From a virus, in the IMG/VR virus record IMGVR_UViG_3300034375_011810, positions 1-37,058 of that record: a DNA stretch of 37,058 nt, one strand, 5' to 3'. Numbering within the stretch: the first letter of the stretch is position 1; each line of letters starts with the position of its first letter. A program made the position numbers and the translations under genes. Positions 1-37,058 of this stretch are shown in pieces. The notes under the pieces were generated by a model. It was not told the origin of the DNA. It did not search any database and saw nothing but the letters and a program-made list of their open reading frames with translations.

Positions 1-1
1 T

Positions 2-307
2 AAGGTCAAAGAACTCAAAGCAAAAGAAGTCAGCGCCATGTACAGTTTGGTAGTCAGTATGTGCTACGAACTTAAGGATGCCGCAGACAAGATTGGTGGC
101 AAGCCTAATGCAGAATGGCATGAGATGGCAGATAACTTCTTCCGTTATATGATGGACAATTTCACAACGGAGTTGACTGTTATGGGTGCTCGTACTGCTC
201 TTACCACTTACAACCTGCCGTTTGTTCCTGGCAAACTCAAGAATTTCGATGAGTTCCACAAGCGGTTTGGTAAGTACATTGTAGCCGCAAGCGCCGGCAA
301 TCGATAG
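2..307 (+). CDS. C-terminal fragment of an unidentified phage protein (possibly the AAA+ ATPase partner of the next gene)
   Basis: The reading frame is open to the left edge of the window, so this is the last ~101 residues of a longer protein; the first ATG seen (position 38) is probably internal. The fragment is mostly helical with no motif I can assign; it ends ...GKYIVAASAGNR before TAG. The next gene is a metallopeptidase/VWA-type protein, and such proteins are often encoded right after a MoxR-like AAA+ ATPase. I infer that this could be the end of such an ATPase, but no Walker or sensor motif lies inside the visible part. Confidence 0.6.
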   Translation, partial: KVKELKAKEVSAMYSLVVSMCYELKDAADKIGGKPNAEWHEMADNFFRYMMDNFTTELTVMGARTALTTYNLPFVPGKLKNFDEFHKRFGKYIVAASAGNR

Positions 308-360
308 TTTATGGAGGCATTGGTCTTACTCCTTTCTTTACCATGTAAGTCCTCCCCTTT

Positions 361-376
361 TAATACTTTAGTATTA
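361..376. repeat. Perfect inverted repeat just upstream of a promoter
   Basis: TAATAC and GTATTA form 6-bp arms around a 4-nt TTTA centre. The repeat ends 1 nt before the -35 box of the promoter at 378-406. It could be an operator half-site pair or a weak stem. No T-run follows, so a terminator is unlikely. Confidence 0.4.
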
Positions 377-377
377 A

Positions 378-406
378 TAGACAATAATTCAGAAAGATTG
401 TATAAT
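378..406 (+). promoter_or_regulatory. Sigma70-like promoter for the metallopeptidase/VWA gene
   Basis: TAGACA (5/6 match to TTGACA) at 378-383, a 17-nt spacer, then a perfect TATAAT at 401-406. The expected start site is near 413, leaving a short leader with AAGGAG at 417-422 and an ATG at 428. This lies in the 120-nt gap after the first gene. A weak broken stem (GGAGG 313-317 with CCTCC 351-355, CTTAC 325-329 with GTAAG 345-349) may end the upstream transcript. Confidence 0.7.
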
Positions 407-427
407 ACACTATAACAAGGAGCAGAA

Positions 428-1723
428 ATGTCAAAAGATACTACAACCAATCCCAAGTCCGGCATCAGCGGCAGGCTAACCGAAACGACAGATCCCGCAT
501 TGGATCGTGCGGTGCGTGAAAAGTTGACTACTGCTCGAATTGGCTTGTTGCTTCGTGCTCCGTTTTTTGGTAACTTGGCTACTCGACTGGAATTGGTTAA
601 TGCTGATTCATGGTGTGGCACTGCCGCAACCAATGGCAGGAAATTTTACTACAATACCGAATTCGTAAACAAACTCAAACCCAAAGAACTTGAATTCTTG
701 TTTGGGCATGAAGTGTTACATAATGTCTACGACCATATGGGTCGTTGCGGTCCGGATCGTGACCCTATGCTTTTTAATTGCGCCGCAGACTTTTGCGTAA
801 ACGCAGACTTGGTTGAACAACGGATTGGCGACAAGATTACTCCTTGCCTGCATGATACAAAGTATCAAGGTTGGAGTGCTGAAGAAGTCTACGACGATTT
901 GTATGAGAAGGCTGAGAAGATTGACATCAGCGATCTCATTGACAAAATGATTGACGAGCACCTCGACGAGCAGGAAGGTTCGGGTGATCAGGACGATGAC
1001 AAGGACGGAGACAAAGAAGGCAACGGCAAAGGTCGTCCTAAAATGTCAGATGAGGAACGCCGTCAAATTCGTGACGAAGTTCGCGAAGCAGTACTACAGG
1101 CTGCTCAGGCTACAGGTGCAGGTAACTTGCCCTCAGGTGTTAAGCGTCTTATTAAGGACTTGACGCAACCTGTGGTTGACTGGCGTGAACTGCTTCAGCA
1201 ACAGATCCAAAGTATTGTCAAAGATGACTTTAGTTGGATGCGTCCCAGCCGACGTGGTTGGGCAATGGATGCAGTTATGCCCGGTATGATTCCTGGTGAC
1301 CAAATTGAAGCGCACATCGCATTGGACATGTCGGGCAGTATTGGTGACGAAGACATCAAGGCTTTCCTGGGCGAAGTCAAAGGCATTATGGAAGCCTATG
1401 ATGAATACAAAATTCATATCTGGTCATTTGATACAGAAGTGTACAATCATCAAGAGTTTAGCAGTGACAATCTCGACAGCATCTTGGAATATGAACCCCA
1501 AGGCGGTGGTGGTACTGACTACGACTGTAACTGGACTTACATGAAAGAAAATGATATTCAACCTAAGAAGTTTATCATGTTTACTGATGGTTATCCATAT
1601 GGTTCGTGGGGTGACCCCGACTACTGTGATACTGTATTCATTATCAAAGGCAACACTGAGTGCGAGCCGCCCTTTGGTGTTTGGGCTCACTATGAAAAGG
1701 CAAAAGAACTGGCAGGTGCATAA
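428..1723 (+). CDS. Putative zinc metallopeptidase with VWA-like domain (DUF2201-type)
   Basis: A 431-residue protein with two recognisable parts. The N-terminal part carries GHEVLHNVYDH, an HExxH zinc-peptidase motif at residues 94-98. A highly acidic Asp/Glu/Lys-rich linker follows at about 180-210. The C-terminal part is VWA-like, with the MIDAS-type motif DMSGS at 300-304, a GGGGTDYD segment that can supply the metal-binding Thr, and FTDGYP near the end. This order matches the putative metallopeptidase/VWA family annotated as DUF2201. The family often pairs with an AAA+ ATPase; its phage role is unknown, with protein remodelling or processing as an inference. The start is fixed by AAGGAG 5 nt upstream of ATG and by its own promoter. 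The stop overlaps the next start (TAATG). Confidence 0.85.
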   Translation: MSKDTTTNPKSGISGRLTETTDPALDRAVREKLTTARIGLLLRAPFFGNLATRLELVNADSWCGTAATNGRKFYYNTEFVNKLKPKELEFLFGHEVLHNVYDHMGRCGPDRDPMLFNCAADFCVNADLVEQRIGDKITPCLHDTKYQGWSAEEVYDDLYEKAEKIDISDLIDKMIDEHLDEQEGSGDQDDDKDGDKEGNGKGRPKMSDEERRQIRDEVREAVLQAAQATGAGNLPSGVKRLIKDLTQPVVDWRELLQQQIQSIVKDDFSWMRPSRRGWAMDAVMPGMIPGDQIEAHIALDMSGSIGDEDIKAFLGEVKGIMEAYDEYKIHIWSFDTEVYNHQEFSSDNLDSILEYEPQGGGGTDYDCNWTYMKENDIQPKKFIMFTDGYPYGSWGDPDYCDTVFIIKGNTECEPPFGVWAHYEKAKELAGA

Positions 1724-1953
1724 TGGAACTAGTAACGTTTTTTATTCCGGTCATAATGGCCTGTGCTAGTAATCAGGTCTCCAGTTGTGAAATGGTACAG
1801 TACGAAGGTTATTATGAAAGTGAACAACAGTGCCAGAAAAAACTTCGTGACACACTATGGCCCAGGCTTAAACCAGGACAACAGTTTAACACCATGTGTG
1901 TAACATTAGAAGTAAATCGTGTGAAGAAAAGTGACTTGAATAAAAATCTTTAA
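1723..1953 (+). CDS. Small exported Cys-containing protein, unknown function
   Basis: A 76-residue protein whose ATG shares one base with the preceding TAA, implying coupled translation. The N-terminus (MELVTFFIPVIMACAS) is a short hydrophobic segment that resembles a signal peptide or membrane anchor, although it lacks the usual basic residues. The rest contains three further cysteines, at about 22, 37 and 59, and a YxSExQCQKKL segment. The layout resembles small periplasmic proteins held by disulfide bonds. I do not recognise a family. An alternative is a small inner-membrane-anchored protein. Confidence 0.7.
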   Translation: MELVTFFIPVIMACASNQVSSCEMVQYEGYYESEQQCQKKLRDTLWPRLKPGQQFNTMCVTLEVNRVKKSDLNKNL

Positions 1954-1961
1954 ATATCAAT

Positions 1962-2261
1962 ATGAGCAAATCAGAAGATAAACTAAAGCATAGTAAACGT
2001 TTACAAAAAGAAGAAAACGCAATTCACAAACAACAAAAAATTGCTAAGTCGCACGGAATGCCTGATCACCAATATGAGGGACATCGCTTTGCCAAGCACC
2101 ATGCACTGAACTGCGGTGATCCCAAATGCACCCTATGTGCTAATCCAAGAAAATTTGGCGAACTGACAGCACAAGAACAAAGATTATTTCAAGATGTGGA
2201 TCAGACACGTGACTTTCACAGCAATGGTTTGCCTCCCACAGATGAGTTAGACGATGCTTAA
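1962..2261 (+). CDS. Small conserved phage protein with CGDPKCxxCxNPRK motif
   Basis: A 99-residue, strongly basic N-terminal region (MSKSEDKLKHSKR...) followed by a His-rich stretch and CGDPKCTLCANPRK. The spaced cysteines and histidines suggest a metal-binding knuckle, probably zinc. This motif recurs in small uncharacterised proteins of phages and bacteria; its function is unknown. The ATG follows the previous stop by 8 nt. No good Shine-Dalgarno is seen; the upstream TTTAAATATCAAT is AT-only. The 3' end overlaps the next gene by 8 nt. Confidence 0.8.
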   Translation: MSKSEDKLKHSKRLQKEENAIHKQQKIAKSHGMPDHQYEGHRFAKHHALNCGDPKCTLCANPRKFGELTAQEQRLFQDVDQTRDFHSNGLPPTDELDDA

Positions 2262-2535
2262 ACACGGTGAAGTCAATCCACTTAATGTTCATAACTTACG
2301 TAAGTGGGACGAATGCCCTCCGCATTTTGAAAAAGTATTTTTCGAATCTCGTACTTACGATAGAGACATTCTAAACTGGATATATGAAAATTTAGAAGGT
2401 CGTTTCTATTTAGGTGAGCACATTACTACTGATTCAGGATCTTTGGTTAGTCGCAAGTGTGCGGCCTTTGAACGTCACAGTGAAGCCAGTTATTTTACAC
2501 TAATGCTAGATACTTTTAACAAAAACCAGTTTTAA
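2254..2535 (+). CDS. Hypothetical phage protein
   Basis: A 93-residue protein, ATG inside the last codons of the previous gene (8-nt overlap), so translation is probably coupled. Composition is that of a soluble globular protein, with many aromatic residues (ILNWIYENLEGRFYLG). No motif is recognised. A strong hairpin follows within 8 nt of the stop and may end this transcript. Confidence 0.75.
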   Translation: MLKHGEVNPLNVHNLRKWDECPPHFEKVFFESRTYDRDILNWIYENLEGRFYLGEHITTDSGSLVSRKCAAFERHSEASYFTLMLDTFNKNQF

Positions 2536-2542
2536 AAAAATT

Positions 2543-2591
2543 TCTCCGTTGTCTGTAAGGGTTAAATATCTTTACAAACACGGAGATTTTT
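2543..2591 (+). promoter_or_regulatory. Strong hairpin that encloses the next gene's Shine-Dalgarno (terminator or translational switch)
   Basis: TCTCCG (2543-2548) pairs with CGGAGA (2581-2586). The stem continues with one bulge and one mismatch through GT-TGTAAGG (2551-2560) against CTTTACAAAC (2570-2579), closing a 9-nt loop, GTTAAATAT. An A-run lies before it (2534-2540) and TTTTT after it (2587-2591), so it looks like an intrinsic terminator. The 3' arm holds GGAG (2582-2585), the Shine-Dalgarno for the GTG at 2592, so read-through RNA would hide that site. The loop carries a 6/8 match to the T4 late box TATAAATA (2561-2568). Confidence 0.7.
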
Positions 2592-2810
2592 GTGGCAGAA
2601 GAAGACCAAAAACAAACAACCCCTTTACAAGTTCAAGACCTAGTTGTTGCACTAGAAGCAATTCAACTAGCATCTAATCGTGGTGCTTACAGAGTAGAAG
2701 AATTTACTGCTATTGGTCAAGCATACACAAACTTATACAATTTTTTAGTGGCTAGTGGAGTAGTAACTCCTCAACAGCCAGAGCAACCCGCTCCCGAAGA
2801 AAATCAATAA
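2592..2810 (+). CDS. Small conserved phage protein
   Basis: A 72-residue acidic protein starting at GTG with GGAG 6 nt upstream. The core (QVQDLVVALEAIQLASNRGAYR) looks like two helices around a RGAYR turn, followed by a Pro/Glu-rich tail. It resembles short uncharacterised proteins of marine T4-like phages. Its start region lies at the foot of the hairpin at 2543-2591, so its expression is likely regulated by transcription termination or by RNA folding. Confidence 0.75.
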   Translation: MAEEDQKQTTPLQVQDLVVALEAIQLASNRGAYRVEEFTAIGQAYTNLYNFLVASGVVTPQQPEQPAPEENQ

Positions 2811-2821
2811 AGGATATTTTT

Positions 2822-3493
2822 ATGATTAAGCACGTCGGTAAACATAACAGCCGCAAAGTTGTTATTCTATATAGAAAAGTACCAGAAGAGGATCATATGT
2901 GTCTAGTCACATATCCAGATGCATTACCTGTACATATTCATGATGACATCATGCAAGCACTGGAATCTGATTCAGGACAACAAGCAAAAGAGTTCAGTGA
3001 TTACTTATTTAGGTATACTTTGCGAGACGGCAACAATGCATTACAAACATTGCACTCCGAAGCAATGATCAAAAAAGTTCCTACCAATCAAGTTATTGTT
3101 ACTCCAACTGCAACATCAAATGTTAGACTAGATGAACTAAATGCTATCCTTGACAAAATGGCTCTTGGCGAAGAAGCCATTAAAGAAATGGCTGACTTAG
3201 ATGCCAATGCAGGAATGGTAACTCGAAGGAGAACCAATGAAGGCCAGGACGTGGGCGAACTACGTGCTCCTCCTGGAAGTGCTCAACCTGCACAAGTACA
3301 AGGAACCGCAAATGCCACAGACTTCTTAAGCGATGATCAAATTGCTACGCAACGTAGAGCACAGGCAATGAAGATGGCCGCAGAAGCAAAACAATTACTT
3401 GCAGAGTCTGAGCGTTTAATGGCAGAGGCTGCTAATCTTTCCGGTGAGACAAAGAATGCCCCAAGGAAAAAAGCCAAAGCCAAAACGGCTTAA
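2822..3493 (+). CDS. Conserved marine T4-like phage protein, unknown function
   Basis: A 223-residue protein opening MIKHVGKHNSRKVVILYRKV, which reads like a family conserved across T4-like cyanophages. An alpha/beta N-terminal domain of about 100 residues is followed by NVRLDELNAILDKM, then a low-complexity linker. The C-terminus is a long Ala/Glu/Lys-rich probable coiled coil (about 170-210) with a basic tail (RKKAKAKTA). The ATG has an AAGGA-like site upstream. The 3' end overlaps the next gene in another frame by about 38 nt. No enzymatic motif is visible. Confidence 0.8.
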   Translation: MIKHVGKHNSRKVVILYRKVPEEDHMCLVTYPDALPVHIHDDIMQALESDSGQQAKEFSDYLFRYTLRDGNNALQTLHSEAMIKKVPTNQVIVTPTATSNVRLDELNAILDKMALGEEAIKEMADLDANAGMVTRRRTNEGQDVGELRAPPGSAQPAQVQGTANATDFLSDDQIATQRRAQAMKMAAEAKQLLAESERLMAEAANLSGETKNAPRKKAKAKTA

Positions 3494-3785
3494 CTTAAAC
3501 AATAAAAAAGCATGGCGTGAGATTCTCAAGGACGTAGAGAAAAAAGAAGTACCGGTACACGTATTAGAACGTTTAATAGTACATCTTAAAGATGGCACTG
3601 AAGTAAATATTGATATCAAACATATATTATCTGAAGGTGCCGATCCCGATGAGATCGAGCACCATGTTAGTAAAAAATTAGAAGAACTTGATCAATATAT
3701 TGCTAATGTAGATTTCTATGTTGATGTAGATCTGGTTGAGCAGGCAATCCAGCCCGAGACAGATAGAATACTTTCTAACTTATGA
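3456..3785 (+). CDS. Conserved phage protein downstream of the MIKHVGKHN family protein
   Basis: About 109 residues from the ATG at 3456 (MPQGKKPKPKRLNLNNKK). An in-frame GTG at 3444 would add four residues, but the ATG has GGTGAG upstream at a suitable distance and gives the more natural start. The N-terminus is very basic, then WREILKDVEKKEVPVHVLER and a DGTEVNIDIK beta segment, then an acidic helical tail. It looks like a protein that travels with the preceding gene in marine T4-like phages; the function is unknown. It ends in ATGA, overlapping dihydrofolate reductase. Confidence 0.78.
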   Translation: MPQGKKPKPKRLNLNNKKAWREILKDVEKKEVPVHVLERLIVHLKDGTEVNIDIKHILSEGADPDEIEHHVSKKLEELDQYIANVDFYVDVDLVEQAIQPETDRILSNL

Positions 3786-4288
3786 TTAAAGCAATATTTG
3801 CCGTCGACACCTGGGGTGGCATGGGATTCCGAGGTAGCCTCCCATGGCCGCACCACAGTGAAGACATGCAGTATTTTAAAAAGCAAACAGAAGGACATGT
3901 TGTAGTAATGGGCAGACGTACATACGATGATCCTAAAATGCCTAAGCCTTTGAAAAATCGAATAACGTATGTAGCAACCAATCGTCCACTTTATACTGCC
4001 GGCACAGTCAAGGGTAATTTAGTCGAGCAAGTTCCGTTACTGCAAAAACGTCATCCCAATAAGCACATTTGGATAATCGGTGGTCCTGAGATTATCCTCT
4101 CCTGTAAAGACATTATTGACGAAATGCACGTTACTCATTTCAAAAGTCAATTCAAAAGTGATGTCAAAATAGACATGCGTAAGATGACTTTGATGATGCG
4201 AGCAATGGGTGCTTGGCCCAGTCAAGACGGAAAATGTACTTGGACTGTTTACAAAAACGTTGACATTTTCAGGCCCTTGTCAGTATAA
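3782..4288 (+). CDS. Dihydrofolate reductase
   Basis: A 168-residue protein with the main DHFR signatures. [12 protein letters not shown] at 12-23 is the Met20-type loop. Acidic residues E27 and D28 sit where the catalytic acid is expected. [10 protein letters not shown] at 41-50 is the NADPH-binding MGRxTY, and WIIGGPEI at 97-104 is the second nucleotide-binding Gly-Gly. It reduces dihydrofolate with NADPH, regenerating the folate that thymidylate synthase, encoded next, oxidises. The start is set by an ATGA overlap with the previous gene. The last codons contain the promoter of thymidylate synthase, so this 3' end has a double role. Confidence 0.92.
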
Positions 4289-4289
4289 T
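4260..4289 (+). promoter_or_regulatory. Consensus sigma70 promoter for thymidylate synthase
   Basis: A perfect TTGACA at 4260-4265, an 18-nt spacer and a perfect TATAAT at 4284-4289, all inside the end of the dihydrofolate reductase gene. The start site is expected about 6-7 nt after the -10 box, which is the thymidylate synthase ATG at 4296. The mRNA would therefore be leaderless or nearly so. There is no Shine-Dalgarno upstream of that ATG. Confidence 0.75.
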
Positions 4290-4295
4290 ACAGTT

Positions 4296-5195
4296 ATGAA
4301 AACTTATTTAGATGCACTCCGGTTTGTTTTAGACAATGGCGTAACTAAAACAGACCGTACAGGTACAGGTACTGTCAGTGTGTTTGGCATGCAACAACGC
4401 TACAACTTGGCTGACGGTTTTCCTGCTGTCACTACAAAGAAACTGGCCTGGAAGAGCGTAGTTTCAGAGTTGCTGTGGTTCATTGAAGGTTCAGGGGACG
4501 AAAATCGTCTACGAGAGATACTACATGGTAGTAGAGCGTCTGAAAAGACAACCATCTGGACTGCCAATGCCACAGCTCCGTATTGGACAAACAAATACAA
4601 AAAGTTTCCGCCCCGAGGTCCACAGTTTGAAGGAGACCTAGGCAGAGTCTATGGAGTACAATGGCGTCATTGGCAAGCCAAGGATCAAGTATTTGATGGT
4701 CCCAGTAAGTTAGTTTATCGTGAAGTAGATCAGTTAGCAAACTTAATTGAGGGCATTAAAAAGGATCCCAACGGACGTAGACATATTTTAACTGCATGGA
4801 ATCCAGCAGAACTAGATGATATGGCACTACCTCCTTGCCACGTGTTCAGTCAGTTCTATGTTGCAGATGGTAAACTTAGTTGCCAAATGTATCAACGCAG
4901 TTGTGACATGTTTTTAGGCGTGCCTTTTAATATTGCGTCTTATGCCTTACTAACGCACATGATTGCACAAGTGTGCGATTTAGCGGTTGGAGAGTTCGTT
5001 CACGTGCTGGGCGACGCACATATATACCTAAACCATGTAGAGCAAGTAAAAGAACAATTAGAGCGTGAACCATTACCTGCTCCACATCTAAAACTAAATT
5101 CAGAATGCAAGACGATAGATTCATTCGGTATGGAGGATATCGAGCTCATTGGCTATACCTCACACCCCCCGATTCGAGCAGACATGGCAGTATGA
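4296..5195 (+). CDS. thyA: Thymidylate synthase (ThyA type)
   Basis: A 299-residue protein that methylates dUMP to dTMP using methylene-tetrahydrofolate. Visible signatures are [12 protein letters not shown] near the N-terminus, the catalytic Cys181 in [33 protein letters not shown], and [11 protein letters not shown] with the substrate-binding His and Tyr. Asn212 lies where E. coli has Asn177. dCMP hydroxymethylases carry Asp there, so dUMP is the likely substrate. I choose ATG 4296 over the upstream in-frame start at 4209, because the family begins at [15 protein letters not shown] and the extra 29 residues only read the other frame of the previous gene. With dihydrofolate reductase and dCMP deaminase it completes a phage dTTP pathway. 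The stop overlaps the next start (ATGA). Confidence 0.95.
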
Positions 5196-5440
5196 TAAAA
5201 CTTAAAGTCTATGAATTTCCAATGGGCGATGTAGAAGACCCGGAAATTTATGTGGCTGAACCTTTGTATCGCTGGGAAAAAGAAACAGAACAAGGACAAT
5301 GGGTTATGGAGCATGCTGTAGAACGACCTGTGTTTTACATAGGACATTGTATGTTAACTTATGGTTACCGATGTAGAGTAGAAGCTATCCTATCAGACGA
5401 AGACGCTACGTTTTTTCAATTAAAGTGGGGCAACAATTGA
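5192..5440 (+). CDS. Conserved small phage protein
   Basis: An 82-residue protein ([20 protein letters not shown]...). An in-frame start at 5105 would place 29 residues on top of thymidylate synthase, so I prefer the ATG at 5192, which overlaps the thyA stop as ATGA. The body has [17 protein letters not shown]-like and QWVMEHA segments and ends in FFQLKWGNN. It looks like a conserved but uncharacterised T4-like marine phage protein with an alpha/beta fold. The stop overlaps the next gene's start. Confidence 0.75.
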
Positions 5441-6423
5441 ACGTATTAGTAACTGGTGCCAGTGGATTCATTGGACATAATGTTGTAAAATATCTAGAAC
5501 AAGAAGGACATACATGTTTTGGTATAGACAGTTTTACCAATTACAATTTTATTCCTAAAGATGAACTTGAATACTTAAAGCGTGAACGCAAACGCAAAGT
5601 AAGATGTAACACACACAACATTGATATTAGAAATCGCAAAGGCATTTCAGATATGATGTTGGCATTCCACCCTAAGATGGTAGTACACCTTGCCAGTTTT
5701 CCTAGACAGCGTGTAGTACTACAAAATCCTGTGGTAGGCAGTGAAGTAATGATCACTGGTTTAATTAACTTATTGGAAGAGTGCAAAAATCATTGTGTAA
5801 AGAAGTTTGTCTACATTAGTTCCAGTATGGTCTATGGAGATTTTGAACAAGACTTTGTCACAGAAACTGCACAGTGTACGCCACAAGGTCAGTACGCTAT
5901 TATGAAATTAGCGGGCGAACAAATTGTAGCAGACTATGCACGCCGCATAGGCATGGACTATGTTATTGTTCGTCCCAGTGCAGTCTATGGTGAATTGGAT
6001 GTCGACGACAGAGTAGTCAGCAAGTTCATGCTAAGTGCATTACAGGGCAAGACCTTACAAGTACAAGGCGCACAGGAAGTATTAGACTTTACACACGTCG
6101 ACGACACTGCCAAAGGAATTGCATTGGCGGCATTAGAATCCAAAGCCAATGGCAACATCTATAACATCACACGCAGTAATCCCATTGCGCTAACGTTAGA
6201 GGGTGCTGCCCAACTTTGTATAGATATTGTAGGTCGTGGCAGTTACGAAGTTCAAGATAGAGACTTAAACTTTCCCAAACGTGGTAGACTTAGTATTGAA
6301 CGAGCACAGGCAGACTTAGGCTATTTCCCCACAGTAGATGTAGAACAAGGTTTTGAACGATATCACGCTTGGTTAGTAGGAAGTAAATTTTGGCAACACA
6401 AATTATCCCTTTTACCGGCGTAG
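5437..6423 (+). CDS. NAD-dependent sugar-nucleotide epimerase/dehydratase (extended SDR)
   Basis: About 328 residues. The N-terminus [13 protein letters not shown] holds the Rossmann TGxxGxxG motif. SSSMVYG supplies the catalytic Ser region, and YAIMK gives the YxxxK pair at Tyr153/Lys157 (numbered from the TTG). The family acts on UDP-, dTDP- or GDP-sugars as epimerase, dehydratase or reductase; the exact reaction cannot be read here. The start is either TTG 5437, overlapping the previous stop as TTGA and matching the usual MNVLVTG opening, or GTG 5425, four codons longer. It is followed with overlap by a DegT-type aminotransferase, which suggests synthesis of an activated amino sugar. Confidence 0.88.
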   Translation: MNVLVTGASGFIGHNVVKYLEQEGHTCFGIDSFTNYNFIPKDELEYLKRERKRKVRCNTHNIDIRNRKGISDMMLAFHPKMVVHLASFPRQRVVLQNPVVGSEVMITGLINLLEECKNHCVKKFVYISSSMVYGDFEQDFVTETAQCTPQGQYAIMKLAGEQIVADYARRIGMDYVIVRPSAVYGELDVDDRVVSKFMLSALQGKTLQVQGAQEVLDFTHVDDTAKGIALAALESKANGNIYNITRSNPIALTLEGAAQLCIDIVGRGSYEVQDRDLNFPKRGRLSIERAQADLGYFPTVDVEQGFERYHAWLVGSKFWQHKLSLLPA

Positions 6424-7496
6424 CACGTCAATATCAAAACCTACGTGAAGAACTGTTAGCAGTAACAGATCAGGTCTACACCAGTGGACAAATGCTGGAC
6501 GGTGACTATACTCAAAAGTTTGAACAGGAAATAGCAAAACGTTGCCATAGACGTTATGCAGTAGCAGTAGGCAGCGGCACACAGGCTTTAGTATTTGCAC
6601 AACAACTGTTGTTTCAAGAACCTGTAAAGATTATTATTCCTACAATTAGTTTTATTGCTACAATAAACGCTGTGTTATTAAACGGCAACACACCTGTGTT
6701 ATGCGACACAGATGATCAAGCACTGATAAATTTGGAAAGTATGGACTATGCCATAGATGCTGCCGGCATACAGGCAGTAATGTACGTAAACATATTTGGC
6801 AACGTTGTTGACTACGACAGATTCTACAACATCTGTAGATTTTTTAATAAAGACATAAAAATTATCGAGGATGCTGCACAGAGTTTTGGTGCAAGTTATC
6901 GGGGCATGCCCAGTGGCTGTCTTGGAGACGTAAGCATTTTAAGTTTTGATCCTACAAAGAACTTGCCCAACTATGGATCAGGTGGCATGGTGTTAGTGGA
7001 CAATTTGGCAGATGCCAAAACCATACGTGACTACAGAGACAACGGCAAAACCAACAGTCATGACATAACTGGCACTAACAGTAAAATGTCAGAAGTAGAC
7101 TGCGCTCAAATGTTGGTTAAGTTAGAGCATTTTGATCAGTGGCAGCGAAGACGCCAACAGATAGCCAATTACTATACACAAGAACTTCGGGACATTGTAG
7201 ACACACCTCGAGTAACTGAAGGTGCAGAACATGCTTGGCACAAGTATGTAATTAAAACTGTGGACCGTAGTGGCTTACTTAAACACATGACTACCAGAGG
7301 CATTGAAGTAAAGGTACACTACGAACGTCCTTTATACGAATATCCTGTGGGCTATCCCTATATTAACTACGTAGCAGAGTTATACAGGGAAGCCAGTGCG
7401 TTCTGTGTTGAATGTTTGAGTTTACCTATCTATCCAGAAATGGAAGATACGGAAGTAGAACGTGTAGTTAGTACAGTTAAGGGTTACCTGCGTTAA
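6390..7496 (+). CDS. DegT/DnrJ/EryC1-family PLP aminotransferase
   Basis: A 368-residue protein of the sugar aminotransferase class that transfers an amino group to keto-sugar nucleotides. Seen: VAVGSGTQALVFA for phosphate binding, EDAAQSFGASYRG at 160-172 (Asp161 and Gln164 contact PLP), and SFDPTKNLPNYGSGGM with Lys190 as the expected PLP lysine. The start is TTG 6390 with AGGAAG 6 nt upstream, overlapping the epimerase by 34 nt. The C-terminal half keeps family features (HAWHKYVIK; VHYERPLYEYP). Together with the epimerase it probably makes an amino sugar for the glycosyltransferases on the other strand. Its last 20 nt overlap the end of a convergent gene. Confidence 0.9.
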   Translation: MATQIIPFTGVARQYQNLREELLAVTDQVYTSGQMLDGDYTQKFEQEIAKRCHRRYAVAVGSGTQALVFAQQLLFQEPVKIIIPTISFIATINAVLLNGNTPVLCDTDDQALINLESMDYAIDAAGIQAVMYVNIFGNVVDYDRFYNICRFFNKDIKIIEDAAQSFGASYRGMPSGCLGDVSILSFDPTKNLPNYGSGGMVLVDNLADAKTIRDYRDNGKTNSHDITGTNSKMSEVDCAQMLVKLEHFDQWQRRRQQIANYYTQELRDIVDTPRVTEGAEHAWHKYVIKTVDRSGLLKHMTTRGIEVKVHYERPLYEYPVGYPYINYVAELYREASAFCVECLSLPIYPEMEDTEVERVVSTVKGYLR

Positions 7497-9300
7497 AGCG
7501 TTCTTGTAACCACTGCCAATCGTAACTGAGTTTTAGTTTATCGTAGTCACCACTGACTTCACGATAATAATCGACTGCATCTTGTGCGCCTTTTAAGCAG
7601 TATTCACTGTACTGGCCAGTGGCTTTGGTCAACCAAGTGTTTAGTCTATGTTTGTTTTCTACAGTAGGTGTTTGCTCTTGAAACTGCTGTAGTTTTAATA
7701 CTTCACGGAAAGCAGTACGCCATGTCATCCAAGCACTTTGGTTAAACATGGCTTCGCCACTTAGTATAGGAACCACTTCGTGTTCTTGTGTTAGTGTAAA
7801 ATCTAACCCTGGATCATTATTAGCCAAAACTAATTTTTTGTTATAAGCAATTATGGCTTGATGCCCATACTCCAAACCGTTTATAGGATTACGTGCATGG
7901 AAAATATAGTGCTTGGGCTGTTGCCAATAATCCGGTTGCCAGCGCCAATCGAAATCTCGATCTGCTTTTAATTTGGCAAATATTGCAAAGAACCAGGGAG
8001 TTTCGCTCATTCGGGCAGCAGCCTGATAGGCCTGTGTTCTACCATTCACACCTCGAACCCATTTTACAACGTAACGCCTACTGGGATTGACACAGGCCTG
8101 TAGCCAATCAAAATAAAATTGTTCGTCGGGTTCGCCATTACTGATATAGATAATATCCAACGGTTCTTCAGCGAAAAAGTGTACGTCTCGGTCCTCTACG
8201 TGGGGATAATCGTAGATTTGTGTGCGTAAATGTGCCTTTACATCACGGGGTATGGCACACACCGCCTTGCTAGTGCTAAATGCTGTTGCAATACGATCTT
8301 TTTCGGTCCAAAGGCAAGGATGCCAATGAGTATAAAGATTTGGTTGATTGGTAAACAGAGCGTATGGTGCAGTGAATTGATAGTTCTTTACTTCCGAAAC
8401 TAAATTATCACCTTGATAATAATGTACAGGCATTTCTACTCTGGGCACACGAAATGTGTCGACATAATTGATTACATTAAACCAATCTAATAACTCCAAA
8501 TCATACATTTGATTTTTAAAACTTTGCACATGTATCAAAAATGTATCACCACGTTTTTGGCTTTCGCTGTAAAAGCAGTGAATCATTTCACGTTGACTTT
8601 CTTCTGGATGCCAAGTAAAGTCAAAATCTGTGTAATCACAAATGCTGCTGGTAATCCAAACAAACTCTGTTGTGGCTAAGTTGACGATACGTTTGAAAAC
8701 TGTTAAATGATTATCCACATATCTAGTTCGTTTAATGTCAGGATACAGTACTTGCAGTTTTTGGTATCGTTCTGCGCTGCCAGGATCAAGAAAATCCATG
8801 TAAAATATCTGTGTAGCATTTGCACGGACCTTTTGGCTATTTGAATATTTTATACCAGCAGTGCCGTTGTATATAGGTCCGCCTTCACGTTGGTGTTGTG
8901 TGGGAAATCTATATTCGTAGTCGGGTTCAATGGTGTCAGGATGCCAACTAAAATCAAAATCTGCGGTATCACACAACTCGGGCACAGACCATTTGGTCAT
9001 GTCCACTAAACGCCGAACTGACTGTTCCTGTCTGAAGTGCCATTCTCGATTACCAGCAGTCCACTTGCGAGCAAAGTAAACATCCGCATTACGTTGCCAT
9101 TGACTGGCAAATACATGTACATGATCACGTTCCCATGGTGGAGGTTGCCATTCGAAGTCAAAGCCTGTATAATCGTTATTGCCGTGTATGTACCAAAAGT
9201 ATTCAGTACGACTCAGTTCAGCCGCTTGTTCTAAACTTGCAGCAGGCTGTTCAAATGCAAAAAGATTGGGTTTACGGTCTTGATAAAATACGTCAAACAT
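7477..9300 (-). CDS. Large multi-module glycosyltransferase-like protein with repeated DFDFxWxP motifs
   Basis: A 607-residue protein, rich in Trp and Tyr, with no signal peptide. The motif [T/S]xFWx...DYTxFDFxWxP occurs near residues 34-53, 111-121 and 211-232, with a related DRDFDWRWQPD near 447-457, so it looks like internally repeated modules. Residues from about 381 to the end align by eye with the whole 305-residue protein at 24651-25568. They share LDxIYxSxxEP, a GVxG...AAARxSETxxF segment, ARNxINGLxYG and WxxxFRExxK. That protein carries an IDGDN motif, whereas here the matching position reads IFAKLKAD, so the metal-binding acids appear lost. It may be a non-catalytic or altered glycosyltransferase. 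It is the last gene of the minus-strand run and overlaps dCMP deaminase by 8 nt. Confidence 0.72.
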   Translation of the reverse strand: MFDVFYQDRKPNLFAFEQPAASLEQAAELSRTEYFWYIHGNNDYTGFDFEWQPPPWERDHVHVFASQWQRNADVYFARKWTAGNREWHFRQEQSVRRLVDMTKWSVPELCDTADFDFSWHPDTIEPDYEYRFPTQHQREGGPIYNGTAGIKYSNSQKVRANATQIFYMDFLDPGSAERYQKLQVLYPDIKRTRYVDNHLTVFKRIVNLATTEFVWITSSICDYTDFDFTWHPEESQREMIHCFYSESQKRGDTFLIHVQSFKNQMYDLELLDWFNVINYVDTFRVPRVEMPVHYYQGDNLVSEVKNYQFTAPYALFTNQPNLYTHWHPCLWTEKDRIATAFSTSKAVCAIPRDVKAHLRTQIYDYPHVEDRDVHFFAEEPLDIIYISNGEPDEQFYFDWLQACVNPSRRYVVKWVRGVNGRTQAYQAAARMSETPWFFAIFAKLKADRDFDWRWQPDYWQQPKHYIFHARNPINGLEYGHQAIIAYNKKLVLANNDPGLDFTLTQEHEVVPILSGEAMFNQSAWMTWRTAFREVLKLQQFQEQTPTVENKHRLNTWLTKATGQYSEYCLKGAQDAVDYYREVSGDYDKLKLSYDWQWLQERFNAGNP

Positions 9301-9730
9301 CTAACTGTTCTACTCGGACTCCAGATTTCTTAAGGAATTCAATTCCAGCAGTATCACGATAATGACTGCGATAGTAAACACTGTGAATTCCACTTTGATA
9401 AACAAGTTTTGCACAGTCCAAACACGGGCTATGAGTAATAAACAATACAGCACCATCACCACTTTCCGTGCTTTTTGCCAACTTAGCGATTGCGTTTGTT
9501 TCTGCATGTAGTACCTCTGGCTTGGTGTTTAGTCTTTCTTCGCCGCCTTTGTCATAGCCTACAAAGTTTTCGCAGGTGTTATCCCAACCTGACGGCATAC
9601 CATTGTAACCAATACTGATAATCCTGTCGTCCTTGACAATGATTGCACCTACTTTAGCACGAACAGCAGTACTACATTCTGCAAATACTTCTGCTGTTCG
9701 CATAAAGGCCTGTTTATGTTTTTCTTTCAT
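9293..9730 (-). CDS. dCMP deaminase (deoxycytidylate deaminase)
   Basis: A 145-residue zinc deaminase converting dCMP to dUMP, the substrate of thymidylate synthase. The zinc site is HAETNA (His75, catalytic Glu77) and SPCLDCAK (Cys103, Cys106). RAKVGAIIVKDDRIISIGYNGMPSG is the typical opening of the family. The region around 50-72 (NTCEN...LNTK) fits the insert seen in T4-like enzymes, which can hold structural zinc. ATG overlaps the carbamoyltransferase stop as ATGA. It sits inside the glycan-type cluster, away from the other nucleotide genes on the plus strand. Confidence 0.93.
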   Translation of the reverse strand: MKEKHKQAFMRTAEVFAECSTAVRAKVGAIIVKDDRIISIGYNGMPSGWDNTCENFVGYDKGGEERLNTKPEVLHAETNAIAKLAKSTESGDGAVLFITHSPCLDCAKLVYQSGIHSVYYRSHYRDTAGIEFLKKSGVRVEQLDV

Positions 9731-11217
9731 GATAAAACTCGAATTCCGTATAGTCGTTCAAACCTGTCTGCATCTGCTCTGTCGTTGACCATGGGCTCGC
9801 CTCTGATGTTTAAACTGGTATTCAATAACATCGGACAACCCGTTAACACAAACCATTTTTCTAATAACTCTCTAATACCCGTACCATCAGCAGGCACAGT
9901 TTGGACACGGCTTGAACCGTCATGGTGTATTATAGCAGGAAATTGTTCAGGATGTCTACAGTAAGCAGTAGCCTGCATATATCTACTGTTCGAAAAACCC
10001 GGCGGCATATGGAAATATTCTTGTGCTTGTTCTTCCAAAATAACTGGAGCAAATGGACGAAACTTTTGGCGGCGCTTTATTTCGTTGACCTTATCTTTGA
10101 TATCAGGTCCTCTGGGATCAGCAAGCAGACTACGATTACCCAGTGCTCTGGGTCCAAATTCTGCTCTGCCAGATGCAATGCCTACTATTTTATCTGTAGT
10201 AAGAGCATCAAGGGCACGAACGGTAGGATAATCCCCAGCGATATTGTGGCCAAGAAAAGCATTAGTCCAGCTAACACGATGACCATAGGCCAAAGCAGCG
10301 GCGCCAAGGCTACTACCAGCATCGCCAGGATTAGGCATAATCCAAATGTTTTCAAAGTACGCTCCTAAGTTTCTATTTGCAAGGCAGTTAAGTGCCACCC
10401 CACCCATGTAAACAAGATTACTGCTGAATCCAAAATCTCTTGCCTTACGCATTATATTATAAATTAAGTTTTCTGTCAAACTCTGTGCGCCTGCAGCGAT
10501 ATCGAAATCTTCAGTTCTAATCCATTCCTCACTATTTACACCTATGTGCAGATTTTCTTTAAATTCGGCTGTAGACTCATTGGCAACATATCTTGCTTTC
10601 ATAAAGTTATCCCAATGTACTCTACCGTATGCTGCCATGCCCATCATGATGTATTCTTCGTCCATGGGTTTTAGACCCACGTGTTTGGTCATGGCACTGT
10701 AAAACATACCTATGCTATGTGGGTAACGTTGACGCCAAAGTTTGCGATACTGTGCTTGACCTTTTCGATCGTATTCTGCTGCCCAAATGCTGATAGTGTC
10801 CCATTCACCTATAGCATCAATAACTACAACGGTTGCCTTGTTATAAGGTGATGTTTGAAATCCTGCAGCCGCATGGCTAAGATGATGATTGTAAGTATGT
10901 GTCTTTATTTTCTGTAAGCCGCGTATACTACTATGCTTGTTTAAATATCCACCAACTGTTAATGTTGTGGTGTCAAATGCTAAATCGTATTGTCCACTGT
11001 AGATTTGTCTAATCTTTTTAAGCCATGGACGTTCATAATATGCCAAACAGTCTGGTTGCCCATAACCGAGTGCTTCACATAGAATTTGATCATTGATATG
11101 TTCATCGTGCTTCTTTTTACTATAGCGTTCACTGTGTGCGGCAAACTTAATTTCACCGTCATCAATCACAGTAACGCCACTGTCATGAAACCCAGCCGAG
11201 ATTCCTAATAGCTTCAT
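9727..11217 (-). CDS. Carbamoyltransferase (NodU/CmcH/TobZ family)
   Basis: About 496 residues from the ATG at 11217 (MKLLGISAGFHDSGVTVI); a start at 11235 would add six residues. The N-terminal ASKHA-type domain has YNHHLSHAAAGF, VVVIDAIGEWDT, MGMAAYG and GGVALNC. The C-terminal domain has GRAEFGPRALGNRSLLADPR, KFRPFAPVI and NTSLNIRGEPMV, all diagnostic. These enzymes use carbamoyl phosphate and ATP to carbamoylate hydroxyl groups on sugars, antibiotics or, in some phages, a modified cytosine base. The neighbours (SGNH-like and glycosyltransferase-like proteins) favour a sugar target. No dCMP hydroxymethylase is in the window, so a DNA-base target is possible but unsupported here. It overlaps the upstream SGNH-like gene by 35 nt. 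Confidence 0.93.
   Translation of the reverse strand: MKLLGISAGFHDSGVTVIDDGEIKFAAHSERYSKKKHDEHINDQILCEALGYGQPDCLAYYERPWLKKIRQIYSGQYDLAFDTTTLTVGGYLNKHSSIRGLQKIKTHTYNHHLSHAAAGFQTSPYNKATVVVIDAIGEWDTISIWAAEYDRKGQAQYRKLWRQRYPHSIGMFYSAMTKHVGLKPMDEEYIMMGMAAYGRVHWDNFMKARYVANESTAEFKENLHIGVNSEEWIRTEDFDIAAGAQSLTENLIYNIMRKARDFGFSSNLVYMGGVALNCLANRNLGAYFENIWIMPNPGDAGSSLGAAALAYGHRVSWTNAFLGHNIAGDYPTVRALDALTTDKIVGIASGRAEFGPRALGNRSLLADPRGPDIKDKVNEIKRRQKFRPFAPVILEEQAQEYFHMPPGFSNSRYMQATAYCRHPEQFPAIIHHDGSSRVQTVPADGTGIRELLEKWFVLTGCPMLLNTSLNIRGEPMVNDRADADRFERLYGIRVLS
10451..10479 (-). promoter_or_regulatory. Consensus sigma70 promoter inside the carbamoyltransferase gene
   Basis: On the minus strand TTGACA (10479-10474), a 17-nt spacer and TATAAT (10456-10451) are both perfect. 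It lies inside codons for SLTENLIYNIM, and would start RNA near 10444, giving a transcript of the 3' half of the carbamoyltransferase, dCMP deaminase and the last glycosyltransferase-like gene. It could let dCMP deaminase be made separately. It may be a chance result of codon choice, although an exact match at ideal spacing is rare. Confidence 0.45.
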
Positions 11218-11920
11218 GTACGTGTGCTGCCACAATTATGTGTCCAGGTTCTAAAAAGTGTCCGTTAGGGCCTTTGGGACTGTTTTCTGGGACCCATTCC
11301 ATCATTCCACCGACTCCCCAATCAATAAAAAATTTTTTATCTATCTTTTTATCATAATCATCAAAAGTTGCATATGCAATATCAGAATTACCACCATTAT
11401 CTGGATCAGTTAAAAAATCTGTTTTTGTTTTATAATAGTCATTTTGCATTATATTAAGCATAAGACATTTTAAACCATAATTCTTTGCAAGAGTTTGAAC
11501 TATAATAATTTGTTGTAAAAATTTTTCATAGAATGACGAGTCATTGTGGTAAAGAGAAACATACTTTGTTAACTGATGTCTATGACTATAAACAGGATCC
11601 ATCCAAATCCTGCCTGACCTAGCAGGCCATACATCAAAAAAGCCTTCTTGGTCATGGAATTCTGTTCTTCCAGGAATACTCCAACCGATAATAATTAATT
11701 GTTTACTCAACTGGACAGAATTGTGTAACGGTATTTTATCGGAAGATAATACTCTTATAAATTTTCTTACTATCTGATCATTGCTGCCTCCAGGTGTCGC
11801 AAAATTTTGCACAGTAGCATCACATCTTCTTGCTACAATATAAGGCCAGGCACTTTTGTTATCGGACAGTTCTTCGCCGTAGGTAAAACTATCCCCAAAT
11901 GTAAGAATATTTCTTATCAT
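11183..11920 (-). CDS. SGNH/GDSL-hydrolase-like protein, copy 1
   Basis: A 245-residue protein. FGDSFTYGEEL gives the nucleophile Ser11 in a GDS block. A Gly-rich NFATPGGSNDQI segment follows, then IIIGWSIPGRTEF at 76-88 as a third block. Near the C-terminus PNGHFLEPGH places His residues where the Asp/His dyad is expected, with Glu in place of Asp. The superfamily hydrolyses or transfers acyl groups, for example acetyl groups on sugars. No signal peptide is seen, so it probably acts in the cytoplasm. GWSxPGR is shared with two more proteins in this window. It overlaps the carbamoyltransferase start. Confidence 0.8.
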   Translation of the reverse strand: MIRNILTFGDSFTYGEELSDNKSAWPYIVARRCDATVQNFATPGGSNDQIVRKFIRVLSSDKIPLHNSVQLSKQLIIIGWSIPGRTEFHDQEGFFDVWPARSGRIWMDPVYSHRHQLTKYVSLYHNDSSFYEKFLQQIIIVQTLAKNYGLKCLMLNIMQNDYYKTKTDFLTDPDNGGNSDIAYATFDDYDKKIDKKFFIDWGVGGMMEWVPENSPKGPNGHFLEPGHIIVAAHVHEAIRNLGWVS

Positions 11921-11924
11921 GTAA

Positions 11925-12026
11925 TTATTTGTAAATGAAAGGATCTCGTTTCTTTAATTCTTTTAATTTTTTACGATACCGTATTTCTAATCGAATTTTA
12001 TTCCAGATGTTTTTTAACCATTTCAT
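11925..12026 (-). CDS. 33-residue basic amphipathic phage protein
   Basis: The only gap between the two neighbouring SGNH-like genes is filled by a 34-codon frame starting at ATG 12026. It opens MKWLKNIWNKIR and ends KKLKELKKRDPFIYK before TAA. It has about 13 Lys/Arg residues and a long predicted helix. The start lies inside the end of the upstream gene (29-nt overlap), as is usual in this cluster. Its C-terminal RDPFIYK ending looks like small proteins seen in marine phages, though I could not search. It could be a nucleic-acid or membrane-binding peptide, or a substrate for the nearby radical SAM enzymes. Confidence 0.6.
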   Translation of the reverse strand: MKWLKNIWNKIRLEIRYRKKLKELKKRDPFIYK

Positions 12027-12765
12027 AGAATTTGTCTTTCATTAATCCAGCAGCATCTCTGTGAGCTGCTTCTAAAGGATGAGTATCTCCTATAGGGTAT
12101 TTATTGTGAGTTGCCCACTCGTAAAAGCCTTTATTACCAGGGAAGAAAAACCATTTACTAAAATCGATATTTTCATAATATGCGTTAATGGTCAGATCGT
12201 TTGACAAAATTGTTGAGTTATTTAAAAAAGATGCGTCGGCACAGGTAAACAAGTAAGGTATTTTTTTGCTTTGTAGAAAACTTTGTAAAAATAATATTTC
12301 TTTAATGGTAGCATAAGTCTCCCAATATTCTGAGGAAGCAACATATTGAAAATAATTTACAGCAAAATCATACACATTGTTAAGTTTGGCCTTGTTTACA
12401 TGGTCAGATATTAATTTTTTGTGTTCATTATTTTTTGAATAAAACTTATTTCCAATGGTCCAATGATTTATAACTTGCCAATTTGGTATTTTACTATCAA
12501 AACCGAAATTAAATTCATAACGGCCTGGAAAAGTCCAAGAAACAATAACAAAAATTTTGCTATTGCCTTGTACTTGCAAAAAATTTATTACCTGTCTTGA
12601 AATAGAATCATTTCCATTACCAGGATAGGCTGCACAAATATATTGATGTCCGTGAGATAACAATGCTGTAAAAGTATTTTTACTGTATCCGTCTGGGCCA
12701 CCGTGCGGACTATCTGCTAGTTCGCTGCCCCATATGAAACTATCACCGCCTGCTACTATAATCAT
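11998..12765 (-). CDS. SGNH/GDSL-hydrolase-like protein, copy 2
   Basis: A 255-residue protein. GGDSFIWGSEL at 6-16 carries the nucleophile Ser9, AYPGNGNDSISRQ is the Gly/Asn block, VIVSWTFPGRYEF the third block, and GDTHPLEAAHRDAA near the C-terminus a full DxxH-like Asp-His pair. It is the most intact of the three SGNH-like proteins here. The likely role is esterase or acyltransferase on a sugar; the substrate is unknown. The middle (about 90-160) is Asn/Lys/Tyr-rich. It overlaps the upstream unknown gene by 23 nt and contains the start of the 33-residue ORF in its 3' end. Confidence 0.8.
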   Translation of the reverse strand: MIIVAGGDSFIWGSELADSPHGGPDGYSKNTFTALLSHGHQYICAAYPGNGNDSISRQVINFLQVQGNSKIFVIVSWTFPGRYEFNFGFDSKIPNWQVINHWTIGNKFYSKNNEHKKLISDHVNKAKLNNVYDFAVNYFQYVASSEYWETYATIKEILFLQSFLQSKKIPYLFTCADASFLNNSTILSNDLTINAYYENIDFSKWFFFPGNKGFYEWATHNKYPIGDTHPLEAAHRDAAGLMKDKFYEMVKKHLE

Positions 12766-13822
12766 AACCTGGTTTCATCATATCTATTTGCATTTGATTA
12801 TAACTAAGATCTGACCAACAGTAATCAAATGTTTGTTCTACGTCATTAACGACGATTTTATAAATGTCTAAATGATTACCGAGTATATCCCATATATCGT
12901 TATAATCTGTAGATCCAAAACTTTGTTTTAAATTTACTTGTGCGATAGGCAAATATCCTAAACTTAGTTTTGGGTCATCAGGATCTCGGTTATTATCTGT
13001 TAACCATTTTTTAAAGTTGTCTTGTTCTTGATTGTGCCACAATTGTTCGCCTCCATAAACTACATTGTTACCCCATTCAACATCAAACTCACCGCTATAA
13101 TACTTTAACTCGGTGATTGCTTCACAAACAGTATCTGTAAGTTCAGGTGCATGCTCATCTCTGAAAACTTCAAACAGTGTTTTACCTATCTGTGTCCAGT
13201 GCATGTATACTCCGCCTAACACTCTATCATAACCATTCACTAAAAACAATTCTCTATGTATGTCTTTAAGATCGTACCTGGGTGCTTGTAACCATGTAGT
13301 AATTTGACTAGGCCTGACCCAATAAGGAACGGTATTGAATTTTCGCTGGCTTAAAATCAATGTTTCCATTTCGTGACAAATATTGTTTAACTGTCTAATT
13401 GCATATTTTGTTTCATAGTCTGCACGTTTATAATAATCACTTAAATTCCAGACAGTTCCTTGCAATACTTCGAAATGATTGTGTAACCGATTCATCATGT
13501 CATGATTTATACCGTTTTCGGCATAATCGTATCCAACAACATTATCTGGCGTAAAAAACTCTTCAATTTGATAAGATGGAAAGTGCTTATTAATAGTTTT
13601 ACAATGTTGATTTAACTCGTTACAAAGATAATCCAAGGTCCTTGCAGTTTTAGGAAAACCCATAAAACAAAAATTTTTTTCTAATAAAAGATTTTTATGT
13701 AGCAATTCTTTTAATGCTGGAATCCAATCTTGTGCTAATGCATTGTCGAACACTTCTATAGTGTAGTCAACTTGATCTTGATAATTTAACGGATTGCGTA
13801 ATACTACTTTAACAGTCTTCAA
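12743..13822 (-). CDS. Conserved unknown protein of the radical SAM/SGNH cluster
   Basis: A 359-residue protein with no family I can name with a function. It opens MKTVKVVLRNPLNYQDQVDY and ends MMKPGYDYSS. It is mostly helical, with His/Glu-rich helices (HDMMNRLHNHFE; LNNICHEMETLI) that could bind metal, and many Trp/Tyr (VYMHWTQIGKTLFEVFRDEH). No signal peptide or membrane segment is seen. Its genes overlap on both sides (23 nt with the SGNH-like gene, 14 nt with a radical SAM gene), so it is translationally tied to them. It could be a partner or substrate-handling protein for that enzyme set; this is inference from position only. Confidence 0.75.
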   Translation of the reverse strand: MKTVKVVLRNPLNYQDQVDYTIEVFDNALAQDWIPALKELLHKNLLLEKNFCFMGFPKTARTLDYLCNELNQHCKTINKHFPSYQIEEFFTPDNVVGYDYAENGINHDMMNRLHNHFEVLQGTVWNLSDYYKRADYETKYAIRQLNNICHEMETLILSQRKFNTVPYWVRPSQITTWLQAPRYDLKDIHRELFLVNGYDRVLGGVYMHWTQIGKTLFEVFRDEHAPELTDTVCEAITELKYYSGEFDVEWGNNVVYGGEQLWHNQEQDNFKKWLTDNNRDPDDPKLSLGYLPIAQVNLKQSFGSTDYNDIWDILGNHLDIYKIVVNDVEQTFDYCWSDLSYNQMQIDMMKPGYDYSSRR

Positions 13823-15104
13823 TTGTCATCCACCATTTGAGCGCTTCAGGACGTAGACTGATAATGTCAGTAAACGTTGTTTTTTGATCTCTTATTTGCT
13901 CTAACCTTAGTATGCGGTGCTTGCCACGACTAATACCCTCACGATATTCATCAGGCCATTGCTCTTGAAAAGTTGGTCTAGTTTTAAGTTGGATTAATGT
14001 GTCCCGCAAGGCGCCTCTAACTTGGGGTACTAGTTCGTCTATCCAAGGATGTAATATGTCCTTGGGCAGTGCTAACGGCGACATCACTATGTCGGGACTA
14101 AAACTAAACACAACTTTTGACAGCACATCAACACCTAACTTGTCTGCCAGTTGTTGAATATTTACTATTTCAAACAGGCCTGGCAGTGTTAATGTGAAGT
14201 CTAATCTCATTTGCCTTTTGTGACGTTGGATTTCAACTCCTGCACGAAAGTTTTCAAGCCATTGGTTATAGTTAAGACCTGTTCTAATATATTCTCCAAT
14301 GACTCCAGTTCCGTCGATGCTCGCGCAGATCTGCCAATCGCGAATCCTAGGAAGAATATCACTAAACAGATCAACATTCCGGTAGCGGCGCCGGCTAAGA
14401 TTAGTATTATATCTGGCATATAGTTTGTCACCATCCCCTAACTCTATTATTCTCTGCATATAACGCCAGTGCTGTTCATACATCAAAGGCTCTCCACCCA
14501 CCCAGTAGACTTCTTCTACTCTGTGTTCCTCAACTGCCTGACTAAATTCTTGTTCGATTTTGGTATCTTGAAACTGCTCAATCTGCTGCTTGACTTCAGG
14601 TCGCATCCAATTATTCTTTGGATTGGTGTAGTCGATCATGTTATGTTGGCGTTGCTCACTTTCCCAAGCACTGCTTAACATGTCCCCACACATACGACAC
14701 TTGAAGTTACAGAGATTGCTAAACCTATAGTCCCAACTAACAGGCTTCATTGTGGTATAACCTGATTCGTCGGTTGTGTCCAGTATGTCGTTGTACTTAT
14801 TGCCAAAAAGGTTGTTGAAATAACTGCGGTAAACGTCTGTGTTTAACAGCTTGTCGTTACAGACTTCGCACTCGGGCAGTGTTTCTCCTGCCATCATACG
14901 ACGACGCACACTACGCATATGTTCGCCGTTCCAGTGTTCCTCTAGTGTAATAGGAATGTATTCGCCAGTGCCAGATTCGGTATCTATGTATTGTTGAAAG
15001 TTTTGTGCAGGCTCTCTACTAGCACAACACATTCTGCGTTCAGTCTGCGGACTCAAATAAGTATGCGTCCAAGGTGCCAGGCACAGTGTATCGGGTTTAG
15101 TCAT
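13809..15104 (-). CDS. Twitch-domain radical SAM protein (1)
   Basis: A 431-residue protein. The radical SAM cluster motif is CNFKCRMC with Cys132, 136 and 139, and the SAM-binding GGEP lies at 203-206. An extra N-terminal cysteine set (C8, C26-C27, C79, C82) comes before the radical SAM core. This is the layout of N-terminal twitch radical SAM proteins, which probably hold an auxiliary Fe-S cluster there. These enzymes cleave SAM to a 5'-deoxyadenosyl radical; the substrate is unknown. Odd: codons for RRRYR near position 14390 use CGG/CGC, unlike the AGA/CGT elsewhere, where a second ORF overlaps (14207-14434). It overlaps genes on both sides. Confidence 0.9.
   Translation of the reverse strand: MTKPDTLCLAPWTHTYLSPQTERRMCCASREPAQNFQQYIDTESGTGEYIPITLEEHWNGEHMRSVRRRMMAGETLPECEVCNDKLLNTDVYRSYFNNLFGNKYNDILDTTDESGYTTMKPVSWDYRFSNLCNFKCRMCGDMLSSAWESEQRQHNMIDYTNPKNNWMRPEVKQQIEQFQDTKIEQEFSQAVEEHRVEEVYWVGGEPLMYEQHWRYMQRIIELGDGDKLYARYNTNLSRRRYRNVDLFSDILPRIRDWQICASIDGTGVIGEYIRTGLNYNQWLENFRAGVEIQRHKRQMRLDFTLTLPGLFEIVNIQQLADKLGVDVLSKVVFSFSPDIVMSPLALPKDILHPWIDELVPQVRGALRDTLIQLKTRPTFQEQWPDEYREGISRGKHRILRLEQIRDQKTTFTDIISLRPEALKWWMTIEDC
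14207..14434 (-). CDS. Possible overprinted membrane-anchored coiled-coil protein
   Basis: A 75-codon frame lies wholly inside the radical SAM gene, on the same strand in the +1 frame. It predicts one transmembrane helix (about 8-33, ILAGAATGMLICLVIFFLG), a basic turn (GRSARAS) and a regular amphipathic helix (about 41-69, LESLENILEQVLTI...). ATG 14434 has AGAG 7 nt upstream; a second ATG is at 14419. In its favour are the protein-like design and the unusual CGG/CGC arginine codons in the host frame. Against it, T-rich third codon positions make +1 shadow frames hydrophobic by default. Confidence 0.3.
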   Translation of the reverse strand: MVTNYMPDIILILAGAATGMLICLVIFFLGFAIGRSARASTELESLENILEQVLTITNGLKTFVQELKSNVTKGK

Positions 15105-16311
15105 ATCCCATTGTTGCTGCCATTTCAGGATACAGCAGTCGAAAGTCCTGTTTTCTATATTGATCGGTTTTGGTCATTTTACGCACGAATTCGGTGCCGT
15201 CACTGCCTGGACCGTTTTCAATGAACCTGATCACATTATCAATTTCACGTTGATAAAAATCTCTGCCCCAGAACATGCTTTTTAATTTGTTTAATACAAG
15301 TTCTTTTGACTCCGGGGTCATATATTGAATACTCATATGACTTGGACTAGTTAATAGATTAAAATATATAGTATCAAAAGGTTTTGTATCAGCCCAATCT
15401 AATAATTCGTCTAAGTAGTAAACATTTTGTATGTTAACAGTAAAACAAAGTTGTGTGGTAATATTAGGTGTATCTGCACTTCTAGCAAAGTGAACATCGT
15501 CAATAATTTTGTTTGCTTTTGTCCAGTCCGCACCATAACGTTCATATTCAAAACGCTCACCTACATTATCTACACTAAACGCAATGTCCACACGACCAAA
15601 CTCACTCCATATCTGTGTGTGCGGGCCCAGTTCCTGTGTGGCATTGGTGTTGTAATGTATATCAATATTTTTACTATACCCATTGTCTGCGGCATACTTT
15701 AACAAATCCCAGTGTTCTTGAATAAGCCACGGTTCGCCTCCCGTAAATTCGAAGTATTTTATTTGTGGCAAAAGTTTTTTTAGATTCTGCCAGAATAAGT
15801 CAGACTTTCTAGGCCACATTCCTTGTTGAAGAAAAGTATAAGCCAAATGTTCTTTAGGGTTTTTTAAACCTTTTACGTATTTTATTTCTTCCTCTGCCCA
15901 CTTACTACTTGACCAACTTCCACATATTCGACATTTTAAATTACAAATATTCCCTAATTTTAAATCTAAAAACCATAACTGATCGGGTTGTAAGTTACTC
16001 CAATCAACGTTGGCATACAACTCTTTTAGCCTTGTCCTGGTGTGCATACGCTTACTAGTTGCCCCAGCTGCTTCCGCATCCCAACATCTGAAACAGGCCT
16101 TAGGTTTTCCTCCGTTTAAAAAATCTTGTCGTAGATTTTGAAGATATTCTGATTTATAAATTTCCTGCAGACTTGCATCTTTTAACCAAAATTTGTTACC
16201 TTCCTTGTCTACTATCTCTTCGTCGAACAAACAGCATGGTCTAGAAGTACCTTGAGGTGTTGCTTCTAAACTAGTCCACGGTAACATACATATGGAATCA
16301 GGCAAGTTCAT
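15097..16311 (-). CDS. Twitch-domain radical SAM protein (2)
   Basis: A 404-residue protein. The N-terminal auxiliary cysteines are C8 (ICMLPW), C26-C27 (RPCC), C73 and C76 (ACFRC). The radical SAM motif CNLKCRIC gives Cys123, 127 and 130. FTGGEPW at 189-195 is the SAM-amino-group motif, and a strand with IHYNTNATQE follows. The C-terminal third (RFIENGPGSDGTEF...) has no extra cysteine cluster, unlike SPASM proteins with a C-terminal twitch. The substrate is unknown. It overlaps radical SAM (1) by 8 nt and the cobalamin-type radical SAM gene by ATGA, so these are very likely co-translated. Confidence 0.9.
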   Translation of the reverse strand: MNLPDSICMLPWTSLEATPQGTSRPCCLFDEEIVDKEGNKFWLKDASLQEIYKSEYLQNLRQDFLNGGKPKACFRCWDAEAAGATSKRMHTRTRLKELYANVDWSNLQPDQLWFLDLKLGNICNLKCRICGSWSSSKWAEEEIKYVKGLKNPKEHLAYTFLQQGMWPRKSDLFWQNLKKLLPQIKYFEFTGGEPWLIQEHWDLLKYAADNGYSKNIDIHYNTNATQELGPHTQIWSEFGRVDIAFSVDNVGERFEYERYGADWTKANKIIDDVHFARSADTPNITTQLCFTVNIQNVYYLDELLDWADTKPFDTIYFNLLTSPSHMSIQYMTPESKELVLNKLKSMFWGRDFYQREIDNVIRFIENGPGSDGTEFVRKMTKTDQYRKQDFRLLYPEMAATMGYD

Positions 16312-18065
16312 AGTATTAGTTCTCTTAATTCTAGATATGCAGAATTATCAAACTGTATATCATCGTTGGTATTTTTATGAGTAGCAAGAATTTTTTCTAA
16401 ATAGTTTGTAGCGTTAAGGTGTTCTGCTATCATAGTTTGTATATCAGGAGGCATCAAAACTTCGTCGCCCAACAAATTATAATTGTCAGCGTAAGTGACA
16501 ATTTTTTCTTCTTTGCCAAAATATTCTTCAATGTCCTGCTTATGCAGTTTCATTGCATCAATTAGTTGGTTTAATTCTGGGGTATTTCGACTCATTGGTA
16601 ATCTTAGTACTGTTGCTACTTCTTGCAGTATTAATCTACGTCTAATTCTTTCTTTGAAAGTCAACGTTGAATTAGTATTTAAAGACCAAAGTATGTCACT
16701 GCCTTTTTTTATCGATAAACCTATGTCCTCTTGCATATTCCACAATGGAGTATGCTGATGATGGGTATATGGTATTCCCAGTGTAATTTTGTAAACTGTG
16801 CCGCTTGCACAATATTTTTGATATCGTATAAACATTTTAACAGTGTCTATAAAATCTTGATACGTCTCAGTTGGATAACAACTAAAGAACAAAAGCACAC
16901 AAACAATGCCATGTTTATCAAATTGCTCTAATTCTGCGTCTATGTCAACAGTTTTGAACTGTTTTTTCATGTGCGCTCGTACTGCATCGCTGCCACTCTC
17001 CACCCCGATTGTAAGACCTTCTCCTCCGCTAGCCTTTAATAAAGCATAGTATTCTTCATTTAATTCTTTACTAATCGGTCTTGTAATATATTGCCCGACC
17101 CATTTTAATCTTGCTTCTTGATTTTTTAAGTTATAGTCAGCCAAAGTTTTAATAAAGTCTTTAAATGCTTTCATACTGCCGTTTACAAGGCTGTCGCTCA
17201 TATAAAACTTTTGGACATTGTGCTTTTTATACAAGTGAATCATTTCCTGTGCAATATGTTCTCCTGAACGATATTTAAACTTTGGCCAAAGTACCGGAAT
17301 ATCACAAAACGTACATTTTCTTACACAACCTTTGCTACCAGTAATAGGTATCGTGGGCTCGTTGACATAATTGTAATCATCGAGTTTATAGTCGTCGAAA
17401 TCCACAAAAGGTAATGTTTCTAAATTAATCTTGTTTATGTCCCCATGATGACTTTCAAATTGAGATCCAGACAACAAGTCTATTATTGCTTGCTCCCCAT
17501 CTCCTTGTATTAAACTATCAATGAGATTGTAGTGTAAAAGGGCTTCTCCAAACACTGCAGATTTATATGATCCAAAGTATTTTTTACTTTTTGAGATAAA
17601 TGCAAAGTGATTTGGACCCAAGGGGTAGCTGGACGCACCTCTTCCTCCTAAAACAATCTTTATTTTAGGCAATCTTTTTTTAACTTGCTCACACAATACC
17701 AGGGCGGACTTGTGACTTTTATAACTAAAAACACTTATCCCCAACCAAGTTGGATTTAATTTAGCAATTTCTTCTATACTAATATCAATCCATTTTCTTA
17801 TTTTATCTTTGCTAGAAGTAAAAAATAAGTCTACGATATCTTGATAATTTTCATCAATGTCTTTGCTTACATTTTCAAATTGATATTGCGTTGTATAAAA
17901 TTCTTGTTCGTCGCTGCTTAATTTTTTTAAAAGTAAGTTTAAGTCTAAGGTTCGTGCAGAATACCCTGCTGCTTTTGCACATGCTTTTATAATTGCAGGA
18001 CTACTTGGAGGATATTGTAAATCAAGTACCGGTACACTAACAATTAATATATCAAGTTTCTTCAT
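16308..18065 (-). CDS. Cobalamin-type (B12-binding-like) radical SAM protein
   Basis: About 585 residues from ATG 18065 (MKKLDILIVSVPVLDLQYPP); an ATG at 18077 would add four. The first ~200 residues look like the Rossmann-type B12-binding domain (LGISVFSYKS, KIVLGGRGAS, GDGEQAI), but no clear DxHxxG cobalamin ligand is seen. The radical SAM motif is GSKGCVRKCTFCDIP, with Cys247, 251 and 254. LTIGVESGSDAVRAHMKK follows, as in this class. The family includes methyltransferases at unactivated carbons and ring-changing enzymes. It is the only member of this class in a cluster of twitch radical SAM proteins. It overlaps the membrane-protein gene by 14 nt at the 5' end. Confidence 0.87.
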   Translation of the reverse strand: MKKLDILIVSVPVLDLQYPPSSPAIIKACAKAAGYSARTLDLNLLLKKLSSDEQEFYTTQYQFENVSKDIDENYQDIVDLFFTSSKDKIRKWIDISIEEIAKLNPTWLGISVFSYKSHKSALVLCEQVKKRLPKIKIVLGGRGASSYPLGPNHFAFISKSKKYFGSYKSAVFGEALLHYNLIDSLIQGDGEQAIIDLLSGSQFESHHGDINKINLETLPFVDFDDYKLDDYNYVNEPTIPITGSKGCVRKCTFCDIPVLWPKFKYRSGEHIAQEMIHLYKKHNVQKFYMSDSLVNGSMKAFKDFIKTLADYNLKNQEARLKWVGQYITRPISKELNEEYYALLKASGGEGLTIGVESGSDAVRAHMKKQFKTVDIDAELEQFDKHGIVCVLLFFSCYPTETYQDFIDTVKMFIRYQKYCASGTVYKITLGIPYTHHQHTPLWNMQEDIGLSIKKGSDILWSLNTNSTLTFKERIRRRLILQEVATVLRLPMSRNTPELNQLIDAMKLHKQDIEEYFGKEEKIVTYADNYNLLGDEVLMPPDIQTMIAEHLNATNYLEKILATHKNTNDDIQFDNSAYLELRELIL

Positions 18066-18480
18066 CTTCCTCTTCATCTGGTAACAACCATGCCCAGATT
18101 ATAAACACAAATATACCAACTCCAAGGATCCAAGGCCAATAAGCAACTATGAACGCCCATGTTGCTAACAGCATCTCATAAATTAAAAGTATGAAGAACA
18201 TTAATGCAAGTACTAATATTGCTCCTACCATTTCTGTAAATGTCATAGTAGATGTTTCCTTATTATTATTGTTATTGGAAACAGAACCAACACTTGAGTT
18301 ATTTCTATTTTCCCAGTCGTCTGTGCGACCCTTCCACAATACACGCAACACTTCCATACCGTACATTGCTTCCGCAGTTTCTCGGGCCTCTTGGTCACTC
18401 AGACAATCGTGTATGTAGACTGTTTTATTTAAGCCACCGTCTCTACGTAATAACACTTCATATGTATAAAATCTACTCAT
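18052..18480 (-). CDS. Small two-helix membrane protein
   Basis: A 142-residue protein. The soluble N-terminal ~50 residues (MSRFYTYEVLLRRDGGLNKT...) form an alpha/beta unit with an EARETAEAMYGMEVLRV helix. Then comes a low-complexity Ser/Asn run (SVSNNNNNKE), and two transmembrane helices at about 84-104 and 106-131, ending in an acidic tail (PDEEEDEET). The Asn run is encoded by repeated AAT/AAC codons. The fold suggests a cytoplasmic sensor or adaptor domain held at the membrane. Position between radical SAM genes is the only functional hint. It overlaps the next gene upstream by ATGA. Confidence 0.78.
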   Translation of the reverse strand: MSRFYTYEVLLRRDGGLNKTVYIHDCLSDQEARETAEAMYGMEVLRVLWKGRTDDWENRNNSSVGSVSNNNNNKETSTMTFTEMVGAILVLALMFFILLIYEMLLATWAFIVAYWPWILGVGIFVFIIWAWLLPDEEEDEET

Positions 18481-19784
18481 GGGCGTAATTTCTCAAACTC
18501 TGGGAATGTATCCCAAAAACTTTCGTTTCTAATTTTGTCTAATTTCTCGGTTTCTAACAAAAATCTATCCCAAGTATCGCTAGCATCATTTGCTTTCATC
18601 ATATTTAAAATACTCTGGTAACCTGTTGTGGCCCGTTTATACTCGTCTAATGGTTCTAGCCAAGCAAGATGTTCTTCATAAGCAGGATAGATAACTTCTT
18701 CTTTGAACCAAGTTGGGAAAATATCTACCCTGTACCAGTCTGGACTCAGACAATTATTGACATTAAAATCTTGTGCTCTAATTAATCCTTTTTCAACCCA
18801 TGCACGATGAAATTTTAGTACATGTAAAACATTCATTACGGTAATAGTTGCACTAGCAAAAAAGTCTACGTGCGGCACTTCATTCCTCATCTGTAACCTA
18901 TTTTTCTCTACCTCTTCCCAAACTGTTCCTTTTCTTAGAAGCTCTGCCTGTTTGCCCATGCCATCTAAACTGGCTCCAACACTTACGTTTTTAAAATGCT
19001 TCCAGTAGTCAAACACATGCTTGTCTTTATATCTTAACTCACTGAAATTTGTATTATAAATTATTCTTGTGTCAGTTTTTCCTAACTCCATCAATCTATC
19101 TAAGATGTAATAATGTTCTTTCATTATTAAAGGTTCGCCACCAGCAAAATAAACTTGTTCAAGATAGGGTACATGAGGCTCCATCTGAGCAATCATATCA
19201 TCCTCGTTGCCAGTTGTATACTCAACCCGAGCCATATCTCTTCCAAGTACATCTGGAATTCTGTTGTAAAGTTTTACGTGATCGTTCCACCAATTACTAC
19301 TAAAGATCGGCCCACAACTACGGCAACGAAAATTACACAAATTACTAAAACGTACATCCCAGTATCTAATCTTGAATTCAGGATGACTACCATCAACTCC
19401 TGTTCGATCTACTTCACTAATTAAATGACCGTAATTTCTATTTGCATCGTTACGCATACTAAATGCACCATTGCGTTCATTTTCATAACATTTTTTACAT
19501 TCTTTACAGGTCTTATCGTTCAACATATTGATCCGTATTTGTCGATAAGGTTCTTGATTCCATACTTCTTCCATAGTATGTTTGCGTAAATCTCCAACTG
19601 GCGCCCAATATTCAGCAAAACAACAAGGGTAAGTTCTACCATCTGGATAGGCATGCATGTGCATCCATGGTAGCATACAAAATGTTTCACTTTTTACAAG
19701 TCTGTCCCATTGTTTTTCAGTTAAATCTTCTTTCCTAATGTGATAAGGTGCGCGGTCATTGTAATTGGGTTGAATTTTTTTCAT
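18477..19784 (-). CDS. Twitch-domain radical SAM protein (3)
   Basis: A 435-residue protein with a ~30-residue basic N-terminal extension before the twitch segment. Auxiliary cysteines are C36 (FCMLPW), C54-C55 (YPCCFAE) and C93, C96, C99 (CKECKKC), one more than in the others. The radical SAM motif CNFRCRSC gives Cys150, 154 and 157. AGGEPLI at 214-220 and IIYNTNFSEL follow. It resembles radical SAM (1) in the RFSNLCNF[K/R]CR stretch. The substrate is unknown. ATGA overlaps on both sides link it to the membrane protein and to radical SAM (4). Confidence 0.9.
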   Translation of the reverse strand: MKKIQPNYNDRAPYHIRKEDLTEKQWDRLVKSETFCMLPWMHMHAYPDGRTYPCCFAEYWAPVGDLRKHTMEEVWNQEPYRQIRINMLNDKTCKECKKCYENERNGAFSMRNDANRNYGHLISEVDRTGVDGSHPEFKIRYWDVRFSNLCNFRCRSCGPIFSSNWWNDHVKLYNRIPDVLGRDMARVEYTTGNEDDMIAQMEPHVPYLEQVYFAGGEPLIMKEHYYILDRLMELGKTDTRIIYNTNFSELRYKDKHVFDYWKHFKNVSVGASLDGMGKQAELLRKGTVWEEVEKNRLQMRNEVPHVDFFASATITVMNVLHVLKFHRAWVEKGLIRAQDFNVNNCLSPDWYRVDIFPTWFKEEVIYPAYEEHLAWLEPLDEYKRATTGYQSILNMMKANDASDTWDRFLLETEKLDKIRNESFWDTFPEFEKLRP

Positions 19785-21118
19785 AATGTATTATACCAAG
19801 TTTTCAACGCAGGAAATGCGGTGATTAAGTCTTTGTTTCTACGCACGTCATACTGTGAATAAAACTGTTTAAAATCGTTGTGTAGTTTGGGCATTTCAAA
19901 TGCTTCTCTATGCGGAGTCTTAACTATGTCTAAATAATCTATTAGTCGTTGCACATGATTGCGTTCGTGCTCGTGCATAAAGACATGATACTGATAAATG
20001 TTTAACCAGCGTTCCAGTTGTTCTTTATACCGCATTCTAATATCGTCGGGCAACACCAATGCACTTTGAAAACTGGGGAACCGTAAAATGTTTAGTGTAA
20101 AGTTTGGATAGTCTCTGCCGTAACGGCTTTTTGTTTCCATTATCCAAGTTAGGAAATCTGGCAGTGAGTCAAGACACAATGCGTTAATGGTACACATTAC
20201 ATGTAAGCCTCTTAACTTTTTGCTTTTGGCTAACTTGTGCATGTTGTCCTGCCATGCTGCAAAGTCTAAACCGTCACGGATGTACTCTGCTTGTACGCCC
20301 ATTGATTCATTGCTGGTATACAAATCAACTTCTAATCCATCAATGCTGTCAAGTAGCCTATCTAAATCTACCTGTGCGCCGAGGTTACTGTTTATAGCAA
20401 GACGTGTCTGACTCTTACCTCTGTTGTTTTTAAACCAATCCAGCAAACGCCAAGTTTCGCCCGACATTAAAGGTTCACCGCCTGTTATTCTAAGTTCTTC
20501 CAGCGTTCTATGTAGGTCTGACTCCCACCATTGGTAGAAGGCTTCCACATACGGATTAGTATCACCAAAGCGGTATAGTTGGCTACTATCATGAGTATGA
20601 GTAAAATGATTCCTACCATCCGAGATGAGATTGGTGTACCCGCCATGTTTTTTAATATCATTAACCCAAGTACTACTGAAAGCAGGATTACAGTAACTAC
20701 AAGCAAACTGGCAAGTCCTGTCGAAGGCAATCTCCAAAGTCTTGAGATCAACGTCTTGACTAAAGGGTGTTCTAAAAGCCGCATCGAGTTCCTCTTCTGT
20801 ATATATCTTTGTTTTATACACACGGTCGCTGACAGCATCTCTGCCCATGTCTTCTATTTTCCAGCAATACTCGCAGCCATCCGGACGTTCTCCCTGCTGC
20901 ATCATTTCACGTTCCATTTTTTTACGTTCGGTATTATGTAATGCTTTGGGATTTTGTTCTACTTCTGCTATTCCCACTTTATGTGGAAGTGGATGATGAC
21001 AACTGGTAGTCATGCCTGAACCCAACCATATGGTAGCGTTATACCATTTGGCCGCACAGAAACTTGTAGACTTTATATCTATAACTCTCTGTTTGTATTC
21101 TAAATCAGTTTCTTTCAT
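19781..21118 (-). CDS. Twitch-domain radical SAM protein (4), CHHP subtype
   Basis: A 445-residue protein. The auxiliary set is C21 (FCAAKW), C40 in TSCHHP, and C82/C85 (CEYCW). It thus has SCHHP where the other subtype has a CC pair. The radical SAM motif CQFACSYC gives Cys136, 140 and 143; ITGGEPLM lies at 211-218. It shares with radical SAM (5) the segments NPxALHNTExKK and ERPxxCxYCW, and both put the radical SAM cysteines at exactly 136/140/143, so the two are close paralogs. The His residues might be alternative cluster ligands. The preceding start is 1 nt from the end of a glycosyltransferase-like gene. Confidence 0.9.
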   Translation of the reverse strand: MKETDLEYKQRVIDIKSTSFCAAKWYNATIWLGSGMTTSCHHPLPHKVGIAEVEQNPKALHNTERKKMEREMMQQGERPDGCEYCWKIEDMGRDAVSDRVYKTKIYTEEELDAAFRTPFSQDVDLKTLEIAFDRTCQFACSYCNPAFSSTWVNDIKKHGGYTNLISDGRNHFTHTHDSSQLYRFGDTNPYVEAFYQWWESDLHRTLEELRITGGEPLMSGETWRLLDWFKNNRGKSQTRLAINSNLGAQVDLDRLLDSIDGLEVDLYTSNESMGVQAEYIRDGLDFAAWQDNMHKLAKSKKLRGLHVMCTINALCLDSLPDFLTWIMETKSRYGRDYPNFTLNILRFPSFQSALVLPDDIRMRYKEQLERWLNIYQYHVFMHEHERNHVQRLIDYLDIVKTPHREAFEMPKLHNDFKQFYSQYDVRRNKDLITAFPALKTWYNTL

Positions 21119-22195
21119 TTAATGATATGCCTTTACCCGATTTAAAAAATTTACTACATCTTTGTTTAGATTTTTAAAATAATTTTCGGCTTTTTCTAAT
21201 AACAAGTCTTTGTTATATCTAACAATTGCTTCGGTTTCTGTTAAAAACTGATTCAAATCAGAGTTTACTAGTTCTTTAATGACTTCTGCAATTCTGTTAA
21301 ATCTGTCTTGGTGATTGTCTATACTATCAAATGATTCGTCAATTAGATTATTGAAGGTTTTGAAACCCTCATTGTGCAAAAATTTATAAAAATTTTTATT
21401 AGCGACAACTACAAATGGGTGGCCCATTAGCAATGGCTTTGTGATTTTTTCAGTAAAAAACTGCTCTTGATGTTCATAATTAGTTTCAGTTACAACCGAA
21501 AAATAACTTTGTAAGTAAAGTAAAGGATTTATTTTTACTTTGTCGCTGCCGTCGCTTTGACGAGTTTGCGCTTTATGAAAGGCATCATTCATTTCGTCGG
21601 CCAAATACATGCCCTTATACACTTGTGACCATACTGCATTGTCTAAACTCTTATTTTCTTTTAATTTATCTACTATATAACTTCTATGATAACGATATTT
21701 CATATTGAGAAGATTAAAAGAATACTTTTTATTTCTTGCATTAATTACCTCCTCCGAATACTGTGAGCAGCAAGATAAATTCCAATCATATGTAGTATAA
21801 GAATAAAACAAATGATTTAAAAGTAAAAAATCTTTAAAATTTTGACTATTAAAAGAAGCACAAGAAACTATTACAAAATTCTTCAAGACGTTTTCTTTAA
21901 ATATCTGTAAATGTCTTTTAAACAGCGTTGTTCCTTCTGCAGGTTCAAAATAAATGATATAGCCACCATTATTTGTATGACTCTCGATTATTTTTTTTAA
22001 AATTTTATTTTTCTGTATAGATTCTGGATCAACAACTAAAAAATCTGTAACTTGCAATGGCTCCCAGTAATTTACCGCCGAGTTCAACCTATTAATATAA
22101 AAATTTGATAAATTTAGTTCATTTTCAAAAGTCATAAAAAAATCTAAATTATGTTTTGACAAAAATACTTTCAAAAAGATAGATTCATTTTGCAT
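21119..22195 (-). CDS. Glycosyltransferase-like protein
   Basis: A 358-residue protein rich in Asn, Lys and Phe. Two segments suggest a GT-B-type phage glycosyltransferase. LLNMKYRYHRSYIVDKLKE (about 162-180) resembles the NxRxRxHR...LL motif of such proteins. SVVTET...QFFTEKITKPLLMGHPFVVVANK (233-267) resembles the donor-binding C-terminal part seen in fucosyltransferase-like enzymes (TEKxxKPxxxGxPF). The N-terminal half is not recognisable. It sits between two closely related radical SAM genes, overlapping the upstream one by 11 nt. Donor sugar and acceptor are unknown. Confidence 0.68.
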   Translation of the reverse strand: MQNESIFLKVFLSKHNLDFFMTFENELNLSNFYINRLNSAVNYWEPLQVTDFLVVDPESIQKNKILKKIIESHTNNGGYIIYFEPAEGTTLFKRHLQIFKENVLKNFVIVSCASFNSQNFKDFLLLNHLFYSYTTYDWNLSCCSQYSEEVINARNKKYSFNLLNMKYRYHRSYIVDKLKENKSLDNAVWSQVYKGMYLADEMNDAFHKAQTRQSDGSDKVKINPLLYLQSYFSVVTETNYEHQEQFFTEKITKPLLMGHPFVVVANKNFYKFLHNEGFKTFNNLIDESFDSIDNHQDRFNRIAEVIKELVNSDLNQFLTETEAIVRYNKDLLLEKAENYFKNLNKDVVNFLNRVKAYH

Positions 22196-23573
22196 AATGT
22201 TTACAAGTTGTCCAAAATTCCGTCATCTCTGGAAAAGTTGTCAAAAAGTCTGTACCTCTGCGACGATCATGTTCTGAGAAGAATCGATAAAAGTTTGCCT
22301 GTTGCATTTTAACATATTCAGGATCTAATTTGCAACCTTCCCGCATATAATCGATTACTCGTTGCAGTCTGTGAAGTTCATAATCTTTGAATCCATGTAG
22401 TTTATTTTCCTTATTTTCATTTATGTTTTTCATCATAAATGCCCAAGGTTCTTCCAAGTAGTCCACATATAACTCTGGCAAAATCTGTATGTTTTGCCAA
22501 GCAGGCTGACGCAGTATAGGAGTATCAAACCAAACACGCTGATAGTCTTTGTTGTAGATCATTCTCAACCCGTATATGGCATTCATAATTTCATGAAACC
22601 CTGTTATGTTCAGGGTATTCATAGTAATGATGAATGTCAAACTGCTACGTGTAGGAACTTCATTGAGAAATCTATTTACGTTTTCCCAAACTCGTTCAAA
22701 GTTCATGCCATGTCTGCCATATTCTGCACGTTCAAACATACAGTCAAGACTAACGTATTGCATGAAGTGCTCCAAATACCTTGGCTCGTTTGTAGTCAAC
22801 TGTTTAACATAATCCAAATATTTTTCAAACAAATTATCTTCAACACTAAAGTTGCTGGTCACGTTTATGTGTAAGCGAGGACTGGGATTGGCCAGCACAT
22901 AGTCAAACACACGATAAGTGTTTCGATCCATTAAAGGTTCGCCACCAGTCATTCTAAAATGTTCCAGTTCAGGATACAGTTCGGGCCACCACTGCCAAAA
23001 TGCATCTACATAGGGATTTTGTTCCCTTGCTGGTATAGGTCTATTGCGTCCCGTAAAGTGTTCAGGTGCATTGTGCAAAGGCACTGTTGGAAAAGCACCA
23101 TGCCGTTGAATTTCCTCATCCCATGTACTACTAAACTGAGGACTGCAATAACTGCACTTAAGATTACAAGCGTGATTAAAATTTACTTCAACGTAGGAAG
23201 GGAGAACATCCTCATGGCCTGTTGACTCTAAGATACTGTGGTAATCTTTTGCGGCCCAAGGCTCGCCGCTGCGATAGTGCCTGTCGCTTAAATTGCCCAA
23301 GTCTTCCTGTGTCCAGCAGTAACTGCACTCGCTTGGACGTTCTTCTCGAAGCATGATCTGACGTTGCTGTTTTTTATGTTCGGTATTGTGCAGTGCGCTG
23401 GGATTGTGTTGAACTTGTGCTGCGTCAATTTGGTGTAGTGGAGGATGATAGCAACTGTTGTTTAGGCCTGTAGGTAAATGCAGACTAACTTGTTTCCATT
23501 TAGCCAAACAAAGACTGGGCCCTAACAAGTCCCGCATATTTTCTGCTCCTGTTAAAAATACGCTCTTATTCAT
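22185..23573 (-). CDS. Twitch-domain radical SAM protein (5), CYHP subtype
   Basis: A 462-residue protein, close relative of radical SAM (4). The auxiliary cysteines are C22 (LCLAKW), C41 in NSCYHPP, and C83/C86 (CSYCW). The radical SAM motif CNLKCSYC gives Cys136, 140 and 143; MTGGEPLM lies at 208-215. NPSALHNTEHKK at about 57-68 matches NPKALHNTERKK of its paralog. The C-terminal part (FRxLQRVIDYMREG...) also matches the paralog's. The substrate is unknown, but two near-copies within 4 kb suggest two related sites or substrates. It overlaps the neighbours by 11 and 8 nt. Confidence 0.9.
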   Translation of the reverse strand: MNKSVFLTGAENMRDLLGPSLCLAKWKQVSLHLPTGLNNSCYHPPLHQIDAAQVQHNPSALHNTEHKKQQRQIMLREERPSECSYCWTQEDLGNLSDRHYRSGEPWAAKDYHSILESTGHEDVLPSYVEVNFNHACNLKCSYCSPQFSSTWDEEIQRHGAFPTVPLHNAPEHFTGRNRPIPAREQNPYVDAFWQWWPELYPELEHFRMTGGEPLMDRNTYRVFDYVLANPSPRLHINVTSNFSVEDNLFEKYLDYVKQLTTNEPRYLEHFMQYVSLDCMFERAEYGRHGMNFERVWENVNRFLNEVPTRSSLTFIITMNTLNITGFHEIMNAIYGLRMIYNKDYQRVWFDTPILRQPAWQNIQILPELYVDYLEEPWAFMMKNINENKENKLHGFKDYELHRLQRVIDYMREGCKLDPEYVKMQQANFYRFFSEHDRRRGTDFLTTFPEMTEFWTTCKHYAK

Positions 23574-24657
23574 ATTCGTTATTTCTTAGTGTATTATCGA
23601 TTGCATATTGTTTAAAAGGCAATAAATCAAAAAGATTTTCATTGCGTAACTTGTCTAATAATAAAATATGTCTTAGTGTTGTAGTGAATAAAAATTCATT
23701 ATCAACATTGTCTAATTTGTAAATTAATTCGTTATATTTTGAATTTTTAATATGGTCTTTTATTTTGTTCAGTTTTTCTTTAGCCAACGGTTTTAAATCT
23801 TTAGGTATTGCAGAAATGTCTAAATAATCCGGCCCGTATAACGGTATTAAATCAACTTGAAGGTTTTTTGCAATAGTAAATTTAAGCAAGTCTGGCAGAA
23901 ACCAAATATTTAATAAACTCACAACAGGAGATAATGTCACAGTTAAATTTTTTAAATTTTTATTTTGTATTGTTTCCAAATTATTGTTTATAGTAGTCCA
24001 CGATGCACCAGATCGAATATGTTCGAGTTCTGTACCAATTGCATCAATGCTAACAGTTATATGAACTTTTTTAAAATTTTTCCATAACTTAAAAAAGTCA
24101 TTATTTTTATATCCCAACACGGTTAAATTTGTATTATAACGCAATACAATGTTTTTACTATAACCCATGTCGATTAATTTAGTTATAACATTAAAATGGT
24201 CAGCAGATATAAATGGTTCCCCACCAGTAAAATACAAGTCAATTAAATCTTCTGTTAATATTGTATCTAATAGATGAGTTATTTCTGTCTGTTTGATTGC
24301 AGGAAATATTGATAATTCTTTAGCCCATTGGTTACTAAAATGAGGGCCACAGTACCTACATTTTATGTTACATTGATTTGTATTACGGATATCTAAGAAT
24401 TTAATTTGCTTAGTAGCACCTATGCCTGAATCGTAATACGGTCTGATACTTTCCCAGCCATTAATTTCTTTGCTCCAACAAGCGCGACAAGCTTCAGGCT
24501 TGTCTTCATTTTTGATGTCTTGGAATCTATTAGGGTTAGTTATTTCACTAATAGGCTTACTATAATCAGCAGAAACCAAACAACAAGGCCGTATTTTTGC
24601 ATCAGGAAAAATAGTAACACCACTATCAATAGCACCACATTGCCAAGTCATTACCAA
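23566..24657 (-). CDS. Twitch-domain radical SAM protein (6), short form
   Basis: A 363-residue protein, the shortest of the six. The N-terminal cysteines are C7 (TWQCGAID), C25-C26 (RPCCLVS), C57 and C60 (ACRACW). The radical SAM motif CNIKCRYC gives Cys96, 100 and 103; FTGGEPF lies at 143-149, then VLRYNTNLTVL. The linker between the twitch segment and the core is shorter than in the others. The coding sequence is unusually AT-rich with many Lys/Asn codons, like the neighbouring glycosyltransferase gene at 21119. ATG 24657 or 24651 are both possible starts. The substrate is unknown. Confidence 0.88.
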   Translation of the reverse strand: MVMTWQCGAIDSGVTIFPDAKIRPCCLVSADYSKPISEITNPNRFQDIKNEDKPEACRACWSKEINGWESIRPYYDSGIGATKQIKFLDIRNTNQCNIKCRYCGPHFSNQWAKELSIFPAIKQTEITHLLDTILTEDLIDLYFTGGEPFISADHFNVITKLIDMGYSKNIVLRYNTNLTVLGYKNNDFFKLWKNFKKVHITVSIDAIGTELEHIRSGASWTTINNNLETIQNKNLKNLTVTLSPVVSLLNIWFLPDLLKFTIAKNLQVDLIPLYGPDYLDISAIPKDLKPLAKEKLNKIKDHIKNSKYNELIYKLDNVDNEFLFTTTLRHILLLDKLRNENLFDLLPFKQYAIDNTLRNNEYE

Positions 24658-25568
24658 CCTTCCTGTTTACGGATTATGTCCATTTCAGTTACAGTTGTTC
24701 CTAAATTATGTTGACTCTGTCGATAATGATGCTTAAAAAAACGGCTTTGGTCTGCATCAAGTTCTGCAATGGGTAAGCCTAGTTTTTGTTTTAGTATGTC
24801 TGCCAGTCTCACGCTGGCATCATCTGTGTCTTGGCCAAAACTCTGCCATAACTTTTTCAAATAGTTAAAATCTTGAACTTGTCTGTAATCCCATTCTTTA
24901 CACATTGTAAGATATGTGCCTAGTCTTGCACCATATATTGCCCACCAACCGTTTTCCACATCTCTGCCTACAGTTTGCCAGATGCAAAGATGATCGTAGT
25001 TACGTTGATGCACACGTTGTTCAAATTCTTGCAGTGTAGGTTTTGCGCCTCGGTCTAAACACATTTTTACGCCTTCTCTAAATCCTGCACGCCATGCTTG
25101 ATAGGGACTACCGTTAGGGTAGGTTGTGCTATAGCAGTCGTGCATTGCTTGATACTTAGGGTCAAAACAGAATTCTACACAAGTATCATCACTGCCATCA
25201 CTGTGTTCGTGTGTTTGCATCAACTCTACAAACTGCTTAGTCCAACAACTAATTCCCCCGTTGCCATACTGTAAGCCATTTATTTCATTACGTGCTTTCC
25301 AACGAAATACATGATCCTGATTGCGTTCTGTTAATCGCAATTGTAAATTAAAAAAATTTGGATCAGGGATGTTATCTCCATCTATTAGCACAAACCTTTC
25401 TGTTTCGCTTGCACGAGCAGCGGCTTTGTGTGCTGCATCACTACCGTGTACTCCGTCCACTCGTTTTGCCCAAGGCACCATGTTTTGGATCTTAATCCAA
25501 AACTCTTCTTTCTTGGGTTCATCGTAACTTAAATAGATGCAGTCTAAGTCTGCGATATCAACTAACAT
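24651..25568 (-). CDS. Glycosyltransferase-like protein with IDGDN motif
   Basis: A 305-residue protein, GT-A-like. LDCIYLSYDEPKKEEF at 8-23 is a typical first strand and helix, and FVLIDGDNIPDPNFF around 63-65 gives the DxD-type metal site. After it come RWKARNEINGLQYGNGG and SPYQAWRAGFREGVKM. The C-terminal half is helical and Trp/Tyr-rich. The whole protein aligns by eye with the last third of the 607-residue protein at 7477-9300, but here the DGD is intact. It probably transfers a sugar from a nucleotide sugar; donor and acceptor are unknown. It overlaps the SGNH-like gene upstream by 11 nt. Confidence 0.75.
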   Translation of the reverse strand: MLVDIADLDCIYLSYDEPKKEEFWIKIQNMVPWAKRVDGVHGSDAAHKAAARASETERFVLIDGDNIPDPNFFNLQLRLTERNQDHVFRWKARNEINGLQYGNGGISCWTKQFVELMQTHEHSDGSDDTCVEFCFDPKYQAMHDCYSTTYPNGSPYQAWRAGFREGVKMCLDRGAKPTLQEFEQRVHQRNYDHLCIWQTVGRDVENGWWAIYGARLGTYLTMCKEWDYRQVQDFNYLKKLWQSFGQDTDDASVRLADILKQKLGLPIAELDADQSRFFKHHYRQSQHNLGTTVTEMDIIRKQEGW

Positions 25569-26226
25569 TATTTGTTTCTATAATTTTTATTAATATATTG
25601 GCCCATTCGGAATGACCTTGTTCATTTGCATGAACGTCTGTTTTACTTAATTCTAATTTGTTATCTATAATATAGTCTAACATACACAATTCAGTATAAT
25701 TCCGTATGTCAATATCACTTATACTATTTTTACTAAAGAAAAACGGAATGTATCTACTTGTGTTAGTAAGCAAAACGCTATCATAATATGCTTGAAAATT
25801 CAATGATTGTTCTGGTTTAGAAAAATATTTATTAAACCAATCATTATAATAACTTAATGTACCGTCTATAGGATTCATCAATGAAAACTTTTCAGCACTA
25901 TCAGCACTTCCACCAGTACTGCGTATAAATTCTTTTGTTTTAGATTTGAAGTAAAAACTTTTATCTATTATACTAGTCTGATGGATGTTGTTGTTATCTA
26001 AAATAAACAGTTTACGGGAGGGATGACTCCATCCTATAATAACTACATCATCTTTTGCTATCTGCTTTTGGACTTCTAAATATGAATTATAGATATATAA
26101 ATTGTCAATAGCAGCCTTTGCTAAGTTTACAACCTCACAATTAAAATACTTTTTTAAATGATCAGGCCATCCAAATTCCACTTTGTAAGGTAAGCTAAAA
26201 CTATGACCAAAAACCCATATCTTCAT
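25558..26226 (-). CDS. SGNH-hydrolase-like protein, copy 3 (GHS variant)
   Basis: A 222-residue protein. The first block reads FGHSFSLPY, so Ser9 is kept but GDS has become GHS. NLAKAAIDNLYIYN takes the place of the Gly/Asn block, VIIGWSHPSRKLF matches GWSxPGR of the other two copies, and DVHANEQGHSEW near the C-terminus gives the Asp-x-His pair. With a changed first block its activity is uncertain; it may be an altered esterase/acyltransferase. The ATG directly abuts a TAA that ends a 19-codon ORF. Gene order and AT content match the neighbours. Confidence 0.72.
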   Translation of the reverse strand: MKIWVFGHSFSLPYKVEFGWPDHLKKYFNCEVVNLAKAAIDNLYIYNSYLEVQKQIAKDDVVIIGWSHPSRKLFILDNNNIHQTSIIDKSFYFKSKTKEFIRSTGGSADSAEKFSLMNPIDGTLSYYNDWFNKYFSKPEQSLNFQAYYDSVLLTNTSRYIPFFFSKNSISDIDIRNYTELCMLDYIIDNKLELSKTDVHANEQGHSEWANILIKIIETNNVS

Positions 26227-26286
26227 TTATAGGTTAACCTGAAATTTAAGTAACTTTTCTGCAATATCAATCAGATTTTTTTCCAT
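26227..26286 (-). CDS. Possible 19-residue micro-ORF upstream of the GHS-type SGNH gene
   Basis: The 40-nt gap before the SGNH-like gene is bridged by a 20-codon frame opening at ATG 26286, inside the end of the next gene upstream. It reads MEKNLIDIAEKLL and ends QVNL, and its TAA abuts the next ATG exactly. It forms a plausible amphipathic helix. It may be a small protein, a leader that couples translation, or the remains of a longer gene. The very short length means chance cannot be excluded. Confidence 0.28.
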   Translation of the reverse strand: MEKNLIDIAEKLLKFQVNL

Positions 26287-26659
26287 ACTGTTCTACGTCT
26301 TGATAAGTTTCATTTTCATTGATGGCTAGTGCGGCATTGTTTTTAACTACATATTGACCACTGTCTGCTTTTTCTAAAAGTGCTTGAACGTGGTTAGCTC
26401 TTGGTGGTTGATATAGCGCACCATCTTTAACTATTTTGTTGCCTAGATTTCTATATTCTTCAAGGGAAACTGTTATATAAGGACCAATTGGTAAAGGATT
26501 CCCGTCTGCTCGGTCAAGCCTGACAGGTTGACCAGAAACAACTGTTCCATCTTCTTCATAGTAAATTCTATATTCGTATACTGGCTCAGTACTTTGATTG
26601 TTTTTTTCTAATTGTTCTACTTCAGCCCAAAATTTTGCCGCATCTTGTTCTATACTCAT
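26267..26659 (-). CDS. Conserved hypothetical phage protein
   Basis: A 130-residue acidic protein. A helical N-terminus (MSIEQDAAKFWAEVEQLEK) is followed by PVYEYRIYYEEDGTVVSG, a beta-hairpin-like segment that I associate with uncharacterised marine phage proteins, then GPYITVSLEEYRNLGNKIVKDG. No enzymatic motif is visible. It overlaps the upstream glycosyltransferase-like gene by 38 nt. The function is unknown; small accessory proteins of this kind may regulate or chaperone neighbours, but nothing in the sequence shows that. Confidence 0.72.
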   Translation of the reverse strand: MSIEQDAAKFWAEVEQLEKNNQSTEPVYEYRIYYEEDGTVVSGQPVRLDRADGNPLPIGPYITVSLEEYRNLGNKIVKDGALYQPPRANHVQALLEKADSGQYVVKNNAALAINENETYQDVEQYGKKSD

Positions 26660-27479
26660 TGATTATTTCCTCAGTAACATATGATTTATCATAATAGTGA
26701 AAAGGATCATATTGGTTATACATATTTACTCTTATCATGCCTTGGTCTAATTCTGTTATGAAATCCTTTTGCCATCGCTCATGCCTGTTGTTATTAATTT
26801 GGGGTTTCATATGTACAAAATTAATAAAGTCTGCTGCTGGTAATGTACAATGTTCCTCTCCAATTATACTAGCAGCAATAGCATAAACAACATCGGTACT
26901 GGGGTGTACTTCTCTGCAATTAACCAAAGCATGATCCGAAATAGCCGTATATTCTTGAAAAATTTCTTTAGCCCTGTTAAAAAAATCATGTGCAGTTTTG
27001 GTATATCTAAAATACATCAGACCATTGTAGACGTCTGGCAACCCGTTGTCGTCAAATAATTTTCTATAAAACCTGACATTAGAATTTAGGCCTTGATAAT
27101 TTTTGCAGCTCACGCTGAGTACTATATCCCGCAGCCTAAATGTGTTCCACCAATGATCAATCGATCTTGTAAACAGCAAATCACTTTCTAGTTTTACAGT
27201 TTCCTTAAATGGTGTTAGGTTAAAAACCTGCCATTCGTTGTTAAATCTAGCAACATCGGTAGTGGTATCATTGTCTAGAACAATAATGTAATCAAACATT
27301 TCGCGATGATGTCGTTCAATTTGATTTTCTGTTTTTTTGTCAACAATAACCGCATACTTGTTAATTTTCTGCGTAAGTTTTATGCTCATGCACTGTACAT
27401 AAGCCAATTGTAGATAGTTAACTTGGTCAGTATTTTGTGCAAAGGTTACAAAACCTTGACTGTCTTTATGCTGGCTCAC
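26622..27479 (-). CDS. Glycosyltransferase-like protein with altered DxD (ESD)
   Basis: A 285-residue GT-A/GT8-like protein. The N-terminal GFVTFAQNTDQVNYLQLA aligns with GVVIFAFNSVRVDYVKIA of the next gene upstream. LTPFKETVKLESDLLF at 88-103 aligns with LTPYDETILIDGDYFI, so it is a paralog in tandem. The DGD of the paralog is replaced by ESD (98-100). VYNGLMYFRYTK and SDHALVN resemble later glycosyltransferase motifs. It may be catalytic with a shifted metal site, or a partner subunit. It overlaps the upstream paralog by 14 nt. Confidence 0.65.
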   Translation of the reverse strand: MSQHKDSQGFVTFAQNTDQVNYLQLAYVQCMSIKLTQKINKYAVIVDKKTENQIERHHREMFDYIIVLDNDTTTDVARFNNEWQVFNLTPFKETVKLESDLLFTRSIDHWWNTFRLRDIVLSVSCKNYQGLNSNVRFYRKLFDDNGLPDVYNGLMYFRYTKTAHDFFNRAKEIFQEYTAISDHALVNCREVHPSTDVVYAIAASIIGEEHCTLPAADFINFVHMKPQINNNRHERWQKDFITELDQGMIRVNMYNQYDPFHYYDKSYVTEEIINEYRTRCGKILG

Positions 27480-28287
27480 TGACTATGCTTTCTACAAAAT
27501 TATGGCAATTGTCGCTCATCAAAAAATCTTTGTCCATGATGTGAATATTTTGTTGTGAAATAACGTGTGCTCGTTGCGATTCTCTGACGACCAAAAGACT
27601 ATTCCTTACTTCAATATTTCGAATAGGTTGCTCTATCGTTAACATAGCATTGTGAAAATAGTTTCTAGGATCTTTTGTATAACCATTGATAACTAAATCT
27701 GCTATTGCAAAAGCAAAATCATTTCTATAAGGACCTGTTAAATTAAACAGTTTATAATAATAGGCATAGTTTTTCTGCACTCTGCCGATTAGATCGAAAA
27801 ATGTTTTAGTAAATTTAGTTTTACGAAACATGACAACCGTTGCCCATAGCAGATTAAATCCCCTGTGTCCCATAGCATTGCTCATGGTTTGGTCAGGACT
27901 GTTGCTGGTAGTCACTATTTTATATTCAAAGTCTATAGACCAGAATTTATTCAAATTACTGTCTAATATAAAATAATCTCCATCTATTAAAATAGTTTCA
28001 TCATAAGGTGTTAGTTCATAGGCCAGGTGCCTGCCAAAATTTCGCCATTCAGTAGTTTTGCCATCGCTAGTATATCTAAAGTTAGAATCTTTGTTTTCGA
28101 TTTTAATAACTCGATCAAAGACATTGTCTGCTACGTCACTATCAGTAATTACAGTAACTGGTATTTGTAAGAAATGTTTTATCAATCTGGCAGAACGTCC
28201 TGCAATTTTTACATAATCAACCCTGACAGAATTGAATGCAAAAATAACTACGCCTCTAGATTTTTCTGACTTGTTTGAGTTCTGCAT
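27466..28287 (-). CDS. Glycosyltransferase-like protein with intact DGD
   Basis: A 273-residue protein. GVVIFAFNSVRVDYVKIAGR at 12-31 begins a nucleotide-sugar-binding-like fold, VTVITDSD follows, and TILIDGDYFILDS at 98-110 holds the DxD-type DGD motif (102-104). NLLWATVVMFRKTKF and YRNDFAFAIADLV look like the acceptor-side segments of GT8/GT-A-type enzymes. Its downstream neighbour is a diverged tandem copy. Donor and acceptor are unknown. It is the second gene of the ~21-kb minus-strand run and overlaps the first by 32 nt. Confidence 0.7.
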   Translation of the reverse strand: MQNSNKSEKSRGVVIFAFNSVRVDYVKIAGRSARLIKHFLQIPVTVITDSDVADNVFDRVIKIENKDSNFRYTSDGKTTEWRNFGRHLAYELTPYDETILIDGDYFILDSNLNKFWSIDFEYKIVTTSNSPDQTMSNAMGHRGFNLLWATVVMFRKTKFTKTFFDLIGRVQKNYAYYYKLFNLTGPYRNDFAFAIADLVINGYTKDPRNYFHNAMLTIEQPIRNIEVRNSLLVVRESQRAHVISQQNIHIMDKDFLMSDNCHNFVESIVSEPA

Positions 28288-28573
28288 GTTGTTGATGCCA
28301 AGTATTCATTACAGTTTGATAGTGCTGTCTAGCAGATTCTAGTAACTCTTTGCGATTGACTTCTACAGGATTTTGATAAGTGTCTTCGAGGTACAATACG
28401 TCATCGGGCCAGGTAGCCAAAAATGCCAACAGTTCTTGTGTGACTATAAACATGCCGTTGTTATAAGGCAGTAACAGATCCGTTTTAATTTTTTCTCTAA
28501 GAATTTTTTTGTTGATTTGATAGTTAGTAGACTGTCTAACTTGATCTACCAGCGTGTTAATAGAATTTTCCAT
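28256..28573 (-). CDS. Conserved small phage protein, first gene of the minus-strand cluster
   Basis: A 105-residue protein. LLLPYNNGMFIVTQELLAFLATW is followed by LYLEDTYQNPVEVNRKELLESARQHYQTVMNTWHQQHAEL, a pattern I associate with uncharacterised proteins near tail-fibre genes in T4-like marine phages. No catalytic motif is seen. It is the first gene after the promoter at 28598-28626 and has a short AT-rich leader without a Shine-Dalgarno (TTATTATTTTTGCA before the ATG). Confidence 0.75.
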   Translation of the reverse strand: MENSINTLVDQVRQSTNYQINKKILREKIKTDLLLPYNNGMFIVTQELLAFLATWPDDVLYLEDTYQNPVEVNRKELLESARQHYQTVMNTWHQQHAELKQVRKI

Positions 28574-28576
28574 TGC

Positions 28577-28616
28577 AAAAATAATAAAAGGTACAGTATT
28601 ATATACTCTGTACCTT
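28577..28616 (-). terminator. Intrinsic terminator-like dyad after the virion structural block
   Basis: On the minus strand AAGGTACAG (28616-28608) pairs with CTGTACCTT (28596-28588), extended by TAT/ATA around a 3-nt loop with a 2-nt bulge. A T-rich tract (TTATTATTTTT, 28587-28577) follows. It lies 26 nt after the stop of the last structural gene (28642), which fits termination of late transcripts. The same dyad overlaps the promoter at 28598-28626. Confidence 0.6.
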
Positions 28617-28626
28617 GGGCTGTCAA
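28598..28626 (-). promoter_or_regulatory. Consensus sigma70 promoter of the radical SAM/glycosyltransferase cluster
   Basis: On the minus strand a perfect TTGACA (28626-28621), a 17-nt spacer and a perfect TATAAT (28603-28598). Transcription should start near 28592, 19 nt before the ATG at 28573. The -10 box lies inside the 9-bp-arm dyad AAGGTACAG...CTGTACCTT, which therefore could also be an operator. All 21 kb downstream is nearly gap-free, so this is probably its main promoter. Confidence 0.75.
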
Positions 28627-28641
28627 ATTAATTTGAACTAA

Positions 28642-29583
28642 TTAACCAAATGTTACACTGCCCCAAGTATTGGCTAGGTATGTTGTACTTGGATATACAA
28701 CTTGTAGTCTATGGTTAACTGTTACGTCGATATTGTCGTCGAACGCTGGACTTTGTGCTGGACTTTGACTTTCGATGCTGAATGTAATTACTTCACCTAC
28801 ACCGCCGTTTGAGCCTGCAGTTCCTGTTACCTTAGTTAGCACTCTGGCAAACTGTGCATTGTAAGCACTGCCACTGTCGCTGCCGGTATTTTTATACACT
28901 TCTAAGTTTGCCGAAGTCTGGCCATAATAGCCATAAGTAGTCAAGTCTGTGTTTTCTGTAAACGGAGCAGGGGTAGTAATAGCATTAAATGTAATTGCAC
29001 TCATAGTTTTACCTGTGCAGTTATCAATAACGTCTAATAGAGCAGCGCCACGAGTTGTACCACCGGTGTTGGTTGTACTGGTAACCTGGATTGCAATAGT
29101 TCCGCCTGCATTAAAAAAGTATCTGGCCTGATCCGAACTGCCAAATGTTGCAGTTCTACCAAAGTTAAAATCGACTGCACTAGTACTACTGGTGTTAATG
29201 CTTGCAGCTTGGTCAGGTTGGTTAAGAGTTGGTCCTGCAGCAGCACTTGTTAATCTATTTGTATAAGCGGTGGTTAAGTTTGTACTTACATCGTTGGTGG
29301 CATTAATTACTTCGCCGGTTATATACGTACTAAGATTACTAAAACCGACGCCGCTTTGATGTTTGCGAACTGCATTTAGTGAACCTACTAAGGTAGTCCA
29401 TTGGCCAGCTGTAATTTGATCAGATACGGCAGTAACGTTTGCAACTGTAGTTTGACCATAACCTGCATTACCATAACCTGTTGACCATAAGGTGTTTAGT
29501 TGACCTGATACATTGGCTGCTGCGCCGCCCGCAAATGCATTATAATCACTTGCTTCAACTAAACCACCTGAACTGTATGTCAT
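28642..29583 (-). CDS. Virion structural protein (tail/fibre-associated)
   Basis: A 313-residue Ser/Thr/Gly/Asn-rich protein typical of virion beta-structure proteins. It opens MTYSSGGLVEASDYNAFAGG. The middle carries RTATFGSSDQARYFFNAGGTIAIQVTS-like segments, where a DQARYFFNAGG stretch precedes beta strands; the end is VNHRLQVVYPSTTYLANTWG. No signal or membrane helix. It has AAAAGGA 7 nt before the ATG and a late-like box upstream (29601-29608). Likely a tail or fibre-associated structural protein by composition and place; exact role unknown. A terminator follows. Confidence 0.72.
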   Translation of the reverse strand: MTYSSGGLVEASDYNAFAGGAAANVSGQLNTLWSTGYGNAGYGQTTVANVTAVSDQITAGQWTTLVGSLNAVRKHQSGVGFSNLSTYITGEVINATNDVSTNLTTAYTNRLTSAAAGPTLNQPDQAASINTSSTSAVDFNFGRTATFGSSDQARYFFNAGGTIAIQVTSTTNTGGTTRGAALLDVIDNCTGKTMSAITFNAITTPAPFTENTDLTTYGYYGQTSANLEVYKNTGSDSGSAYNAQFARVLTKVTGTAGSNGGVGEVITFSIESQSPAQSPAFDDNIDVTVNHRLQVVYPSTTYLANTWGSVTFG

Positions 29584-29595
29584 GTTCTAATCCTT

Positions 29596-31068
29596 TTATA
29601 TATTTACCTTGACGATGGCTTCAAGCAATGCCTCGTCATCCATATCTTTGTTTTCAAGTGCTCTGCCGATAACAGCACCGTGGTCAGCATTTGCAGATCG
29701 AGCACAGCCATTTCCTGCGCTTACTAAACGGTCACCTTTTTGCACTCTGCCAACTGTACGCACAGGCACACGACCTACCATAGCAACTGGTGGTGCAATT
29801 TTAACCTGTTCTGTGCCATTTAAACTATTCATCAAGTAAGCAGGTTCAGTACTAATAACACCTAATACATTTTCGCAGTTTACAGTATCACATTGCGTAA
29901 TTTCTTTTTCGCCACCAATCATTACCACCGTTCCTGGAGGATAATCTCGGTCTGCTTCAAAACGTTCTGCCAAGTCAGCGTATTGTGCAGTAATTGCAGT
30001 ACCAACAAAGTAACTACCAGTTACGTTGCCAACTGCGGTAATATTGCCGCTAGTATAAATGTTTCCTGTTAGTCCAATACCACCTGTTACACGGATAGCA
30101 CCTGTAACGTTACTGGTAGCATTTTCGCCTTGAGTTGCTAACAAATAATTACTTACTGTAGCGTTTCCAGTAACCGAGATTGCATTACTGAAAACTACTC
30201 TTCCCGATGCACCAACTACAAGGACTGCCGAAGTTAATAAACCTCCTACATTTGCACGTATTGCTACGTTAGCATTATTAATGTTGTTAGTCAATTGAAC
30301 TACATTACTAGAAACACTGGCAGTGTAATTATTGAATTGTCCGACTGTTAAACCGTTGTTGTCAGCAATAGTAACTGTACTGTCAAAAGTTTCTGCTATA
30401 TCCGTCCGTGCATAGTTGCTTGCTGCTACAAATCCTAAATTATTTGCATTGTCTGCAGTTCCATAGTATGCAATATTTGGAATAACTGTATTAGATACTA
30501 AGTTAAAACCAGGTTTAATAGTTGTAAAACCTGTAATTGTTGTTTGTGGAGTATAAGGAGTCGAGTCCTTGCTTATAATAGTTACTAAATCACTAGCAAC
30601 GTAAACGTTTACAGCAACGTGATTGACGTTACCAGTATCTGTAATTGTACCTACAATTGTACCACTGGTACCAGTGTTACTACTAAATGCAGGGCCGACC
30701 AATGTCCAACTTGTACCATTCCAAATATATAATTGTTCGTTTGTTGTATCCCACCAACTGTTGCCAGTAGATGCAGAAGTTGGTTCTACTGAGGTGCTTG
30801 TAATACTGCTCAAAGTTTTCCATGCAGTTCCGGTGTATACTTTAAGGTTTCCGGCGGTATCCCACCATATTTGTCCTGCTAGTGGGGTTGTTGGGGCAGT
30901 ACCTCTACTAAAATTTTCTAGTAAATGGACATAGTTTTCATTTAGAAAGGCTCCATAACCTGCATAGTTTTTTCCTACCAAAGTCAAATCGCTGCTGGTA
31001 GTATTAACTGTACCATCAGCAATTGTGGTTAAAGTAGAACCGTTTGTTAATCTAATTGTATATGCCAT
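29596..31068 (-). CDS. Tail-fibre-like structural protein with C-terminal YADLAE/autocleavage-like domain
   Basis: A 490-residue protein. The N-terminal part (MAYTIRLTNGSTLTTI) precedes two Trp repeats, GQIWWDTAGNLKVYTGTAWK and GNSWWDTTNEQLYIWNGTSW, each a short beta unit. The middle is a Val/Asn/Thr/Gly-rich fibre with TGNI-type steps. The C-terminal ~120 residues start at QYADLAERFEAD and continue PPGTVVMIGGEKEI, VISTEPAYLMNS and GRVPVRTVGRVQKGD. The protein at 31868 has the same domain. It resembles the peptidase-G2/IMC-type C-terminal domains of phage appendages, in which part can cleave itself or aid trimer assembly; that is inference. The leader has AATAAATA and GAACGGTA. Confidence 0.78.
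   Translation of the reverse strand: MAYTIRLTNGSTLTTIADGTVNTTSSDLTLVGKNYAGYGAFLNENYVHLLENFSRGTAPTTPLAGQIWWDTAGNLKVYTGTAWKTLSSITSTSVEPTSASTGNSWWDTTNEQLYIWNGTSWTLVGPAFSSNTGTSGTIVGTITDTGNVNHVAVNVYVASDLVTIISKDSTPYTPQTTITGFTTIKPGFNLVSNTVIPNIAYYGTADNANNLGFVAASNYARTDIAETFDSTVTIADNNGLTVGQFNNYTASVSSNVVQLTNNINNANVAIRANVGGLLTSAVLVVGASGRVVFSNAISVTGNATVSNYLLATQGENATSNVTGAIRVTGGIGLTGNIYTSGNITAVGNVTGSYFVGTAITAQYADLAERFEADRDYPPGTVVMIGGEKEITQCDTVNCENVLGVISTEPAYLMNSLNGTEQVKIAPPVAMVGRVPVRTVGRVQKGDRLVSAGNGCARSANADHGAVIGRALENKDMDDEALLEAIVKVNI
29601..29608 (-). promoter_or_regulatory. Late-promoter-like box before the structural gene at 28642
   Basis: GGTAAATA on the minus strand, 6/8 match to the T4 late box TATAAATA, at the end of the upstream gene and with 17 nt between it and the ATG at 29583. 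Spacing agrees with the clearer boxes at 31089 and 33674. It is weaker than those and may be coincidental. Confidence 0.35.
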
Positions 31069-31088
31069 TTTTTACGTACCGTTCTTAA

Positions 31089-31096
31089 TATTTATT
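31089..31096 (-). promoter_or_regulatory. Late promoter box before the tail-fibre gene at 29596
   Basis: AATAAATA on the minus strand, 7/8 match to the T4 late consensus TATAAATA, 20 nt before the ATG at 31068, in the 33-nt gap between structural genes. T4-like late genes are read through such a single box by a phage late sigma factor. Confidence 0.55.
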
Positions 31097-31101
31097 TCCT
31101 A

Positions 31102-31707
31102 TTATAAGTTAGAACTTAGGTTTGTTAGTGTTTGTATTCTAACTGTGTAATCAATTTGAATCAGCCTATTAAGTGCTTTTTGAACAGGGTGGAAGATAAC
31201 GTGAGTTAATAGTTTACCATCTGCACTTTCTAAACCTAATTCATCAAAAACATATGTTCCCTGCATAGTGGCACTATTATCAAACGCTTGTTGTCCTGCA
31301 GGCTCAGCATAATCCAACAAACAACTTACAAAGATATCTGTATAAATTAGACCTGGTGTGTGTCTAATTTCAATATAATTCCTATTGGGATCTAAGTTTA
31401 ATGCGCTAGTATTGTCTACAATTTTGCTGTAAGTTTCATTATAAAGTGTTGCACCTTGACCGTATGTATTGGGCGGCAAGTAAGTAATCACACCTGTTGT
31501 ATCTACTACTGTGGCTCCATTACCAAACACCATATTTTGAATATATTGTGTGCCTTTATTAGCCACAGCGGTTGCCAGTGCTTCGCTCATATTTTCATAG
31601 TGAATGGCATTTGGTTTGTCAATAAAAATTTCCTGGGTTAATGGATCCCAAATTTTAACGTGTCCTTGTACCATTGCTTTTGCGTTATCTAACATTTTAT
31701 GATCCAT
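31102..31707 (-). CDS. Virion structural protein of the marine T4-like type
   Basis: A 201-residue protein with GHVKIWDPLTQEIFIDKPNAIHYENMSEAL (about 15-44), VFGNGATVVDTTGVITYLPPNTYG and LLDYAEPAGQQAFDN, and the end LTHVIFHPVQKALNRLIQIDY. These segments recall a structural protein common in T4-like cyanophages; the precise place in the particle is not known to me. The ATG shares a base with the TAA of the 54-residue ORF (TAATG), so translation is coupled. No export signal. Confidence 0.75.
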   Translation of the reverse strand: MDHKMLDNAKAMVQGHVKIWDPLTQEIFIDKPNAIHYENMSEALATAVANKGTQYIQNMVFGNGATVVDTTGVITYLPPNTYGQGATLYNETYSKIVDNTSALNLDPNRNYIEIRHTPGLIYTDIFVSCLLDYAEPAGQQAFDNSATMQGTYVFDELGLESADGKLLTHVIFHPVQKALNRLIQIDYTVRIQTLTNLSSNL

Positions 31708-31871
31708 TAACTTCCTGTTTCTACAATTACTTTGCCAGTTTCGGGGTCTGTAATTTTTAAAAAACCACGAACATAGATTCCTGTTGATTCATTTGGGCGT
31801 TCTTCGCTGACTCTTTTGGGTTCCGGCTCGTCAGATATAAACTCAGTAGAATCTGTATTGTTATTTATCAT
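31707..31871 (-). CDS. 54-residue phage protein related to the next gene's N-terminus
   Basis: The 160-nt gap between two structural genes is filled by a 55-codon frame. ATG 31871 overlaps the upstream stop as ATGA, and its TAA overlaps the downstream ATG by one base. It opens MINNNTDSTEF, has an acidic/Pro/Arg middle, and ends GIYVRGFLKITDPETGKVIVE-like. That ending resembles GHVKIWDPLTQEIFIDK of the next gene, so it may share its beta unit. Probably a small virion or assembly protein. Confidence 0.75.
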   Translation of the reverse strand: MINNNTDSTEFISDEPEPKRVSEERPNESTGIYVRGFLKITDPETGKVIVETGS

Positions 31872-33655
31872 AGTATAACTGCCCATATTACTCTTGGTCC
31901 TTCGCTATCATCCCGCTCTAAACTCTTAGCAAAAACTGCATTGGAATCTGGCTTGTACCATTTAGCAGCAGTGGCGTAACCTGCACTGTTGCTAGTAATT
32001 AATAAATCGCCTTTGTTCACTGAACCTACTACTTTGACTGGAACTTTGCCTCGGAGAGCAAGCGGCACGCCGTTTTCTTGCGCTTCGTTCATAACATAAG
32101 CAGGCTGTGTAGAAATAGCGCCTGCAACTCTAGTATCACCTTGCTGGTCAGTAACTGTAATTTCTTGCTCGCCACCAAACACAACTACTGTACCTGGATC
32201 GTAATATTGATCCGGTACATACATCTCAGCCAAGTCAGCGTATAATGCATATGTTGCATTGGCAGTTACAGTTCCTGATGCCCAAATATTAGCCCATCTG
32301 TAAGTAACATTTCCTATATCGTAAGTTGCATTTGCAGTCGGTGTTATATTACCAGTAACCTGTAAGTCACCCCCTAGTAGGTTATCACTTGTAGTTGTTA
32401 AAGTAGTAAACTTACCGGATGCGTGAGTTACTGTTCCAATTGGAGTGTTTTGTATGCTGGCGCCTTGTATTGTTGAATTAAATAACGCTGCACCGCCAAC
32501 ATAGAAAGTAGTACCAACTGTTGCACTACCAACAACAGTAGCACCAGCACCAGTTCTGATATTGCCAGTTACTCCTAGCGTACTACCAACGGTTGCTGTG
32601 CTATTTACTGTAAGTTGATTTACAGTTGCATTAGCACCTACCACTGCTGTTGTTCCAACGGTAATATACGAATTTACTCCCAGATTGCCAGTTGACATTC
32701 TAGCATCTGTAAAGATATTTCCTGTTGTGTAAACGCCGCCTGTAATATTTGTAAGAATCATTTTACCGTTTACAATATTACCATTAAAGAATGTTAGGTT
32801 GCCTGTAGTATCGATATTTCCAGTAAATGTTGCAGCGCCACTAATAACATTTGCGCCGTTCAGTCTAAGATCACCGCTGGATGCATTTATATTTCCAGTT
32901 GTAGTGATATTACCTTGAGTATCAATTCTTCCAACAATATTTCCCCAACCACCTACCCACAGGTTACCTGTAACAGAAGCACCTCCATGGCTTTGTAGTG
33001 TGCCTGTTCCGTTACCGGTTGTAGGAGTAACGTTAGCTAAGATAATACCGCCTGCTTTAAATGTACCATAACTGTTACCAGTAAAAGTATCTGTACCAAG
33101 TGAACCGCTGTCATACCATTCTAAATAACGTTCGTCATGACTAAAAACTAGTGCAGCGTTTTCATTCTGTGAGCTATACCAGTGAAAGCGAATGCCGATG
33201 TCCTTGCCATCATCAAAAGTCCAAGGCTCACTGATGTTGGCAGTATTGGCAACGTGTAACTCTAAGATGTTATCGCTGGTAATAACATTGTTTACACCCA
33301 CATAATCTACGTTGCCCGAAACTACTAGGTTTCCAAGAACAACTAAGTTGGAGCCAATTTGGCTTGCTCCTGTAGTGGTAACAGAGGTAAGCGAAGCATT
33401 ACCGGCAGATATATCTCCTCCAGAAGTTATACCCCCAGTTAGCGTCAATGCTCCGTCGATGATATTACCATTAAGGAAACTGATGTTGCCAGTTGCGTCA
33501 AAATCGCCTTGTTCAACAAAAATTTTAACATTGGCCATTGTAGTGTTATAGGTGACATTTTCTGACCCTGTATTCGCTACAACAGGAACTACGCTTTCAT
33601 ACGTGTTTAAACTTGCTGATCCTAAACTAGGTAATTCTGAAATTTTTACTGCCAT
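31868..33655 (-). CDS. Tail-fibre-like protein with TGNI repeats and C-terminal YADLAE domain
   Basis: A 595-residue protein. The N-terminus (MAVKISELPSLGSASLNTYE) looks like the virion-attachment end of a phage fibre. A long beta-repeat shaft has many TGNI/TTGN steps (GNISFLNGNIIDGALTL and GNLTFFNGNIVNGKMILT are two copies of one unit), around an inserted domain (about 115-190, with NISEPWTFDDGKDIGIRFHW). The C-terminus starts at YADLAEMYVPD and continues DPGTVVVFGGEQEI, ISTQPAYVMN and GKVPVKVVGSVNKGD, matching the fibre at 29596. It probably contacts the host surface. Its promoter is the exact late box at 33674-33681, and its leader has no Shine-Dalgarno but carries GAACGGTA. Confidence 0.8.
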   Translation of the reverse strand: MAVKISELPSLGSASLNTYESVVPVVANTGSENVTYNTTMANVKIFVEQGDFDATGNISFLNGNIIDGALTLTGGITSGGDISAGNASLTSVTTTGASQIGSNLVVLGNLVVSGNVDYVGVNNVITSDNILELHVANTANISEPWTFDDGKDIGIRFHWYSSQNENAALVFSHDERYLEWYDSGSLGTDTFTGNSYGTFKAGGIILANVTPTTGNGTGTLQSHGGASVTGNLWVGGWGNIVGRIDTQGNITTTGNINASSGDLRLNGANVISGAATFTGNIDTTGNLTFFNGNIVNGKMILTNITGGVYTTGNIFTDARMSTGNLGVNSYITVGTTAVVGANATVNQLTVNSTATVGSTLGVTGNIRTGAGATVVGSATVGTTFYVGGAALFNSTIQGASIQNTPIGTVTHASGKFTTLTTTSDNLLGGDLQVTGNITPTANATYDIGNVTYRWANIWASGTVTANATYALYADLAEMYVPDQYYDPGTVVVFGGEQEITVTDQQGDTRVAGAISTQPAYVMNEAQENGVPLALRGKVPVKVVGSVNKGDLLITSNSAGYATAAKWYKPDSNAVFAKSLERDDSEGPRVIWAVIL

Positions 33656-33673
33656 TTTTGTATACCGTTCATA

Positions 33674-33681
33674 TATTTATA
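33674..33681 (-). promoter_or_regulatory. T4-type late promoter box (exact TATAAATA)
   Basis: TATAAATA on the minus strand, an exact match to the T4 late consensus, in the 33-nt gap after the large structural gene and 18 nt before the ATG at 33655. It supports phage late-sigma control of this block and the T4-like assignment. Confidence 0.7.
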
Positions 33682-33688
33682 GTGTTTT

Positions 33689-36600
33689 TTAGCATGCGCC
33701 TTCCAGGATGAACACAGTCTGTGCATTACGTCCCACGTACATACCCTGTTCACTGGTTGCTGTTGGAGCGCCGCCGCCTGAAGTTGTTATAACGTCTTCA
33801 CTTACTTCTGTTATCAGTAAGTTCGCAGGAGTATTGCCGCTAAATGGGTCTTCTGTAGCAATGTCTTCTGGGCCTTGGCCGCGAGCATATATAAGCGTAC
33901 TTTGCATGTATGTGATACTTGGAATTAATTCGTATCCAATTCCGGCTGTAGTTAACACATTACCTGACAGGTTAGAGACAAAACTGTGCTCAGTATAGGG
34001 AATTTGTTCTCTTATGCTAATATCTGTAACAACACTGCCATTTGCATGGGCATTTGCTCCTGTACCCCATGTTCCGCGGCGAATTTGGCTCAAAGTATTT
34101 GTACTGTCGTCTTTTTGATAGTAAGTTATGCGTTCACCGTTAACTATAATCACGCCAGGATTTGCTCCGTATGGTACAGGATTTGCTAGTTTGCTACTGT
34201 CACTTACACTTATTGTATTACTGGTAATAGTTAAGGCATTGGTCAGCGTTACAGTTGCATCACAATCAAGACGATAATATGAATAATTGTCATTCATATC
34301 TTTAAACATCCTAAACTCAAATGTTGTGTAATCGCTTTGACTTAGTCTTGCAAATGCACGTGCCGGACTAGTATTTGCGCCGGTAATTGTCACATTCGGT
34401 TGTGACTTATAAACTGATCCTGGAGTTATAATGGAAATTGAAGTAATTGCACCATTAGCGTCAACACTACCCACAGTGGCTGTTGCTCCGCCGCTACCTT
34501 CTACAATTACTGAAATGTTAGCGACATTGCTGTCATATCCCAGGCCACCATCCACAACTTGTATGTTTGCCACACTGTAAGCAGTTGCATTAACCCAGGT
34601 TTGATACCCGGAAGTTGTGCCGCCCACTGCTAGTGTATATACTGTTAGGTCTAAGGTATCAAATACACGCCCAGGTATTAATTCCTCTGGAGCATGAGAA
34701 CCAAATGCACTGTATGGATTTAATGGGTATAACATTAAGTTGTCTATACTAAAAGAACTACCTGTTGTTATTCCTACATTAGATATGTAGTAAGCACCGT
34801 CATTCTTAATTACTGTACCTCGGGGATAATAAGTATTGGCCTGCCATTCTAAAACTTGTTCACTGATGTAAGGACCACCGTCTACCAGAATATCTTCTGG
34901 TTTAGTTCCTAAACTAGTGTCGGTATAATCACTTGTAATCGTAGTATCTAGTATGGTTTCACTTATAATATAAGTACCGTCTGCATCAATTTGCAGAGCA
35001 TCAAAAGCACTCGAATCAAAGTTTCCAATATCGAAGCCGCCCGCATCAGTAAATAATGGGCCTTCGACGCCGACTCCAGGATAGTCTATACCTGTCTGTA
35101 ATAGTCCAAAATCTTTTCCAGGTTGGCCGGTTTCGGCTACGTAATAACTTTGAATCCTGTCATTGGCAGTTCTAAATCTATTTCCATCATAGAGTTCTAA
35201 GTTTGTACCGCTAAATGTGGATCCTGAAGTAAATGATGTCGTGGCTTGATAGGCAACGTTTGAATAGGTAATAATGTTGCCGGCACTATAAGATGTATTA
35301 GCAGTCCATACTAATACTTCAGAACCGTATGTAATTCTATCATACGCTAAAGTAGTTTTTAGTTTTCTAGTAACATCATTTTTTACTATAGCGTATGCTG
35401 TGGCGCCAGATCCGCTGCCTCCTGAAATTGTAATATTGGGTTGTAAGACATAATTAGAGCCTGGGTATAATACCTCAATGCGTGTAACTGCTCCATTAGT
35501 GATCAATGCCCTTGCTACTGCATCATTTCCTATATTACTGCCTGTTACTGTTACGTTAGGAGTACTTGTATATCCTGATCCCCCATTTGCTACAGTAATT
35601 TCTTCAATGTAGTATTGATAGTTGTCTCTCCAATCTTTGTACTGCAACAAATTGTTTCTTGCATTTATATCTTGTGCATAGTCGCTTGTAGGACTTCTGT
35701 ATTGCTGAAATACTGGGTCGTAGTATGATGGTACATCAAAGTCTGTGGTATAACCGGTCCAATTATCGTTGCCTTGATAGTCTACAATGAATTCCCTGAC
35801 TTTTGTATGATAGGGTTTTACTTCCTCAATATAATCTAAGTAAAAATCGGTGTCATCTTTAAAATAGATTTGTGGTTGGTTTAAACCGTCTATTTTTTGT
35901 ACAATATCAACTAGGCTAGTCTTAAAGACCCAATCCAAACTCTTTTGTTCTTGTAAGGCTTTATAAATTAAAGCAAAGAATAATTCTAAGAAGTCTGGGC
36001 CCAGTTCATTTACAAATAAATCTTGTTTGACTGCTTGTATTAATTGCCTTATCTCTAAACTTGGGTTTTGGTCATACCTTGCGCCGTCAAATAAGTCGTT
36101 GTCATAACTCATAGCGTTGTTAGGTAAGTCCCACAAGCTGTCTAAAAACTTTATAGTACCATTTTCAACACCGACTGTAGTTACAACGTTAGGGAATATT
36201 TGCAATAAGACCCATTGGTTCTGTCCATTGTTTAGAACTTTTACAATATCTTTAGAACGCAATTGTGTTAAAGTCGATAAATCTGCAAAAGTATTGATTG
36301 TATAATTTGGAACAGTTTTTGCTGTAAATCCAGGAGCATACCAATCTATATACTGCCAATAATCGCTTGTTCTATAACTCTGAACGTCAGTTAACAACCA
36401 CGTGTTGTCGGACTGTTTTGTATATATTGTCCAAAGGTTACTAACTGTCCTATCATTTAAAACAAGAACTTTATAGCCAACTGGTTGAATAATGATGTTA
36501 ATATAAGTTAGCTCGTCGTAAGTATCTACAGTTAAATTGTAGGCCCCAGAATTAGAATCGGGAATAGTTTCGCCGTTACCGCCTGCTGTTAATACACTGC

Positions 36601-37057
36601 CATTAAGTAAAGATAAATTATAACCTTCACTCATTAAGTACTTGGCAAACACACTGTTAACAAAAGTAACAAAAGTTTTTACTGCAGATTCTCTTTCAAT
36701 GTACATGCTCTGCCTTGGTCTAATATCAATACCGTAGCGTTCTTGTACACCAAGTGCAGGATCAGGAACTGGGTTTCCAAATTTATCTAATCCTGCAAGA
36801 CTGTCAACTAATTTGTTATATATAGAATTAGGAATTAAATTCTCATTTCCGCCAGTTTCAGATACCAGCGCATATTCGCTGTGAATTATGGCAGTATTGT
36901 CTGCTGTCTTATAACTTAAATGAAAAATTGTGTCTCTACCTACAGTCTTGTTTTGGACATTGTAAAGAGACACAGAATCCGGTCTTATTGCTGCGTAGTA
37001 AGGAATAAGACTAGATTTTGGATCACTAATGTATCCTGCAATAGAAGTTGTAGGTAT
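33689..37057 (-). CDS. C-terminal part of a very large virion structural protein
   Basis: The frame is open to the right edge, with 28 sense codons upstream of the GTG at 36973 (...SLIPYYAAIRPDSVSLYNV), so at least 1,122 residues are visible and the true start lies outside. Features: EVKPYHTKVREF, a stretch I recall from large cyanophage structural proteins; two GGSGYxSxPxVxV-type units (ITVANGGSGYTSTPNVTVTG and a matching one later); two CBM5/12-like Trp units (WTANTSYSAGNIITY; WQANTYYPRGTVIK); and IRRGTWGTGANAHA near the end. Probably a tail, baseplate or fibre-like part that binds polysaccharide; the exact place is unknown. Its stop lies just before a late promoter. Confidence 0.75.
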   Translation of the reverse strand: MPTTSIAGYISDPKSSLIPYYAAIRPDSVSLYNVQNKTVGRDTIFHLSYKTADNTAIIHSEYALVSETGGNENLIPNSIYNKLVDSLAGLDKFGNPVPDPALGVQERYGIDIRPRQSMYIERESAVKTFVTFVNSVFAKYLMSEGYNLSLLNGSVLTAGGNGETIPDSNSGAYNLTVDTYDELTYINIIIQPVGYKVLVLNDRTVSNLWTIYTKQSDNTWLLTDVQSYRTSDYWQYIDWYAPGFTAKTVPNYTINTFADLSTLTQLRSKDIVKVLNNGQNQWVLLQIFPNVVTTVGVENGTIKFLDSLWDLPNNAMSYDNDLFDGARYDQNPSLEIRQLIQAVKQDLFVNELGPDFLELFFALIYKALQEQKSLDWVFKTSLVDIVQKIDGLNQPQIYFKDDTDFYLDYIEEVKPYHTKVREFIVDYQGNDNWTGYTTDFDVPSYYDPVFQQYRSPTSDYAQDINARNNLLQYKDWRDNYQYYIEEITVANGGSGYTSTPNVTVTGSNIGNDAVARALITNGAVTRIEVLYPGSNYVLQPNITISGGSGSGATAYAIVKNDVTRKLKTTLAYDRITYGSEVLVWTANTSYSAGNIITYSNVAYQATTSFTSGSTFSGTNLELYDGNRFRTANDRIQSYYVAETGQPGKDFGLLQTGIDYPGVGVEGPLFTDAGGFDIGNFDSSAFDALQIDADGTYIISETILDTTITSDYTDTSLGTKPEDILVDGGPYISEQVLEWQANTYYPRGTVIKNDGAYYISNVGITTGSSFSIDNLMLYPLNPYSAFGSHAPEELIPGRVFDTLDLTVYTLAVGGTTSGYQTWVNATAYSVANIQVVDGGLGYDSNVANISVIVEGSGGATATVGSVDANGAITSISIITPGSVYKSQPNVTITGANTSPARAFARLSQSDYTTFEFRMFKDMNDNYSYYRLDCDATVTLTNALTITSNTISVSDSSKLANPVPYGANPGVIIVNGERITYYQKDDSTNTLSQIRRGTWGTGANAHANGSVVTDISIREQIPYTEHSFVSNLSGNVLTTAGIGYELIPSITYMQSTLIYARGQGPEDIATEDPFSGNTPANLLITEVSEDVITTSGGGAPTATSEQGMYVGRNAQTVFILEGAC

Positions 37058-37058
37058 T

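Follow-up and report, generated by a model that had tools for sequence, protein, structure and literature searches.

The window, 37,058 nucleotides of DNA from a large uncultured phage (positions 1 to 37,058 of IMG/VR record IMGVR_UViG_3300034375_011810), carries six genes for twitch radical SAM proteins, designated A to F, together with conserved partner genes. The features are as follows, by position, strand and nature.

9727-11235, minus: CT, NodU/TobZ-type carbamoyltransferase (PF16861/PF02543, NodU-like)
12743-13822, minus: u, conserved gene after E
13809-15104, minus: E, twitch radical SAM, CC type (C8, C26C27, C79/82)
15097-16311, minus: D, twitch radical SAM, CC type (C8, C26C27, C73/76)
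16308-18077, minus: B12-binding-type radical SAM between C and D (PF04055 and PF02310)
18477-19784, minus: C, twitch radical SAM, CC type (C36, C54C55, C93/96/99 as CKECKKC, with the extra Cys99)
19781-21118, minus: A, CxHP twitch radical SAM (C21, C40-H-H42-P, C82/C85; CxxxCxxC at 136/140/143)
21119-22195, minus: x, gene between B and A that only some loci have
22185-23573, minus: B, CxHP twitch radical SAM (C22, C41-Y-H43-P, C83/C86; CxxxCxxC at 136/140/143)
23566-24657, minus: F, accessory twitch radical SAM, CC type (C7, C25C26, C57/60)
24651-25568, minus: g1, conserved partner with a glycosyltransferase-A-like fold and a DGDN motif
26622-27479, minus: g2, GT8/glycogenin-like glycosyltransferase (profile match to glycogenin, E 2.8e-5)
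27466-28287, minus: g3, conserved partner with a D-x-D motif, probably a glycosyltransferase
28642-36973, minus: tail/structural genes, directly upstream of the cassette

A DegT aminotransferase and a sugar dehydratase are also encoded in the window.

Each of the six twitch proteins gives a single match to the NCBIfam model NF033640 (N_Twi_rSAM), with scores of 246-390 bits for a curated cut-off of 170 bits and nearly complete coverage of model positions 1-398, and a search of the whole record returns exactly these six places. All six carry the CxxxCxxC and GGEP motifs that place them in the radical SAM superfamily. PF04055 is likewise found in all of them, above its gathering score only in B and F and at the cut-off in C, and PF13186 exceeds its cut-off in C and D. 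The initial annotation, which had described six twitch paralogues of two subtypes at these positions, is thus confirmed by the family model and by every motif and coordinate. It had also rightly left out the gene at 16308, which encodes not a twitch protein but a B12-type enzyme and was found in only five loci. The subtype motifs are not a product of chance because each type is kept in hundreds of viral contigs, the orthologues of A being 67-100% identical and those of B 63-100%; E is the best conserved member of the CC-type set. A and B share the motif NPxALHNTExKK and are 34% identical to each other. The equal numbering of their radical SAM cysteines, 136/140/143, had been read as a sign of kinship and is incidental, as these numbers drift among orthologues (mostly 140 or 134 for A, 136-148 for B). 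The same applies to the third spaced Cys of CKECKKC, singled out as a trait of C: about half of its orthologues keep it, and the rest read C..CYEQ.

A canonical twitch domain consists of a Cys, a hairpin, the Cys of a GX4C motif and a CX2C motif, providing four ligands as in the fully ligated BtrN (PMC6231123). In an alignment of 126 CxH proteins (61 phage and 65 bacterial), Cys21, 40, 82 and 85 (A numbering) are invariant throughout, with G35-C40 forming GX4C, and the AlphaFold2 model of A (pLDDT 94.9) contains a beta-hairpin (27-31/36-38) between C21 and C40; the CxH proteins therefore have both the four cysteines and the hairpin of a twitch (half-SPASM) domain. C40 is the canonical SPASM GX4C cysteine, that is, the first Cys of the CC pair, and H41 in A or Y42 in B stands in place of the second, at a variable position of the family. 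Indeed, among 670 proteins, a Gly precedes the first CC cysteine by five residues in 524, and the residue following this cysteine is Cys in 349, His in 167 and Tyr in 134. A MAFFT alignment of the six proteins that set C40 against the second CC cysteine was overruled by the GX4C spacing and the modelled hairpin. His42 is present in 61/61 phage and 56/65 bacterial CxH proteins; the other nine bacterial proteins have Leu, with CYLPP among their motifs, and the Leu42 subclade retains all four twitch cysteines. A different ligation of the auxiliary cluster in the CxHP subtype, raised as a possibility in the initial annotation, is unlikely given the four invariant cysteines, the confinement of His or Tyr to the variable second position and the occurrence of Leu42. 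None of the six twitch proteins has the CX5CX3C segment or the last Cys of the full seven-Cys SPASM motif. Extra cysteines beyond four are only occasional, among orthologues of C, and a second auxiliary cluster is not predicted from the six sequences.

The CxHP proteins are monophyletic on the columns of the radical SAM core alone, with an SH-aLRT of 93 when only phage sequences are used and a support of 100/100 once bacterial homologues are added, in agreement with the grouping for which the initial annotation had proposed a tree. The product of 5321-6664 in locus L177, considered as a CC member within this clade, is a CCHHP protein and no true exception. Within NF033640, the CxH subfamily lacks the CC pair and is set apart from its CC-type sisters by the signature CxxKW...GxxxSC[HYF][HL]...HN...K...R...CxYCW...SDR, including its own CxxKW, HN and CxYCW elements; the NCBI entry gives a domain name alone and names no reaction. 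In the tree, A nests with Bdellovibrionota proteins carrying CHHP and B with others carrying CYHPP or CFHPP. A and B are thus two old branches of an ancient CxH subfamily, each common to phages and Bdellovibrionota chromosomes, and the split between them predates the phage lineage or happened outside it. The lineage-specific duplication suggested initially, in which A and B would have arisen recently in the phage lineage and a His replacing a Cys auxiliary ligand would have changed the chemistry, is very improbable. The shared CxHP motif and the grouping of A and B in the phage-only tree speak for it, but an exclusive phage A+B clade is rejected by the AU test (p 3.4e-107, 227 log units), the two proteins are only one-third identical and are found together in a bacterial run, and the ligand change is disfavoured by the four retained cysteines and by Leu42 in 9/65 bacterial homologues.

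Phage radical SAM genes are commonly reported singly. Here, five paralogues form a cassette with the near-invariant order B-A-C-D-E, in contrast to this one-by-one listing: A is present and followed by C in 67/67 loci, D is found in 63/67 and E in 58/67, a count in which some loci end at a contig edge. F is restricted to 7/67 loci. This order recurs in contigs that come from many samples and reach about 374 kb in length, and the constant order of five paralogues therefore implies a joint function under strong selection. The five-enzyme cassette headed by B and A is a new observation. It lies downstream of the tail genes and of g1-g3. The tail genes are upstream of B in 73/74 loci, and the product of the gene at 33689 matches PHROG tail/baseplate families. 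Upstream of B, g1 is found in 74/74 loci, and g2 and g3 are each present in 74/74. The AlphaFold2 model of g1 (pLDDT 89.4) has glycosyltransferases such as RmlT and WrtF as top PDB fold matches, which are weak (TM about 0.3); PDB profile searches with g1, u and g3 gave no match. On the other side, u occurs in 118/160 loci, matching neither Pfam nor PDB entries, and CT in 70/160. The gene x is found over most of its length in 55 loci and matches no profile of the families searched (Pfam and the NCBIfam NF033640 set).

Orthologues of all five enzymes A-E occur in a single bacterial chromosomal run (L281). In the predatory-type Bdellovibrionota, E is present in 14/369 genomes, and all 14 of these also encode CxH enzymes (p 7e-9). 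The bacterial CxH genes often neighbour genes for PqqD, a small S74-domain protein, Wzm/Wzt, GT4 glycosyltransferases and DegT. PqqD (PF05402) adjoins a CxH gene at 10 loci at a median of 0.9 kb, the S74-domain protein (144-150 residues, with a leader-like conserved N-terminus) lies near one at nine loci (1.4 kb), and one case of a PqqD-S74 fusion was found. In Halobacteriovorax, a CxH-PqqD-S74 trio lies at 8001-10210 of L179. This chromosomal set offers a cellular version of the system to study, with the PqqD and S74 neighbours as candidate substrates. Contigs L161, L162, L169 and L181 from metagenome-assembled genomes, considered as host genes, carry tail-gene homologues and were set aside as binned phage DNA; L163-L165 (50-54% identity) were also kept out of the chromosomal set.

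Among characterized enzymes, BtrN, a 2-deoxy-scyllo-inosamine dehydrogenase, has the same four-Cys order of Cys, hairpin, GX4C and CX2C (PMC6231123), whereas the twitch domain here precedes the radical SAM core and the sequence kinship is remote, with no match to BtrN. The best PDB fold matches of A are led by the SPASM enzymes CteB, anSME and SuiB (TM about 0.34). Compared with SPASM enzymes, PqqE included, only the first four of the seven cysteines are present and the domain is at the N-terminus.

The glycogenin-like g2, the glycosyltransferase-like fold of g1, the NodU-type carbamoyltransferase, the DegT aminotransferase and the sugar dehydratase all argue for a sugar-linked role. B and A are best read as constant components of a conserved pathway linked to sugars, not as the outcome of a recent duplication, and the most likely role of the cassette is a series of radical reactions on a glycan or on a glycosylated surface or tail protein, the tie to the glycosyltransferases being one of gene order. 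In each enzyme, the SAM cluster would generate a 5'-deoxyadenosyl radical that attacks the enzyme's own substrate, while a putative all-Cys, BtrN-like auxiliary cluster may serve in redox or positioning. That the substrates differ, as was proposed initially, is plausible, since the paralogues are conserved as distinct orthologue groups, each at its fixed place in the order. Taking together the CxH clade, the old A and B branches and the fixed cassette, we give a probability of about 0.5 to A to E acting in turn on a single glycan or glycosylated protein. The phage product would probably decorate tail fibres or the host surface; the Bdellovibrionota product may go with surface-polysaccharide export or with a peptide on a PqqD-type carrier. 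More tentatively, B-A-C-D-E, common to hundreds of large uncultured phages and to Bdellovibrionota, may make a new radically modified glycan or glycopeptide on tails and bacterial surfaces, with CxH performing a distinct reaction.

A maturation of RiPP type, in which CxH and CC enzymes would act on a ribosomal peptide, or on the C-terminal portion of a tail protein, before sugars are attached to give a glycopeptide, is rather unlikely. It draws on the PqqD and S74 neighbours and their fusion in Bdellovibrionota, and on the peptide-acting enzymes, ChlB among them, that lead the fold matches of A. However, the TM scores are low, most bacterial CxH genes lack a nearby PqqD, polysaccharide genes are equally common beside them, and no PqqD homologue was found in 160 viral loci. 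In these loci, S74 is confined to a tail-fibre end at three loci, and small S74 peptides are absent, as are the NTase-like, Wzm/Wzt and further genes that neighbour CxH in bacteria. The combination of PqqD/RRE and precursor that defines RRE-dependent RiPP clusters occurs in some Bdellovibrionota loci and in none of the 160 viral ones. The peptide clue from bacteria is therefore not directly transferable to phages. A cassette serving host metabolism during infection, as an auxiliary metabolic or cofactor pathway apart from virion or surface glycans, is less probable still. It would fit the T4-like environmental genomes of Nishimura et al. 2017 (PMC5332604), which carry Fe-S assembly genes and up to 12 radical SAM genes, the maximum in one 183-kb genome, and which were related to Fe-S-linked virus-host metabolism. 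Yet the constant linkage to tail and glycosyltransferase-like genes and the position of the bacterial counterparts beside polysaccharide export genes favour the glycan-directed role. Those genomes, too, belong to large uncultured phages rich in radical SAM genes, whereas paralogue groups, synteny, a CxH subfamily and bacterial counterparts do not figure in the parts of that report consulted.

Among isolate phages, neither a megablast search with 25 kb of the window nor a protein search with A gave a match. B, C and E have weak matches of 23-27% identity in Vibrio phages K566 and K567, and C also weakly matches one marine single-virus contig. The K566 proteins are CC-like and their flanking genes are unannotated.

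The window (a virus record of 37,058 bases, GC 38%) encodes six proteins matching the N-terminal-twitch radical SAM profile NF033640 (N_Twi_rSAM) at 246-390 bits, the cut-off of this profile being 170 bits. Their cysteine patterns are exactly as the initial annotation described them. The run is organized as follows:

13809, minus strand, NF033640 protein E, with a Cys-Cys pair (CC type)
15097, minus strand, NF033640 protein D, CC type
16308, B12-type radical SAM gene
18052, unknown gene
18477, minus strand, NF033640 protein C, CC type
19781, minus strand, NF033640 protein A, CxHP
21119, unknown gene
22185, minus strand, NF033640 protein B, CxHP
23566, minus strand, NF033640 protein F, CC type

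Between C and D, an insertion (16308-18480) carries the B12-type radical SAM gene and a small membrane protein, found in only 5/160 and 6/160 loci, respectively.

Scans of viral contigs yielded 445 relatives of A (67-100% identity for the best 80) and 194 of B (63-100% for the best 80), frequently co-occurring on one contig, with contigs reaching about 374 kb. A and B themselves share 34% identity. In a phage-only tree from which the N-terminal trait columns were excluded, the CxHP proteins cluster (SH-aLRT 93). Such proteins also occur in Bdellovibrionota, with strong matches in 101 of 369 genomes, and the strong full-length bacterial matches are mainly from this group among the matches listed. 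When bacterial proteins were included in a tree built on radical-SAM-core columns, the entire subfamily, called CxH here, formed a clade (100/100), within which phage A falls inside one clade with the bacterial A proteins (100/99) and phage B inside another with their bacterial B counterparts (98/91). A tree constrained to hold phage A and B, together with two binned phage rows, in a single clade was 227 log units worse (p 3.4e-107). Thus, the pair does group as a subtype, as initially proposed, but not as recent lineage-specific duplicates. The separate nesting and the rejected joint clade show that the A/B split predates, or arose outside, the present phage lineage.

The pair had also been suspected of another auxiliary cluster ligation, hence of other substrates. 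In canonical twitch/SPASM domains, a Cys is followed by a beta-hairpin, a GX4C Cys and, further on, a CX2C motif, and four such Cys fully ligate the BtrN cluster (PMC6231123). Among 670 N-twitch proteins, Gly stands five residues ahead of the first Cys of the CC position in 524, and this Cys is followed by another Cys in 349 proteins, by His in 167, and by Tyr in 134. In the model of A (pLDDT 94.9), a hairpin (27-31/36-38) separates C21 from C40, and the spacing G35-x4-C40 agrees with GX4C. Together, Gly spacing, hairpin position and motif fit designate C40 as the predicted canonical ligand, and the following His/Tyr would occupy the place of the dispensable second Cys of CC. A His close to the cluster is not impossible, as non-Cys ligands such as Asp319 of PqqE are known in the superfamily (PMC5715301). 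His42 is present in 61/61 phage CxH proteins and replaced by Leu in 9/65 bacterial members, His46 and His61 being more constant; C21, C40, C82, and C85 are each invariant in 126/126. A predicted Cys4 site is the simpler reading.

Counted by locus, with some loci from close relatives, 67 viral loci extend 6.5 kb or more behind B; in these, A (67/67), C (67/67), D (63/67), and E (58/67) lie downstream, B-A-C-D-E being the commonest order; F occurs in only 7/67. Ahead of B, three conserved partner genes, g1 (24651), g2 (26622), and g3 (27466), are found in 74/74 loci and tail genes in 73/74. g2 matches glycogenin (E 2.8e-5), and the top fold matches of g1 are glycosyltransferases (TM about 0.3). 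A NodU-type carbamoyltransferase, a DegT aminotransferase, and a sugar dehydratase are encoded beyond the cassette. Immediately after E, a conserved protein (12743-13822; 118/160 loci) with no match in Pfam or PDB may be a missing pathway component. T4-like environmental phages with multiple radical SAM genes were described in 2017 (PMC5332604); in the open literature searched, neither the CxH subfamily nor the five-gene order nor the Bdellovibrionota set is treated in any paper found, which is not proof of novelty.

In one Bdellovibrionota region (L281), with rplU-rpmA-obgE on one flank and an lgt-like gene on the other, all five cassette enzymes A to E have clear orthologues within a single run, A being represented twice. 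E-type genes occur in 14/369 Bdellovibrionota genomes, all 14 with CxH genes (hypergeometric p 7e-9, relatedness ignored). In the surroundings of 50 bacterial loci, recurrent CxH neighbours are a 322-residue protein without known family (16 loci), GT4 (15), Wzt (13), Wzm (10), PqqD (10), a small S74-domain protein (9), and DegT (9). The small S74-domain protein has a conserved leader-like N-terminus (EFNLxxIExEVLxESxYxDVFAGSD), is a candidate new RiPP precursor family, and is fused to PqqD in one gene (L309, 5647-6447). This fusion and the GT4, Wzm/Wzt, PqqD, S74, and DegT neighbours are the grounds for proposing a glycan or glycopeptide as the substrate. The five cassette enzymes would act successively. 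PqqD is absent from phage loci, which weakens the peptide half of this idea there; the phage substrate would be a glycan or a tail protein.

Among the Bdellovibrionota loci, a PqqD protein precedes the small S74-domain protein in L179 (9364-10210), L282, L288, and L314. Bdellovibrionota CxH genes adjoin rplU-rpmA-obgE in L281, L284, L285, L293, and L170, often with the 322-residue protein, whose SDLDxTV motif is reminiscent of nucleotidyltransferases. In L176, also from Bdellovibrionota (9562-10386 and 10898-11779), a CxH gene of B type and flagellin genes are about 0.2 kb apart. In the window, two tail proteins (29596-31068 and 31868-33655) have in common a C-terminal domain (ADLAE...GGE) resembling a self-cleaving tail-fibre end, and dihydrofolate reductase-, thymidylate synthase-, and dCMP deaminase-like sequences (3782-5195 and 9293-9730) fit a large phage.
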